DNA of 64,000 nt, taken from Mycolicibacterium sp. MU0050 (GTDB taxonomy: Bacteria; Actinomycetota; Actinomycetes; Mycobacteriales; Mycobacteriaceae). The position numbers and the translations under genes are program-made. How positions within the stretch are numbered: position 1 is the first letter of the stretch; every line of letters starts with the position of its first letter. The notes beneath the pieces are model-generated. The model made no database searches. It saw nothing but the letters and a program-made list of their open reading frames with translations, and had not been told where the DNA came from. The stretch lies in the NCBI RefSeq assembly GCF_963378085.1, contig NZ_OY726395.1, positions 2,728,001 through 2,792,000 of the forward strand. The letters are read 5' to 3'. Positions 1-64,000 of the stretch are shown here, one piece after another.

Positions 1-366
1 GCGGCGCTGTCGGCGTGGGGGCTGTACCGGTTCAATCAGATCCTGGCGGAGCTGCCCCGGGCGGCCGGCGAGACTCTGGCGGAACGGCTCGCCGCCGAGG
101 CGTCCCGCTACCAACTGGCGTTCTCCATGCAGTACGGCGAGATGTTCGGGGTCACCGCGATCGTCTGCGTCGTCGGCGCGGTGATCGGTCTGCTCATCGC
201 CGGCAAGCACACCCAGGCCGACGATGCACCCGTCGACGCCGCGCCGGACCCGCGAGCCGAGACCGAACCCGCCACCGAGGTGCTCAGCGCCGCCCGGGGT
301 GCCGACGCCGCGACCACGCGGCTGCCCGGCGCCGGCGGCGCACACCGGCGACGCGACCCGCGCTAG
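1..366 (+). CDS. C-terminal end of MFS drug/lipid exporter (P55-like), 5' truncated
   Basis: The reading frame is open from base 1 to a TAG at 364-366, leaving 121 residues of a larger protein. A hydrophobic helix (about residues 49-68, FGVTAIVCVVGAVIGLLIAG) is followed by a charged Ala/Glu/Arg-rich cytoplasmic tail, as at the end of 14-helix DHA2 major facilitator proteins. In M. tuberculosis the gene next to ribD, in the opposite orientation, is the efflux pump P55 (Rv1410c), which works with lipoprotein LprG in triacylglyceride transport to the outer membrane. Orientation relative to ribD is the same here, so P55 orthology is likely. That rests on synteny and the tail only, because the transport core lies outside the window. 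Confidence 0.75.
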   Translation, partial: AALSAWGLYRFNQILAELPRAAGETLAERLAAEASRYQLAFSMQYGEMFGVTAIVCVVGAVIGLLIAGKHTQADDAPVDAAPDPRAETEPATEVLSAARGADAATTRLPGAGGAHRRRDPR

Positions 367-416
367 GAGTTGCGACGCCGGTGTGATCGGCGGGCACGAT
401 CGGGTACCCGGCGGGT

Positions 417-977
417 ATGACAAACGATCTGACTGGCAAGAAGGTCGCCTTCCTCGTTGCCCCGGAAGGCGTGGAGCAGGTGGAGCTCACCCAGCCCTGG
501 GAGGCTGTGCAGCAGGCCGGCGGCACGCCGGTGTTGGTGTCGACCGAGACCGGCAAGGTCCAGGCGTTCAACCACCTCACCGAGGCGGACGTCTTCGAGG
601 CCGAGGTGGCCGCCGCGGACGCGCAGCCCGCCGACTTCGTGGGTCTGGTCTTGCCCGGCGGGGTGGCCAACCCCGACAACCTGCGCACCGACGCCGGCGC
701 CGTGCGGTTCGCCAAGGGCTTCTTCGAGGCCGGAAAACCCGTCGCGGTCATCTGCCACGCCCCCTGGACGCTGGTCGAGGCGGACGTGGTGCGGGGCCGC
801 ACGCTCACATCGTGGCCGAGCGTGCGCACCGACATCGTCAACGCCGGCGGCACCTGGGTGGACCAGGAGGTCGCGGTGTGCACGGGCGGACCCAACACCC
901 TGGTGTCCAGCCGCAAGCCCGACGACCTGCCCGCGTTCTGCGCCAAGACCGTTGAGGTGCTGGCGAATTCGGCCTAG
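417..977 (+). CDS. DJ-1/PfpI family protein (putative glyoxalase/deglycase or amidase-like)
   Basis: 186 residues with the single alpha/beta DJ-1/PfpI fold. The nucleophile elbow is visible as VICHAPW, with Cys113 followed by His114, as in PfpI/YhbO enzymes. Glu at about residue 20 (EGVEQVEL) fits the conserved acidic partner of the active Cys, and the LTSWPSVRTDIVNAGG segment is typical of the subfamily. Family members are reported as glyoxalase III, protein deglycase or intracellular peptidase, so the exact reaction cannot be assigned. No signal peptide; cytosolic. The gene stands between the exporter and ribD, converges on ribD with 7 bases between the stops, and is probably transcribed alone. 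The ATG at 417 has a weak G-rich ribosome-binding stretch directly upstream. Confidence 0.85.
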   Translation: MTNDLTGKKVAFLVAPEGVEQVELTQPWEAVQQAGGTPVLVSTETGKVQAFNHLTEADVFEAEVAAADAQPADFVGLVLPGGVANPDNLRTDAGAVRFAKGFFEAGKPVAVICHAPWTLVEADVVRGRTLTSWPSVRTDIVNAGGTWVDQEVAVCTGGPNTLVSSRKPDDLPAFCAKTVEVLANSA

Positions 978-984
978 CGGCGGT

Positions 985-2004
985 TCAGGCCGGCACCAGG
1001 CTCAACAGCACGTCGGGGCCCACCCGGTCCACGCCGTCGTACCGCCAGCGGGGGGCCTGCGCGAGGGTGTCCACGCCGACGGCATCGACGATGGTGTTGG
1101 GGCCGCCGATCAGGATCGGCGCCACGTAGGCCAGGATCCGGTCGACGTAGCCGGCCCGGAGAAACGCCGAGGCCAGCGCCGGACCGGACTCCAAGAACAG
1201 ATCCGTTCGATCGCCCAGTGCGCGCAGCACCTCGGCGGGATCGCGGGTGCGGAGCAGTTCGGTGGGCGAATCCGCGTTGCGCACTTTGTAATTCGCGCCG
1301 ATCTCGCGCAGACCGACCACGACCCGCAGCGGTTGTCGGTCATACAGCGCCCCGTCGGAGGTGCGGGCGGTCAGGGCGGGATCGTCGGCGAACACCGTGC
1401 CGGTTCCCACGATCACCGCGTCGGCCGCCGCGCGGCGCAGATGGACGTCGGCGCGCGCCTGCGGGCTGGTGATCCACTGGCTGGTGCCGTCGGCCGCCGC
1501 GCTGCGCCCGTCGATGCTGCCGGCGACCTTCCAGGTGACGTGGGGTCGCCCGGTCCGCAGTTTGTGTAACCACTCCCGTAGCGAGCCGGCGGCGACCTCG
1601 TCGGCGAGCACCCCCGGCACCGTGCCGACACCGGCCGCGGCGAGCCGGCCCGCGCCGTCGGCGGCGACGGGGTTCGGGTCGGCCACCGCGTATACGACGG
1701 TCGAGATGCCCGCAGCCAGAAGCGCATCCACGCAGGGCGGGGTGCGGCCGTGATGGTTGCACGGCTCCAACGTCACCACGGCGGTACCGCCGCGGGCCCG
1801 CTCGCCGGCCGCCCGCAATGCGACGACCTCGGCATGCGCGCCGCCCACGGGTTCGGTGGCGCCCCGGCCGACGATGTCGCCGGCCGCATCCAGTACGACG
1901 GCGCCGACCGGCGGATTCGGATAGGTGGTGCCCTTGATCCGCTCCGCCTCGGCGATGGCCGCCCGCATGGCGCCGTCGAAACCCATCGCGGGGTCGAGAC
2001 TCAC
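985..2004 (-). CDS. ribD: Bifunctional riboflavin biosynthesis deaminase/reductase RibD
   Basis: 339 residues catalysing the second and third steps of riboflavin synthesis: deamination of the pyrimidine ring and NADPH-dependent reduction of the ribosyl side chain. The N-terminal cytidine-deaminase-type zinc site is intact: His57-Ala-Glu59 in GGAHAEV, then Pro81-Cys82 and Cys91 in the segment [13 protein letters not shown]. The reductase domain starts near residue 150 ([17 protein letters not shown]) and reaches the C-terminus. The ATG overlaps the rpe stop by 4 bases (ATGA), so the two are translationally coupled. M. tuberculosis has the same rpe-ribG pair. The gene converges with the PfpI gene. 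Confidence 0.95.
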
Positions 2005-2690
2005 AGCCGCAGATGCGGCGAGGCCGAGGCGGCCTGGTCGCGCAGCGACCGCACCGCCGCGGCGGGATCGTCGGCGCCGTAGACCGCCGAGCCCGCGACG
2101 AAGCAGTCGACGCCGGCGGCGGCGGCCTGCTCGATGGTGTCGGCGTTGATCCCGCCGTCGATCTCGACGAGGATCTTCAACTCCCCCGCGTCGATGAGCC
2201 GACGCGCGATCTCCACCTTCGGCAGCACCTCGGGAATGAACTTCTGTCCGCCGAAGCCCGGTTCGACCGACATGATCAGCAGGGTGTCGAACTCCCGCAG
2301 GATCTCCAGGTAGGGCTCCAACGGGGTGCCCGGCTTGATCGCCAGCCCGGCCTTGGCCCCGGCGGCGCGGATGTCGCGGGCCACCCCGACCGGATGGCTG
2401 GTGGCCTCGGCGTGGAAGGTGACGTTGTGGGCGCCGGCCTCGGCGTACGGGGGCGCCCAGCGTTCAGGTTCGGCGATCATCAGGTGACAATCCATCGGGA
2501 TGTCGGTCACCTTCAGCAGGCTTTCCACCACGGGCATACCGATCGTCAGGTTCGGGACGAAGTGGTTGTCCATGACGTCGACGTGCAGCCAATCGGCCCC
2601 GGCGACCGCGGCGGTCTCCTCGGCCAATCGGGCGAAATCGGCAGCCAGGATCGACGGCGCGATCATCGGGGTATCGGGCGACTTCGACAT
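2001..2690 (-). CDS. rpe: Ribulose-phosphate 3-epimerase
   Basis: 229 residues, normal length for this TIM-barrel enzyme, which interconverts ribulose-5-phosphate and xylulose-5-phosphate in the pentose phosphate pathway. Metal and catalytic residues are present: His36 and Asp38 in [13 protein letters not shown], His69 in MDCHLM, Asp178 in VEIDGG, and the phosphate-binding GSAVYG near the end. Coupled to ribD by an ATGA overlap; its product pool supplies the ribulose-5-phosphate used in riboflavin synthesis. Upstream, only 9 bases separate it from the acyltransferase-like gene, so all three may share a transcript. In M. tuberculosis rsmB lies directly upstream of rpe; here about 16.6 kb intervenes. 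Confidence 0.96.
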
Positions 2691-2699
2691 GGGCTCACC

Positions 2700-4043
2700 C
2701 TACTGTGCACCCGGGCAGCCCAGGAGTTGAGTGCGGCGATCGAACCGGCCCGACGCCATGGTGTACATCCGGTCGCCGACGGTGTTCAGCGCGGCGTCGA
2801 TGCGCTCGGGATCGAAGACGTTGCCGTGGAACTCAGCGGTGAGCCAGAGGTTGCCCGACATCGCCGCCGAGGTGACGGTGATGCCCTCGGGCCCGGCGGG
2901 ATCGCTGGCGACCAGCATGTACGCCGAAGCCGGATCGGTGAGCGGCCACCGGCCCGAGTTCGGGGGCCAGCCGACGTTGGAGTGCAGCAACCGCATGCGT
3001 GGCCGAGCCGGGTGCAGGTCCTCGGCGTCCTGGCGGTGCAGGCGGGCCTTGAGGGTGCCCATCAGCAGGTTGGCCACCGGCCGCCCGCTGCGCGCGGAGC
3101 GATCCATCTCCGCCTGCAACCGGGCCAGGCCGCCCGCGCCGAGGGTGTAGTCCAGGCCCGCGGTGAACGGGCCCAGCGTGCTCGGCGCCGCCCCCAGATA
3201 GCGGCGGACGTCGAAGGGGATCTTGACCGTGTCGTCGACCCCCGGACCGGTATCGGCGAACGCCTCCCACAGCGCGTACGTGCACAGGGCCACCAGGCTC
3301 ACACCGGGAAGGTGGACGTCGCGCTGGCGTCGGATCTCGGCGACCGCCGCGGCGGGCAGCCCCACCACCCGGGTGGTGGGGGCGGGACGGAACGGCCGGA
3401 CCGGCGCCGCGTCCGCCTGATCCACCCGGTGTGCGGTCGCCTGCAAGGTCGCGCGGTCCCGATACTCCTTGACCACCGAGGCGACTCGATGGGGACTCGT
3501 GCCGAAGGTGCGCAGCGCGGCGCGCAGCACAGGGGAACGGCGGCTGCGGTACGCGGCGAGCAGGTCCGGGTCGGCGGGGTCGACGGCGCCGAGCAACACA
3601 TCGAGGATCAGATGGACGAAGGCCACCTCCCCCAGCCCATGACAGAAGTCGATCGCCAATTGGTCACCGGCGCAGAGGATGCGGAGGCCACCGTCGATGT
3701 CGCGGTCGCGCAGGGCGCGCACCTGCGGCAGTAGCGCGGTGAGCGGGGATCCCGGCGGCGGGGCATCCGCCGCGTGGATGACCCGGGCCGCCTGCACGGG
3801 GATCTGCCGCCAGCGGCGGCTCTCCAGCGCCGGCTGCAGACTCAAGCGGGCCGGATTCCCGTGCTCGGCGAGCGCGGTGTAGCGGTCGAGGAGTTCGGCC
3901 CGCGACGGCAACTCCAGCGGGCCCACCAGCACCGTGGTCCAGCGCCGGGCGTGCTCCACGTCGAGCGCCGCGACTCGGACGCGTTTCAGCGGTTCGGCGA
4001 CGGCGCGGCCCGGGAACGACGACCGGCCCCCTTTGCCGGGCAA
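2700..4043 (-). CDS. Diverged condensation/WS-DGAT-superfamily acyltransferase-like protein
   Basis: 447 residues if the TTG at 4043 is the start. The overall pattern, with an Arg-rich N-terminal strand, a HxxxE motif in DFCHGLGEVAF (His135) where CoA-dependent acyltransferases have HHxxxDG, and a late SNVGWPP segment, suggests the two-lobed fold of mycobacterial wax synthase/PapA/condensation enzymes. The Asp of the motif is replaced by Glu, so activity is doubtful. No signal peptide or membrane segment. The start is uncertain: the TTG lies inside a strong hairpin (4025-4051), no good ribosome-binding site precedes it, and the next in-frame GTG is at 3959. It lies 9 bases upstream of rpe and belongs to the block absent between rsmB and rpe in M. 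tuberculosis. Substrate unknown. Confidence 0.5.
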   Translation of the reverse strand: MPGKGGRSSFPGRAVAEPLKRVRVAALDVEHARRWTTVLVGPLELPSRAELLDRYTALAEHGNPARLSLQPALESRRWRQIPVQAARVIHAADAPPPGSPLTALLPQVRALRDRDIDGGLRILCAGDQLAIDFCHGLGEVAFVHLILDVLLGAVDPADPDLLAAYRSRRSPVLRAALRTFGTSPHRVASVVKEYRDRATLQATAHRVDQADAAPVRPFRPAPTTRVVGLPAAAVAEIRRQRDVHLPGVSLVALCTYALWEAFADTGPGVDDTVKIPFDVRRYLGAAPSTLGPFTAGLDYTLGAGGLARLQAEMDRSARSGRPVANLLMGTLKARLHRQDAEDLHPARPRMRLLHSNVGWPPNSGRWPLTDPASAYMLVASDPAGPEGITVTSAAMSGNLWLTAEFHGNVFDPERIDAALNTVGDRMYTMASGRFDRRTQLLGCPGAQ

Positions 4044-4051
4044 AGGGGGCC
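4025..4051. terminator. Strong GC hairpin, probable intrinsic terminator without U-tract
   Basis: Two perfectly complementary 12-base arms (4025-4036 and 4040-4051) enclose a 3-base loop. The hairpin lies 22 bases beyond the stop of the exported protein gene at 4073-5794 and is followed on neither strand by a clear U-run. Mycobacterial intrinsic terminators often lack U-tracts, so this is a good terminator candidate for the upstream gene. It overlaps the only available start (TTG 4043) of the next gene, so it may instead attenuate translation there. Confidence 0.6.
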
Positions 4052-4072
4052 AGCCGCGTCTGGGTCCGAGTG

Positions 4073-5794
4073 CTATTCGTTGCTCCCGGACTTGCTCTTG
4101 CTCTTCGAATCGCTACCGCTGTCCGACTTGCCGCTGTCCGACTTGCCACTGTCCGACTTGCCGCTCTCGGACTTGTCGCTGCCGGACTTGCTGCCCGCCG
4201 ACTTGCTGTCGGACGTGCTGCCGTCCGACTTGGCGGCACCGGAGTCACCGTTCTCGGACTTGCTCTCCGCGGAGTCGCCGCCCGACTTGGTGTTACCCGA
4301 CGTGCGACTGTCCGACCTGCTCGACTCACCCTTGCCGAAGCGGTCGGCGAGCTTGTTCCGGATCGACCGGAACTTGCTGGATCGGCTCTTCTCGACGGCG
4401 CTCTTGGCCGATTCGGCCGCCGGATCCGCCTGATCCGCCGACGCAGGCAGGTCCTCGACAGCGGTGTCCGTCTCGGCCGGGGCGGGCTCGGCCGGGGTCG
4501 TCTCGGTGTCGGTCGTGGGTGTGGTCTGGACGGCCTCCTCCCCCGCCTCGACCTTGTCCACCGGCGTGGTCTCGGCCGGAACCGTTTCGCCGTCGGTCGC
4601 CGGAGTGGTCTCCACCACCTCGGTCTCGTCGGCCTCGATCACCTTCTCGACAGCGTCCTCGGTGGCCTTGTCGGCTTCCGCCTCCGGCGACAACGCGTCG
4701 AGATCCAGGCTCAGCAGCTTGCTCGCCCGGGTCAGGCTCGTCGAGATCGCCTCCGGCAGCGCAGATTCCGGTGCCACGGTGAGTGCCATGGTCTCCGGCA
4801 CGGCCGGGAAGCGCGGATTGATCAGCGCCCAGGTGATCTCCCGCGGCAGGGTGAACGCGAAGTACTCCAGCGTGCCGCGGTTGGTGAGCACACCGGCCCA
4901 GTCCCACGGCTGGTCGCTCACCCGCGGGTTGTAGCCGTTGAGGTAGGCGTTGAGCGTCTTGGGCGCGATGTCCAACAGCTCGCCGATCGCATTCTCCCAG
5001 TCGTTCGCCTTCACGGCCGCGGCGATGTCGTCGAGGCCCTCGGTGAACTGGAAGGCCGCGGTGACGATGGGCCCCAGGGTGAACAGGGTGAAGTCGGTGA
5101 CCGCACCGCCTTGTCCGTCCGGGCCGACCAGCATGGCGTCCCAGACGTTGGCCAGCCGGTGGGCCCCGATGGTTTCGAGGATCTCACTGCCGATCGTGAG
5201 TTCCTTCAGCAGCGGCCAGGCTCCGCTGCCGAGGCTCCACAGGAAGTACTGGTTGAATTCGGCGAAGGCGTTGTTGAACTGCTGGTTCTGGAGGTAGCCG
5301 GCGACGTTCTCGAGCATCCCGTTGAAGTCGGGAAGATCATCAGGGACGTTCGGGTCCTGTTCCTGGCTCGCCTCGATCGCGGCCTGGATCCGCTCGGCGT
5401 AGCTGGGCAGGTTGTTGAGCACCTGCTGCCAACCCGCGGTGTTGGTCAGCACACCGGCGAACTCCTCCAGCACCACCGGGACCGCGCCGGCCAGCTCCTG
5501 CGCCAGCTGCGGGTACAGGGTACTCATCTCGTTCAGGCCGTACTGAACGTGACCGAAGGCGGTGTTGAGGGTGTTCTGCCAGGTCTGCAGCGGGTTGGCG
5601 GCGGCGGCCAGCTGGACATCGCGGGCCTGCGCCGTCGCCAGGGCGGGCACCGCCGCCGTCGCCGGGCTGGCCGTGATCGCCGACGCACCGACGAGTGCGA
5701 CGCCGACGACCAGCGCCCGCTTACGCAACGGTGTGGAACGTGGAGACTCCGCCGGGGCCGCTGGCCCCGGCTGAGCAGAAGGTTCGAACGCCAT
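4073..5794 (-). CDS. Exported protein, GjpA-porin-like, with Ser/Lys/Asp-rich C-terminal tail
   Basis: 573 residues. A basic N-terminus (RKR near residue 25), a hydrophobic stretch (ALVVGVALVGASAITA) and an Ala-x-Ala cleavage region (SPATAAV, about residue 46) make a signal peptide. Residues about 55-330 are helical and rich in Gln, Asn, Trp and Phe (for example LQTWQNTLNTAFGHVQYG). They recall the mycobacterial proteins often named outer membrane porin GjpA; this is an impression from pattern, not an alignment. Residues about 370-450 are Thr/Glu/Pro rich, and the last ~110 residues are almost only Ser, Lys, Asp, Gly, with SGKSD units encoded by 15-base repeats. AGGAG stands 5 bases before the ATG. 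A strong hairpin follows the stop. Likely cell-envelope or secreted; function unproven. Confidence 0.55.
   Translation of the reverse strand: MAFEPSAQPGPAAPAESPRSTPLRKRALVVGVALVGASAITASPATAAVPALATAQARDVQLAAAANPLQTWQNTLNTAFGHVQYGLNEMSTLYPQLAQELAGAVPVVLEEFAGVLTNTAGWQQVLNNLPSYAERIQAAIEASQEQDPNVPDDLPDFNGMLENVAGYLQNQQFNNAFAEFNQYFLWSLGSGAWPLLKELTIGSEILETIGAHRLANVWDAMLVGPDGQGGAVTDFTLFTLGPIVTAAFQFTEGLDDIAAAVKANDWENAIGELLDIAPKTLNAYLNGYNPRVSDQPWDWAGVLTNRGTLEYFAFTLPREITWALINPRFPAVPETMALTVAPESALPEAISTSLTRASKLLSLDLDALSPEAEADKATEDAVEKVIEADETEVVETTPATDGETVPAETTPVDKVEAGEEAVQTTPTTDTETTPAEPAPAETDTAVEDLPASADQADPAAESAKSAVEKSRSSKFRSIRNKLADRFGKGESSRSDSRTSGNTKSGGDSAESKSENGDSGAAKSDGSTSDSKSAGSKSGSDKSESGKSDSGKSDSGKSDSGSDSKSKSKSGSNE
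4116..4175. repeat. 15-bp tandem repeat, four units, coding for SGKSD-type repeats
   Basis: Four adjacent 15-base units (4116-4130, 4131-4145, 4146-4160, 4161-4175) share the core ccgctgtccgacttg with 0-3 changes. They lie in the reading frame of the exported protein on the minus strand and encode repeated Lys-Ser-Asp-Ser/Glu-Gly units. Such in-frame arrays can expand or contract without frameshift. Confidence 0.85.
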
Positions 5795-6165
5795 GGTTCT
5801 CCTGGGTCAGGGGTGTGAAATGAATGGCCATCCGGCCGCCTGAAGATTAGCTGAGACTTTGTTGATGAACAACTGGTTCCTATTTGCTATTCAACGGTCT
5901 ATTTGAATTCATATCGGATTTCCAGTCGGCCCCATTTACCACATCCATATCGCAGCGCGGGAGGTACGTAGTAACTTGAATTCAACTGTGCTTCATCTGT
6001 TTTCATCTCCACGCCCCTGCGCCACCAAAACTAACGAACCTTCTCGTACCGAAGACAGCAGCGATCGCCACGCCAGACGGACGCCCGCAGTTTGTCTTTG
6101 CTGTTATTTCGTGCGGTATTCGCCTTTATGGCCGCTTCGGAATTGGTCGGAGTCACCTTTCTGCG
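5795..6165. promoter_or_regulatory. A+T-rich intergenic region upstream of the exported protein gene
   Basis: 371 bases without a credible gene, strikingly richer in A and T than its surroundings. It separates the 3' end of the membrane-protein gene at 6166 from the 5' end of the exported-protein gene at 5794, so it should hold a promoter and control sites for the latter and the end of the glycan operon. The octamer TTGAATTC occurs twice (5903-5910 and 5976-5983); the second copy is part of a 10-base palindrome, 5976-5985. No clear intrinsic terminator was found. No promoter could be fixed with confidence. Confidence 0.5.
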
Positions 6166-8376
6166 TTACTCGATGCGGGCCGGCCGTATCCTCGGGTCGT
6201 AGTACTCGTTGACGGCACGGAAGATGACCGTCTCTCCGTCCGACACCACCAGGGTGAACTTCGGTGATCGGTGCAGCGCGTCCTGGACGATCTCCACGGC
6301 GTCGGGGCGGTAGTCGCCGTAATAGCGCAGGGCGCGATTGGACTGCTTGCTGAAGATGACGTAGGTCTCGTACACGCCATTGGGTATCTCGTTGATCAGC
6401 ATGTGCAGGTCGTGCTCGGAGGGAAAGTTCGCCTTGAGTTCCGGCAGGCGCGGATCCCGCCCATCCCACATGTCATAGGAGATCGGGTGGTCGTAATAGG
6501 AATTGAAGCGCGTCACGTCGACGTAGTCGGAGTTGACCCGGGTCGGCATGCCGCCCAGGCGCAACATGACATACCGCGTGCGCAACTCGGTGCCGGTCGT
6601 CAACTCGTTCATCAGCTCGATCTGCGCGGGAGTCTGGTAAACCAGCGGCCATAGCGCCACGTAACCGTGCAGCCCGGCCACCGACGCGGCGGTCAGCCCC
6701 AGCACGGCGGCTCCCCTGGCCGCGAAAGTGCGTGCGCCCGCTGCGGTTTTCGTCTTCCAGACCCCGTCGAGGGCCCCGACCACCGCCGGCGCGATCAGAA
6801 GCGACGTCCCCAGCAGCGCGTAGAGATACACCCGGAAGATCGCCTCGCCACCGTAGCTCTGCCCGAACAGCAGACCGAAGGACGAAAACGCGAGTACCGC
6901 GAGCGTGAACACCGGGCGCCGCCGGCGCCACCGCCACGCCGCGCACGCCAGCGCCGTGAGGATCACGACGGCCGACAGGCCACGCACCACCGCCGAGGTG
7001 AAATCCTTGGCCGGTAGCCCCGAGGTCACCACGTTGCTGGTCGCGTTGCTGACCGGGCTGCCGCCGGAGAGCAACCCGTAGGGCAGTACGGCTTCGAGGT
7101 TCATCAGCAGGTAGGCCAACACGATCACGCCCATTGCCGGGGCGATCCACCAGGGCCGGGCCCGCTTGGTCACGCACAGCACGGCCGCCACGCCCACAGC
7201 CCAGAACGGGGTGAGCTGATGGGTGGGAACAGTGGCCGCGTACACCAGGACCGCAAGCACGCCGCTGGCGGTGCTGCGCGGCGACGCCAGCAAGAGCACG
7301 ATCATCCCGAATGCCAACGCCAACGACCAGGCCTGCGGCGAGAAGTAGTCCTGGCCAACCCAGTTGGTGACCTCGAGCAGGAACGCGGCGGTCACGGCGG
7401 TGCGGCGGGAGAACCCGAGTACCCGCGCCGCACTGTACCCGATCACCGCCAGGACCACATGTATGACCGGCGCGAAAAGATGTGCCATGTCGATCGGCGC
7501 GACACCGGTGACCGCGCTGAACCATGCGGACGTCACGAAGAAGGACGCCCACTGGGCGTAGATGTCGGTGCCGTCAGGTGGGATCAGACCGTAGTCCATG
7601 ATGTAGTCGACGACGGCCAGGTGCTTGTAGGTCCAGTCGTAGAGCGGGACCTCCGTGGCCGCGAACGTGGTCACGCGGGACACGACGATCGCCGCGACGA
7701 TCGCCACCGCGCCCGAGAGCACCTGGCGGTAGCGCACCGCGACCAGCAATGCCCAGGCGCACAACGCAATACCGACCGCCAACATCGGGCCGGTGCCGGA
7801 GAACAGCAGGCCGTAGTAGCTGGCGTCTGTTCCGGGCAGGCCCGGTACCGCGATCAGCCACAGCGCCACCGCCAACCCGCTGAGAGACATCGAGAGATAC
7901 CGGGCCACAAGGGAGTCCGGGCCGGCGGACACCACCGTCTGCCAGCGCAGCGGGCGCGGCGCGGTCGAGATGTCGGCGCCGTGGCGGTAATACCAGTAGG
8001 CGCTGCTGAGCCCGACGGCCACCACCTGGACCCACAGCATGTCGTGTGGGCTCCACCGGTAGGACCACATCGCCACGATCGAGACCAGCGTGGTGATCGT
8101 CATACCCAGCACCGGCACCGTCGCCAACCGGGCCCGCGGCGGGATGCGCACCCACGTCAGGACCGCCGCTCCGGGACCCACCGCGATGAACACCAGCAGA
8201 CAGACGGCACGCAGCACCGGCGGCAGACCCGTCAACGCCAGCGCGCCGGCCGCGGCCCCCACCACCGCGAGATCAACCTGACGGATGTTGGGCACCAGGA
8301 CCCGGCCCTGCCGCACTGCGCCCGGCGAAACCGCGCGGCGGGGCCGTGTCCGTGGGGGATCGATGGTCGCGGTCAT
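6166..8376 (-). CDS. Large polytopic membrane protein, GT-C-like, of the glycan operon
   Basis: 736 residues from the ATG at 8376, chosen because it overlaps the upstream glycosyltransferase stop (ATGA); an in-frame extension to 8559 looks non-coding. After a short basic N-terminus there are roughly 14-16 hydrophobic helices up to about residue 580, then a soluble C-terminal domain of about 150 residues (from NSDYVDVTRFNSYYDHP). The loop YDWTYKHLAVVDYIMDYG carries Asp, His and Tyr residues of the kind found in the first periplasmic loop of GT-C glycosyltransferases and polysaccharide polymerases. I infer a lipid-linked-sugar-dependent transferase or polymerase acting outside the membrane. Last gene of a six-gene operon. 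A purely structural role is possible. Confidence 0.6.
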   Translation of the reverse strand: MTATIDPPRTRPRRAVSPGAVRQGRVLVPNIRQVDLAVVGAAAGALALTGLPPVLRAVCLLVFIAVGPGAAVLTWVRIPPRARLATVPVLGMTITTLVSIVAMWSYRWSPHDMLWVQVVAVGLSSAYWYYRHGADISTAPRPLRWQTVVSAGPDSLVARYLSMSLSGLAVALWLIAVPGLPGTDASYYGLLFSGTGPMLAVGIALCAWALLVAVRYRQVLSGAVAIVAAIVVSRVTTFAATEVPLYDWTYKHLAVVDYIMDYGLIPPDGTDIYAQWASFFVTSAWFSAVTGVAPIDMAHLFAPVIHVVLAVIGYSAARVLGFSRRTAVTAAFLLEVTNWVGQDYFSPQAWSLALAFGMIVLLLASPRSTASGVLAVLVYAATVPTHQLTPFWAVGVAAVLCVTKRARPWWIAPAMGVIVLAYLLMNLEAVLPYGLLSGGSPVSNATSNVVTSGLPAKDFTSAVVRGLSAVVILTALACAAWRWRRRRPVFTLAVLAFSSFGLLFGQSYGGEAIFRVYLYALLGTSLLIAPAVVGALDGVWKTKTAAGARTFAARGAAVLGLTAASVAGLHGYVALWPLVYQTPAQIELMNELTTGTELRTRYVMLRLGGMPTRVNSDYVDVTRFNSYYDHPISYDMWDGRDPRLPELKANFPSEHDLHMLINEIPNGVYETYVIFSKQSNRALRYYGDYRPDAVEIVQDALHRSPKFTLVVSDGETVIFRAVNEYYDPRIRPARIE

Positions 8377-9644
8377 GACACCGGAACCGGAGCCACCGGC
8401 CGCGCGCGACGCCGCCGGCCGCGCCACAACGCGCGCGGGCCGCCGAGGACCGCAAGAACTTCCGTACGTCCCACCGACGTCGGCACCTCGCAGCGCAGAT
8501 CGGCGCTCGGTTGCGCCACGATGGCGCCGTAATCGGCTCCGGTGCGCAGCGACAGCCACAGGTGGCGAGAGACGGTCCGGGCCACCAGCCGACGGTGCGT
8601 GCGGTCGAGTCCGACCTTGGTCAGCCAGGCCCCCAGGCCCAGCCCGTAGCCGCGCGCCTGGCTCAGCAGCGCGTCGTTGTCGCTACGGTGCCGGTGCCAG
8701 ACGATGGCCCCCGGTTCGGTCGCCATGGCGTCGCCGGACGTCACCACCCGGAAGAACATGTCGAGGTCCTCGCCACCTTGGGCGGCGGTCCCGGCGCCGA
8801 GGGCTTCGTCGAACCCGCCCAGGTCGAGCACCCGCGCCTTCTTCACCGCGAAATTCGCTCCGGTGCCCAGCCTTCCGACCTGCAGCGGAAACAGCGGGAC
8901 GTCGGGCGGCGGCATCGCCATGCTGACCACGCGGGGCGCCAGGCTGCCGGCCCAGGAGACCCGCTTCTCGAAATAGGCCTGCGCGGCGGTGCGCAGTTCA
9001 CCGCTGGGGACCAGCCCTGCCACGCACGAGACCGCGCTGTCGCGGCCGAATCCGCGAGCTATCGCGCGCAACCAGTACCGATCGACGACGACGTCGTCGT
9101 CAGTGAAGGCGATCAGTTCGTGGCGTGCGGCCTGCACGCCGGCGTTGCGCGCCGTCGACAAACCGGGGACCGGTTCGGGGACACAGCGCACCCGCGGATC
9201 GCCGAGTCGCTCGACCACCCGCGCGGTGGCATCGGTGCGGGCCGCGTTGTCCACCACCACGACCTCGAAATCCGGATAGTCCAGAAGCAGGATCGACACC
9301 AACGCGTCGGCCAGCGCATCGGCGCGGTCCCGGGTGCACACCACCACCGAGATCGGCGGCAACTCGGCGGCTTCCGGCTCGGCGTGCGCTCTCGTGGCCG
9401 GCAGCCGGACACGCACCCGCCCGTCGACGATCGGCGCATCGACGAACGTGATCGGCCGGAACCGGTGACGCAGCAGTACGCGCGCATGCCGATACCCCTC
9501 GGCGTGGCGCGGGACCAACTCGACCCATCCGCCCGAATCCGGTGCGAACGCGTCGATGTCGAGCATCCCGATCCACCGGGCCTCCGGCCACGTCGGGTGC
9601 CCGTGCGGAGGCATCACCGGATCCAGCGTGACTGCGGCGGTCAC
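8373..9644 (-). CDS. Family 2 glycosyltransferase with N-terminal extension
   Basis: 423 residues from the GTG at 9644, which overlaps the GH16 gene stop (GTGA). The first ~110 residues (with EARWIGMLDIDAFAPDSGG) form an extra domain seen in some actinobacterial glycosyltransferases. A GT-A fold follows: PPISVVVCTRDRADALADAL for nucleotide binding, VVVVDN, STARNAG and the metal-binding FTDDDVVVD. A later stretch, AAQGGEDLDMFFRV, supplies the ED-type catalytic motif of family 2. No membrane helix is obvious, so it is probably a cytoplasmic or peripheral enzyme that adds a sugar to a lipid-linked acceptor. Donor and acceptor cannot be read from sequence. Confidence 0.85.
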   Translation of the reverse strand: MTAAVTLDPVMPPHGHPTWPEARWIGMLDIDAFAPDSGGWVELVPRHAEGYRHARVLLRHRFRPITFVDAPIVDGRVRVRLPATRAHAEPEAAELPPISVVVCTRDRADALADALVSILLLDYPDFEVVVVDNAARTDATARVVERLGDPRVRCVPEPVPGLSTARNAGVQAARHELIAFTDDDVVVDRYWLRAIARGFGRDSAVSCVAGLVPSGELRTAAQAYFEKRVSWAGSLAPRVVSMAMPPPDVPLFPLQVGRLGTGANFAVKKARVLDLGGFDEALGAGTAAQGGEDLDMFFRVVTSGDAMATEPGAIVWHRHRSDNDALLSQARGYGLGLGAWLTKVGLDRTHRRLVARTVSRHLWLSLRTGADYGAIVAQPSADLRCEVPTSVGRTEVLAVLGGPRALWRGRRRRARPVAPVPVS

Positions 9645-10465
9645 AGTTCGGTCACCTTCACCCAATCCACCAACATGATCGAGGGATTCGGCGTGCTGGC
9701 ATCCGGCGGGCCCGGCCACGAGCCGCCGACCGCGAGGTTCAACAGCAGGAAGAAGGGTGCGTCGAACACCCAGTCGGCGGGGCTGGCGAGTTCGGCCGGC
9801 GTGACCGTGAACAACGGCAGATGGTCGATGCCCATCACGATGCGTCCCGGGCTGCGCTCCACCCAATAGGTCCGGAACTCGCCGGCCAACGGGTGCGGCG
9901 CCACCGCCGAGGTCGAGACTTCCTGTCCCCGTTCGGATCCGGGCTTGGGGGCGTGGACGCCGAGGTGATAGTTGCGGGCGTCGTTGAGCGTCTCGATCAC
10001 GTCGATCTCGCCGGACTGCGGCCACCCGACGGTGTCGACGTTGCTGCCGAGCAGCCAGAACGCGGGATGCAGGCCGGCCCCGGCCGGTACCGCGATGCGG
10101 GCCTCGGCCCTGCCGTAGGTGAAGTCCATGGTGCCGCGCGTGGTCAGGCGCGCCGACGTGATGCGCTGGTCGGCCTCACCTCTCGCGATGATCGCCAGGT
10201 TCCCGTCACCGTCGAGGCTCGCGTTCGCGGGGCTGTCGGTATACACCTGAAGCTCGTCGTTGCCCCAGCCGCCGCCGCCGACGTCGTAGCGCCAATGCGC
10301 GGCCGGCGGCGCACCGGCCGGTCCGTCGAAGTCGTCGAAGAAGAGCACCTTCGGTCCCGGGTCGGCGTGGCCGAGGGGGCCGGGCAGGGTGCAACCGCAC
10401 AGCGCCAGCGCGGCGACCAGCGCGACCGTCGTCATCATCGACCTACCGAATCGGCGTCGGCTCAT
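9641..10465 (-). CDS. GH16 family glycoside hydrolase, putative lipoprotein
   Basis: 274 residues from the ATG at 10465, which overlaps the upstream membrane-protein stop (ATGA). The N-terminus (basic MSRRRFGRSM, hydrophobic TTVALVAALAL, then CGC at 23-25) is a lipoprotein-type signal with a slightly unusual lipobox ending at Cys25. The catalytic GH16 signature is intact in SGEIDVIE: Glu153 nucleophile, Asp155, Glu158 acid/base. Other GH16 hallmarks are the early FDDFDG and the aromatic FWLLG. GH16 enzymes hydrolyse or transglycosylate beta-1,3/1,4-glucans and galactans. Placed among glycosyltransferases, it probably trims or remodels the polymer outside the membrane. Confidence 0.88.
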   Translation of the reverse strand: MSRRRFGRSMMTTVALVAALALCGCTLPGPLGHADPGPKVLFFDDFDGPAGAPPAAHWRYDVGGGGWGNDELQVYTDSPANASLDGDGNLAIIARGEADQRITSARLTTRGTMDFTYGRAEARIAVPAGAGLHPAFWLLGSNVDTVGWPQSGEIDVIETLNDARNYHLGVHAPKPGSERGQEVSTSAVAPHPLAGEFRTYWVERSPGRIVMGIDHLPLFTVTPAELASPADWVFDAPFFLLLNLAVGGSWPGPPDASTPNPSIMLVDWVKVTEL

Positions 10466-11121
10466 CGGGACTCCCCGACCAGCTGCCGATCTTCGAGGTT
10501 CGGACGGCGCCGCATCCCGACGCTGCCGAGCGCGATGACCGCGATCAGGATGCCGTAGATGGTCATGCGCTGCGCGCCGCCCATCCCGACCACATCGACG
10601 TGCCCGAAAGTGGCGAAGTACCCCAGCAGGCCGACGACGCCCGCCACCACGGCGACCACCCGTCGGTCGGTCGACAGCGGCGACGCCGATTCCATGGCGA
10701 TGAACAGCGCGGCCACCGAACCCAAGGTCAAGAAGATCCCCATCAAGGTCTGATTCCAGGAGTAGTCCACGTTCTGGGTGATCACCCCGCTGCCGGCCAA
10801 CGCGGCCCCGGCGATCCCCAACAGCAGGGCATGGCTGCGCTGCGTCACCCGCTGGACGACGAAACTCGCGGCGACGAGCACGATGGCCGAACCCGTCACC
10901 ACGGTGGCGATGTTCATCACCGGGTACAACGCGCTGCAGGGCCAATTGCCTTCGGGGCCACAGAAAGCGACGCCGAGGTGCCCGGGAAGGTCTTCCCGGT
11001 AGCCGTAGTGGCCGCGCCAGGTTGCCGAGACCACCCATTCGGCCGGAAAGTAGAGCAGTGGCAGCAGCGCCACCCATCCCGACACCCGGGGGTCGCCCAG
11101 CCACCCCACGATCCTCGACAT
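10462..11121 (-). CDS. DUF998-type integral membrane protein
   Basis: 219 residues from the ATG at 11121, whose first base overlaps the stop of the preceding glycosyltransferase (TGATG). Six hydrophobic helices are apparent. The loop CGPEGNWPCSALYPVMN, after the second charged segment, matches the pattern I associate with DUF998 proteins. No catalytic motif is visible. Between a glycosyltransferase and a glucanase, and translationally coupled to both, it may assist glycan assembly or export, but no biochemical role is known to me for the family. Confidence 0.7.
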   Translation of the reverse strand: MSRIVGWLGDPRVSGWVALLPLLYFPAEWVVSATWRGHYGYREDLPGHLGVAFCGPEGNWPCSALYPVMNIATVVTGSAIVLVAASFVVQRVTQRSHALLLGIAGAALAGSGVITQNVDYSWNQTLMGIFLTLGSVAALFIAMESASPLSTDRRVVAVVAGVVGLLGYFATFGHVDVVGMGGAQRMTIYGILIAVIALGSVGMRRRPNLEDRQLVGESR

Positions 11122-12083
11122 CACAGGTCCCTTTCCAGCCGCGACGTCGCCGCCAGGCCCGCGACGTACCCGACACCAGTCACGACGAGTCCCGCCGTCA
11201 GCGCCAGCATCCGGGTCGGCCGCCGACGGGCGTCCCACAGTCCCAGCGGCAGTGTTCGAGTCACATAGCAGCGCTCGCTCGCCAACGAGGACTGCCGCCC
11301 GCACAATCGGGTCAACACCGCCTTGCTGCGCCCCTCGTGGTAACAGCGGTGCACGAAGTACGACACCGTCGTCCGCTCCTGCGGCACCACGTGCGCCACG
11401 TCGAAGGACGTCGCCCGGACGACCCTCGCCTCGGGATCGCGCCGAGTCAGGGCGATGCCCATCATCGTCTCCTCACAACCGGCCGGCACCGTGTCGATGC
11501 GTCCGAGTTGTTCGGAGAAGCCACCGATCTCGTGCAGTGCCCGTCGCCGCACGGCCATCGCGGCGCCGATCGGGTTGCGGATGGCGGCCCCGTCCGAGGG
11601 CAGTCCGCGGTAGTCGCAGCCCACCACCCAACCGAATTCCGGTGGGAACCAGCGCGGCCCGTGACCGTCGACCCATTCCGGATGCACCGCTCCGCCCAGC
11701 GCGGTGACGCCCGGATCCGCGAAGCACCGCCGGACGCCGTCGAGGGCGCTCGGCCCCGGCACCGCGTCGTCGTCCAGGAAAACCACGACCTCCGCGCGCG
11801 CGGCCTCCAGTCCCGTGTTGCGGGCGCCGGAGAGGCCCCGCCCGAAACCGTTCTCTACCACCGTGACCCGACGGTCGTCGTGGGCGGCCGCCAAGCGGCG
11901 ATACATGGCGGGGTTGCCGTCCACGACAATGATCAACTCGTCGGCGCCGCTCAGCTGCGCCAATGTCGCGGTCACCGCCCGCGCCAGCGTGTGTCGACGT
12001 TGTTCGGTGTAACAGCAGATCACCACGCTCAGCGACACCACCGCCGGCCGGGTGGTGACCACGTCGTCCGCCTCTGCGGTCAT
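11121..12083 (-). CDS. Family 2 glycosyltransferase
   Basis: 320 residues from the ATG at 12083, selected because it overlaps the upstream stop (ATGA); a GTG at 12089 is an alternative. GT-A motifs appear in order: SLSVVICCYTEQRRHTLARA, ADELIIVVDGNP, LSGARNTGLEAA and the metal-binding VVFLDDDAVPG near residue 110. GCEETMMGI is the acidic catalytic stretch. One hydrophobic segment near the C-terminus (MLALTAGLVVTGVGYVAGLA) may anchor it to the membrane. Probably transfers a hexose to a growing lipid-linked saccharide. It is similar in type to, but clearly distinct from, the other two glycosyltransferases of the operon. Confidence 0.87.
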   Translation of the reverse strand: MTAEADDVVTTRPAVVSLSVVICCYTEQRRHTLARAVTATLAQLSGADELIIVVDGNPAMYRRLAAAHDDRRVTVVENGFGRGLSGARNTGLEAARAEVVVFLDDDAVPGPSALDGVRRCFADPGVTALGGAVHPEWVDGHGPRWFPPEFGWVVGCDYRGLPSDGAAIRNPIGAAMAVRRRALHEIGGFSEQLGRIDTVPAGCEETMMGIALTRRDPEARVVRATSFDVAHVVPQERTTVSYFVHRCYHEGRSKAVLTRLCGRQSSLASERCYVTRTLPLGLWDARRRPTRMLALTAGLVVTGVGYVAGLAATSRLERDL

Positions 12084-12973
12084 CGCCACGAACTCGCGGG
12101 GATCCCCGAAGGTGACGCCCGGTGTTCCCGTCGTTCCCGTCCGATCGTGCGCAGCACCCGAAAGCCATCGGTGACGGCATTGAGGTTGCTGCGGCCGTAG
12201 AGGCGCTTCTCCTCGAAGCTGCCCACCTCACGGATGGACCATCCGTTGCGGGCGGCACGCACGTTGATCACGGTCTCGATCTCGAAACCGTCGCCCCACT
12301 GCGGCTCGGTGGCCTGGGTCGAAGGAAGGTCCAACCAGGCCAGGTTGCGCCGCCAGAAAGCGTTGTAGCCGTAGCACAGATCGCTGAACCCGGTGTCGAA
12401 GATCTGGTTGACGAGCCAGTTCAGGCCCTTGTTGCCGAACCGTCGAAGATGGGTGATGTCAGCGCTGCCCCCGCCCTGGGAGAAGCGGCTGCCCTTGGCC
12501 AGGTCCGCGCCGCCGAGCAGCGCCTCGACGAACTTCGGTATCTCCGCGGGGTCCGTCGAGCCGTCCCCGTCGATCATCACGATGATGTCGCCGGTCGCCG
12601 CCTCGAAGCCACAGGCCAGAGCGTTCCCCTTGCCGCTGCGGGTCTGCGAGATCACGGTGGCCGTCGGCCACAGCGTGCGTGCGACATCGATGGTGCCGTC
12701 CTCGGATCCACCGTCGACGACGACGAGTTCGTCGATCGGGGGCAGCCGTTCGGCGACGTGGGGCAGGTTGCGGGCCTCGTTGCGGACCGGCAGGACGACG
12801 GTCACGGTGGGCCTCTCCGCCTCGCCACGTCCGTCGTCGCGGGGCAGGTCGCGGCCCGAGTCGGCGTCCAGCATCGCCGTGGGTTGAGCCCACGACGCGC
12901 CCTCGAAACGCCGCAGGTTGTCGCCGTTTCGGGGCTCTGCGTGCACTCCCACGCCGGGGACAATCTCAGTCAC
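12080..12973 (-). CDS. Family 2 glycosyltransferase, dolichol/polyprenyl-phosphate-sugar-synthase type
   Basis: 297 residues from a GTG at 12973; first gene of the six-gene operon. After a variable N-terminus of about 55 residues come TVTVVLPVRNEARNLP, DELVVVDGGSEDGT, GKGNALACGFEAA and the metal-binding MIDGDGSTDP, an arrangement typical of enzymes that move a sugar from a nucleotide donor to polyprenyl phosphate, or of processive GT2 enzymes. No C-terminal membrane helices of the GtrB kind are seen. It may start the lipid-linked intermediate. Its promoter must lie in the 323-base region shared with the divergent flippase-NRPS fusion. Confidence 0.87.
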   Translation of the reverse strand: MTEIVPGVGVHAEPRNGDNLRRFEGASWAQPTAMLDADSGRDLPRDDGRGEAERPTVTVVLPVRNEARNLPHVAERLPPIDELVVVDGGSEDGTIDVARTLWPTATVISQTRSGKGNALACGFEAATGDIIVMIDGDGSTDPAEIPKFVEALLGGADLAKGSRFSQGGGSADITHLRRFGNKGLNWLVNQIFDTGFSDLCYGYNAFWRRNLAWLDLPSTQATEPQWGDGFEIETVINVRAARNGWSIREVGSFEEKRLYGRSNLNAVTDGFRVLRTIGRERREHRASPSGIPASSWR

Positions 12974-13084
12974 GTCGTGAAACTCCTTGTCACGGCCAGG
13001 TTCTCCCCGCGCACACCGCCGCGGACTGGATCGTCGTCGGGCCCGCCACCGCGGACTGTCGGATCTAGCAAATGTCGGCGAAAG

Positions 13085-13103
13085 TTTGGGTTGCCTAAGT
13101 TCC
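13085..13103 (-). promoter_or_regulatory. Weak IdeR-like iron box (degenerate)
   Basis: Read on the minus strand, 12 of 19 positions match the mycobacterial IdeR consensus TTAGGTTAGGCTAACCTAA, including the central TTAGGC. On its own this is too weak to call. It is recorded because a better match lies 86 bases away in the same divergent promoter region. Confidence 0.25.
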
Positions 13104-13170
13104 GCGCCACTGTAACGAAACCCTCACCGTTTCGGGGGGCCACGTCACAGGCTATGACGCGGCTCACAGC

Positions 13171-13189
13171 GATGGGTAGCCTAACCAAA
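13171..13189 (-). promoter_or_regulatory. IdeR-like iron box candidate
   Basis: Read on the minus strand, 14 of 19 positions match the IdeR consensus. The left half and centre (GGTTAGGCTA) are perfect and the right half is poor. It lies 108 bases before the start of the flippase-NRPS fusion. IdeR-Fe2+ represses siderophore genes in mycobacteria, so iron control of the cluster is possible. The asymmetry of the match leaves this a hypothesis. Confidence 0.35.
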
Positions 13190-13296
13190 CCCTGAGCATT
13201 TCTAGTAGCCTCGGCGCACGACCGCCGACGACTGATCCGGCCTCGCCGCCACCCGGCCGCCGTGCACCCTGACTCTGCACACCTAGGAACCGAACG

Positions 13297-16200
13297 ATGC
13301 CCTCCTCAGGCCAGTCCGACGCGCGAAGTGGCCGACAAATAGCCGTTGCGCCAACCGGATTGGCCGTCGCCGTCGACACGGACGACCGACCGCGCACCGG
13401 ACCGCGGGCCGCCGAGCGCGGGTCGGCGCGGCAGCCCGTCGAGCACCCGAAACTGCAGGGCCGCGCGCTGGGTATCGACATCGCCGCAGTGATGACGTCG
13501 AGCGCCGCGACCGGGGTGCTCGGCTTCGCCTTCTGGACGGTGGCGGCCCGCGGCTACGACACCGCCGAGGTCGGCCGCGCCTCCGCGATCATCTCTTCGG
13601 CGACCTTCATCGCAATTCTGGCAAACTTCAGCCTCGGCAGTCTGTACGAGCGCTTCCTCCCCCTCGCGGGCGGTCTGACCCAGCGACTGGTACGGCAGGG
13701 CACCCTGTTCGCCGCGACGGTGGGGCTGGTATTCGGCGCGGCGTTTCTGATCCTCGGTCCCCGCGTCCAGCTCTTCCCGACTTGGTATGAGGCGGCGCTG
13801 TTTCCGGCCTTCGTCGCGGTGCTCGCCATCTATGCGTTGCAGGACCAGGTACTGATCGGACTGGGCCGAGCTCGCACGATCGCCACCAAGAACATCAGTC
13901 AGTCGGTCACCAAGTTGATCGCGGTGGCGGCGCTGATCCCGCTGGCGACCGGGGCGGCCATCGTGGGTTCCTGGGTGGTCCCGGCCGCCGCGATCACCGC
14001 GATCATCTCGGTGGTGGTGATCCGCCGCGAAGCCGGCCGGCGCAGCGGACCCTCGACCCTGCCACCGACCCGCGAGGTGTTCCAGTTCTTCGCCAGCTCC
14101 TATGTCATCAGCGCCGTGACCGTCAGCGTGCCGCTGTTGGTGCCGCTGATCGTGGTGGCGCAGCTGGGCACCGAGATGAACGCGTATTTCTCGATGTGCT
14201 GGTTGGTCATCCACACACTCGGGGTGCTCATCGGGGCCACCGCCGCCCCCTTCATCGCCACCGCCTCCACGCCCGGAGCCGACCTTCGTTCTTGCACTGC
14301 ACGTTTCGTGCTGATGTGCGGCGGTGCGGCGGTGGCCGGCTCAGTGGTGCTGATCGCCACCGGACCGCTGATCCTCGGCATCCTCGGCCCGGGTTACGCC
14401 GAGCACGGGACCACGCTGATCCGGATGATGGCGCTCACCCTGCCGTCGGTGGCGCTGATGACGGTCTACACCGCGCTGGCGCGGCTGCGCCGGCGGCTGC
14501 GCCTGGCCGTCACCGCGCAGATCCTGCTCGGAACCACCGTGGTCCTCGGGGTCATCTTCACCACGCCGCGCTGGGGTCTCAACGCAGTCGGCTACAGCTA
14601 CCTGGCCGCCGAGCTGCTCTGCACCATCATCCTGGTCGGCCCGGTCGTCGCCCAGCTACGCAAGATCGCCGGCACACCGCACGAACAGAGCCCCGCGACG
14701 ACGGCGGCCCCGGGCGCCGATCGACCGGAACCGCCGCCGGTCGCCGACATCGAGTACGCCTCGGTCACCGAGCGCTTCGGCGAGGTGGCGCGCGCCCACC
14801 CCGAGCGCGTGGCGCTGCGCACGACAGCGGGGGACCTCACCTACGGTGCGCTGCACACCGCCGCGACGCGGTGGACGGCGGCACTGACCGAAAGCGACGC
14901 CACCCGTAGGGTTTTGCCCCTCGTCGGCGACCTCACCCCGCAGACGGCGGCGGTGATCCTCGGCAGCTTCGCGGCCGGCGTCCCCCTGGTGCCGCTGGAT
15001 CCCGCCCTGCCACCCGATCGCACGCGCGCGATCCTCGACACCCTGACCAAGCACGGATATCGCTACGACCAGATCGCGACCGACACCGCCGAAGCACCGA
15101 CCGCTGAGGACGTCCCGACGCGGCCACCCGCGCCGACCATCCGGTCGGTGACCAGCATCCAGTTCACCTCGGGCTCCTCCGGCGAACCCAAGGCGGTCCT
15201 GCACACCCACGGCACCTGGCTCAGCGACTGGATTCTGCATCGCGATCGCTTCGGCATCCTCGCCGGCCGGAAGATCGCGCTGTGCATGCCGGTGAGCTTC
15301 GCCGCCGGCCTGAATGTGCTGGTCGGCTCGCTGTTGTCCGGCGCGGAGGTGATCGCCGTCGACCCCCGCCGGCAACCGCCGGACGTCGTCCTCGACCGGC
15401 TCGACGGCGCCGACATCGTGATGTGCACCCCGTCTTTCCTGCAATCGGTGAGCGGCTACGCCGACGGCCGCACCCTCGACGGGGTGCAGCGCATCGTGAC
15501 CACCGGGGAACCGGTGTACAGCAACGTATTCCGACAAGCCCGCGCGCTCGCTCCCAATGCGGTCCTGACCAACTGGGCCGGCTCGTCGGAAACGCTCGGC
15601 ATCGCGCACTTTGATGTCTGGCCCACCGACGACGTGCCGGCCGGCGGGATCCCGGCCGGCATACCGGTCCCCCACAAGCACCTCGCCATCGACGAGCGGG
15701 GCCGCCTCACGGTGACCTCGCGGTACCTCGCCGCCGGGTATCTCGACCCCTCCGGCGCCCAGACCGAGTTCGTCGAGAACCCGGACGGCACCGCGACGTT
15801 CATCACCAGCGACCGCGCCCGCCTCACCGAGGACGGCGTCCTGGTGGTGCTGGGCCGCGGCGATGCCGCTGTCAAGATTCGCGGTTACCTGGTCGAACCC
15901 GCCGAGGTCGAGGCCGCCCTGATCGATTGTCCCGGCATCCGGGAGGCTGTCGTGGTGGCCGACATGGCACGCGATACCCCCGTGCTGATCGGTTACGTCG
16001 CACCCGAACCCGGCGTACGAACCCCCGCGGTCGCCGACATCCGCGCCCATCTGCACACCCGCCTGCCGGACTGGATGGTGCCCACCCACGTCGTGTTGCT
16101 GGAGTCGTTGCCCCGCAACGAGCGCGGCAAGGTCGACCGGCGGGCGCTGCCGGCACCGACCCGCGGCCCGATCGAGGCGCCGGCACCGGGAGTGGAATCC

Positions 16201-17187
16201 GAGATCGCCGCGGAGTGGGCCCGGGTGCTACGCCTGGACGAGGTCGGACGCAACGAGAACCTGTATGCGCTGGGCGGGGATTCGCTGTCCGCACTGCAAC
16301 TGGTCACGACGCTCGGGCGCCGGTACTGCGTCGACCTGACGCCCTCGGACCTCGCCGCGGCCCCCACCGTGGCCCTGCTCGCCGAGGTGGTCGAGGCGCG
16401 CCGGGACGGACTGACCCCGGCGCGGCAGACGCGGCTTGCCCCCACCACGGTCGTGTTGCGCGCACCGACCGCCCGGTCCCGAAACATCCTGTTCTGCTTC
16501 GCCGGAGCGGGCGCTTCCGCGTTGTCGTTCGCGCCGTTGGCCGAGCGCGCCGCGGACACCACCGCGGTGGTCGCCTTCCAGCCGCAAGGATTGGCCAACC
16601 GCGCCATACCGGACTGGTCGGTCGACCGCGCGGCGGCACGCCATCTCAAGGATCTGCTGGCCGTGCAACCCACCGGACCTTACTGGCTCGCGGGCCATTC
16701 GCTGGGCGCGTTCATCGCGATCGAGGTCGCCAATCACCTACGGGCGCGGGGACACGACGTCGAGCTGGTCACCATGCTGGATCCGATCCTGCCGCCGAAA
16801 ACGGTGCGGGCCGCGCGGGTGACGCTGCCCGAGGCACGCTCGACCCTGCTCGATCAGACGCCCGCGGCCCGCGGTGCGCTGTGGAAGCGTCGCCTCGGCC
16901 TGCCGCTGGCCGGACTCCTCGACGGCGGCCCACGCCAGAAGGAAGAGGCCCTGCGCGAGGTCGGCGTGCGCGTGGCCCATCTGCACCGGCCCCGGCCCTA
17001 CTCCGGCCCGACATTGTTGGTGCTCAGCAGCTTCAACGTCGACGACGAACGCATCTGGGCGCAACTACTGCCCGGCGAGGTGACGCTGCGGCGGATCCCC
17101 TGCGACCACAACTCGATGATCCGCGAACCGCACATCGGCCGGGTCGTCGAACTCATGGAGTCGATGGGAACGCCGGAGTCGGTGTGA
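13297..17187 (+). CDS. Polysaccharide flippase fused to NRPS-like A-T-TE module
   Basis: 1,296 residues in one uninterrupted frame. Residues ~60-465 form about 12 membrane helices of a Wzx/MATE-type lipid-linked oligosaccharide flippase. Residues ~486-960 are an adenylation domain: TSGSSGEPK (624-632), NWAGSSET (759-766), GRGD (853-856) and the catalytic Lys945 in NERGKVDRRAL. A carrier domain follows with LGGDSLSALQL, phosphopantetheine site Ser996. Residues ~1065-1290 are a type I thioesterase with GHSLG (Ser1135), Asp1162 and His1271. There is no condensation domain. Ala669 stands where amino-acid-activating domains have the alpha-amino-binding Asp. The soluble part would sit on the cytoplasmic side. 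I infer activation of a small acid and its transfer to a lipid-linked glycan during export; the TE could be the acyltransferase. Divergent from the glycan operon. Confidence 0.9.
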   Translation: MPSSGQSDARSGRQIAVAPTGLAVAVDTDDRPRTGPRAAERGSARQPVEHPKLQGRALGIDIAAVMTSSAATGVLGFAFWTVAARGYDTAEVGRASAIISSATFIAILANFSLGSLYERFLPLAGGLTQRLVRQGTLFAATVGLVFGAAFLILGPRVQLFPTWYEAALFPAFVAVLAIYALQDQVLIGLGRARTIATKNISQSVTKLIAVAALIPLATGAAIVGSWVVPAAAITAIISVVVIRREAGRRSGPSTLPPTREVFQFFASSYVISAVTVSVPLLVPLIVVAQLGTEMNAYFSMCWLVIHTLGVLIGATAAPFIATASTPGADLRSCTARFVLMCGGAAVAGSVVLIATGPLILGILGPGYAEHGTTLIRMMALTLPSVALMTVYTALARLRRRLRLAVTAQILLGTTVVLGVIFTTPRWGLNAVGYSYLAAELLCTIILVGPVVAQLRKIAGTPHEQSPATTAAPGADRPEPPPVADIEYASVTERFGEVARAHPERVALRTTAGDLTYGALHTAATRWTAALTESDATRRVLPLVGDLTPQTAAVILGSFAAGVPLVPLDPALPPDRTRAILDTLTKHGYRYDQIATDTAEAPTAEDVPTRPPAPTIRSVTSIQFTSGSSGEPKAVLHTHGTWLSDWILHRDRFGILAGRKIALCMPVSFAAGLNVLVGSLLSGAEVIAVDPRRQPPDVVLDRLDGADIVMCTPSFLQSVSGYADGRTLDGVQRIVTTGEPVYSNVFRQARALAPNAVLTNWAGSSETLGIAHFDVWPTDDVPAGGIPAGIPVPHKHLAIDERGRLTVTSRYLAAGYLDPSGAQTEFVENPDGTATFITSDRARLTEDGVLVVLGRGDAAVKIRGYLVEPAEVEAALIDCPGIREAVVVADMARDTPVLIGYVAPEPGVRTPAVADIRAHLHTRLPDWMVPTHVVLLESLPRNERGKVDRRALPAPTRGPIEAPAPGVESEIAAEWARVLRLDEVGRNENLYALGGDSLSALQLVTTLGRRYCVDLTPSDLAAAPTVALLAEVVEARRDGLTPARQTRLAPTTVVLRAPTARSRNILFCFAGAGASALSFAPLAERAADTTAVVAFQPQGLANRAIPDWSVDRAAARHLKDLLAVQPTGPYWLAGHSLGAFIAIEVANHLRARGHDVELVTMLDPILPPKTVRAARVTLPEARSTLLDQTPAARGALWKRRLGLPLAGLLDGGPRQKEEALREVGVRVAHLHRPRPYSGPTLLVLSSFNVDDERIWAQLLPGEVTLRRIPCDHNSMIREPHIGRVVELMESMGTPESV

Positions 17188-17214
17188 ACGCCGCGGCCGG
17201 CGAGTGCGGGTGAA

Positions 17215-18228
17215 CTAGTCGCCGCGCGGTTCGAGTCGCACCTCGGCGAGCACCCCGTGGTGGTCGGAGCCGGGCAGGTCGACCCGGACGAAGGTCAGCG
17301 GGGTGGCGCCGCGGGTGAGGATCCGGTCGATGGCCAACGCCGGCGGATGCCACCTGTCAGCGGGATAGGTCGCCACGATCCCCGCACCGAGATGCTCCGC
17401 GGCATCGAGCAATTCCCCGTCTGCGGTGGTCCCCGCGGACACCAAGTCCCGGTAACGCCGATGGTCGTAGGTGGAGTTGAAGTCCGCGCCCACGATCAGG
17501 GGCCTCGACTCCGCGGCGAACACGGCGCCGATCCGTTCCAGATCCGTTGCCCACCGCCACGCCGGCTCAGGGTACGGCGGCACCGGATGCAGGGCGTACA
17601 CCGCAACGGGTTCCGCCCCGGGCACCGTCATCACGGCGCGTAGGTTGTTGTGCACCAATTCCGGCAGCACCGTCGGCTCGGTGAGCGGGTGCCGCGCATA
17701 GATGCCGGCACCAGATCCGCCCATCTTCGGCTCGAGATGGGCGAACGGCAACAACTCCGCAATGCCCGCCGCCGCCAACCGGCCCACCGCCTCCTCGGTC
17801 AGCTCCGACACGGTCAGCACGTCCACCTGGTTGCGGCGGACCCGCTCCACGAGGGCGTCCGCGTCCGCCTCACCCAGCCGAATATTGGCCTGCAACAGGG
17901 TGATCGTCGGTGCCTCGGAGGCCACCGACGCGGGCGCTCCGAGGTAGAGCGGAAGTTGGGCGCTCACCCCCGCGGCCGCAACGACCGCGGCCATCGCGGC
18001 CGCCACCCACCAGCGCGCGGCGACCAACAACGCCACCGCCAGCAGTGCACCCAGGATGGCCAGCGGACTGAAGGAAGCCAGCAACGTCACGGTGGTGCTG
18101 ACCGGGCCGAGAAAATGCACCAGGACGCCGACGGCCGCCGCAGCCGCGCACGCCAGCCCCAACCAACCCGCGATCAGATTGGGCCACCGGCGCCTCGTGC
18201 GGGCCGTCCGCACCGCGGAATCGATCAC
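17215..18228 (-). CDS. Membrane-anchored endonuclease/exonuclease/phosphatase (EEP) family protein
   Basis: 337 residues from a GTG at 18228. Three hydrophobic helices fill about residues 18-105, followed by an EEP domain: TLLQANIRLG (metal-binding Asn), VDVLTVSELTEEA (metal-binding Glu), VGADFNSTYDH (Asp-Asn), AIDRILTRG, and the terminal GSDHHGVLAEV with the catalytic Asp-His. The family includes phosphodiesterases, sphingomyelinases and nucleases; the membrane anchor points to an extracytoplasmic phosphoester substrate, perhaps a lipid. It converges on the flippase-NRPS gene with 27 bases between stops. A link with the glycan system is possible, but nothing beyond adjacency shows it. Confidence 0.85.
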   Translation of the reverse strand: MIDSAVRTARTRRRWPNLIAGWLGLACAAAAAVGVLVHFLGPVSTTVTLLASFSPLAILGALLAVALLVAARWWVAAAMAAVVAAAGVSAQLPLYLGAPASVASEAPTITLLQANIRLGEADADALVERVRRNQVDVLTVSELTEEAVGRLAAAGIAELLPFAHLEPKMGGSGAGIYARHPLTEPTVLPELVHNNLRAVMTVPGAEPVAVYALHPVPPYPEPAWRWATDLERIGAVFAAESRPLIVGADFNSTYDHRRYRDLVSAGTTADGELLDAAEHLGAGIVATYPADRWHPPALAIDRILTRGATPLTFVRVDLPGSDHHGVLAEVRLEPRGD

Positions 18229-18259
18229 GGTGTCCCAACGCCTTCGTGGCCGGCCGAAG

Positions 18260-19135
18260 TCACGCGGACAGCGACACTCGATCAGAGTCAGCGACGGCGA
18301 TCACCGGCCGTGCGGCCCGCAGCGCCGCGCGGGCCCGGACGACGGCCGGGGCGCGCCACTGAATGGGCGCCTCGATGCTGATCGGCACGCCGGGCAGCGA
18401 CCGCAACATGGCGACCAGATCGATGGAGCCCTCGCCGGGGAACAGGCGCGCGTTGCGGCCCTGATACTGCAGCTCGTCCAACGAGGTGGGGCGCGGCGAC
18501 GTGCCGTCGCAGATCTGGATGTAGCGGATCCAGTTCGGCGCCAACGCCTGCAGATCGGCAGCCGTGGCGTCGGTGCGGTCGTAATGCAATGCGTCGACGA
18601 GCAGGCCGACCTGCCGTTGCTCGCAGCGGCGCAGGATCGACGCGGCCTCCCGCAGATCGCGGACATCGGTCCACGGCATCGGCTCCAGATTCGGGACGAC
18701 GCCGAAAGTGCCGGCAAACTCCGACAATTCGGCCAGGTTGTCGGCGAGCCGGTGATGATCGGGGTCGTTTCCGGTCACCAACACTTCGCGCGCCCCCAGA
18801 TAGGCGCCGGTCTCGAGGAAGGGGCCGAACTCCTCGCGGACCCGGGTATCCGGGCGGAGCCGCAACACCTCGATGTCCAACAAAGACAGCCCGGTGTCGT
18901 CGAGGCGCTGCCGCGTCTCCCGGATCATCGGGGTGGTGCCGATGCTCGGGTGCCGCGGCTCGGCGTCGGTGGCGGGAATGAGACGCAGCCCGACCGCGTC
19001 GTAGCCGGCCTCCGCCGCGCAGGTGACCATCTGCGGCGGGCTGAACTCCAGCACGGTCAACGGCGCCAGCGAGACCTGTCGGACCGAGGGCCGGCCGGCG
19101 GTGCGCCCCGGTGGGTTACGTCGCAGGAAGTTCAA
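18260..19135 (-). CDS. Sugar phosphate isomerase/epimerase-like TIM-barrel protein
   Basis: 291 residues from a TTG at 19135. The xylose isomerase-like (AP endonuclease 2) barrel is recognised by LAPLTVLEFSPPQMVTCAAE at the start, VGLRL, NLEPMPWTDV with a metal-binding Glu, GLLVDALHYDRT with Asp and His, and ISIEAPIQWRAP at the end. Members isomerise or epimerise sugars, inositols or hydroxy-acids, or dehydrate ketoacids (3-dehydroshikimate dehydratases), so the substrate is open. Cytosolic. It follows the EEP gene start by 31 bases in the same direction, so they may be co-transcribed. Start uncertain, as no ATG is available. Confidence 0.8.
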   Translation of the reverse strand: MNFLRRNPPGRTAGRPSVRQVSLAPLTVLEFSPPQMVTCAAEAGYDAVGLRLIPATDAEPRHPSIGTTPMIRETRQRLDDTGLSLLDIEVLRLRPDTRVREEFGPFLETGAYLGAREVLVTGNDPDHHRLADNLAELSEFAGTFGVVPNLEPMPWTDVRDLREAASILRRCEQRQVGLLVDALHYDRTDATAADLQALAPNWIRYIQICDGTSPRPTSLDELQYQGRNARLFPGEGSIDLVAMLRSLPGVPISIEAPIQWRAPAVVRARAALRAARPVIAVADSDRVSLSA

Positions 19136-19270
19136 CTCGATACTCCGATTTCTGTCACCGATAGGAGCCGAGTTGGGTGACTACACTCGACATCGGTTGA
19201 GTTCCATTGTCGGGGAAAGTCGATGACGATGGGCGGCTACCTTCCCCGCCCGGACGTGGCGCGGGCCACA

Positions 19271-19345
19271 GCCTGGTCAGATGCGCCGCAGAGCAGCCCG
19301 GTCAGATGCGCCGCAGAGCAGCCTGGTCAAACCCGCCGCAGAGCG
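19271..19345. repeat. 25-bp direct repeat, three units, across the 3' end of rsmB
   Basis: Three adjacent 25-base units: 19271-19295, 19296-19320, 19321-19345. The first two differ at one base; the third differs at four and contains the rsmB stop codon (19327-19329) and last codons. The extra units therefore look like tandem copies of the gene end, lying just where the rsmB neighbourhood departs from the M. tuberculosis order. No other gene occupies 19136-19326. Confidence 0.85.
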
Positions 19346-20721
19346 GCGGCGAACATCGCGTCCGTGCCGTGCCGGTGCGGCCACAACTGCACCGCCCCCG
19401 CGGCCGCGCCGCCGGCCTCGACATCGGTCGCCGGCGCGAACAACTCGCGGGTGTCGAGGGCGACCACCGGCTGCCGGCGCAACGCGTCGGCGACGATGCC
19501 GGCCGTCTCGGCCAGATGCGGTGAGCACGTCGCATACACCACCACCCCACCGGGCCTGGTGAGCGCGATCGCCGAGGCGAGCAACTCCCGCTGCAGTTTG
19601 GTCAGCTCGGGAATGTCGCCGGGTTGTCGGCGCCAGCGCGCCTCCGGTCGGCGCCGCAGGGCGCCGAGCCCGGTGCAGGGGGCGTCGACCAGGACGCGAT
19701 CGAAGCCGGGCTCCAGTCCGGTGTCGCGGCCGTCGACCCGCAAGACCTCCACCGCCAGACCGCGGGTGTTCTCCTCGACCATCTCCGCGCGCCGCGGTGC
19801 GGGTTCGACGGCGGTGACCGTCGCACCCTGCTGCGCCGCCAACGCAGCCAGCAGGGCGGTCTTTCCGCCCGGGCCGGCGCACAGGTCCAGCCAACGACCC
19901 TGGTCGGCACCGTCGAGGGCAGCCGACGTCACCGCGCGGGCCACCAGCTGACTGCCCTCGTCCTGCACCAGGGCCTGCCCGGCACGGATCGCGTCGAGCC
20001 GGCCCGGATCGCCACCGGCCAGATGCACGGCGTACGGCGAGTATTCGCCGACCACCCCGTCGACCGCGGTGGCCAACTCCGCGGCGGTCAGCGCGCCCGG
20101 GCGGGCCGCCAGATGCACGCCGGGGCGTTCGTTGTCGCTGACCAACAACGCCTCCAGCTCCCCGGCTCGGGCGCCGAGCGCATCGGAGAACGCCTGGGCG
20201 ATCCACCGCGGGTGTGAATGCGCGAAGGCCAGGTGGCCCACCGGGTCGACCGCCGCAGCGGGCGCCAATTCGGCCACCCAGCCCGCTTCGTCCTTGGCAC
20301 TGATGGTGCGCAGCACCCCGTTGACGAATCCGGCGCGGGCCGAATCGAATTCGATGCCCGCCTGCTCGACGGTGGTCGACACCGCGGCGTGCTGCTCGAC
20401 GCGGGTACGTAACAGCTGATAGGCCCCCAGGCGAAGCAAGTCGAGCAGGACCGGGTCGATACGCTCGACCGGACGGTTCGCGGCCGCGACGATCACCGCG
20501 TCGAGCAGGCCGCGGCTGCGGCAGGTGCCGTACGTCAACTCCGTGGCGAAAGCCGCGTCCCGGCCGGTGATCTGGCGCTCGGCGAGCAGGGCCGGCAACG
20601 CGAGGTTGGCGTAGGCGTCGCGCTCGGAGACCGCCCGCAGCACGTCGAAGGCCGCCCGGCGGGCGGGATCCAGTGGGCGGCGCGCGGTACGTCCACGGCG
20701 GGGAGGTCGGCGTTCGGTCAC
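19327..20721 (-). CDS. rsmB: 16S rRNA (cytosine-C5) methyltransferase RsmB/Fmu
   Basis: 464 residues from the GTG at 20721, which overlaps the fmt stop (GTGA). An N-terminal NusB-like helical domain (about 20-170, [20 protein letters not shown]) precedes the NOL1/NOP2/Sun methyltransferase domain. The SAM-binding [13 protein letters not shown] lies near residue 280, the first catalytic motif [19 protein letters not shown] near 345, and the nucleophile motif YATCSPH near 397. It methylates C967 (E. coli numbering) of 16S rRNA. The gene pair fmt-rsmB is conserved in mycobacteria. The 3' end is part of a 25-base tandem repeat that continues beyond the stop. Confidence 0.95.
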
Positions 20722-21641
20722 GAAGCCGCCGCCTCGGTCAGCCGCGCCCCGCGCGCCCAGTCCGCCGCGGCCATCGACTTCTTGCCCGGGGGCTGCACGG
20801 TACCCAATTGCACCGGCTGCGAACCGGTTCCGACCAACACCCGGTTGCGTTCGACCCGGATCTGGCCGGGTTGCAGGCCATCGTCGTCGGCCACCGTCAC
20901 CGGGCCGAGCTTGACGCGCAGCTCGCCGATCATGGTCCAGGCACCCGGATCCGGTGTCACCGAACGGATGTGGCGATCCACCACGTGCGCGGGCAGCGTC
21001 CAGCGCACCCGGGCGTCCTCGACGGTGATCTTCGGGGCCAGGCTGATGCCGTCGGCGCTCTGCGGCACCGCGGTCAGGGCGCCGTCGGCGATCCCGTCGA
21101 GGGTGGCCTCGAGCAGTCCGGCGCCGGACTCGGCCAACCGCTCCAGCAGATCGCCGGCGGTATCGGAGTCGCGGATCGCCTCGGTCACCACCCCGTAGAC
21201 CGGCCCGCTGTCCAGCGCCGGCTCGATCTGGAAGGTGGTGGCACCGGTGACGGTGTCGCCGGCCGCGATGGCCGCCTGAACCGGTGCTGCACCGCGCCAG
21301 GCGGGCAGCAGCGAGAAGTGCAGGTTGACCCAACCCCGCGGCGGGACCGCCAGCAGCGGCTCCCGCAGCAACGCGCCGTAGGCCACCACCGGGCAGCACT
21401 CGGGGGCGAACTCGCGCAGTTCGGCGACGAACTCCTCGGAGTTGGGCCGGTCCGGTTTCAACACCGGGATCCCGTGGTCGGCGGCCAGCGCGGCGACCGG
21501 CGACGGCGCCACCTTGCCGCGCCGGCCCGACGCCGCATCCGGTCGGGTCAGCACCGCGACCACCTCGTGGCGCGGCGAGGCCAGCAGCCGACGCAACGCG
21601 GGCAACGCCGGCGTGGGCGTGCCGGCAAACACCAAACGCAT
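20718..21641 (-). CDS. fmt: Methionyl-tRNA formyltransferase
   Basis: 307 residues, standard length. It formylates initiator Met-tRNA using 10-formyltetrahydrofolate. Catalytic residues stand at the same numbers as in E. coli: Asn106 and His108 in [14 protein letters not shown], and Asp144 in PALDSG. The C-terminal OB-fold tRNA-binding domain starts near residue 205. The TGA overlaps the rsmB GTG, giving translational coupling. The LemA gene upstream is separated by 9 bases, so a longer operon starting at the DUF2207 gene is possible. Confidence 0.96.
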
Positions 21642-21650
21642 CAGGCCAGT

Positions 21651-22187
21651 CTAGGGCTCGCTGCGGTAGTAATCGCGCTCGGTCACACCGGCCGAGCCCG
21701 CGACCAACATCCACGGGATGGTGCCCAGGGTGCGGTTCAGGGTCGCGACCGCGTCGTTGTAGTACTGCCGGGCGAAGGCGAGCTTGTCCTCGGTGTCGGC
21801 GAGGGTCCGTTGCAGATGCAGAAAGTTGTTCGAGGAATTCAGTTGCGGGTGGCCGGCTCCGAGTTCGAGCAGCTGCGCGAGCGCGATGTTGAGCTGCTGC
21901 TCGGCGGCGCTGCGTTGGACCACCGACGCGCCCGTGGTCGCCGAAGCCAGCGCGGCGCGCGCGGCGGTGACGCGGTCCACGATGGCCTGCTCGTGCTGAG
22001 CCACCGCACTGACCGTGCTCACCAGCGCCGGCACCAGCGCGGCGCGGCGGGTCAGTTGCACGTCGATGCCGCCGAGCGCCTCATCGACCCGGATATCGGC
22101 CGCGCGCAGCCGGTTGTAGCCGACCACGAAGGCGATCAGTACACCGAGTGCCACGAGCAGGGCCAGCGCCAGGACGAATGTCACCAT
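21651..22187 (-). CDS. LemA family protein
   Basis: 178 residues. An N-terminal membrane helix (about 4-24, FVLALALLVALGVLIAFVVG) is followed by helices typical of LemA: YNRLRAADIRVDEALGGIDVQ, LVPALVSTVSAVAQHE, and FLHLQRTLADTEDKLAFARQYYNDAV. The N-terminus is usually outside and the helical body inside or outside depending on lineage; biochemical role unclear. It overlaps the stop of the DUF2207 gene by 7 bases. LemA genes commonly pair with DUF2207 or TPM-domain membrane proteins having Gly-rich tails, as here, suggesting a membrane complex. Confidence 0.92.
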   Translation of the reverse strand: MVTFVLALALLVALGVLIAFVVGYNRLRAADIRVDEALGGIDVQLTRRAALVPALVSTVSAVAQHEQAIVDRVTAARAALASATTGASVVQRSAAEQQLNIALAQLLELGAGHPQLNSSNNFLHLQRTLADTEDKLAFARQYYNDAVATLNRTLGTIPWMLVAGSAGVTERDYYRSEP

Positions 22188-23980
22188 GAGCCGCCGCCTC
22201 CTCCACCTCCGCCGCCCCCGCCGCCGCCGCTGCTGCTGGACGACGACGACTGGGAGGCGGTGTAGGCGCCGATGGACGACGACAACGCCGACTCGAAGCT
22301 ATCAAAACCGGCGGTGCCGGACCCCGACGAGAACGCCTGACCGGAATCCGTGGAGTGGTACCACGTCGGCTCGGGTGCGGCCGTCCCCGTCGCCGCCTGG
22401 TACTTCTTCGCCCACAGCGCCGCGGCCCCGGCGGCCACGGCGAACGGCAGATAGGCGGTGTAGAGCTCCTTGCGGGCGGCGAAGTCGAATCGGGCCTCGG
22501 CCGAATCGGTCACCAGGATGCGGTGGAAACCGCCTGCCCGCGACCACAGTTCACGCCCGGCGGCGGTGCGCCGGGTACCGGTCCCGGCGGCCCAGGACCG
22601 CACCGACAGGAAGAAGAAGACAGCGAACGGGACCACCCAGATGGTGACCGGGAAGACCCAGCGGAAGGTCGCCATCCCCGCGCACCCCAACGCGACCAGG
22701 TTGGCCACCCGTACCCACAGTTCCGACGGTCGGGACTCCAGCAAGCCCTCGGTGCGGGCCCACTCGCGCAGCGCCGACTCCAGATCCGCCTTCGCCTCGG
22801 AGAGCCGCTTGCCGGCCGACACCGTCCCGTTGGCCTTGAATTCCCCGCCGGCCCGATTGATCTTCAACGCGGTGGCGACCGCGGCGCTGACCGGGTCGAT
22901 ACCCGACCAGTCCCGGACCCGGGCGACGTTGTGGATGGACCACTTCTTTTCGCCGTGCTGCCGCATCTCGATCAGCCCACGCTCGGCGAGGTAGAACAGT
23001 GTGGCGGTCAACGCGTTTCGGCTGACCGCCTCGGTGCGGATGTATTCGCACTGCACCGGGCTCAGGCCCTCGGGCGGGGCGTACTGCAGCGGGAACCCCG
23101 GCGACTCCTCGACGGTGCTGCGGTACATCAGCAGGGCCAGGGCCCCCGCCGCCACCGTGATGCCCAGCACCGACAGCACGCCCTGCACCGATCGGCCCAG
23201 GATGGGGTCCCAGCGGTAGGACCAGGGCAACTCCGCGCGCGCTGGGGTGGGCGTCTCGATTCCGGCCCGCACGGTCACCGGTGTGCGCGGCGCCAGTTCG
23301 GCCGCGCTCACACGCAGCGTGGTGCCGGCCGCATCCAGTACCAGGCAGGGCGCCCCGGTCCCGAACCCGACCGAACACTGGGCGCCCATCACGGGGCCGG
23401 GCAGGGTGACGGTGATCTCGGCGCGGTCGATGACGTTGTCCCACCCCGGCGCGATCACGTTCCAGTAGAAGACCGTCGGCGCGGCGGGTTCGACGGCGCC
23501 GATTCGACTGGCGAAGGTCTTGGCCGCCCCGGTGTCACCGGAGTCGAGCACGCCGGGCACCTGGTACCGGATCTCGAAGACGTGTTCGCCGTAGCTCAGA
23601 TACCGGTCCGGGTCACCGATCTTGGCCACCCGGAAGCGCTCCTGCCCCGACCACTGCAGCTCGTACGGGATGTCCGCGCCGTCCATCAGAATCGAGGTGA
23701 TGGCCGGCTCCTGCCGCACCCGCGGGCTGTTCGGGTTGGCCACATCCCAGTACCGGAAGATGCCGTGTCGGTCGCCGGGGAACATGGCCGTGATGGTCTC
23801 GGTCGCGTCCAGGTTGCCCTCGGCGTCGACGTGATAGTGCGCGCGGTACTCGGTGATGGTCACGGGATCCGCGGCCGGCGCACCGACGGCTCCCCCGCCG
23901 AACGCCAACGGCCACAACACCGCCAGTGCGACGACGATCGTCGCGGTCAGCCATCTGATGATCCGGCCGAACCAGCCCAT
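22181..23980 (-). CDS. DUF2207 membrane protein with poly-glycine C-terminus
   Basis: 599 residues. A signal peptide or helix covers about residues 8-33, then the extracellular DUF2207 domain (EYRAHYHVDAEGNLDATETI, YELQWSGQERFRVAKIGD) to about residue 260, a membrane helix (GVLSVLGITVAAGALALLMY), a cytoplasmic region and two close helices near 420-460. It ends in Ser6, a run of 13 Gly, then Ser-Trp. This layout is usual for the partner of LemA, with which the gene overlaps by 7 bases. Role unknown; possibly envelope stress or membrane homeostasis. No related gene lies between priA and fmt in M. tuberculosis as I recall it. Confidence 0.88.
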   Translation of the reverse strand: MGWFGRIIRWLTATIVVALAVLWPLAFGGGAVGAPAADPVTITEYRAHYHVDAEGNLDATETITAMFPGDRHGIFRYWDVANPNSPRVRQEPAITSILMDGADIPYELQWSGQERFRVAKIGDPDRYLSYGEHVFEIRYQVPGVLDSGDTGAAKTFASRIGAVEPAAPTVFYWNVIAPGWDNVIDRAEITVTLPGPVMGAQCSVGFGTGAPCLVLDAAGTTLRVSAAELAPRTPVTVRAGIETPTPARAELPWSYRWDPILGRSVQGVLSVLGITVAAGALALLMYRSTVEESPGFPLQYAPPEGLSPVQCEYIRTEAVSRNALTATLFYLAERGLIEMRQHGEKKWSIHNVARVRDWSGIDPVSAAVATALKINRAGGEFKANGTVSAGKRLSEAKADLESALREWARTEGLLESRPSELWVRVANLVALGCAGMATFRWVFPVTIWVVPFAVFFFLSVRSWAAGTGTRRTAAGRELWSRAGGFHRILVTDSAEARFDFAARKELYTAYLPFAVAAGAAALWAKKYQAATGTAAPEPTWYHSTDSGQAFSSGSGTAGFDSFESALSSSIGAYTASQSSSSSSSGGGGGGGGGGGGGSW

Positions 23981-24072
23981 CTGAGTCCCCCGCGTCCGCT
24001 GCGCACTTCATGGCCGCTCACACTTTATGCGCAAGGCGTTCTCCGCGTCGGGATCTCGCGCAGTCCGAGCCG

Positions 24073-26097
24073 CTAACCGAAGTGCAGCGGATCGATCTGC
24101 ACCCGGACCGGGTCGTGCTCGCGGCGGGCGCTGAGCACCGCGGTGGCCCCGCGCAGCGCCGAGGCCAGCGCGAGGCCGTGCTCGCGGCGCACCCGCACCA
24201 GCATCCGCACAACCTCGGCCGCCGGGTCCAGCCCGGGCGGTCGGCGCGCACCCACCGGAAGGTCGACGGGCCCGAGCACCTCGGCGGACGCCACGGCCGG
24301 CTCCGCTCCCGTGCCGGGGATCCCGGCCTCCGCCAGCAGTGCCGCCACCGCATCGGCGGTGCCGTCGAGGGCCGCCATGTGCACGCTCGGCGGCAGGCCG
24401 ACCTCGGCGCGGGCGTCGAGTTCGGCGCCGGCGGCCCCCACCGGATCCCACCGGATCAGCATCTGCACGGTCGGGATGGCGGCCTCGGTGACCACCACCA
24501 CCGTGCCGCCGTCGGAATGCGGGCGAACCAGCGCCGCCGCGGCCAGCCACCGTCGCAGCGTGTCCTCGGCGGCGCGGAGGTCCTGCCGGCCCAGCAACGC
24601 CCAGCCGTCGAGCAGCAGCGCGGCGCCGTAACCGCCCGGCGCGGCGGGCTCCGCCCCGGGGGTGGCGATCACGAGGCCGGCCGGGCCGTCGACGGTACGC
24701 ACGATCGAATCACCGGAGGAGGTCACGACCGGGACCCCCGGGAACGCCCGGCCGAACTCCTCGGCGGTCCGGCGGGCGCCGATCACGACCGCTCGGACCG
24801 CATCCGAGCCGCACCGGACACATCGCAGCGCGGGGTCCACCCGGCCGCACCACCGGCATTCCGCGCCGGCCGCCAGCCGGTCCGTCAACGACAGCGGGCC
24901 GGTGCAGTGCCGACACCGGGCCACGGTGCGGCACCGGGCACACGCCAGCGAGGGCACGTACCCGCGCCGCGGCACCTGCACCAACACCGACCGGTCGGCC
25001 TGCAGCGCGGTGCGGGCGGCCCGCAGCGCCACCGACGGCAGCCGCGCGGTGCGCGCCGCCGGATCGCGTTCCTGTTCGTAGCCGTCGTCGTCGAGTGCGA
25101 CCACCCGCGGGGCCCGCTCGCGCAGCACCGCCCGCGACGCCACCAGGTCGTGCGCCCAGCCGCTGCGGACCAGGGCGTGGGCCTCGGCAGTCCGTGCGAA
25201 CCCGCCGATCACCGCGGCGCAGCGGAGTTGGTGCGCACGCAGCATGGCGACCTCGCGGGCGTGGGGGTAGGGCGCCCGCGGTTCGGACAGGGTGTCGTCG
25301 CCGTCGTCCCACACCACGACCAGGCCCAGGTCGTGTACGGGCGCGAACACCGCGCTGCGGGTGCCGATGACGACGTGGGCGCCGCCGCGCAGCACCGAGA
25401 GCCAGCGCCGATACCGGGCGGTGGGACCCAGGCCCGCCGACAGCGCGACCACCACCTCGGCGCCGCAGCGCTCGACGGCACTGTGCCACAACGCATCCAC
25501 GTCGCGCTGATCGGGAACGACGGCCAGTACCCGGCGTCCGCCGCGGACGGTGGCCGCGGCCATGTCGGCGATCCGGTCCGCCCAGGACTCGCCGGGCAGG
25601 GCCTGCCACACCGCCCGCGCCGCGCGGCCCTCCTCGAGCGCGGTCAGGAAGGCCGGCCCGCCGGCGTAGCGCTCCCACTGCTCGCGATCGGGCGCGGCGA
25701 CCTCGAAAGAGGCTGCCGCCGATGTGGTTTCCTTCTCCACCCGGGCGTGGCGCGGCGGGATCGCCAGGCGCAGCACGTCGGGGCGGGTGCCGGCGTAGCG
25801 GGCAGCCACCGCGTCGGCGAGCCGCCGCACCTCGGCGGTGAGCACGCGTTCGGGCGACACCACCCGATCCAGCCAGCCGAGTTGCCCCTGATGGTCGGTG
25901 TTCCAGCGGCGTTCGAGGACGAACGCGTCGACCAGGCGGCCGTGGAAGCGCACCCGGACCCGCACGCCGGGCTGGGCGTCGTCGGACTGCTCCTCGCGCA
26001 CCAGGTAGTCGAACTCGCGATCCAGATGCGGCACGGTGAGCATCGGCAGCACCCGGGCGATGGGCTCATGCTCGGCGGCCTTGCGTTCGGCGCTCAC
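24073..26097 (-). CDS. priA: PriA-like protein lacking helicase motifs (probable primosomal protein N')
   Basis: 674 residues from the GTG at 26097. The N-terminal 3'-DNA-binding domain (ARVLPMLTVPHLDREFDYLV) and the zinc-binding module with paired Cys (SLACARCRTVARCRHC and ECRWCGRVDPALRCVRCGS, about residues 380-435) are kept. The Walker A GxGKT is missing: the region reads ALPGESWADRIADM. The DEEH box is replaced by VVWDDGDDTLSEP. Actinobacterial PriA proteins are known to have lost ATPase motifs, so this is a lineage trait and not damage. It probably still binds forks and helps reload the replisome without unwinding. Coupled by GTGA to the upstream esterase gene. Confidence 0.88.
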   Translation of the reverse strand: MSAERKAAEHEPIARVLPMLTVPHLDREFDYLVREEQSDDAQPGVRVRVRFHGRLVDAFVLERRWNTDHQGQLGWLDRVVSPERVLTAEVRRLADAVAARYAGTRPDVLRLAIPPRHARVEKETTSAAASFEVAAPDREQWERYAGGPAFLTALEEGRAARAVWQALPGESWADRIADMAAATVRGGRRVLAVVPDQRDVDALWHSAVERCGAEVVVALSAGLGPTARYRRWLSVLRGGAHVVIGTRSAVFAPVHDLGLVVVWDDGDDTLSEPRAPYPHAREVAMLRAHQLRCAAVIGGFARTAEAHALVRSGWAHDLVASRAVLRERAPRVVALDDDGYEQERDPAARTARLPSVALRAARTALQADRSVLVQVPRRGYVPSLACARCRTVARCRHCTGPLSLTDRLAAGAECRWCGRVDPALRCVRCGSDAVRAVVIGARRTAEEFGRAFPGVPVVTSSGDSIVRTVDGPAGLVIATPGAEPAAPGGYGAALLLDGWALLGRQDLRAAEDTLRRWLAAAALVRPHSDGGTVVVVTEAAIPTVQMLIRWDPVGAAGAELDARAEVGLPPSVHMAALDGTADAVAALLAEAGIPGTGAEPAVASAEVLGPVDLPVGARRPPGLDPAAEVVRMLVRVRREHGLALASALRGATAVLSARREHDPVRVQIDPLHFG

Positions 26098-27248
26098 GGT
26101 GGTGAAGGTAGCCGACCCAGGTGGGTGTCGAGGAAGGCCACCAGCGTCTCGAACGTCGGCGCGGGCTCGGTACCGGTGGTCGTGCTGCCGTTACGGGTCC
26201 GGCGCACGGTCCGGCCCGGGGAGTGCCCGGGGTCGGACAGGTACCCGTCGGTGTGCCCCACACCGGGTATCAGTGTCAGGTTCGCGCTGACGCGCGCCCT
26301 TTCGTAGGCGTCGAACAGGATCTCGGATTGATTGAACGGCACCAGCGGATCCGCCATGCCGTGGGCGATGAACGCCGGCGGGCTGCCGGCGCGGACGTAG
26401 GCGGCGGGGTTGGCCTTCCGCACCGCCTCGGGGTCGGTCTGGATGGCGAACCCCATGAGTTCCGATTCCGGGGAGTCCGCGCCGTCGTGCCGGTCGCCGT
26501 GCGGCAGCCGGTGCGCGTCCATCGCCAGGAAATCGGTGGGACCGTAGAGGTCGACGACGGCCTTGACGGCGCTCGACTGCGACCCGTTGCCCAGGTCACC
26601 CTCCAGTTCCTCGGCCCCGGCCGTGAGCGCCGCCATGGTGGCGACCCACCCACCGCTGCTGTTGCCCATGGTCACGAACCGATCGGGATCCAGGCCGCAC
26701 GCGTTGGCATTTGCCCGCAGATACCGGATCGCGGCCTTGACGTCGTGGACCTGCCCGGGGAACTTCACCTGGCTGCTGCTGCGCACGTTGAGGCCCACCA
26801 CGGCGTATCCGCGCGGCACCAGCCACGACGCCACCCCCCGAGGGCCGATCATGCCGCTCAGCGAGGCCGGATCGAAGGGCAGCGGCACCGACGCCGGCGC
26901 GGGGGTGGGTTCGGCGGCCGGCGCGGCTTGCTGGGTGGTGCTCGGCGGGGGCGGCAGCGCGTCACCCTTGGTGTCGTCGCTGCGGAACGCCGAGCCCAGG
27001 TGATGGATCACCACCGGCACCGGTCCGTCGGCGGCCGGGGGCAGGTAGATGTCGAGCAGGTGCCCGCGGCCGACCGGCGCCGCATACGGCAGGTCCTGGT
27101 ACACGAGGAAGTCGTCGGTGGCCACCGGCGCCGGCAGGGGCGCGGCCCGCTGCCGTGCGGTGCCCGCGCAGGCCGCCGCACCACCCAGGCCGGCCAACAG
27201 CGCCAACCCCGTACCCAGGAAGGCGCGCCTGCTCGTCGAACCCGACAT
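26094..27248 (-). CDS. Exported alpha/beta-hydrolase (lipase/esterase), Tat-type signal
   Basis: 384 residues. The N-terminus has a twin-arginine motif (SRRAFLG, residues 6-12), a hydrophobic run and AAACAG, which could act as a weak lipobox at Cys27. The hydrolase domain shows IHHLGSAF in the oxyanion region, the nucleophile motif GNSSGG with Ser197, Asp in HGMADPLVP and His in PGVGHTDGY. A Pro/Ala/Thr-rich insertion spans about residues 95-125. It resembles feruloyl-esterase-like or BD-FAE hydrolases acting on envelope or extracellular esters. Its stop overlaps the priA start by 4 bases, although their functions look unrelated. Confidence 0.82.
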   Translation of the reverse strand: MSGSTSRRAFLGTGLALLAGLGGAAACAGTARQRAAPLPAPVATDDFLVYQDLPYAAPVGRGHLLDIYLPPAADGPVPVVIHHLGSAFRSDDTKGDALPPPPSTTQQAAPAAEPTPAPASVPLPFDPASLSGMIGPRGVASWLVPRGYAVVGLNVRSSSQVKFPGQVHDVKAAIRYLRANANACGLDPDRFVTMGNSSGGWVATMAALTAGAEELEGDLGNGSQSSAVKAVVDLYGPTDFLAMDAHRLPHGDRHDGADSPESELMGFAIQTDPEAVRKANPAAYVRAGSPPAFIAHGMADPLVPFNQSEILFDAYERARVSANLTLIPGVGHTDGYLSDPGHSPGRTVRRTRNGSTTTGTEPAPTFETLVAFLDTHLGRLPSPP

Positions 27249-27323
27249 GTGGTGGTCACCCCTTTTTCGTGCGCATCCGGCTGCGATCGACCAGGATACG
27301 AGCGCGGTCGGACGCGGCGGGGG

Positions 27324-28049
27324 CTACCGCGATGCGCCGGCGGCCGGCGCGCCGCGGCCGAAGAACAGTCCCGCGGTGATCAGCACCTGGGCCAGCGCGT
27401 AGAACCACCAGATGGGTACCGCCAGCAGCTGATCGTGGCGGATGAACTCGCTGATACCGATCATCGAATCCGACACCGCGAAGCACACCGCACCGGCCGC
27501 GGTCCACCAGGTCGGCAGCCGGGCCAGCAACGCGGCGCACACCATGGCCCCGAGCACCGCGATGTAGACCGTGACCGGCACCGTCAACCCGTCGGCCGCC
27601 AGTTGCGGCCAGAACCACACCAGCAACACCGCGCAGGCCAGCAGCACCACTGCCGCGGCGCCGGCCCGCCCGGGCGAGAACCGGGCCAGCGCGACCAGCA
27701 CCCCCAGGTAGCACAGGTGCGCCACCAGGAAGGCGCCCAGCCCGCCGACGAACGACGGTTCCCACCACGGCATGGCCAACAGCAGGTCGCCCAGCGCGGA
27801 GAACAGCAGCGCGCCCAAAAGCCAGCGCCGCTCACGTATCAGCGGATGGCTCAGTGCGGCGGCGGCCAACAGCAGCGCCATCGCCGCCTTGACCACCGGC
27901 TGGCCCGGGAACTGTCCGGTCAGGTCGGTGCCGGCCGGCAGTCGCAGCGCGGCGATGAGCAGAAACAGTCCGTAGCCGGCGCCAACCACCGCGCCGGCGA
28001 TCCACAGCCGGGATTGCCGCGACCGTGTCACCGAGGAGGGGGATACCAC
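27324..28049 (-). CDS. Lysoplasmalogenase family (YhhN/TMEM86) membrane protein
   Basis: 241 residues from the GTG at 28049, or 235 from the GTG at 28031. The first is preferred: a -10-like TACCTT lies exactly 6 bases upstream, which would place transcription at the GTG (leaderless), and no ribosome-binding site precedes either codon. About eight membrane helices fill the protein. The segments [13 protein letters not shown] and [13 protein letters not shown] carry the conserved Asp residues of YhhN proteins, which cleave the vinyl-ether bond of lysoplasmalogens in animals. The bacterial substrate is uncertain. Divergent from the esterase gene at 28089. Confidence 0.82.
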
Positions 28050-28088
28050 TCTGCGAAGGTAGCCGATGCCTACCGCTACGTTGAGCCC

Positions 28089-29024
28089 ATGGCGACCATC
28101 GACCCCATCCTGCAGAAAGTTCTCGAGGCGGTTCCGTTCCGCCTGTCCCCCGACGACGGTCCCGAGGCGGTCCGCAAGGCGCTGCGCGATCTGCCCCGGA
28201 CCCCGCTGCATCCGGGGATCCGCACCCAGGACCGGACGGTCGACAGCGCGGCCGGCCCCATCCCGATCCGGATCTACTGGCCGGCGGAGCATTCCGGCCC
28301 GGCGCCGGTGCTGCTCTTCCTGCACGGCGGCGGGTTCGCGGCCGGCGACCTCGAGACCCACGACGGGACCGCGCGCCAGCACGCGGTCGGCGCCGAGGCC
28401 ATCGTCGTCGCCGTCGACTACCGGTTGGCGCCCGAACACCCCTACCCGGCCGCCGTCGACGACGCGTGGGCCGTGCTGACGTGGATCGCCGAGCACGCCG
28501 ACGAATTCGGCGGCGATCCGCACCGGCTGGCGGTGGCCGGCGACTCGGCCGGCGGCAACCTGGCCGCGGTGCTCACCCAGTTGGCACGCGACGCCGGCGG
28601 ACCGGAACTGAAGTTCCAGCTGCTGTGGTACCCGGCGCTGACCTGGGACACCACCCTGGGTTCCTACACCGAGAACGCCGAGGCCCCGATCCTGGATCTC
28701 GCGGCCATCGCCGGGTTCAGCGCCTGGTACGCCCCGGATCTGGACCTGACCGATGCGGCGGGGCTGCCCGCCACCCTGGCTCCCAGCCGGGCGGCCAGCC
28801 TGGCCGGGCTGCCGCCGGCCCACATCGCGGTGGCCGGCCACGACCCGCTGCGCGACGACGGCATCGTCTATGGCGAGCTGTTGGCCGCGGCCGGCGTCGA
28901 GGTCAGCGTGGATCACGCCGAATCGCTGATCCACGGGTATCTCGGCTACGCCGGCGTGGTGCCGGCGACCACCGAGGCCATGGATCGCGGCTTGTCCGCC
29001 CTGAGGGCCGCGCTGCACGCCTAG
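28089..29024 (+). CDS. HSL-family carboxylesterase (NlhH/LipI-like)
   Basis: 311 residues from the ATG at 28089. Hallmarks of hormone-sensitive-lipase-type esterases are intact: oxyanion motif HGGG (79-82), GDSAGG with nucleophile Ser153, the family motif [13 protein letters not shown], Asp in [11 protein letters not shown] and His in SLIHGYLGY. No signal peptide. In M. tuberculosis two such genes, Rv1399c (NlhH) and Rv1400c (LipI), lie in the matching position between priA and metK; one copy is present here. NlhH prefers short acyl esters. The monooxygenase gene follows by 9 bases, so esterase and Baeyer-Villiger enzyme may act in one pathway, oxidising a ketone to an ester and then hydrolysing it. 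Confidence 0.9.
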
Positions 29025-29033
29025 AGTCGGGGC

Positions 29034-30512
29034 ATGGGTCACCAACCCGACCACCAGACCCTGATCGTCGGCGCCGGATTCTCCGGGATCGGCACCGCGA
29101 TCAAGCTCGACGCCGCCGGGCTGCCCGACTATCTGATCGTCGAGGCCGGCCCGGAGGCGGGCGGGACGTGGCATTGGAACACCTATCCCGGCATCGGGGT
29201 GGACATCCCGTCGTTCTCCTACCAGTTCTCCTTCGAGCAGAGCCCCGACTGGAGCCGGACCTACGCGCCGGGCGCCGAGCTCAAGGCCTACGCCGAACAC
29301 TGCGTGGCCAAGTACGGCATCGGCGAACGGATCCGGTTCGACACCACCGTCACCGGCGCGACCTTCGACGCCGCCGACAACCTGTGGCGAGTGTCCACCG
29401 ACGCCGGCGAGCTCACCGCGCGCTACCTCGTCAACGCCGCCGGGGTGCTCAACGAGCCCAAGGCGCCCGACATCGACGGCGTGGACGACTTCGCCGGTCC
29501 CACCCTGCACACCGCGCGCTGGGACCACGGCGTGGAGCTGGCCGGCAAGCGCGTCGGGATCATCGGCACCGGCGCCTCGGCAGTCCAGGTGATTCCGGAG
29601 ATCGCCCCGATTGTCCGACGGCTCACCGTATTTCAGCGCACACCCATCTGGTGCTTCCCCAAGGTGGATCTCCCGCTACCCCGGGCGGCGCGGCTGGCGA
29701 TGCGGGTACCCGGCGGCAAACTGCTCGGGCGGGCGCTCAGCCAGGCCTTCGTCGAGGTGACCTTCCCGCTGTCGGCCCAGTACCACACGGTGTTCCCGAT
29801 GGCCGGGCGCGCCGAGGCCGCCGGGCGGGCCTACCTGCGCCGCGAGGTGCGCGATCCGGTGGTGCGCGACAAGCTCACGCCCCGCTACGCCGTGGGCTGC
29901 AAACGACCCGGTTTCCACAACAGCTACCTGGCGACCTTCAACCGGGACAACGTCGCACTGGTCACCGAACCCATCGACCGGATCACCGGTTCGGGGGTGA
30001 GCACCGCCGACGGTGCGGGCCACGAACTCGACGTGCTGATCCTGGCGACCGGTTTCAAGGTGATGGACGTCGACAGCGCATCCTTCGCGCTGACCGGGCC
30101 GGCGGGGACCACGCTGGCGGAGTTCTGGAGCACGAACCGGATGCAGGCCTACGAGGGCGTCAGCGTCCCGGGCTTCCCGAACTTCTTCTGCGTGTGCGGC
30201 CCCTACGGCTACGTCGGATCGTCGTTCTTCGCGTTGATCGAAACCCAGACCCGGCACATCGTCCGGTGCCTGCGGCGTGCGCAGGCCGACGGCGCGACCC
30301 GCGTGGAGGTGCGCGCCGAGGCCAACGCCCGCTACTTCGCCGAGATGATGCGCAAGCGGCACCGCCAGATCTTCTGGCAGGACAGCTGCGCCCAGGCGAA
30401 CAGCTACTACTTCGACAAGAACGGTGACGTGCCGCTACGTCCGGCGACGACGTGGGAGGCCGACCTCCGTAGCCGCCGCTTCGACCTCGACGACTACGTT
30501 TTCGCCAGCTGA
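29034..30512 (+). CDS. Flavin-containing Baeyer-Villiger-type monooxygenase
   Basis: 492 residues. The FAD site is GAGFSGIG (13-20) near the N-terminus, the Baeyer-Villiger fingerprint appears as [13 protein letters not shown], and a second Rossmann motif [11 protein letters not shown] binds [23 protein letters not shown] is the usual segment after the first dinucleotide fold. It resembles M. tuberculosis Rv1393c, which occupies the same place beside metK. Such enzymes insert oxygen next to ketones or oxidise sulfides; substrate unknown. It is the intact relative of the broken gene at 35448-36941. It is probably in one operon with the esterase 9 bases upstream and ends 20 bases from the convergent metK. 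Confidence 0.92.
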
Positions 30513-30532
30513 GTCTTCACCGGGCGAGGTCG

Positions 30533-31744
30533 CTAGACGCTGGCCTTGAGGTCCTCGACCTTGTTGGTCTGCTCCCAGGGCAGCTCGACGTCGGTGCGAC
30601 CGAAGTGCCCGTAGGCCGCGGTCTGCGCGTAGATGGGTCGCAGCAGGTCCAGGTCGCGGATCAACGCACCGGGACGCAGGTCGAAGACGCTGGTGATGGC
30701 CTTCTCGATGCGCGCCGGATCGACGGTCTCGGTGCCGAACGTCTCCACGAACAGCCCCACCGGAGCGGCCTTGCCGATCGCGTAGGCGACCTGGACCTCG
30801 ACGCGTTCGGCCAGCCCCGCGGCGACCACGTTCTTGGCCACCCAGCGCATCGCGTACGCCGCGGACCGGTCCACCTTGGAGGGATCCTTGCCGGAGAACG
30901 CGCCGCCGCCGTGACGGGCCCAGCCGCCGTAGGTGTCGACGATGATCTTGCGGCCGGTCAGCCCCGCGTCGCCCATCGGGCCGCCGAGGACGAACTTGCC
31001 GGTCGGGTTGACCAGCAGCCGGAAGTCGGAGGTGTCCAGCGTGTCGTGGTTCAGGTCCGCCAGCACGGTGTTGACGACCTTCTCCCGGATGTCGGGGGTC
31101 AGCGTCAGGTCCAGGTCGATGCCGGCGGCGTGCTGGGTGGACAGCACCACGGTGTCCAGCCGGACCGGGGTGGTCCCGTCGTAGGCGACGGTGACCTGGG
31201 TCTTGCCGTCCGGGCGTAGGTAGTCGAGCACCCCGCTCTTGCGGACCTCGGTCAGTCGGCGCGACAGCCGGTGCGCCAGCGCGATCGGCAGCGGCATCAA
31301 TTCCGGGGTGTCCTTGATGGCGTAGCCGAACATCAGCCCCTGATCGCCGGCGCCCTGGGCGTCCAGCGGATCGCCGGCACCCTCTACCCGCGCCTCATGG
31401 GCGGTGTCGACACCCTGGGCGATGTCCGGCGACTGGGCTCCGATGCCGATGTTGACGCCGCACGACGCGCCGTCGAAACCCTTATCCGAGGAGTCGTAGC
31501 CGATCTCGAGGATCCGATCCCGCACGGTCTGGGTGATGTCGGCGAACGCCTCCTTGGCGGTGGTGGTGACCTCGCCGACGACGTGCACCTGGCCGGTGGT
31601 GACCAACGTCTCCACCGCGACCCGCGACTTGGGGTCCTGGCTGAGCAACGAATCGAGCACCGAGTCGCTGATGGCGTCACAGATCTTGTCGGGGTGTCCC
31701 TCGGTCACCGACTCACTGGTAAACAGCCGACTCTTACCGCTCAC
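30533..31744 (-). CDS. metK: S-adenosylmethionine synthetase
   Basis: 403 residues from the GTG at 31744, chosen over an ATG 33 bases upstream because AAGGGCGG stands 5 bases before it and because the M. tuberculosis protein has the same length. It makes SAM from methionine and ATP. Conserved stretches: SVTEGHPDK near the N-terminus (catalytic His), [12 protein letters not shown], and the phosphate-binding [20 protein letters not shown]. No SAM riboswitch was recognised in the 110 bases between it and coaBC. It lies in the conserved order mihF-gmk-rpoZ-coaBC-metK. Confidence 0.97.
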
Positions 31745-31854
31745 GTTTCCGCCCTTCTGGCCCAGCTTCTGGTCCAAGATCGTTTAGTTCATCGAAGCTT
31801 ATCCCGCTAGCGACGCAACCCTTCGGCGCACGCTGAGCGGCATCGTCGCGGGCG

Positions 31855-33093
31855 TTATCGGCCCCCGACCAACGCCGCGATCGAGTCAACGATACGACTC
31901 GCCATCAACGTCTTCGAGCCGTGTTCCAACGCCACTTCGGTCCCGTCGGCGCTCAGCAACCAACCGTCGTTGTTGTCGACCTCGAATGCGCGGCCATCGC
32001 CGACCGCGTTGACGACCAGCAGATCACAGCCTTTGCGCTGCAGTTTCGCGCGGGCGTGGAACAGCACATCGCCGTTGGCATCGCCCGTTTCGGCGGCGAA
32101 CCCGACGATGGTGCGCATATTCGGCAACTGACCGTCGGCCCGCGCACGCACCGTCGCGGCCAACACGTCGTCGTTGCGGACCAGGTCGATCGAGCTCGGC
32201 TCCGAGTCGCCGCCCTTCTTGATCTTCGCCGCCGACACCACGGCGGGCCGGAAGTCGGCAACCGCGGCCGCCATCACCAGGACATTGGCCTGGGCGGCGT
32301 GCTTGGACACCGCGTCGCGCAGCTGTGCAGCCGATCCGATGCGGACCACGTCGACCCCGGCGGGATCGGCCAGTCCGGCGGTGTTGCCGGCGATCAGGGT
32401 GACCTCGGCGCCGCGCTGGGCCGCGACCCGCGCCACCGCGTAACCCTGTTTGCCCGAGCTGCGGTTGCCGATGAAGCGCACCGGGTCCAGCGGTTCGCGG
32501 GTGCCACCGGCCGTCACCAGGATTCGGGTGCCCGCCAGATCGTGCGGCAGCGCGTCGCCGCGTTCGAGCAGCAGCTGGGCGAACGTGGCGATCTCTTCGG
32601 GCTCGGGCAGCCGACCGGGCCCGGTATCGGCGCCCGTCAGGCGGCCGGCGGCCGGTTCGAGGACCACCGCGCCGCGCTTGCGCAGGGTGGCCACGTTGTC
32701 GACGGTGGCGGGATGCTGCCACATCTCGGTGTGCATGGCGGGCGCGAACAGCACCGGACACGTTACGGTCAGCAGGGTCGCGGTGAGCAGATCATCGGCG
32801 CGGCCCGCGACCGCGCGGGCCAGCAGGTCCGCGGTGGCCGGTGCGACGACGACGAGGTCGGCCTGCTGCCCGATCCGCACGTGCGGGACCTCGGGAACGT
32901 CCTCGAACACCCCGGTGCGCACCGGTTGACCGGACAGCGCCTCGAAGGTCGCGGCCCCGACGAATTTCAGGGCGGATTCGGTCGGGACGACCCGGACCTC
33001 ATGGCCGGCCTCGGACAGCTGTCGAATTACCGAGCAGGCCTTGTAGGCCGCGATTCCGCCGGCTACTCCGACGATGATCCGTTTGGCAGCCAT
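31855..33093 (-). CDS. coaBC: Bifunctional phosphopantothenoylcysteine decarboxylase/phosphopantothenate-cysteine ligase
   Basis: 412 residues from the ATG at 33093 (a GTG directly before it is an alternative). It performs two steps of coenzyme A synthesis. The N-terminal flavodoxin-like CoaC domain carries the active His71 in EVPHVRIG and the substrate-binding PAMHTEMW (118-125). The CoaB ligase domain begins near residue 190 with ILVTAGGTREPLDPVRFIGNRSSGKQ and includes the AKIKKG lysine region. Coenzyme A also supplies the 4'-phosphopantetheine needed by the carrier domain at 13297-17187. It follows rpoZ by 16 bases. Confidence 0.96.
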   Translation of the reverse strand: MAAKRIIVGVAGGIAAYKACSVIRQLSEAGHEVRVVPTESALKFVGAATFEALSGQPVRTGVFEDVPEVPHVRIGQQADLVVVAPATADLLARAVAGRADDLLTATLLTVTCPVLFAPAMHTEMWQHPATVDNVATLRKRGAVVLEPAAGRLTGADTGPGRLPEPEEIATFAQLLLERGDALPHDLAGTRILVTAGGTREPLDPVRFIGNRSSGKQGYAVARVAAQRGAEVTLIAGNTAGLADPAGVDVVRIGSAAQLRDAVSKHAAQANVLVMAAAVADFRPAVVSAAKIKKGGDSEPSSIDLVRNDDVLAATVRARADGQLPNMRTIVGFAAETGDANGDVLFHARAKLQRKGCDLLVVNAVGDGRAFEVDNNDGWLLSADGTEVALEHGSKTLMASRIVDSIAALVGGR

Positions 33094-33109
33094 CACCGGT
33101 CGCCGCTCG

Positions 33110-34068
<959 letters not shown>

Positions 34069-34075
34069 GACCCCC

Positions 34076-34393
34076 TTAGGAGGGGTCGAACTTTTCCAGC
34101 AGCGCCTTGCGCTGCCGGTCGCCGAGGCCGCGCAGGCGGCGGGTCGGCGCGATCTCGAGCTCGGTCATGATCTCCTGGGCCTTGACCTTGCCCACCTTGG
34201 GCAGGGCTTCCAGCAGGGCGGAGACCTTCATCTTTCCGAGGACCTCGTCGGTCTCGGCGTCCTTCAGGACTTGCTTGAGGTTGGTGCCGCCGCGCTTGAG
34301 CCGATCCTTGAGCTCAGCTCGGGCTCGACGTGCGGCGGCAGCCTTCTCCAACGCTGCCGCGCGCTGTTCGTCGGTCAACTGGGGAAGGGCCAC
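34076..34393 (-). CDS. mihF: Mycobacterial integration host factor mIHF
   Basis: 105 residues from a GTG at 34393, preceded by GGAGG. This is the short form of the essential nucleoid-associated DNA-bending protein, unrelated to enterobacterial IHF. A long basic N-terminal helix ([20 protein letters not shown]) and a helix-two-turn-helix DNA-binding module ([20 protein letters not shown], then the Arg-rich [18 protein letters not shown]) are clear. It is required for L5 phage integration and contributes to chromosome compaction. An A+T-rich stretch about 40 bases upstream (GTTAAATGG on the minus strand) is a reasonable promoter region. Confidence 0.97.
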
Positions 34394-35447
34394 GATTCCT
34401 CCATCTCATTGGTCCATCTAGGCCATTTAACACCGTTGGCCGGGTACTTCAGCCAGCGACGACGACCGTACCCAGGCTCTCTGACGAAATCTAACCCCAC
34501 CCCCTGGTTACGGCGTCAAATCCCGGCGTCCCGGGCCCCCTCGAATCGGGGCCGCCCGGTGCTGCGCAGCGCCGGTTTCGGCGAGATCGCGCGGGTCGGC
34601 TGCCGTAACCGACTGCATTTCAAGACGTTTCGCCACGTGGAAGCCGTATTTGGTCCACCGGCCGCGCGGCCGGCCCACGTTGTGGGACCCGCGAACGGCG
34701 CCGAAAGAAAAATTTTGGCTGGTCCTGGGGTTTCGGGCGTGTCGGGCACCCCTGGACGTGGGTCGCGCTGCGAAGGCTGCCGGCGGCCGCGACCAGCGCG
34801 AATGCCGGGGGCCTCTGGGACGGAAGGGACGCAAGGGGGAGGTGGTTCGCCCGCGTTCACGTCACCGCTGGCTGATTCGGGGACATCTCGACCCACCGGT
34901 GGGGGTTCGCGAGGTGCTTCGTGGTGACGACTTGCTGACGATGCCCTCTCGCCGCCCGCTCGCCCCCCGAAAGAGTCTCCGACGACCACTGCGACGTCGC
35001 CACCGAAGGACTTAGTCGCACTCCCCCGTCGTCGCGCGGGCGCCAAAGACCGCGGCGTGACGGTGGGCGCGACGGTGCCGTTCACCGGGGTGCCATGCCC
35101 GGCCCGATGACCCGTTGCACACCTGAAAGATGCTGGCGTAGAGGACATCCCGAGAATTGACAAGGGCAGGAGACTTCGGCGAGGCGACCGCTTCCACCAC
35201 GAAGTTCGTTGCCATGGGTACCGGACCGCCGCAGGTCGCGAAGATCCCGGCCATCCTGATCGATCGGTTGGTTTCGCCCACGGCGAGCGCCGACGGTGTG
35301 CGCGGAAAGGCATAGCCGGAAACACCGTAGCAACCAGCGCGCCCCGCCCAGCTCCACAAAACCAGTGCTACTAAGTAAGTGCTTGCTAATGAGGATCCAC
35401 CGCGGCACCATCTGTAATTGCCGGGGATGCGCGACGAAGAGGCGGAG
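34394..35447. other. 1-kb stretch without a convincing gene
   Basis: Open frames exist on both strands but have Arg/Pro/Ser-rich translations with no family resemblance, and I call none of them. M. tuberculosis has PE15/PPE20 in this interval; nothing similar is visible. Two adjacent hairpins lie at 34658-34673 (perfect 16-base GC palindrome) and 34674-34686 (5-base arms), followed by an A+T patch (34703-34718). The mihF promoter must be near 34400-34450, and the last ~100 bases hold the promoter and operator of the broken monooxygenase. A small RNA could be encoded between; no transcript evidence can be read from sequence. Confidence 0.5.
35371..35390. promoter_or_regulatory. Imperfect palindrome, TetR-type operator candidate
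   Basis: A dyad centred between 35380 and 35381 has inner arms AGTAAG/CTTGCT with one mismatch, and 7 of 10 positions pair overall. It lies about 58 bases before the start of the broken monooxygenase, which is followed by a TetR gene, so it is the natural binding site for that repressor. The core differs by one base from the KstR2 pattern AnCAAGnnCTTGnT. Confidence 0.45.
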
Positions 35448-36941
35448 ATGACAGACACCGATCTGACAGTCGACCAACACGCCGTCGAGGTGCTGATTCT
35501 GGGAGCCGGGGTATCCGGCATCGCCGCGGCGATCGGATTGCAGAACACCGGGATCCACGATCTGGTCCTCATCGAGCGCGCGGACGCGGTCGGCGGCACC
35601 TGGCACTTCAACACCTATCCGGGATGCGCGGTGGACATCCCCTCGCACGTGTATTCGTTCTCCTACGCGCTCAAGCCGGACTGGTCCCGGGTGTACGGGA
35701 CGCGGGCCGAACTGCGGGATTACATCGGCCAGGTCGTCGACGACTTCGGCGTGCGAGACAAGATCCGCACCCAGACCGAGGTGCTCGACGCGCGTTGGGA
35801 CTCCGGTCAGGAACGCTAGCACGTGACCACCAACCGCGGCACATACCTCGCACGGTTCTTCGTGATCGCCGCCGGCCCGCTGCACGAGCCGATGATCCCC
35901 GACCTCCCGGGTCGAGACACCTTCAAGGGCAAGGTATTTCACTCCTCGCACTGGCCCACCGACCTCGACCTCACGGGGCGACAGGTGGTGGCGATCGGCA
36001 ACGGCGCGTCCGCCATCCAATTCGTTCCGGCGGTCCAACCCGTGGTCGGCAGGCTCACCATCCTGCAGCGCACCCCGTCGTGGGTCCTACCCAAGCCCGA
36101 TTGGGACATCAGCGAGCGTTCGAAGCGATTCCTCGCGCGGTTCCCGGCATCGATGAAGTTGCTCCGGGCACTGGAGTGGGCCTTGCTGGATCCGCTGGTG
36201 AGCATCTCGCTACGGTCACCACGTTTCGCCGGTTTGCTGAGCCTGGCGGGCCGGCTGCATATTCGCCGGCACATCAAGGACAGCGCACTCCGACGCGCGG
36301 TGACACCGAACTACACCCCCACCTGCAAACGCCTGCTGTTCTCCAACGACTACTTCCCGGCATTGACGGCACCCAACGTCGAGCTGCTCGACTCGCCCGC
36401 CGCCGAGATCCGCGAACATTCCGTGGTTACCGCGGCCGGGTGTGAAATCCCTGCTGACACAATAATTTTCGGGACCGGATTTCACACGCTGCAGCACCAC
36501 CCGGTAGCCCAACGCATCCGCGGCAGATCCGGCGAGACGCTGGCCGAGGTGTGGAAGGGCAACCCGAAGGCGCACATGGGCACCACCATCAACGGTTTCC
36601 CCAACGCATTCATGATGTTCGGCCCCAACGTCGGCACGCTATCCGGCTTCACCATGGCCGAGGCGCAGGCCAATTACCTCGTCGGCGCGATCAAGGCCAC
36701 CAACGCCCTCGGCGTCGCTGCTCTCGACGTGACCGGCGCAGCGCAGGACGCCTTCGTCGCCGCAGCAGACAAGATGCTGAACAAGTCGAGCCTGGCCCTG
36801 GGCGGCTGTGACAGCTACTACTTGGCCGACGGCCACCGACGGGTTTCCCTTGCCTGGCCCGGGTCGATGTACTCACTGACCCGGCGACTTCGCACGTTCG
36901 ACGTGGAGTCCTACGCGCCGGCAACCGCAGCGGCCACGTGA
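35448..36941 (+). pseudogene. Baeyer-Villiger-type monooxygenase interrupted by an in-frame TAG
   Basis: The frame from the ATG at 35448 (MTDTDLTVDQ, with GGCGGAG just upstream) runs to a TAG at 35817-35819, then continues in the same frame to 36941. Read through, it gives about 497 residues, the family's usual length. The first part has the FAD motif GAGVSGIA and GGTWHFNTYPGCAVDIPS; the second has the fingerprint FKGKVFHSSHWP and the NADPH motif AIGNGASAIQ. The residue at the stop is followed by HVTTNRG, where relatives commonly have Trp, so a single TGG to TAG change explains it. No frameshift is seen, so inactivation is recent or the base is a sequencing error. The TetR gene overlaps the end by 4 bases. 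Confidence 0.85.
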
Positions 36942-36970
36942 CGCAAAGGATGCACCCCGGAGGACAAGTG

Positions 36971-37606
36971 GTGAGCACCCAACAGCGCGCCGCATCGGCG
37001 CAAAAGCGGATGAGTGCCGAGCAGCGGCGCGCGCACATCGAAATGTCGGCCCGGGACGTTTTCATTGCCCAGGGGCTGAAGGGCGCGCGGACTCGCGACA
37101 TCGCGGCTGCGGCCGGCATCAACGAGGCGCTGCTGTACCGACACTTCGCGTCCAAAGAGGACCTGTTCGCCGCGGCTGTCGTCGCGCCCCTGCGCGAACT
37201 CATCGCACGCCGGGCCGAAGCCGACAGCCTTCCCCCCACCGACGCGCAAACCTCCCGGGACGAGATGGTCGAGCGAACCCGCCTGTTCATCGCCAGCCTG
37301 ATCGACGTGATGCGCGACGTCGCACCCCTGCTGGGGGTGCTGATGTTCGATGGTGAGGAATCGGCACGCAGCCACTACGAAGAGATCCTGGCGCCGGTGC
37401 TCCAGGAGATCGGCGACCGCATCCGGACCAACCTCGGCTGGTGGGATCACCGCACCTTCGATGTCGACGCGGCCGTCCGGTTCGCGTTCGGTGCGGTGTG
37501 GTTCGACGTGCTCTCGGGCCGCCTCGAGAACCGCGCGATCGACGCCGAGACCGCGTCCCGCGAGATCGCCGAGATGGTGGTGTTGGGTCTGGCAACCCGT
37601 TCCTGA
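36971..37606 (+). CDS. TetR-family transcriptional regulator
   Basis: 211 residues from the GTG at 36971, chosen because GGAGG (36959-36963) is 7 bases before it; a GTG at 36938 overlapping the previous stop is possible. The N-terminal helix-turn-helix is typical: ARTRDIAAAAGINEALLYRHFASKEDLF. The C-terminal ligand-binding domain (about 75-211) is all-helical and not diagnostic. Placed directly after the broken monooxygenase, it presumably represses that promoter and responds to the enzyme's substrate; the palindrome at 35371-35390 is the likely site. It converges on pyrF with 32 bases between. Confidence 0.9.
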   Translation: MSTQQRAASAQKRMSAEQRRAHIEMSARDVFIAQGLKGARTRDIAAAAGINEALLYRHFASKEDLFAAAVVAPLRELIARRAEADSLPPTDAQTSRDEMVERTRLFIASLIDVMRDVAPLLGVLMFDGEESARSHYEEILAPVLQEIGDRIRTNLGWWDHRTFDVDAAVRFAFGAVWFDVLSGRLENRAIDAETASREIAEMVVLGLATRS

Positions 37607-37638
37607 CACGGCCCATCCGGCCGACGGCGGCGCAGTTT

Positions 37639-38439
37639 TCAGACCAGGTAGGCGACCTGGTCGCGGATCCGCTCTGCTGCGGCCCGCACCGCGGCGGCAT
37701 CCGGCCCGGCTTTGAGCACCTCGCGCGACACCGCGGGCAGGACCCGAGCGCCCAATCGGCCCAGATCTTCGGCGCGTCCACCCTGGGCGCCCAACCCGGG
37801 CGCCAGAACCGGGCCGTCGAGGGCACTCAGGTCAGGCAGCTCGGACAACGTCGCTCCGACCACCACGCCGATGGAACCCGTTCCGGTTGCACTGTTCTCG
37901 GCACCTGCCGCGTCGACGACGGACTGCGCGACAGTACGGCCGGCGATGCTGGCCCGCTGCACCCCGGCGCCCTCCGGGTTCGAGGTGGCGGCCAGCACGA
38001 AAACACCCCGGCCACGCTCGGCGGCGGTGTCCAGCAGCGGCCGCAGCGACTCGAAGCCCAGATACGGCGACGCGGTCACCGCGTCGCTGGCCAGCGGCGA
38101 GTCGCCGAGCCAGGCCGCGGCGTAGGCCGCCATGGTGGTACCGATGTCGCCGCGCTTGGCATCTGCCAGGACCAGCACGCCGGTCGCCCGCAACTCGGCG
38201 ATGGTGCGTTCCAGCACCGCGTAACCCGCGGCGCCGTAGGCCTCGAAAAACGCGACCTGCGGTTTGACGACGGCGAACCCGGCGTAGGCCTCCACGCAGA
38301 TCGCGCTGAACGCGGCCAGCCCGTCGGCGTCGGCCGTCAGCCCCCAGGCTGTCAACAGCTCCGGGTGCGGATCGATGCCCAGACACAACGGCCCGCGGGC
38401 GGCGACCGCCTCGGCCAGCCGGACCCCGAAGCCCGCCAT
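37639..38439 (-). CDS. pyrF: Orotidine 5'-phosphate decarboxylase (type 2)
   Basis: 266 residues from the ATG at 38439, 2 bases after the carB stop. It catalyses the last step of UMP synthesis. The catalytic motif of the type 2 subfamily, [17 protein letters not shown], contains the Asp-Lys-Asp array; CLGIDPHP near the N-terminus and [11 protein letters not shown] near the C-terminus bind substrate and phosphate. It ends the pyrimidine operon and converges with the TetR gene. No clear terminator hairpin was found after its stop. Confidence 0.96.
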
Positions 38440-38441
38440 GC

Positions 38442-41400
38442 TCAGTGCCCGTCCAGCGTGGCGTGCAGTTCCTGCAGGGACCGCACACCGATGTCGCCGC
38501 GGATGCCGGCCTCGATGCCCTGCACCGCGGCCGAGGCGCCCTGCACGGTGGTCACGCAGGGGATGTTCATCTGGACCGCGGCGGCCCGGATCTCGTAACC
38601 GTCGACCCGGGGCCCGGAGTTGCCGTAGGGGGTGTTGACCACCAGGTCCACCTCGCCGGCGCGGATCGCGTCGACCGCCGTCAGTGCCGGCCGGTCCGGG
38701 CTGGGCTCCTCGAAGTTCTTCCGCACCACCTCGCACGGAATCCCGTTGCGGCGCAGCATCTCCGCGGTGCCCTCGGTGGCCAGTACCCGGAAACCGAGGT
38801 CCGCCAACCGTTTCACCGGGAACACCAAGGACCGCTTGTCGCGGTTGGCCACCGACACGAAGATGGTGCCGCGCGCCGGCAGCGAGCCATAGGCGGCGGT
38901 CTGGCTCTTCGCGAAGGCCTTGCCGAAGTCGGAGTCGATGCCCATCACCTCGCCGGTGGACTTCATCTCCGGGCCCAGCAGCGAGTCGACTCCCGAGCCG
39001 TCGGCCTGCCGGAACCGGTGGAACGGCAGCACCGCCTCCTTGACCGCGATCGGAGCGTGCGGCGCCGGGCTGGCCCCGTCGCCGTCGGCGGCCAGCATCC
39101 CCTCGGCGCGCAGCTCGGCGATGGTGGCGCCCAACATGACCCGTGCGCAGGCCTTGGCCAGCGGCACGGCGGTGGCCTTGGAGACGAAGGGCACAGTGCG
39201 GCTGGCCCGGGGGTTGGCCTCCAGCACGTAGAGGACGTCCTCCTTCAGCGCGTACTGCACGTTGAGCAGACCGACCACGCCGATGCCCTTGGCAATGGCC
39301 TCGGTGGCGCGCCGCACCGCGGCGATGTCGGTGCGGCCCAGCGTGACCGGCGGCAGCGCGCACGCCGAGTCGCCGGAGTGGATGCCGGCCTCCTCGATGT
39401 GTTCCATCACCCCGCCGATGTAGACGTCGGTGCCGTCGCACAGCGCGTCGACGTCGATCTCGATGGCGTCCTCGAGGAACCGGTCGACGAGCACCGGGTG
39501 CTCGGGCGAGAGTTCGGTGGCCCGCATGATGTAGCCCTGCAGGGTCTCCTCGTCGTAGACGATCTCCATGCCGCGCCCACCGAGTACGTACGACGGGCGC
39601 ACCAGCACCGGGTAGCCGATGTCGGCGGCGATGGTACGGGCCTGCTCGAAGGTCGTCGCGGTGCCGAACCGCGGGGCGGGCAGACCCGCGGCGGTCAGCA
39701 CCTCGCCGAACCGGCCGCGGTCCTCGGCCAGGTCGATGGCCTCCGGTCGGGTCCCCACGATCGGGACGCCGGCCCGTTCGAGCCGGTCGGCCAGCCCCAG
39801 CGGGGTCTGGCCGCCGAGCTGCACGATCACCCCGACGACGCCGGGGCCGCCGGCGCCGGACTCCTGTTCGGCGTGGTAGACCTCCAGGACGTCCTCGAAG
39901 GTCAGCGGTTCGAAGTAGAGCCGGTCGGCGGTGTCGTAGTCGGTGGACACCGTCTCCGGGTTGCAGTTCACCATGACCGTCTCGAAGCCGGCCCCGCTGA
40001 GCGTGGTCGCGGCATGCACACAGCTGTAGTCGAACTCGATGCCCTGACCGATGCGGTTGGGACCCGACCCCAAGATGAGCACCTTGGGCCGGTCGGCCTG
40101 CGGGGCCACCTCGCTCTCGGCGGCGGGATCCAGTTCGTAGGTGCTGTAGTGGTACGGCGTCTTGGCCTCGAACTCCGCGGCGCAGGTGTCGACGGTCTTG
40201 AAGACCGGGTGCACACCGAGCCGCTCGCGCAGCACCCGCACTCCGACCTCGCCGGCCAATTCGGGTCGCAGACAGGCGATCTGGTGGTCCGACAGGCCCT
40301 GGTACTTGGCGCGGCGCAACAGCTGCGCGTCCAGCACCGGCGCCGCCAGCAGCTGGTCGCGCAGCGCCACCAGGCCGGCGATCTGGTCGAGGAACCAGGG
40401 GTCGACGCCGGAGGCCGCCGCGACCTGCTCGACCGTCGCGCCCAGGCGCAACGCCAGCTCGATGTCGTAGAGCCGGCCGTCGGTCGGCGTCCGCAGCCGC
40501 TCCAGCAGGTCCTCGACGCTGACGTCGGGGTCCGGTCCGGTCCAGAAACCGGCCCGCTTGGTCTCCAGCGAGCGCATCACCTTGCCGAGCGCCTCGACGA
40601 AGTTGCGGCCCAACGACATCGCCTCGCCCACCGACTTCATGGTGGTGGTCAGGGTCGCGTCCGCCCCGGGGAACTTCTCGAATGCGAACCGCGGGGCCTT
40701 GACCACCACGTAGTCCAGCGTGGGTTCGAAGCAGGCCGGGGTTTCCTTGGTGATGTCGTTGACGATCTCGTCGAGGGTGTAGCCGATGGCCAACTTGGCG
40801 GCGATCTTGGCGATCGGGAAGCCGGTGGCCTTCGAGGCCAGCGCGGAGGACCGCGACACCCGGGGGTTCATCTCGATGACGATCAACCGGCCGTCGCGCG
40901 GATCGACGGCGAACTGGATGTTGCAGCCGCCGGTGTCGACGCCGACCTCACGCAGGATCGCGATGCCCAGGTCGCGCATGACCTGGTACTCGCGGTCGGT
41001 CAGGGTCATGGCCGGCGCCACGGTCACCGAGTCACCGGTGTGCACGCCCATCGGGTCGACGTTCTCGATCGAGCACACCACCACGACGTTGTCGCGGCCG
41101 TCGCGCATCAGCTCGAGCTCGTATTCCTTCCAGCCGTAGATCGACTCCTCGATCAGCACGTTCGCCGACGGGGACGCCGCCAGGCCGTCGCCGGCCATCC
41201 GCTCCACGTCGTCGAGGCTGGCCGCCATGCCCGAGCCCAGCCCGCCCATGGTGAAGCTGGGTCGGACCACCACGGGCAGGCCGAGGTCGGCCACCGCCTC
41301 GCGCACCTCCGCCATGGTGTAACAGACCCGGCTGCGGGCGGATTCGCCGCCGACCTTGGCGACGATGTCCTTGAACTTCTGCCGGTCCTCGCCGCGCTGG

Positions 41401-41783
41401 ATGGCGTCGAAGTCGGCGCCGATCAGCTCGACGCCGTACTTCTCGAGCACCCCGTTCTCGTGCAGCGCTACCGCGGTGTTCAGCGCGGTCTGCCCGCCGA
41501 GGGTGGCCAGCAGCGCGTCGATCTTGTTGCCGCGCTCGGCCTGCTGGGCGATGACCTTCTCCACGAACGCCGGGGTGATCGGTTCGACGTAGGTGTGGTC
41601 GGCGTACTCGGGGTCGGTCATGATGGTCGCCGGATTCGAGTTGACCAGGCTGACCTGCAGACCTTCGGCGCGCAGCACGCGGCAGGCCTGGGTGCCCGAG
41701 TAGTCGAATTCGCAGGCCTGACCGATGACGATCGGTCCGGACCCGATCACCAGGACATGGTTGAGGTCGTTACGGCGAGGCAT
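38442..41783 (-). CDS. carB: Carbamoyl-phosphate synthase large subunit
   Basis: 1,113 residues, normal for actinobacteria. It makes carbamoyl phosphate from bicarbonate, ATP and ammonia delivered by CarA. Two homologous ATP-grasp halves are evident, each with the SGPxxIGQxxEFDYS start (residues ~14-30 and ~565-585) and a metal-binding segment ([19 protein letters not shown] and [19 protein letters not shown]). The C-terminal ~150 residues form the regulatory MGS-like domain ([20 protein letters not shown]). The first base of its start region overlaps the stop of a 32-codon ORF (TGATG), which in turn overlaps carA. Confidence 0.98.
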
Positions 41784-41881
41784 CAGCGCCCTTCCCTTCC
41801 GGCGCGAGCGTGCGCGATCACGGTGAAACTGTCGGTGTGTCGGCCGGGGACATGCACACTCGCGGTGGTTGTGGTGCTCAC
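41783..41881 (-). CDS. Unannotated 32-codon ORF coupling carA to carB
   Basis: A GTG at 41881 overlaps the carA stop by 4 bases (GTGA). The frame encodes 32 residues rich in Thr, His and Arg (starting [11 protein letters not shown], ending ARAGREGR) and stops in a TGATG shared with the carB ATG. Ribosomes could thus pass from carA to carB without leaving the message. No domain is recognisable. It may be a real micro-protein or only a translated spacer that keeps the two subunits at equal levels. Exact overlaps at both ends make chance less likely, but a short spacer ORF can arise by chance in high-G+C DNA. Confidence 0.45.
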
Positions 41882-43023
41882 GCGAGGTCCTCCCCCGCCA
41901 TCACCGCGATGAACTGGTCGAACAGGTTCTCGGCGTCGTGCGGTCCGGCGGCAGCCTCCGGGTGGTACTGCACCGAGAAGGCCCGGCCGCTGAGCAACCG
42001 AATGCCCTCCACGACACCGTCGTTGGCGCAGGTGTGGCTGACCACGGCGGGGCCGAAGGGGGTGTCGAACTGCTCGCCGGCCTCCCCCTCGAGCGCGAAG
42101 CCGTGGTTCTGCGCGGTGATCGCCACCCGGCCGGTGGTGTGGTCGATGACCGGGACGTTGATCCCGCGGTGCCCGAAGGTCATCTTGTAGGTGGACCGAC
42201 CGAGGGCGCGGCCGAGCAACTGGTTGCCGAAGCAGATGCCGAACACCGGGATGTCGGCGCCGAGCGCCTCCCGGACCACCGTCACCACGTGGTCGGCGGC
42301 GGCCGGGTCGCCGGGCCCGTTGGACAGGAACAGCCCGTCCGGCTTGAGGTCGGCGATCTCCTCGAAGGTGGTCGCCGACGGCAACACCTGGCTGCGGACC
42401 CCCCGGCGCGCGAAGATCCGCGGGGTGTTGGTCTTTATGCCGAGGTCGATCGCGGCCACCGTGAACCGGTGCGCGCCCTCGGGTTCCACGACGTAGCGCA
42501 CGTCGGTGCTGACCTCGCCGGCGAGGTCGGCCCCGAGCATCGAGGGCTGGGCGTTGACCCGCTCGACGAGTTCGTCGGCCGGGGCGGCGGCCGCCGGCCC
42601 GGAGAAGATCCCGGCTTTCATCGACCCGCGGGTGCGCAGGTGACGCACCACCGCCCGGGTGTCGATCCCGGCGATGCCGACGATGTTCTGGCGCTCCAGT
42701 TCGGCGTCCAGCGTGCCGGTGGCCCGCCAGTTCGAGGCGCGCGGCGACGGGTCGCGCACCGCGTACCCGGCGACCCAGATGCGGTCCCCGCGGCTCTCGC
42801 TGTCCTCGCCGTTCCACCCGGTGTTGCCGATCTGCGGCGCGGTGGCGACGACGATCTGGCGGTGGTAGCTCGGATCGGTCAGCGTCTCCTGGTAGCCGGA
42901 CATGCCGGTGGAGAACACCGCCTCGCCCAGGGCCTGCCCGACCGCCCCGAACGGGGTGCCGGTGAACACCCGGCCGTCCTCGAGCACCAGCAGGGCTGTT
43001 GTGTGGTCCACAGTGTCGGTCAC
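41878..43023 (-). CDS. carA: Carbamoyl-phosphate synthase small subunit (glutaminase)
   Basis: 381 residues from a GTG at 43023 that overlaps the preceding membrane-protein stop (GTGA). The N-terminal CPSase domain ([32 protein letters not shown]) is followed by a class I glutamine amidotransferase domain with the nucleophile Cys264 in [11 protein letters not shown] and the His-Glu pair near VQYHPEA. It releases ammonia that travels to CarB. It lies in the operon pyrR-pyrB-pyrC-membrane protein-carA-carB-pyrF and is under PyrR control if the leader hairpin acts as expected. Confidence 0.97.
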
Positions 43024-43550
43024 AGGACCTCCGTTCCGTTAGAAGATGTGTCCGTCCCGTCCGACACCCAGTGCCGGTATTCCCGGCGGTCGTCGGCGCG
43101 GAAACCGGTGTCGATCTCGGTTCCCGAGGGCAGTCGCCAGCGGATCGCCAGGATGCCGTCGTGGGTCAGTGCCTTGCCCGCGATGCCGCGCTCGGTGCGG
43201 ATCGCGGTGATCGCCTCGTCGGGAATCCAGATCGGGCTCGCGCCGGTGCGTTGCAGCATCACCCCCTCCGGATAGCGGGTGATCACCGCCTTGGACCGAT
43301 AACCCCAGTCGCCCACCGCGATCCGGTCCTGCCAGCTCGGCGCCAGCGTGCTGCCCACGTAGAGGCCCTTGATGCCGGGGATCAGGGCGGGCCCGACGGT
43401 GTCCGGCAGCGCCGGGATCTGGCCGATGAGCTCCAGCTGGCGTTCGGCGCGCCGGCGCCAGCCGCGCAGCACCAGGTAGATGAGGACGGCGATGAGCACC
43501 GCCACCACCGCGGCGAACACCAGCGAGGCCATCAGCGTGGGGGTGTTCAT
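43020..43550 (-). CDS. Conserved mycobacterial membrane protein of the pyr operon (Rv1382-like)
   Basis: 176 residues from the ATG at 43550, overlapping the pyrC stop (ATGA). One N-terminal membrane helix ([21 protein letters not shown], about residues 7-28) is followed by a basic patch ([10 protein letters not shown]) and a compact domain of alternating strands ([40 protein letters not shown]) resembling a PH-like fold. The same small gene sits between pyrC and carA in M. tuberculosis (Rv1382). Function unknown. Its coupling on both sides shows only that it is co-translated with pyrimidine enzymes. Confidence 0.9.
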
Positions 43551-44845
43551 CGGACGACGGCCCCGTCGCGTGCGGTGATCTTGCCGCGCAGCAGGGTCGC
43601 GGTCACCGTGGCCGGCAGGGTCATCGACTCGAACGGCGTGTTGGCCGACCGGCTGGCCAGGTCGGGGCCGGACACGGTCCAGTTGGTGTCGGGGTTCACC
43701 ACCGTCAGGTTGGCCGGCTCGCCGACCTCCAGCGGGCGGCCGTGATCCGGCAACCCGGCGATGCGGGCCGGGTTCTCGCTCATCACGCGGGCGACGCCGC
43801 GCCAGTCCAGCAGCCCCGGGTTCACCATCGTTTCGACGACCACCGACAGTGCGGTCTGCAGGCCGAGCATGCCCGGCCGGGCCTGGGAGAACTCGCAGCA
43901 CTTCTCGTGTTCGGCGTGCGGAGCGTGATCGGTGGCCACGCAGTCGATCACGCCGTCGGCGAGCGCGCGGCGCAGGGCGACCGCGTCGGAGGCCTCCCGC
44001 AGCGGCGGGTTCACCCGGTTCACGCCGTCGTAGCCGGCCAGCCGGCTGTCGTCGAGCAGCAGGTGGTGCGGCGTTACCTCGGCGGTGATCGAGATCCCCT
44101 GCCCCTTGGCCCATTTCAGGATCTCGACGGTGCCGGCGGTCGACGCGTGGCAGATGTGCACCCGGGTGTCGGCGTCGCGGGCCAGCAGGGCATCGCGGGC
44201 GACGATCGACTCCTCGGCGGCGCGCGGCCAGCCGGTCAGGCCCAGCCGCGCGGCCGTCGGCCCCTCGTGGGCCACGGCGCCGACGGTCAGGCGCGGTTCC
44301 TCGGCGTGCTGGGCGATGAGCACGCCGAGCCCCTTGGCGTACTCCAGCGCCCGACGCATGACCAGCGGATCGTGCACGCAGTGGCCGTCGTCGGAGAAGA
44401 CCCGCACACCGGCGGCGCCGCCCGCCATCATCGCCATTTCGGTCAGCTGGGTGCCCTGCAGGCCCACGGTGACCGCGCCGACCGGATGCACGTCGACCAG
44501 GCCGACCTGCTGACCGCGGTGCCAGACGTGGTCGGTGACCACCGGCGAATCAGCCACCGGTGTGGTGTTGGCCATCGCGAAGACCGCCGTGTAACCGCCG
44601 AGCGCCGCCGCGGCCGAACCGGTTTCGATGGTCTCGGTGTCCTCGCGGCCGGGCTCGCGCAGATGCGTGTGCAGATCCACGAAGCCGGGCAGCAGCACCT
44701 GGCCGGCCGCGTCGATCACGGTGCGGTCCGCGTTTGCGGACACCGAACCCGCGGGCGCGATCTCGACGATCTGCCCGTCCTCGACCACCACGTCGACCGG
44801 TTCGCCCTGCCCGTAGCGCCGGGCCCCGGCGATCAGCACACTCAT
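43547..44845 (-). CDS. pyrC: Dihydroorotase (type I)
   Basis: 432 residues from the ATG at 44845, overlapping the pyrB stop (ATGA). It closes carbamoyl aspartate to dihydroorotate. Zinc ligands His59 and His61 lie in [12 protein letters not shown]; further metal ligands are in HPVGAVT and VHICHAST, and the catalytic Asp in ATDHAPH. A urease-like beta-sandwich joins the N- and C-terminal parts ([11 protein letters not shown] at the end). Third gene of the pyrimidine operon. Confidence 0.97.
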
Positions 44846-45819
44846 TTGACTCCTCCCGCGTCCGCGGCCACCTCGGCGGACCGGTCCGCCCCGACCAGCA
44901 GATGGAACAGCACCGCCATCCGGACGTGCACACCGTTGGAAACCTGTTGCAGCACCGCCGATTGCGAAGAATCCGCGACCGAGGAGGCGATCTCCATGCC
45001 GCGCAGCATCGGACCCGGGTGCAGCACCACGGCGTGCTCGGGCAGCAGCGCCCGCCGTGCCTCGGAGAGCCCATAGAGCACCGAGTACTCCCGGGCCGAC
45101 GGGAAGAAACCGCCGGTCATCCGCTCGGCCTGCACCCGCAGCATCAGCACCGCGTCGGCGGCGGGCAGTTCGGCGTCGAGGTCGTGGGTCACCGTGACCG
45201 GCCAGGCGTCGACACCGACCGGCAGCAGGGTCGGCGGTGCCACCACCACCACCTCGGCACCGAGAGTGGCCAGCAGGGTGACGTTGGACCGGGCGACCCG
45301 ACTGTGCAAGATGTCGCCGACGATCACCACCCGCCGGCCCGCAATCTCGCCCAGCCGCTGCCGCAGCGTCAGCGCGTCCAGCAACGCCTGGGTCGGGTGT
45401 TCGTGGGTGCCGTCGCCGGCGTTGATGACCGCCGGGCCCGAGGCCAGCGGGTCGGCGGGCCGGGTCCAGTGCGCGAGTTGCTGCGCGGCCCCCGAGGCCG
45501 GGTGCCGGATGATCAGGGCGTCGGCGCCGGCCGCGCGCAGCGTCAACGCGGTGTCGCGCAGCGATTCGCCCTTGCCCACCGAGGACCCCGAGGCGCTGAC
45601 GTTGATGACGTCGGCGCTCATCCACTTGCCGGCCACCTCGAAGGACACCCGGGTGCGGGTGGAGTTCTCGTAGAACATCGTGATGACGGTGCGCCCCCGC
45701 AGCGTCGGCAGCTTCTTGACCTCGCGACCCAGCAACGCCGCGGCGAACCGGTCGGCGTCGTCGAGAATCGCGGTGGCCTCGTCGCGGCTCAGATCAGCCG
45801 CATTGAGCAGGTGTTTCAC
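44842..45819 (-). CDS. pyrB: Aspartate carbamoyltransferase
   Basis: 325 residues from a GTG at 45819 that overlaps the pyrR stop (GTGA). It condenses carbamoyl phosphate and aspartate. The carbamoyl-phosphate motif STRTR occupies residues 53-57 ([13 protein letters not shown]); [13 protein letters not shown] is the mobile loop, and [11 protein letters not shown] and a later PGPMLRG complete the active site. No regulatory subunit gene (pyrI) is present, as expected for bacteria that use PyrR. Confidence 0.97.
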
Positions 45820-46400
45820 CGGGCGGGACCTCCATGCGGGGCGATCCGGACGGAGTCGTAGCCGTCCGATTCCTCGAGTCGGAGCTTGACGTTCTCGCTG
45901 CGCGAGGTGGGCACGTTCTTGCCGACGTAGTCGGCGCGGATGGGCAGTTCCCGGTGGCCGCGGTCGACCAGCACGGCCAGTTGCACGGCCCGCGGCCGCC
46001 CGATGTCGCGCAGGGCGTCCAGCGCCGAGCGCACCGATCGGCCGGAGTACAACACGTCGTCGACCAGGATCACCAGCGCCCCGTCGATCCCGCCGGCCGG
46101 GATCGAGGTGTCCTCCAGCGGCCGGGGCGGCTTGGTGTTCAGGTCGTCGCGATACAGCGTGATGTCCAGGGCCCCGTGCGCCACGTCGACGCCGGAGAAC
46201 TCGGCGATGTTGCGGGCCAGCCGGCGGGCCAGCACCACGCCGCGGGTCGGGATACCCAGCAGGACCACGCGCGGCGCCTCGGCGCCGTCCAGCGCGGTCT
46301 TCTCGATGATCTGATGGGCGATACGGGAGATGGTGCGACTGACGTCCGCTGCGGACATCAGCTCCCGGTCGGTGTCTTCAGAGCCGTTTTTGGCGCCCAC
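45816..46400 (-). CDS. pyrR: Pyrimidine operon regulator / uracil phosphoribosyltransferase PyrR
   Basis: 194 residues from a GTG at 46400. The PRPP-binding signature [10 protein letters not shown] lies at 113-122. PyrR binds a hairpin in the pyr leader RNA when UMP is plentiful and also has weak uracil phosphoribosyltransferase activity. In mycobacteria it is reported to act by blocking translation of its own message. The matching hairpin is present at 46421-46438, immediately before the AGGAGG at 46413-46418. The ribosome-binding site lies 12 bases from the GTG, longer than usual. First gene of the operon and divergent from the serine hydrolase gene. Confidence 0.96.
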
Positions 46401-46420
46401 GAATGAACCTGACCTCCTTC

Positions 46421-46438
46421 TCCGCCTCTCTGGACGGA
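46421..46438 (-). promoter_or_regulatory. PyrR-binding RNA hairpin in the pyr operon leader
   Basis: On the minus strand the leader RNA can fold into a stem of UCCG/CGGA, a bulged U, CC/GG, and an AGAGA loop. The sequence around the loop matches 12 of 14 positions of the PyrR consensus ARUCCNGNGAGGYU. The hairpin ends 2 bases before the AGGAGG (46413-46418) of pyrR, so bound PyrR should hide the ribosome-binding site. A possible -10 element TAAGCT (46466-46471) would give a leader of roughly 60 bases. No terminator/antiterminator pair is visible, which supports translational control. Confidence 0.8.
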
Positions 46439-46540
46439 TCGTTAAAGGATGTCGAACTGCCGGGCAGCTTAGCAGCCGCGAGCGCCGAACACCCCATCGC
46501 CGGTACCTGGTCGCCGAACGCGGTCAGTACGCTGACGGCG

Positions 46541-47746
46541 ATGAACCTAGACGGAAACGCCGCCTCCATTCGCGAGGCCTGCGATGCGGGCCTGCTCTCC
46601 GGGGCGGTCACCATGGTGTGGCAGCGCGGTCAGGTGCGGCAGGTCAACGAGATCGGCCACCGAGACATCGAGGCCGGGCTGCCGATGCAGCGGGACACCA
46701 TCTTCCGCATCGCGTCGATGACCAAGCCGGTCACCGTCGCCGCAGCCATGGCCCTGATCGACGAGGGCCGACTGGCCTTGACCGACCCCGTGACCCACTG
46801 GCTGCCCGAGTTCGCGACCATGCGGGTGCTGGCCGATCCGCGGGGCGGGTTGGCGCAGACGGTGCCGGCGCAGCGCCCCATCACCGTCGACGACCTGATG
46901 ACCCACCGCAGCGGGCTCGCCTACCAGTTCTCCATTCCCGGCCCGCTGGCCCGGGCGTATGCGCAGCTGCCGATGCGCCAGGACCAGGACCGCTGGCTGG
47001 CCGAACTGGCCGAGCTCCCGCTGGTACATCAGCCCGGGGCCCAGCTGACCTACAGCCACGCCACCGACGTGTTGGGCATCATGGTGTCCCGGATCGAGGG
47101 CAAGCCGCTGCACCAGGTTCTCGCCGAGCGCATCTTCGAGCCGCTGGCGATGACCGACACCGGCTTCTTCCTCACCCCGGAGGGGCGTCGACGGTCGGCC
47201 ACCATGTATCGGCTGGACGCGCAGAACACGTTGCAGCACAACGTGATGGGTCCCGCCCCGATTGCGCCGCCACCGTTCTGTCAGGGCGGTGCCGGGCTGT
47301 GGTCCACCGTCGACGACTATCTGCGCTTCGCGCGGATGCTGCTCGGCGGCGGCACCCTCGACGGCGTCCGGCTGCTGTCCGAGCAGTCGGTGGCCGCGAT
47401 GCGCACGGACCGCCTGACCGAGGCGCAGAAGCGAATCCCCTTCTTGGGCATGCCGTATTGGGTCGGCCGCGGGTTCGGGTTGAACCTGTCGGTGGTCACC
47501 GATCCGGCCAAGTCGGCACCGTTGTTCGGGCCCGGCGGGGCGGGTTCGTTCACCTGGCCCGGCGCGTACGGCACCTGGTGGCAGGCCGACCCTTCGGCGG
47601 ACCTGATCCTGATCTACCTGATCCAGAACGCGCCGGACCTGTCCCCCGACGCCGCCGCGGCGATTGCCGGGAACACCTCGCTGGCGTCGTTGCGCACCGC
47701 GCAACCCCGGTTCGTACGACGGACGTACGCGGCGCTGGACCTCTGA
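46541..47746 (+). CDS. Beta-lactamase-family serine hydrolase (esterase EstB/LipL type)
   Basis: 401 residues from the ATG at 46541. The class C penicillin-binding fold is shown by FRIASMTKPVTVAAAM, with nucleophile Ser and Lys of SxxK near residue 65, by YSHATDVLG with the Tyr of the YxN-like motif, and by GPGGAGSF near the C-terminus in place of the KTG box. No signal peptide, so it is probably a cytosolic esterase or transesterase and not a resistance enzyme. An in-frame extension to 46403 would cover the pyr leader and is rejected. The 140 bases to pyrR contain both promoters. Confidence 0.87.
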   Translation: MNLDGNAASIREACDAGLLSGAVTMVWQRGQVRQVNEIGHRDIEAGLPMQRDTIFRIASMTKPVTVAAAMALIDEGRLALTDPVTHWLPEFATMRVLADPRGGLAQTVPAQRPITVDDLMTHRSGLAYQFSIPGPLARAYAQLPMRQDQDRWLAELAELPLVHQPGAQLTYSHATDVLGIMVSRIEGKPLHQVLAERIFEPLAMTDTGFFLTPEGRRRSATMYRLDAQNTLQHNVMGPAPIAPPPFCQGGAGLWSTVDDYLRFARMLLGGGTLDGVRLLSEQSVAAMRTDRLTEAQKRIPFLGMPYWVGRGFGLNLSVVTDPAKSAPLFGPGGAGSFTWPGAYGTWWQADPSADLILIYLIQNAPDLSPDAAAAIAGNTSLASLRTAQPRFVRRTYAALDL

Positions 47747-47758
47747 CCCGCCGGCCGG

Positions 47759-48904
47759 TCAGATCATCGCGATCGGCGAGACCTTCGCGCCGACCTCGCA
47801 GGCGCCGGCCAGTTCCCGGCTGACGTCGTAGTCGAACACGACGTGCCCACAGATGACGTCGACGTCCCGCTTGGCGCGCTGCATGGGGTTGGTCAGGAAT
47901 TGCGCGCTGGCCCCGGACGCCTCGAGCAGATCGGCGATCACCGAACGGGATTCGTGCACGATATGCGCCGCGGCGGCACGCGCCGAGGCCCGGTGGGCCC
48001 GCGACACCGAGTCACCGGCAGCCATCGCCTGCTCGATCCCGGCGACGGTGTGGTCGAGCAGGGCGCGCAGCGCGGCCAACCGCACCCGTGCATCGCCCAG
48101 CCGGATCTGCGCCGCCGGCTGATCCTTTTGCGCCACACCGGAATAGGCCAGCACCCGTTCGGCAAGCCGGCGACCGAACATGTCGGTCACCGCCTCGGCG
48201 GCGCCGAAGGCCGGCATCGCGGCCACCAGGGACAGCGCGGGGACCAGCGGCCAGCGGTAGGTGCTCGCGTCGTGCAACGCCGCCCCCGGCGCGGTGCCGC
48301 CGTAGATGTCGATGACGTTGGCCAGCCGGTGTGCGGGCACGAAGACGTCGGTGACGACGACGTCGTTGGAGCCGGTGGCCCGCATCCCGGCCGTGTGCCA
48401 GACGTCGACCACCTCGACGTCGGCCATCGGCAACAGTGCCAGGGCCGGGTAGATCTCGGTGTCGGCGCCGCACAACGCCCCCACCAGGATCCAGTCGGCG
48501 TCCATCACCCCGGTCGCCCAGGACCAGCGCCCGGACAGCCGCACGCCGCCGTCGACGGGGGTGCCGCGGCCGGTCGGCGCCAGCGGCGCGGGACACAACA
48601 CCGGGCCGTCGGCGAACACCTCGTCCTGCGCGCGTTCGTCGAACAGCGCCAGCATCCAGTTGTGCAGGATGTAGAAGCCCAATGTCCATGCGCTGGAGGC
48701 ACATCCGTGCGCCATGGCGCGGATCGGGTCGAGGATCTCGGGGAAGTCGGCCTGTTGGCCGCCGTACCGGGCCGGCAGCAGCAGGTTGGCCGCCCCGCTG
48801 GCCCGGAAGTCGGCGATGGTGGCCGCGGGCAGCCGCCGCAGTCCCTCGGCCTCGGCGGCGCGGTCGGCCAGGGCCGCGACGAACGCGTCATCGATCGCTG
48901 TCAT
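47759..48904 (-). CDS. Acyl-CoA dehydrogenase-fold flavin-dependent monooxygenase/dehydrogenase
   Basis: 381 residues. The fold is that of acyl-CoA dehydrogenases (helical N-terminus LPAATIADFRASGAANLLLPARYGG, middle beta-domain SGRWSWATGVMDADWILVGA, C-terminal helices). However, the catalytic Glu of true dehydrogenases is not apparent, and the middle domain resembles group D flavin monooxygenases such as HsaA and DszC, which need a separate flavin reductase. The substrate cannot be inferred. An 18-base palindrome covers the region just before the start, so it is likely controlled by a dedicated repressor, not encoded next to it. Converges with the serine hydrolase, 12 bases between stops. 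Confidence 0.75.
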   Translation of the reverse strand: MTAIDDAFVAALADRAAEAEGLRRLPAATIADFRASGAANLLLPARYGGQQADFPEILDPIRAMAHGCASSAWTLGFYILHNWMLALFDERAQDEVFADGPVLCPAPLAPTGRGTPVDGGVRLSGRWSWATGVMDADWILVGALCGADTEIYPALALLPMADVEVVDVWHTAGMRATGSNDVVVTDVFVPAHRLANVIDIYGGTAPGAALHDASTYRWPLVPALSLVAAMPAFGAAEAVTDMFGRRLAERVLAYSGVAQKDQPAAQIRLGDARVRLAALRALLDHTVAGIEQAMAAGDSVSRAHRASARAAAAHIVHESRSVIADLLEASGASAQFLTNPMQRAKRDVDVICGHVVFDYDVSRELAGACEVGAKVSPIAMI

Positions 48905-48917
48905 GCGCTGGACGCTA

Positions 48918-48935
48918 CCATACCTTTAGGTATGG
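48918..48935. promoter_or_regulatory. Perfect 18-bp operator-like palindrome
   Basis: Eight-base arms CCATACCT and AGGTATGG flank a TT spacer. The dyad starts 14 bases before the start codon of the flavin monooxygenase-like gene. On the minus strand its right end contributes to a -10-like TATGGT (48917-48922), which would start the message about 6 bases before the ATG. A repressor bound here would block RNA polymerase. Family of the regulator not identifiable. Confidence 0.65.
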
Positions 48936-49023
48936 AGACCGACGTCGGCCGGGGCGAACGGCGTTCAGTAGCCCCACATCGTCGTGCAGAAAGTCGTCGT
49001 GCAGCAAGTCTCGAAGTGAGCCG

Positions 49024-49236
49024 TCATTCGACGTCGCGGTCGGTGACCAGGTCCTTGAGCCGCTCGACGGAGTGACCCGCGATATCGAGCGAGTCCTGGA
49101 CGATGTTGCTGACGCCCTCGGTGACGTTGCCCTTGAGAACCTCTATCGCGTTATCGACGATGTCGCCCGACATCTCCACCGCGTAGGTGGCGATGTCACG
49201 GGCCGTGTCGATCGCGTTCTTGGGATTAACACCCAT
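49024..49236 (-). CDS. Small helical protein (70 aa)
   Basis: 70 residues starting MGVNPKNAIDTARDIATYAV and ending in acidic TDRDVE, with AGGAAAGG upstream of the ATG at a suitable distance. The sequence is predicted fully helical and amphipathic, without Cys, Trp or a membrane span. Pattern: alternating hydrophobic Ile/Val/Ala and charged residues in three stretches (NAIDTARDIATYAVEMSG, DNAIEVLKGNVTEGVSN, LDIAGHSVERLKDLV). It lies alone between the oxygenase and nusB. I do not recognise a family; a small coiled-coil or antitoxin-like protein is possible, but no partner gene is adjacent. Confidence 0.7.
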   Translation of the reverse strand: MGVNPKNAIDTARDIATYAVEMSGDIVDNAIEVLKGNVTEGVSNIVQDSLDIAGHSVERLKDLVTDRDVE

Positions 49237-49304
49237 CGCTGCTCAACCTTTCCTGAGGTGGTGCGCCCAGCCAACCAGACCCGGCCGGCGGATGCGAGGG
49301 CACC

Positions 49305-49802
49305 TCAGGGCTGATCGTCGGTGATCCCGATCGCCCGGACCGCCTCGGCCGCGGCCCGGATCTGCGGCGTCACCAGCATGACCTGACCCAGCACCCCGTT
49401 GACGAAGGCGGGCGAATCGTCGGTGGACAACTCCTTGGCCAGCTCCACGGCCTCGTCGACGGCGACCGGTTCAGGGACGTCCTCGGCGTGCAGCAACTCC
49501 CAGACCGCGACCCGCAGGATCGCGCGGTCCACGGCGGGCAGCCGCGCCAGCGTCCAGCCCTGCAGGTGCGAGCTGATCAGGTCGTCGATGTGGGCGCCGT
49601 GTTCGGTCACTCCGCGGACCACCGTCTCGGTGTAGGGCGCGACCGGGTCGATCTCGGGCTTCTGGGCGGCCAGTGCCGAGCGCGTTTCGGCGCATTCGGC
49701 CGGGGTCAGCCCGCGCGCCTCCGCCTCGAACAACAGATCGACGGCGCGCTTGCGGGCGTGGTGTCGACCCCGGGTGGTCTTGTGGTGTCTGCCGTCAGCC
49801 AT
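49305..49802 (-). CDS. nusB: Transcription antitermination factor NusB
   Basis: 165 residues, all-helical. The N-terminal Arg-rich region [19 protein letters not shown] binds boxA RNA of ribosomal RNA leaders together with NusE (S10). The core (LDRLISSHLQ-like segment [32 protein letters not shown]) and [27 protein letters not shown] are diagnostic. Overlaps efp by 8 bases, so both are translated from one message, as in M. tuberculosis (Rv2533c-Rv2534c). Confidence 0.97.
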
Positions 49803-50358
49803 TCACGCGGCCCAGGTAACTTCCGTCGCGGGTGTCGACCTTCAGCCGGTCGCCGGTGTTGATGAACAGCGGCACCTGGATCTCGGCGCCGGTCTCGACG
49901 GTGGCGGGCTTGGTGCCCGCGCTGGACCGGTCGCCCTGCAGACCGGGCTCGGTGTGGGTGACCTCGAGTTCCACCGATACCGGCATCTCCAGGTACAGCG
50001 GCGTGCCGTCGTGGAACGCGATCTGCACCGGCATGCTCTCCAGCAGGAACGCCGCGGCGTCGCCGACCATGGCCTCCGGCAGCGGGTGCTGCTCGTAGTC
50101 CTCGGCATCCATGAACACGAAGTCGCTGCCGTCGCGGTACAGGTAGGTGGCGTCGCGCCGGTCGACCGTGGCGGTCTCCACCTTGACGCCGGCGTTGTAG
50201 GTCTTGTCGACGGTCTTGCCGGACACCACGTTCTTGAGCTTGGTGCGCACGAACGCGGGTCCCTTGCCGGGCTTGACGTGCTGGAATTCGATGATCTGCC
50301 ACAGCTGGCCGTCGATCTTGAGGACGAGGCCGTTCTTGAAGTCGGCAGTCGATGCCAC
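49795..50358 (-). CDS. efp: Elongation factor P
   Basis: 187 residues from a GTG at 50358, with AGGAG upstream. Three beta-barrel domains resembling tRNA in shape relieve ribosome stalling at polyproline. The modification-loop region is [16 protein letters not shown]; Lys in PGKGP is the usual modification site, with no known modifying genes here. The end, [14 protein letters not shown], is the conserved C-terminal signature. Lies between pepQ (12 bases) and nusB (8-base overlap). Confidence 0.97.
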
Positions 50359-50370
50359 GGTGGTGCTCCT

Positions 50371-51459
50371 TTAGAGGATCTGCAGTTCCTTGGGGAACCG
50401 GGTAAGCAGTTCGGGGCCGTTGCCGACGATGAGCGTGTCCTCGATGCGGACTCCGCCTCGATCGGGCAAGTAAACGCCGGGCTCCACGGTGACCGCAGCG
50501 CCAGCAAGCAGTGTACCGGCGGCCTTGGCGTTGATTCCGGGCGCTTCGTGGATCTGCAGTCCGACGCCGTGGCCCAGGCCGTGACTGAAGGTGTCGCCGT
50601 AGCCGGCGTCGGCGATCACCGCGCGCGCGGCGCGGTCCACCTCGCACAGCGCCACCCCGGGCGCCAGCGCCTCCCGGCCGGCCCGCTGGGCCGCGGCCAC
50701 CAGCTCGTAGATCTCGCGTTGCCAGTCCGCGGCCCGCCCCAACACGAAGGTCCGGGTCATGTCGGAGTGATATCCGGCGACCAGGGCGCCGAAGTCGATC
50801 TTGACGAAGTCACCGTCGGCGAGCACCGCGTCGGTGGGTCGGTGGTGCGGGATGGCCGAATTCGCCCCGGCCGCCACGATGGTCTCGAAGGACGCCCCGT
50901 CGGCGCCGTGTTCGAGCATCGCGGCCTCCAGGTCGTTGCGGACCTGCTTCTCGGTGCGCCCGGGCCGGATCGCGCCGCGTTCGATGAGGTCGGTCAGCGC
51001 CGCGTCGGCGGCCTCGCAGGCCAGCCGCAGCAGCGCCACCTCCCCGGCGTCCTTGACCTCACGGAGGGTCTCGACCGTGCCCGAGGCCCGCACCAGAGCG
51101 ATGTTCGGGTGTCCCGACAGCGTGTCGGTCAGGCCTTGATACGCATCGACGGTCAGCACGTGTCCCTCGAACCCCAGGGCGCCGACGCCCGCCTCGGCCG
51201 CCCGCAGGCTCAGCGTCGCCGCGCAGGCGCGTTCGATGACGATCTCCACATCCGGGGCCTGCCGGCTCGCCTGGGTGCGGTAGCGACCGTCGGTGGCCAG
51301 CACCGCGGGCCGCGCGTCGGCGAAAACCAGCAACGCGGCGTTGGATCCGGTGAACCCCGAGAGGTAGCGGACATTGTTCAGGTCGCTGACCAGCATCGCG
51401 TCCAACGACGCGGACTGTAAGCGGTCACACAACTTGGCACGGCGCTGGGAATGTGTCAC
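50371..51459 (-). CDS. pepQ: Xaa-Pro dipeptidase/aminopeptidase, M24B family
   Basis: 362 residues from a GTG at 51459. The creatinase-like N-terminal domain (LVSDLNNVRYLSGFTGSNA) and the pita-bread catalytic domain are present. Metal ligands in order: Asp in KIDFGALV, Asp in HSDMTRTF, His in SHGLGHGVG, Glu in TVEPGVYLP and Glu in RIEDTLIV. It cleaves peptide bonds before proline. Grouped with efp in mycobacteria (Rv2535c). Divergent from the membrane protein at 51493 with 33 bases between starts, so the promoters overlap. Confidence 0.94.
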   Translation of the reverse strand: MTHSQRRAKLCDRLQSASLDAMLVSDLNNVRYLSGFTGSNAALLVFADARPAVLATDGRYRTQASRQAPDVEIVIERACAATLSLRAAEAGVGALGFEGHVLTVDAYQGLTDTLSGHPNIALVRASGTVETLREVKDAGEVALLRLACEAADAALTDLIERGAIRPGRTEKQVRNDLEAAMLEHGADGASFETIVAAGANSAIPHHRPTDAVLADGDFVKIDFGALVAGYHSDMTRTFVLGRAADWQREIYELVAAAQRAGREALAPGVALCEVDRAARAVIADAGYGDTFSHGLGHGVGLQIHEAPGINAKAAGTLLAGAAVTVEPGVYLPDRGGVRIEDTLIVGNGPELLTRFPKELQIL

Positions 51460-51492
51460 GCGTGCTGACGGTACTCGCTACGCTGTTCCCTC

Positions 51493-52131
51493 ATGAGCAA
51501 GTGGTTGTTGCGCGGGCTGGTGTTCGCGGGCCTGATGGTCGTTGTCCGTCTCGTCCAAGGGACGCTGATCAATCAGTTCGAGACCCAGGCGCTGTTGATC
51601 AGCATCGTGCTGCTGGCGATCTTCGCGATCTTCGCCGTGGTGTGGGGGCTGCTCGACGGCCGCGCCGATGCGCGCGCCAACCCGGATCCGGACCGCCGCA
51701 ACGACCTGGCGATGACGTGGCTGCTGGCCGGCCTGGTCGCCGGTCTGCTCTCCGGCGTGGTGTGCTGGGTGATCTCGCTGGTCTACCCGGCGCTGTATGT
51801 CGGTGGCCTGATCAACGAGCTGACTACCTTCGCGGCGTTCACCGCGCTGCTGGTGTTCCTCCCAGCCATCACGGCGGTGGCCGTGGGCCGCTGGCTGGTC
51901 GACCGCAAGGCCCCGCCGCTGGAGCGGCGCCGGGAGGCCGGTTGGGAGGAGGACCGCGCCGATACCGATGTGTTCGCCGCCGTCCGCGACGACGAGCGCA
52001 CCGTCGAGACGGCCGGTGTCCAGGAGTATCCCGAGCAGCAGACCTCGTCGGTGGCGCTGGCCGAGCGGGACCCGAACGAGACCACCGAGACCATCACCCC
52101 GGCCGACGAGCAGCAGCGCCCGAACGCGTGA
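51493..52131 (+). CDS. B-4DMT family membrane protein (Rv2536-like)
   Basis: 212 residues. Four membrane helices fall at about 5-22 (LLRGLVFAGLMVVVRLVQG), 34-52, 76-97 and 105-130, forming the half-size transporter called bacterial 4TM DMT-like. The last ~75 residues are hydrophilic and acidic (EEDRADTDVFAAVRDDERTVE), a mycobacterial addition of unknown use. The M. tuberculosis homologue Rv2536 holds the same position between pepQ and aroQ/aroB. Four-helix drug/metabolite transporters usually dimerise; substrate unknown. Confidence 0.88.
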   Translation: MSKWLLRGLVFAGLMVVVRLVQGTLINQFETQALLISIVLLAIFAIFAVVWGLLDGRADARANPDPDRRNDLAMTWLLAGLVAGLLSGVVCWVISLVYPALYVGGLINELTTFAAFTALLVFLPAITAVAVGRWLVDRKAPPLERRREAGWEEDRADTDVFAAVRDDERTVETAGVQEYPEQQTSSVALAERDPNETTETITPADEQQRPNA

Positions 52132-52144
52132 TCCCGCGCGGGTC

Positions 52145-53934
<1,790 letters not shown>

Positions 53935-53944
53935 CGCTACACGC

Positions 53945-55165
53945 CTATCCCGAGACGGCCGTGGGCGTGGTGTTCGGTTCGTGTTCGGCGACCGCCTGCA
54001 GGTAGGACTCGATGTTGCGGCGGGTCTCGGGCAGCGAGTCCCCGCCGAACTTCTGGAGCACCGCGCGGGCCAGCACCAGCGCCACCATGGTCTCGGCGAC
54101 TACCCCGGCCGCGGGCACCGCGCACACATCGGAGCGCTGGTGGATGGCGACGGCTTCCTCGCCGGTGGCCATGTCGACGGTGGCCAGGGCGCGCGGCACG
54201 GTGGAGATCGGCTTCATCGCCGCGCGCACCCGCAGCGGCTGGCCGTTGGTCATCCCGCCCTCCAGGCCGCCGGCCCGATTGGTGCTGCGCACCACCCCGT
54301 CGGGACCCGGGAACATCTCGTCGTGCGCCTGGCTGCCGCGCCGGCGCGCCGTTTCGAACCCGTCGCCGATCTCGACGCCCTTGATGGCCTGGATGCCCAT
54401 CACCGCGGCGGCGAGCTGGCTGTCGAGCCGGTTGTCCCCGCTGGTGAACGAGCCCAACCCGATCGGCAGCCCGACCACGACCACCTCGACGACGCCGCCG
54501 AGGGTGTCGCCGTCCCGTTTGGCCGCCTCGATCTCGGCGATCATCGACTGTTCGGCGTCGGCGTCGAACGCCCGCACCGAGCTGGCATCGATGGCCGCCA
54601 GGTCGCCGGGCTGCGGCGGCGGTCCGACGTAGGGCTCCGAGGCCCCGATGGAGATGACGTGCGAGAGCACCTCGACCCCGAGGGCCTGGCGCAGGAACTC
54701 ACGCGCGACGGTGCCGGCGGCCACCCGGGCCGCGGTCTCGCGGGCGCTGGCGCGTTCCAACACCGGGCGGGCATCGTCGAAGCCGTACTTGAGCATGCCG
54801 GCGTAGTCGGCGTGGCCGGGCCGCGGCCGGGTCAGCGGCGCGTTGCGCGCGCCGTCGGCCAGCGCGTCCTCGTCCACCGGGTCGGCGGCCATCACCGTTT
54901 CCCACTTGGGCCATTCGGTGTTGCCGATCTCGATGGCGACCGGGCCACCGAGCGTGACGCCGTGCCGCACCCCGCCGAGGACGGTCACCTGATCCTGTTC
55001 GAACTTCATCCGGGCGCCGCGGCCGTAGCCGAGGCGCCGGCGCGCCAGCTGGGCGCCGATATCGGCGGAGGTGATACGCACACCGGCGACCATGCCCTCC
55101 ACCACGGCCACCAACGCGCGGCCGTGGGATTCACCGGCAGTGGTCCATCGCAACACGCGTCCCAT
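53945..55165 (-). CDS. aroC: Chorismate synthase
   Basis: 406 residues. It removes phosphate from EPSP to give chorismate, using reduced FMN. The three family signatures are present: [19 protein letters not shown] near the N-terminus, the [14 protein letters not shown] region ([19 protein letters not shown]) and [17 protein letters not shown] near the C-terminus. Called aroF in M. tuberculosis nomenclature. First gene of the aroC-aroK-aroB group; the A24 peptidase gene ends 33 bases upstream in the same direction. Confidence 0.97.
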
Positions 55166-55198
55166 CTTCCCACGCGGGCCGCCGCAGACGTAATCGTG

Positions 55199-55633
55199 TC
55201 AGGTCACGCCGAGCACCGGGGCCAGCTGCACGGCGACGGCGGCCGCGCTGGCCGCGCACATCGCCGGGCCGTGCGGAACCCTGCGACGGCGGACGATCAA
55301 CGCCCATCCGGCGGTCAGCAGCGGGGCGCCCAGGGCGGCGCAGGTCCACACCCCGGCGCCGAAGGCCCCCGTCAGGGCACCGAGCCCGAGCGCCAGCTTC
55401 ACATCGCCGGCGCCGAGTCCGTCCGGGGTCAGCAGGTGCACCAGCAGGTAAGTACCGGCCAGCGCCAACGCCCCGGTCATCGCCGCCGGACCGGCGCCGC
55501 AGGCCGACGCCACGGCGACGACGGCGATCGCCCCGGGCAGGGTCAGCGCGTTGGGCAGCCGCTGCGCGGCCAGATCGCAGGCCGTCAACGCCCCCAGCCA
55601 CAGCAGCGTCGCGCCGGCCAGCAGTGCGTGCAT
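55199..55633 (-). CDS. Prepilin peptidase-like A24 family protein (catalytic domain only)
   Basis: 144 residues, about five membrane helices. The aspartyl protease pair of type IV prepilin peptidases is conserved: Asp20 in TACDLAAQRLPN and Asp77 in GLGAGDVKLALG. The N-terminal methylase domain of classical PilD/TadV enzymes is absent, as in TadV/FlaK types. A homologue (Rv2551c) lies in the same aro neighbourhood of M. tuberculosis. No pilin or Tad genes are visible here, so its substrate must be encoded elsewhere, or the role has changed. Confidence 0.88.
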   Translation of the reverse strand: MHALLAGATLLWLGALTACDLAAQRLPNALTLPGAIAVVAVASACGAGPAAMTGALALAGTYLLVHLLTPDGLGAGDVKLALGLGALTGAFGAGVWTCAALGAPLLTAGWALIVRRRRVPHGPAMCAASAAAVAVQLAPVLGVT

Positions 55634-55700
55634 GGCGGCACGCTAACCGTCGCGCCGCGCCGCCCGTGTGCCGTCCGGGACCGGCCTGTGGACAACTCCG

Positions 55701-56543
55701 TCAGGCCAGCGCGGCGGCCATCTGGGCACGCGGCGCCGGGCGCCCCGTGAACTGCTCCACCTGGGAGTAGGCCTGATGCAGCAGCATCTGCAGCCCGCTG
55801 ACGACGGTGCCCCCGGCAGCCTCGACCACGGCCGCCAGCGGGGTGGGCCACGGGTCGTAGAGCGCGTCGAGCAACACCGGGACGGCAGCCAGCGCGGCGG
55901 CGCGCTCGCCCGCCACCTCGGCCGGCAGCGTGCTGACGGCCACCGCGGCCCCGTCGGCCGCCATGGTGAGGGCGTCATCGGTCAGCGGGCAGTGCCGCGC
56001 CGCCAGCCCGACCCGGGCGGCCACCGTCAGCAACTCGGCGGCCCGCTCGGCGTTGCGGGCGGCCACGACCACCTCCCCGAGCCCCAGCCGGGCCAGCGCC
56101 ACCACGGCGGCCGGGGCGGTGCCGCCCGAGCCCAGCAGGATCGCGCGCCCACCCGAGCCCGACAGCACCGGTTCGAGTGCACCGACGACACCGTCGATGT
56201 CGGTGTTGTCGGCGCGCCAGCCTGCCTCGGTGCGCACCAGGGTGTTCGCCGAGCCGACCAGCGCGGCCCGCTCGGTGCGCTCGTCGGCGAACTGTAGCGC
56301 CGCGAACTTGCCGGGCATGGTCACCGACACCCCCACCCACTCGGGGCCGAATCCGCCGACCAGAACCGGCAATTGGGCCGCGGTGCACTCGATGCGCTCG
56401 TAGGTCCAGTTGCTGAGCCCGAGTGCGCGGTAGGCGGCCAGGTGCAACTGCGGCGAGCGGGAATGAGCGATGGGCGAACCCAGCACCGCGGCGCGGCGGG
56501 CGGTCGGGTCCGTCGGCGCGCTAGCGGGCACTGTCGAGGACAC
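55701..56543 (-). CDS. aroE: Shikimate dehydrogenase
   Basis: 280 residues from a GTG at 56543 (a GTG at 56531 is an alternative); either start overlaps the end of mltG. It reduces dehydroshikimate with NADPH. Substrate-binding Ser residues lie in LGSPIAHSRSPQLH; the catalytic Lys is in VSVTMPGKFAAL, Asp in NTDIDGVVGAL, and the nucleotide motif GSGGTAPAAV shows one change from the usual GxGGxxxA. The conserved SGLQMLLHQAYSQVEQFTG closes the protein. Order aroE-mltG-ruvX-alaS is conserved in mycobacteria. Confidence 0.95.
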   Translation of the reverse strand: MSSTVPASAPTDPTARRAAVLGSPIAHSRSPQLHLAAYRALGLSNWTYERIECTAAQLPVLVGGFGPEWVGVSVTMPGKFAALQFADERTERAALVGSANTLVRTEAGWRADNTDIDGVVGALEPVLSGSGGRAILLGSGGTAPAAVVALARLGLGEVVVAARNAERAAELLTVAARVGLAARHCPLTDDALTMAADGAAVAVSTLPAEVAGERAAALAAVPVLLDALYDPWPTPLAAVVEAAGGTVVSGLQMLLHQAYSQVEQFTGRPAPRAQMAAALA

Positions 56544-57765
56544 CGTTGCGCCGGGCGATCTCGATACTCGCGAGGTGCTGCTGATATTCCCGGGTGAACA
56601 GCGTGGTGCCGGACATGTCGATGGTCACGAAGTACAGCCAGTCCCCCTCGGCGGGATGGACCGCGGCCTCGATCGCGGGCTGTCCGGGGGCGGCGATCGG
56701 GGTGGCCGGCAGTCCCTCCGAGGCATAGGTGTTCCACGGCGTGACGGTGGCGCGGTCGGCGTCGGTGGTCGCGATCTCCTGCCGGTCCAGCGAGTAGTTG
56801 ACCGTCGAGTCGAACTCCAGTTTCTGCGGTTCGGCCAGCCGGTTGTAGATCACTCGCGCGACCTTCGGGAAGTCCTCCGGGGTGGACTCCTTCTGCACCA
56901 GGGACCCGACGACCAGGATGTCGTAGGGCGACATGTTCATCGCGGCGGCGGTCTCGAGCAGCCCGTCGCGGGTGTAGTAGTTGGTGCTGGTGTCGATCAG
57001 GTCGGCCAGGATCTCGGTGGGCGATGCCGACGGGTTCACGTTCCAGGTACCCGCCGCGATCAGCCCCTCGATGCGGCGGTGATCGTCGCCCATCGCGGCG
57101 ACCCGTTCGAGCGCCCAGTCCGGGATCTTCAGCTCGGCCGCGGACGCGGTCGAGGCCGCCGCCTGCAGATCCGCGGCGGGGACACACTGCTGCTCGCCGT
57201 TGAGTTCCACGCAACTGGCGTTGGAGATCAGCGTGAAGATCCCGGCGGTCACCGCGTGGGTCTTGACGTCGGTGGTGTCGTCGAGTTGACGGCCCTCCGG
57301 GATGGTCATTTTGCCGACCCGGTTGGCCGGGTCGGCCAGCGCGTCCACCGCCAGGGCGGCCGGGCTCTCGGTGCGGACCAGGTAGAAGCCCGGGTGGATC
57401 GCGGCGATGGCCGGGTTCTCGGCGGCGGCGGTCACGAACGTCTTGGCGTTGGCGACCACGTTGGCGTCGACCAACGTCTGGGCCAGCGCGGTGGTCGTAT
57501 CCCCCTCGTGCACCTCGATCACGACGTCGTCGATGCCTTCGCCGGTGAAATCGGTGGGCGCCCCGGTCATGCCGTGCCACAGCTTGGAACCGAGGAAGAC
57601 GACCCCGATGGCCACCACGGTCAGGACCGCCACCGCGACGCCGGTCACCAGCCGCCGCCGGCGCTGATCACGCTCGGCCCGCACCCGTGCGGCCCGGGAC
57701 AGCCGTCGCCGCGGCGGTCCGACGGCCAGGGGCTGGGCCCGCTGGGGTTCAGTGTCCTCAGTCAT
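56521..57765 (-). CDS. mltG: Endolytic murein transglycosylase MltG (YceG family)
   Basis: 414 residues. A cytoplasmic Arg-rich N-terminus ([20 protein letters not shown]) precedes one membrane helix (about 40-60, [20 protein letters not shown]); the rest is outside the membrane. A LysM-like segment ([22 protein letters not shown]) comes first, then the YceG catalytic domain with the active Glu in [11 protein letters not shown] and the conserved PSxYN-like region. It cuts nascent glycan strands and so sets peptidoglycan chain length. Overlaps ruvX by 8 bases. Confidence 0.95.
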
Positions 57766-58273
57766 GCGACCTCTCCGGTGGGGATTCGTTCTGTACCGTA
57801 CGTCGTTGGTCGAGCCAGCCCTGCAGGATCGCCACCGCCGCGGCCTGGTCCACGACGCTGCGCTGCCCCTTGGCGCGCACGCCGGCCTCCCGCAGGGAGC
57901 GCTGCGCCGACACCGTCGTCAGCCGCTCGTCGGCCATCCGCACCGGCACCGCCGGGAGACGCGCGGCCAACGCGTCGGCCACCGAGATCGCGTCGGCCGC
58001 CGAGGATCCGGCCCGGTCGGCCAAGGTGCGGGGCAGGCCGACGACGATCTCCACGACGTCGTACTCGTCGACCAGGGCCGCCAATCGGCGCACATGTTTG
58101 GCGGATTTGCGGGTGTCGCGCGGCACCGTTTCCACCGGCGTGGCGAGGATCCCGTCGGGATCGCTGACCGCCACACCGATCCGGACGGTGCCCACGTCGA
58201 CCCCGAGTCGCCGCCCCCGTCCGGGGTCGTCAGCTCCGGGCCGGTCCGGTTGCCGGCTGAGATCGGGGTCCAC
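57758..58273 (-). CDS. ruvX: Putative Holliday junction resolvase RuvX/YqgF
   Basis: 171 residues from a GTG at 58273. The RNase H-like fold shows the first acidic residue in [16 protein letters not shown], Glu in [10 protein letters not shown] and Asp in [12 protein letters not shown]. Also implicated in 16S rRNA 5'-end processing. The N-terminal ~20 residues are a Pro/Asp-rich extension. It follows alaS with 3 bases between and overlaps mltG, so alaS-ruvX-mltG-aroE form one transcript. Confidence 0.95.
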
Positions 58274-58276
58274 GCA

Positions 58277-60979
58277 CTAGGTCCGAGCGACTTCGCCGCG
58301 CAGCGCTTCGAGGGCGGTGTCGATGCCGCCCGGGTGCTTGCCGGAGCCCTGGGCCAGATCGACCTTGCCGCCGCCGCGGCCGTCGACGGCCGCGGCCAGG
58401 GTCTTCACCAGATCGTTGGCCCGCAGTCCGAGGTCCACCGCCGCCGGGTTGGCGGCCACCACGTAGGGCACGCTCGCGTTGTCGCCCTCGGCGATCAGGG
58501 CGACCACCGCCGGCTCGCTGCCCAGCGAACCGCGGATGTCGCCGACCAGTGAGCGAAGGTCGCCGGCCGTCATCCCGGCGGACATCCGCTGTGCCACCAG
58601 CCGCACCTTGCCGACGACCTCGGCACCGGCGGCCGCGTTCGCCGCCGCGGCGCGCGCCGTCGCCAACCGCATCCGCTCGAGCTCCCGCTCGGCGACCTTG
58701 AGCCGGTCGACGAGTTGGCTCACCCGGGCCGGCACCTCGTCCGACGGCACCTTCAACGACGACGCCAGGCCGGCGAGCAGGGCGCGTTCCTTGGCGAGGT
58801 GCTTGAACGAGTCCAGGCCGACGTAGGCCTCCACCCGGCGTACCCCGGAGCCCACCGAGGATTCACCGAGGATGGTCACCGGCCCGATCTGCGCCGAGTT
58901 GCGCACGTGGGTGCCGCCGCACAGCTCCAGCGAGAACGGTCCGCCGATCTCCACCACCCGGACCTCGTCGGGATACGACTCGCCGAACATCGCCATGGCC
59001 CCCATGGCCTTGGCCTTCTCCAGCTCGGTGTGGAAGGTGTGCACCTGGTGATCGGCCTCGACGGCCTCGTTGGTGACCAGTTCGATCTGGTTGCGCTGCT
59101 CTTCGGTCAGCGCGCCCTGCCAGTTGAAGTCGAACCGTAGATAGCCCGGACGGTTCAGCGATCCGGCCTGAACGGCGTTGGGGCCCAACACTTCCCGAAG
59201 CGCGGCATGCACCATGTGGGTGCCGGAGTGGCCCTGGGTGGCACCGTGGCGCCACTTCGGGTCCACCGCCACCGTGACGGTGTCGCCCTCGACGAACTCG
59301 CCCGACTCGACGTTCACGCTGTGCACGAACAGGGTCTTGGCGATCTTCTGGACATCGGTGACAGCAGCGCGCGCGGTTCCACCGTGCCCGGAGATGGCGC
59401 CGACGTCGGCGATCTGACCACCCGCCTCGGCGTACAGCGGGGTGCGGTCCACCACGATCTCGACGCGGTGCCCCGCCGCCGATTCCCCGTGCTCGCGGGC
59501 CTGGTGCGCGGCCACCGGAACCCGCTTGCCGTCCACGAAGATGCCGAGAATTCGTGCCTCGGACGTCAGTTCGTCGAAACCGGTGAATTCGGTCGGCCCG
59601 GCGTCGACCAGCTCACGGTAGGCGCTGAGGTCGGCGTGCGCGTGCTTACGCGCGGCGGCGTCGGCCTTGGCGCGGCGACGCTGCTCGGACATCAACTCAC
59701 GGAATCCGAGCTCGTCGACGGACAGCCCGGCCTCGGCGGCCATCTCCAGGGTCAGGTCGATCGGGAACCCGTAGGTGTCGTGCAGGGTGAAGGCGTCGGT
59801 GCCGCTGAGCGTCGATTTGCCGGCCGACTTGGTGGCCGCGGCGGCGTCGTCGAACAGCCGGGAGCCGGCCGCCAGGGTGCGGTTGAACGCGGTCTCCTCG
59901 GCCACCGCGATCCGCTTGATGCGGTCGAAGTCGGACACCAACTCGGGGTAGGACGGCCCCATCGCGTCGCGCACGGTGACCATCAGCTCACCCATGATCG
60001 GGTCGTCGAGGCCCAGCAGCTTGGCGGCGCGGATGATGCGCCGCAGCAGCCGCCGCAACACATAACCCCGGCCCTCGTTGCCCGGCGTGACGCCGTCGCC
60101 GATGATGATCGCCGCGGTGCGGCTGTGGTCGGCGATGATCCGGTAGCGGACGTCATCGGCGTGGTTGCCGCTGCCGTAGCCGCGCGGGGCCCGGGCCGCG
60201 ACCACGTCGATCACGGGACGCACCAGGTCGGTCTCGTAGACGTTGTCGACGCCCTGCAGCAGGCACGCGACCCGCTCGACGCCCATACCGGTGTCGATGT
60301 TCTTGCGCGGCAGCGGCCCGAGGATCTCGTAGTCGTCCTTGCTGGTGCCCTCGCCGCGCTCGTTCTGCATGAACACGAGGTTCCAGATCTCGATGTAGCG
60401 GTCCTCGTTGGCCTCGGGGCCACCCTCGACACCGTAGGCGGGGCCGCGGTCGTAGTAGATCTCCGACGACGGGCCGCACGGGCCGGGGATGCCCATCGAC
60501 CAGTAGTTGTCCGCCATGCCGCGGCGCTGGATCCGCTCGGCCGGCAGGCCGGCGACCTCCTGCCACAGGCTGACGGCCTCATCGTCGTCGTAATAGACGG
60601 TGGCCCACAGCTTTTCCGGATCCAGTCCGTAACCGCCGTCCTCGACCGAGTTGGTGAGCAACGACCAGGCCAGTTCGATGGCGCCCTGCTTGAAGTAGTC
60701 GCCGAACGAGAAGTTGCCCGCCATCTGGAAGAACGTGTTGTGCCGGGTGGTGACGCCCACCTCGTCGATGTCCGGGGTTCGGATGCACTTCTGGACGCTG
60801 ACGGCGGTGTCCCACGGCGGGGTGCGCTGGCCCAGGAAGTACGGCACGAACTGCACCATGCCGGCGTTGACGAACAGGAGGTTCGGATCGTCGAGGAGCA
60901 CCGAGGCGCTCGGCACCTCGGTGTGGCCCGCCTTCACGAAATGATCGAGGAAACGCTTCCTGATCTCGTGTGTCTGCAC
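58277..60979 (-). CDS. alaS: Alanyl-tRNA synthetase
   Basis: 900 residues from a GTG at 60979. The class II catalytic core spans about 1-245 (TSAVLL-type [41 protein letters not shown]). The editing domain has the zinc ligands HSGTHMVH and LCGGTHV (about 590-690). A C-Ala domain with a Gly-rich [15 protein letters not shown] segment ends the protein. All parts are intact and length is standard. Its gene leads the alaS-ruvX-mltG-aroE group; the YjbQ-like gene lies 91 bases upstream. Confidence 0.98.
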
Positions 60980-61070
60980 GTCGCTACTTTCCTGTTCGCC
61001 CGGATGGTGACAGCGCTCCCCCGCACCGCGGTCACCTGAGTTGACCGTCCCACACTACCGGTCTCCCCGA

Positions 61071-61472
61071 TCAGCCAGCCACGAAGCTCAGGCGCACCGA
61101 TCGCTGCGGATTGTCCCTGTTCAGGTCCACCAGCACGACGCTCTGCCAGGTGCCCAGCAGCGCCCTGCCACCCTGCACCGGGATGGTGACCGACGGCGAC
61201 ACCAACCCCGGCAGCACGTGGTCGGCGCCGTGGCCGGGCGAACCGTGGGAATGCCGGTAACGGTCGTCGCGCGGCAGCAACCGCTCCAGCGCGTCGACGA
61301 GGTCGTGGTCCGAACCCGCGCCCGTTTCGATGATCGCGACCCCGGCCGTGGCATGCGGAACGAACACATTGCACAGCCCGTCGCCCCGCGCGGCGCAGAA
61401 ATCCTCGACCGCGTCGGTGAGGTCGGCGATGCGCCGGTCGGAGGTGTCGACGTCGAGTACCGCAGTGTCCAT
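61071..61472 (-). CDS. YjbQ/UPF0047 family protein
   Basis: 133 residues, full length. Conserved motifs: GLCNVFVPHATAGVAIIE and PGHGADHVLPGLVSPSVTIPV, then ALLGTWQSVVLVDLN near the C-terminus. The His residues likely bind metal. E. coli YjbQ has been linked to weak thiamin phosphate synthase activity, but the physiological role is not settled. The M. tuberculosis homologue Rv2556c likewise lies beside alaS. No signal peptide. Confidence 0.93.
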   Translation of the reverse strand: MDTAVLDVDTSDRRIADLTDAVEDFCAARGDGLCNVFVPHATAGVAIIETGAGSDHDLVDALERLLPRDDRYRHSHGSPGHGADHVLPGLVSPSVTIPVQGGRALLGTWQSVVLVDLNRDNPQRSVRLSFVAG

Positions 61473-61565
61473 CCGTTCAGCGTAGGCGGGGTTTGTCCGC
61501 CCCGGTGGCGGGGTATTTCGCTGTCACCAATCTCGTCCCCACCCCAACACCCGAGCGAGGTAGAA

Positions 61566-61856
61566 ATGACCATCACCGGAGTCATCACCGCAATCCTGAT
61601 CGGCGCGGTCGTCGGTGTGCTGGCCCGCCTGATCCTGCCCGGCAAGCAGCCGATCGGCATCCTGCTGACCGTCGTCGTCGGTATCGTCGCGGCGCTCGTC
61701 GGGACGTGGCTGGCACGGACCATGGGCATCGCGACCAACACCAGCGGAGTCGATTGGCTCGAACTGCTGGTCCAGTTGGTGGTCGCGGTCGCCGGCGTGG
61801 CCCTGACCGCGGCGCTGCTGGGACGGCGTCGCCGCGCGGGTCTGCTGCGGCGCTAA
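61566..61856 (+). CDS. GlsB/YeaQ/YmgE-type small membrane protein
   Basis: 96 residues from the ATG at 61566, with GAGGTAG upstream. Three membrane helices ([60 protein letters not shown]) are separated by short loops; the Gly-rich first two match transglycosylase-associated proteins. These are general-stress membrane proteins of unknown mechanism. The last 8 residues are basic ([11 protein letters not shown]). Its TAA overlaps the stop of the convergent rarA by 2 bases (4 bases shared). Confidence 0.87.
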
Positions 61857-63214
61857 CGCCGCGTCGCCCGGCGGATAATCGCCCGCAACCGCTCCACCCG
61901 GCCGCCGAGCTCGCGCTCGGCGCCCCGGGCGGTGGGGCGGTAATAGTCGGTCCCCACCAACTCGTCGGGCGGGTACTGCTGGGACGCAACACCATCCGGA
62001 GCGTCGTGGGAGTACCGGTAACCCTGCGCGTGGCCCAGCGCCGCCGCCCCCGAGTAGTGCCCGTCGCGCAGGTGCGCCGGTACCGACCCGGCCTTACCGG
62101 CCTTGATGTCGGCCATCGCCGCACCCAGGGCGGTGGTCACCGCGTTCGATTTCGGGGCGGTGGCCAGGTGCACGGTCGCGTGGGCGAGCGTCAGTTGCGC
62201 CTCGGGCATGCCGATCAGCTGCACCGTCTGCGCGGCGGCAACCGCCAGCGGCAGCGCCGAGGGGTCGGCCATGCCGACGTCCTCGCTGGCGAGGATCATC
62301 AGCCGGCGCGCGATGAAGCGGGGGTCCTCACCGGCGGTCAGCATCCGGGCCAGGTAGTGCAGCGCGGCGTCGACGTCGGAGCCACGCACCGACTTGATGA
62401 AGGCGCTGACGACGTCGTAGTGCTGGTCGCCGTCGCGGTCGTAGCGCACCGCCGCGCGGTCCAACGATTGTTCGACGATCTCGACGCTGACGGGTGTGTC
62501 CGCCGCCGCGGCGGTCTCGGCCGCCACCTCCAACGCGGTCAGCGCCCGCCGGGCGTCGCCGGCGGCCAACTGCACCAGCAGGGCCACCGCGTCGTCGTCG
62601 ACCGCGACCTTGCCCGCCAGGCCGCGCTCGTCGGTCAGTGCGCGGCGCAGCACAGCCTCGATGCCGGCGGCGTCCAGCGGCTGCAACTGCAGGATCAGCG
62701 AACGCGACAACAGCGGCGCCACCACCGAGAACGACGGGTTCTCGGTGGTGGCGGCGACCAACAGGACGATGCGGTTCTCCACCGCGGCCAGCAGGGCGTC
62801 CTGCTGGGTCTTGGAGAACCGGTGCACCTCATCGATGAACAGCACGGTCTGTTCGCCGTACGCGGCCGCCCGGCGGGCGACGTCGATGACCGCGCGCACC
62901 TCCTTGACGCCGGCCGAAAGCGCCGATAGCGCCTCGAACCGCCGCCCGGTGGCCCCGGAGATCAGCGAGGCCAGCGTGGTCTTCCCGGTGCCGGGCGGGC
63001 CGTACAGGATGACCGAGGCCGCCCCGGAGCCGTCGACCAGGCGGCGCAGCGGCGAGCCCGGCTTGAGCAGGTGGTCCTGACCGACGACCTCGTCGAGCAT
63101 GGCCGGGCGCATCCGCACCGCCAGCGGCGACCCGGGCCCCGCGACGGGCATCCCGGCACCGGGGCCGGGCTCGGCCGGCGCTTCTCCGGGCACATCGAAC
63201 AAACCGTCGGACAC
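61853..63214 (-). CDS. rarA: Replication-associated recombination ATPase RarA/MgsA
   Basis: 453 residues from the GTG at 63214 ([10 protein letters not shown]..., with AAGG just upstream); a TTG at 63244 would add ten basic residues. AAA+ core: Walker [13 protein letters not shown], Walker [13 protein letters not shown], sensor 1 [13 protein letters not shown] and the arginine-containing PLLSRSL. C-terminal tetramerisation helices end with [21 protein letters not shown]. It acts at stalled replication forks with RecA and clamp-loader components. M. tuberculosis Rv2559c is the homologue. Convergent and overlapping with the stress membrane protein gene. Confidence 0.95.
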
Positions 63215-63250
63215 GTCCTTGTGCTTACCACGGCGACGCGACAACTTCGA

Positions 63251-63267
63251 CGCGGTGATTCACCGCG
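63251..63267. promoter_or_regulatory. Perfect palindrome upstream of rarA
   Basis: Eight-base arms CGCGGTGA and TCACCGCG flank a single T. It lies 37 bases before the preferred rarA start and 69 bases before the divergent exported-protein gene, in the shared promoter region. It could be an operator or an RNA hairpin. No SOS (LexA) box was recognised here. Confidence 0.4.
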
Positions 63268-63335
63268 GCGCGTGACCCGAGCGCCCCCAGGTGATAAACC
63301 TGTGTGCACGTCACGCGAGAGTCGAGGAGCGCCAC

Positions 63336-63926
63336 ATGAGATTGCGACAGCGGATCGGCCTGACCGGCGCGGTCGCAGTGCTGGCCGCGCTGGGCACCGC
63401 CGCCCCGAGTCCGGCGGCGCCCTCGGTGGCCCCGCCGCCGGACGGCGAATACACCTACACCCAGCCCGGCAAGCCCAGCGCGCACTGGAGCATGCAGTCC
63501 GTCTGCGCGCAGGCCAGCGGCACCCGGGCGCAACCCGACTATTCCGATCCGCACATCCAGACGTTGGGCTGTGTGCTCAACGTGACCAGCACGACGGATC
63601 GCCCCGCCGACGCCGAACAGAAGCTGCTCAACATCGGTGGGCGGGCTCGACTGTCCAACGGCCTGTGGGCCTTCGAGTACTCCCCCATGGACGGTCAGGT
63701 CTGCCCCGACGGCAGCACCGCGAAGCTGCAGCAGAAGTTCGAGTTCAGCGAGGTCACGCTGACCGGCACCCGCACCACCCTGTGGGGCGACGAGTGCGGC
63801 GGTCCGCCGGGGATGGCCAAGGAGCCGTTCACGCTGACATTCCTGGCACCGCTGGAGCCCCCGGTGGTCGAGCGGTTCCCCATGGACTGCAACTACCTGG
63901 CGGGCCGGCCCAGCATCTGCTCCTAG
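63336..63926 (+). CDS. Exported protein of unknown function
   Basis: 196 residues from the ATG at 63336, with GAGGAG 6 bases upstream. A signal peptide is clear (basic MRLRQRIG, hydrophobic LTGAVAVLAALG, cleavage near PSPAAPS, about residue 28). The mature part is mostly beta-strand, with five Cys in segments such as SMQSVCAQAS, LGCVLNVTS, GQVCPDGS, GDECGGPPG and DCNYLAG plus a Cys two residues from the C-terminus, enough for three disulfides. This disulfide-rich, Pro/Gly-containing pattern is common among secreted mycobacterial proteins. I recognise no named family. Probably transcribed alone. Confidence 0.8.
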   Translation: MRLRQRIGLTGAVAVLAALGTAAPSPAAPSVAPPPDGEYTYTQPGKPSAHWSMQSVCAQASGTRAQPDYSDPHIQTLGCVLNVTSTTDRPADAEQKLLNIGGRARLSNGLWAFEYSPMDGQVCPDGSTAKLQQKFEFSEVTLTGTRTTLWGDECGGPPGMAKEPFTLTFLAPLEPPVVERFPMDCNYLAGRPSICS

Positions 63927-63936
63927 CGCCCGGGTG

Positions 63937-64000
63937 CTAGGCCGGGGCGGTCACGAAGTCGATGAGTTCCTCGACCCGCCCGATCAGAGCGGGGTCCAGG
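63937..64000 (-). CDS. C-terminal 20 residues of a gene continuing past the window
   Basis: Reading the minus strand from the end of the window, an open frame encodes LDPALIGRVEELIDFVTAPA and stops at a TAG (63937-63939). It lies 10 bases from the stop of the exported-protein gene in convergent orientation. The remaining sequence is too short to identify the product, and even its coding status rests on frame and spacing only. Confidence 0.4.
   Translation of the reverse strand, partial: LDPALIGRVEELIDFVTAPA

Follow-up and report, generated by a model that had tools for sequence, protein, structure and literature searches.

Why should a predicted exporter of lipid-linked glycans be made as one chain with an adenylation, carrier and thioesterase (A-T-TE) module of the nonribosomal peptide synthetase (NRPS) type? 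The question is raised by a gene of Mycolicibacterium sp. MU0050, found in a window of 64,000 nucleotides, meaning the whole stretch of DNA analysed (Table 1). The flippase-A-T-TE fusion is genuine and conserved. An earlier note on this DNA had read one continuous frame of 1,296 codons here, and the frame is indeed open; 72 other protein clusters (1,154-1,333 aa) share the layout, aligning across 86-100% of the fused protein. Because the same domain layout occurs in other genomes, the fusion is neither a chance event nor a sequencing error, and because GC at the third codon position is also even (0.82-0.93 in twelve 100-codon blocks covering codons 1-1200, junction included), an artefactual or frameshift origin is ruled out. 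Pfam matches to AMP-binding (residues 496-815), AMP-binding_C (870-945), PP-binding (969-1031) and Thioesterase (1064-1287) all exceed curated cut-offs. The catalytic residues, from whose presence the earlier note had judged debris unlikely, are close to invariant: Lys945, Ser996, Ser1135 and Asp1162 stand in 73 of 73 fused rows (MU0050 included) and in all 50 rows placed with the unfused group, and the TE His1271 in 72 of 73 and 50 of 50. Judged by these residues (A-domain lysine, carrier serine, TE Ser/Asp/His), the module is a complete A-T-TE. Debris is ruled out for the MU0050 copy, although some relatives carry broken copies. The fusion occurs in 14 of the 248 genomes sampled in the genus, with a frameshift in one copy, and three of these 14 rows are flagged with one internal stop. 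The G055 copy is frameshifted within the TE, and the L006 frame stops near residue 1253 (MU0050 numbering), upstream of the TE histidine.

Table 1. Features of the fused gene and its neighbours, in window positions.
Feature	Coordinates	Strand	Remarks
Protein E, 736 aa, ~13 hydrophobic segments	6166..8376	-	large membrane protein, kept in cluster
GT2c, GT2 glycosyltransferase	8373..9644	-	candidate GTG start overlaps GH16 stop
GH16 lipoprotein, 274 aa	9641..10465	-	LCGC lipobox, read by eye
Small hydrophobic membrane protein, 219 aa	10462..11121	-	without Pfam match
GT2b, GT2 glycosyltransferase	11121..12089	-	top NCBIfam model AglG-type glucuronosyltransferase, 166.2 bits vs cut-off 440
GT2a, GT2 glycosyltransferase	12080..12973	-	top NCBIfam model AglJ, 121 bits vs cut-off 325
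Fused flippase-A-T-TE protein	13297..17187	+	single uninterrupted frame, 1,296 aa; start ATG 13297, stop at 17187
Predicted 12-helix Wzx/MOP-fold flippase domain	13465..14658 (aa 57-454)	+	hydropathy, AlphaFold2 model, WzxE best match
Pro/Ala-rich linker	14659..14751 (about aa 455-485)	+	without additional helix
Adenylation domain, N and C parts	14782..16131 (aa 496-945)	+	Pfam; Lys945; pocket letters AANSVTWGIK
Carrier (PP-binding) domain	16201..16389	+	Ser996, codon at 16282
Type I thioesterase	16486..17157	+	Ser1135/Asp1162/His1271
Endonuclease/exonuclease/phosphatase-family protein	17215..18228	-	3 N-terminal hydrophobic segments
TIM barrel, 3-dehydroshikimate-dehydratase-like	18260..19135	-	co-occurs with A-T-TE across genus

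The N-terminal part is predicted, from its fold and gene context, to be a lipid-linked-glycan flippase of the Wzx type. The whole protein has 15 hydropathy segments, 12 of them in residues 57-454 and the remaining three inside the soluble domains. The AlphaFold2 model of the flippase domain (mf6f74016ffb3) has a pLDDT of 89.1; the domain fits the MOP fold with its 12-14 helices, its best structural match is the lipid III flippase WzxE, and WzxE or MurJ fill 9 of the best 10 VIA-align rows, which points to a WzxE/MurJ-type fold. Sequence models say less: Pfam finds no match in the flippase part of the MU0050 protein, a PDB sequence search with the flippase profile finds none either, and among homologues PF01943 scores 34.6 bits in P0005 (cut-off 28.2) and slightly under cut-off in P0126 and P0129. 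Relatives of the flippase include fusions to a C-methyltransferase and to GH16. The charge pattern of the protein puts A-T-TE at the cytoplasmic face of the membrane, in line with the activation in the cytoplasm that the earlier note had inferred, and the TE, predicted to lie on that side, is the sole transfer candidate found at the locus.

The fused gene belongs, by its neighbours, to a conserved cluster of the lipid-linked-glycan type, as is expected for a Wzx flippase. GT2a, GT2b, GT2c, GH16 and protein E are each retained in 14-15 of 17 fused loci, bearing out a recurrence beside GT2 and GH16 genes that the earlier note had proposed to look for. Protein E has no match in Pfam, NCBIfam or PDB (sequence search), and the endonuclease/exonuclease/phosphatase-family protein matches VanJ weakly (19.1 bits against a cut-off of 700). 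MATE pumps export the products of NRPS clusters, and one might suppose that here too the flippase exports a small A-T-TE product (a free or dimerised aryl acid, or an ester) while no glycan is modified. We hold this to be distinctly improbable, since flippases of the same family without A-T-TE adjoin the same glycosyltransferase genes (GT2a in 11, GT2b in 11 and GT2c in 10 of 16 fetched loci) and the structural matches are so largely to WzxE and MurJ.

The explanation we favour, with confidence a little short of even, is one of "acylate-and-flip": a hydroxybenzoate would be activated at the inner face of the membrane, esterified to a lipid-linked glycan, and flipped by the same protein. The TIM barrel would convert 3-dehydroshikimate to protocatechuate (3,4-dihydroxybenzoate) or a close hydroxybenzoate, the A domain would adenylate it, and the carrier would then hold the thioester. 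The TE would pass the acyl group to a hydroxyl of the polyprenyl-linked glycan made by GT2a-c, the attached flippase would carry the acylated glycan outward, and GH16, protein E and the phosphatase-family protein may process it outside. The purpose of the fusion would be to keep modification and export coupled. A transferase role for the TE is our proposal; it may instead act as a hydrolase.

The leaning toward hydroxybenzoate as the A-T-TE substrate, which the earlier note had left unnamed, comes from the TIM barrel and from genes at two distant A-T-TE loci. The A-domain pocket letters, read at what we take to be the GrsA positions (placed by motif, with the register supported around the 235 region), point to no particular substrate. 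Across 248 genomes of the genus, 25 of the 26 genomes with the TIM barrel (at 1e-40) belong to the 30 with A-T-TE, and the TIM barrel persists with A-T-TE even where the latter stands away from glycan genes. Five of the 30 have no TIM barrel at 1e-40; three of these (G048, G051, G448) show no match at 1e-6, and nor does G281, while weaker relatives appear at 1e-6 in three of six controls without A-T-TE (G001, G009, G016). The raw Fisher p for co-occurrence is 2.7e-28, a statistic that ignores phylogeny. A species tree was drawn for 80 of the 248 genomes, namely the full set of 30 that have A-T-TE and 50 that lack it, these last chosen for the most part from the head of the pyrR list. Of its 7 supported pairs, 4-6 show the TIM barrel going with A-T-TE and none shows the opposite, with a borderline median p of 0.06; shared ancestry alone could still account for the link.

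Ten active-site residues of the 3-dehydroshikimate dehydratases QuiC1/QsuB appear on a published list (PMC7442255). The alignment places eight of them in the TIM barrel, with Leu136 replaced by Met and Ser206 by Gly. Six (E134, D165, H168, Q191, R210, E239) are shared with the paralogues L227 and L229 and are therefore family-wide rather than specific to dehydratases; R64 and L97 are retained in the TIM barrel and absent from both paralogues. The QuiC model gives the TIM barrel 30.2 bits against a cut-off of 1,200. Two-domain QuiC-type frames (about 500 bits against the same cut-off) occur in G541, G013 and three Gordonia, and were considered as substitutes in TIM-less genomes; they are not counted, because the control G009, without A-T-TE, carries a frame of similar length. 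In VIA-align the TIM model ties between IolI (24.4), QuiC1 (24.0) and Lmo2234 (23.6), with AsbF at 21.4 and sugar epimerases just behind IolI and QuiC1, so that the modelled fold leaves dehydratase and isomerase undivided. This tie, the two replaced residues, the six shared with paralogues and the uninformative pocket letters would all suit a machine of the same design whose acyl group is non-aromatic (e.g. a small hydroxy acid), with the TIM barrel a sugar isomerase or epimerase making a glycan precursor. We think that version quite unlikely, given that the TIM barrel accompanies A-T-TE away from glycan genes, that R64 and L97 set it apart from L227 and L229, and that aromatic-pathway genes adjoin outgroup A-T-TE. 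Two such distant loci contain hydroxybenzoate-type or aromatic-pathway genes; the PobA and 3,4-AHBA synthase equivalog models score under cut-off at L015 and L074, and the L015 flavin monooxygenase is a frame of its own, apart from A-T-TE.

Homologues that are always split and unrelated in location, which the earlier note had set against the fusion, are not what Gordonia shows: Gordonia insulae has flippase and A-T-TE in one fused frame (with no adjoining GT2 or E match), and in five other Gordonia genomes the two are consecutive genes overlapping by 4 bases (5/5). Counting against the note's reading are the unfused mycobacterial loci, where flippase, GT2 and protein E matches number 0 of 19 in the fetched flanks; A-T-TE can therefore work without the glycan cluster. 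No neighbour common to these loci names an acceptor, no family occurring in more than 6 of 19: a GT1-type gene is found in 4 (scanned in L038 only), and a Pfam-less gene, a PKS (identified by eye) and the TIM barrel in 5 each. Most unfused mycobacterial rows (38 of 46) have a hydrophobic segment ahead of the A domain, against 231 of 2,200 shuffled controls; net charge is greater behind this segment than ahead of it in 24 of the 38, which gives it no clear orientation. Of the 18 unfused mycobacterial rows in the A-T-TE tree, 17 group into a single clade that is nested within the fused ones, and so the flippase may have given way to a single anchor. Such observations are what one would expect if the flippase served only as a tether, A-T-TE acylating some other acceptor, whether a lipid or another glycan, and the two activities being independent; the idea seems to us a poor bet, as most fused loci keep the flippase part together with glycan genes, and the gene pair that is split in Gordonia stays overlapping.

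Counted against acylate-and-flip are the 19 unfused loci and the G. insulae fused copy without GT2 or E, the A-T-TE genomes without a TIM barrel, TIM relatives in controls, the borderline tree test, the shared residues, the fold tie, the L015 and L074 models under cut-off, and the broken copies. A bolder version is rather unlikely. In it, a surface glycan of environmental mycobacteria and Gordonia would bear esters of the catechol type (3,4-dihydroxybenzoyl), a single polypeptide would load the aryl acid, esterify it to the lipid-linked sugar and flip the product, and fusion would make the flippase family a general platform for the capture of tailoring enzymes.

What the locus offers is NRPS-type acyl activation joined in one chain to a predicted export of lipid-linked glycan, with a testable substrate class named; since Gordonia has the pair both split and fused, the coupling is open to direct testing. 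If the proposal is true, surface glycans would be acylated by a new, carrier-dependent route that acts ahead of export and differs from Dlt as well as from membrane acyltransferases, and aromatic decoration of mycobacterial and Gordonia surfaces could influence how these cells adhere, bind metals and let solutes through. The open literature searched yielded no report of a flippase/A-T-TE fusion, nor of an aryl-decorated glycan of mycobacteria or Gordonia; PMC5550956 is unrelated in the passages checked.

Among known systems, Dlt (DltA-DltC-DltB-DltD) likewise sets an adenylating domain and a carrier beside a membrane protein and modifies an envelope polymer. Dlt transfer happens outside the cell, via DltB/DltD, whereas the MU0050 protein has a TE and its transfer is proposed to precede export. 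Membership is ruled out by the low DltA-class score (TIGR01734, 121.9 bits against a cut-off of 559.85) and by the absence of an MBOAT (DltB) or DltD protein from the 20 window frames scanned with Pfam. The earlier note's one-polypeptide analogue of Dlt chemistry thus comes down to a loose parallel, and its interpretation as a whole is partly supported, attachment to the glycan being what the module would do. In MprF/LysX, where the membrane domain has a flippase role, an activating or transfer domain also shares a polypeptide with a membrane domain. LysX is described as a two-domain protein (PMC2713425). The MU0050 protein differs in that its domains are unrelated, its acceptor would be a lipid-linked glycan, and tRNA chemistry is missing: its Pfam result holds no aminoacyl-tRNA-dependent synthase domain. 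AsbF, QuiC1 and QsuB resemble the TIM barrel in predicted fold, and QuiC1/QsuB in eight of ten active-site residues; the TIM barrel has no C-terminal HPPD domain and bears the Met and Gly replacements. Single-module NRPS-like A-T-TE enzymes share domain order and catalytic residues with the MU0050 protein, which differs in its fused flippase, where unfused mycobacterial homologues mostly have one hydrophobic segment ahead. To the Wzx/MurJ flippases of the MOP superfamily (12% identity with WzxE across the structural alignment), the MU0050 protein adds an NRPS-type A-T-TE module at what is predicted to be a cytoplasmic C-terminus.

The frame that joins a 12-helix Wzx/MOP-fold flippase to NRPS-like adenylation, carrier and thioesterase domains (A-T-TE) is uninterrupted over 1,296 codons, and codon-position bias shows no shift at the flippase/A-T-TE junction. 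Each domain of the A-T-TE module scores above its Pfam cut-off (see table). In the alignment, the carrier serine (Ser996) and the thioesterase residues Ser1135 and Asp1162 are kept in all 73 fused rows and in all 50 rows that were placed with the unfused group; the thioesterase His1271 is present in 72 of the 73 and in 50 of the 50.

Positions of the features discussed, by window, protein or fetched locus
Feature	Sequence	Position	Strand
Fused flippase and A-T-TE gene	window	13297-17187	+
AMP-binding (Pfam)	fused protein	aa 496-815	
AMP-binding_C (Pfam)	fused protein	aa 870-945	
PP-binding (Pfam)	fused protein	aa 969-1031	
Thioesterase (Pfam)	fused protein	aa 1064-1287	
573-aa secreted-looking protein	window	4073-5794	
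Protein E, 736-aa membrane protein	window	6166-8376	-
GH16 lipoprotein gene	window	9641-10465	-
Endonuclease/exonuclease/phosphatase-family protein	window	17215-18228	-
3-Dehydroshikimate-dehydratase-like TIM barrel	window	18260-19135	-
Flavin monooxygenase-like sequence	window	35418-36941	
Flippase fused to GH16	L048 (genome G018)	7463-9973	
Flippase fused to C-methyltransferase	L079 (genome G262)	9471-12215	
Broken fused copy	L036 (genome G055)	8877-12871	
Hydroxybenzoate-type cassette	L015	5255-9818	
Hydroxybenzoate-type cassette	L074	8283-12664	

The fusion recurs. A protein search with the fused protein, in which 8,000 candidates were scored, gave 1,417 relatives, and among the best 120 of these, 72 besides the query are 1,154-1,333 aa long, cover 86-100% of the query and share 51-82% identity with it. 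A survey of 248 genomes of the genus found A-T-TE (E<=1e-100) in 30. Sorted by their matched rows, 14 of these carry the fusion, counting G055 with its frameshifted copy, and 16 have the unfused form only; three of the 14 carry both. A single scan over named genome contigs produced 15 loci, namely 14 fused loci of Mycolicibacterium/Mycobacterium, two of them cut by contig ends (L007, L009) and one with an early stop (L006), and one locus of Rhodococcus triatomae with separate genes. The G055 copy is broken by a frame change in the thioesterase, and an open-framed unfused A-T-TE lies about 9 kb beyond it in the same genome.

Outside these mycobacteria the two parts are found both joined and apart. 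Gordonia insulae (G852, the genome holding protein cluster P0129) has a fused frame of 1,405 aa (L217) and also a separate flippase (L216), while five other Gordonia genomes encode the flippase and then A-T-TE as two consecutive genes on the same strand; in all five, the flippase stop and an ATG or GTG start candidate of A-T-TE share a 4-base overlap. Beyond Mycolicibacterium/Mycobacterium and Gordonia, regions fetched through a flippase match in seven genomes contain A-T-TE or A-T in four (G142, G442, G174, G394) and neither in three (G355, G411, G399); the G394 locus (L083) has A-T without a thioesterase, adjoining an Acyl_transf_3 gene. Three regions were fetched through an A-T-TE match, and a flippase is present in those of R. 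triatomae and G088 and absent from that of G089. In an A-T-TE tree of 48 rows, the fused and split Gordonia rows group together in a single clade (99). Of the 18 unfused mycobacterial rows, 17 make up another clade, nested among the fused rows. The fusion may have arisen repeatedly, or it may have been split and lost.

The hydroxybenzoate-type cassettes of L015 and L074 adjoin an unfused A-T-TE and comprise a PobA-subfamily hydroxylase, a DHQ-synthase-II-family gene resembling 3,4-AHBA synthase and an alkanesulfonate-monooxygenase-like flavin enzyme, to which L015 adds an ADH-synthase-subfamily aldolase, identified by scanning. At four other loci (L038, L039, L110, L114) the unfused A-T-TE adjoins a glycosyltransferase of GT1 type, an assignment that comes from a scan of L038, and nearby genes, judged by eye, resemble mycobactin mbtI and mbtA.

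The surroundings of the fused gene are well conserved. At 17 fused loci, four of them cut by contig ends (L005, L007, L009, L014), the three minus-strand GT2 glycosyltransferase genes of the window are kept in 14 (GT2a), 15 (GT2b) and 15 (GT2c), GH16 in 14, protein E in 14, the phosphatase-family protein in 13 and the TIM barrel in 11. The minus-strand genes of the window are tightly packed, with overlapping start and stop candidates. GT2a resembles AglJ and GT2b resembles AglG, both polyprenyl-phosphate glycan enzymes, in matches below the cut-offs, and the GH16 protein has a lipobox. These GT2, GH16 and protein E neighbours, the AglJ/AglG likeness and the lipobox are in keeping with a place for the flippase domain in a lipid-linked glycan system. 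Two observations count against that link: the fetched flanks of the 19 unfused mycobacterial A-T-TE loci gave no match to a flippase, a GT2 or protein E, and neither GT2 nor protein E was matched beside the fused copy of G. insulae. Protein E, a large membrane protein conserved in the cluster, matches nothing in Pfam or NCBIfam and no sequence in the PDB, and is possibly a polymerase or GT-C enzyme. Elsewhere in the window, the secreted-looking protein has a repetitive Ser/Lys/Gly-rich tail and no Pfam match, and the flavin monooxygenase-like sequence, named by eye, lies in two adjacent reading pieces and may be a broken gene.

The flippase family may itself be a platform for fusions, with relatives that carry GH16 or a C-methyltransferase. 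A predicted 13th helix stands between the flippase and GH16 in L048, whereas in L079 the flippase is joined directly to the methyltransferase (PF08421, PF13489, PF08484). Since an extra helix precedes GH16 and none precedes the methyltransferase or A-T-TE, the pattern agrees with a cytoplasmic location for A-T-TE.

The fused protein combines, in one chain with complete catalytic residues, a flippase and an A-T-TE module that is cytoplasmic by charge pattern; its gene lies in a glycan-type cluster, and the TIM barrel co-occurs with A-T-TE. A mechanism may be proposed in which the TIM barrel would make an aryl acid, the A domain would load it onto the carrier, the thioesterase would move the aryl group from the carrier to a lipid-linked glycan, and the attached flippase would flip the acylated product. 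Of these steps, action of the thioesterase as a transferase on the glycan is the least certain. A search of mostly open-access literature found no paper on a flippase-A-T-TE fusion. The nearest known ideas are Dlt and MprF/LysX: the Dlt system works partly like the fused protein, although the fused protein is not a Dlt member, and MprF/LysX offers a precedent for joining synthesis and flipping in one protein.
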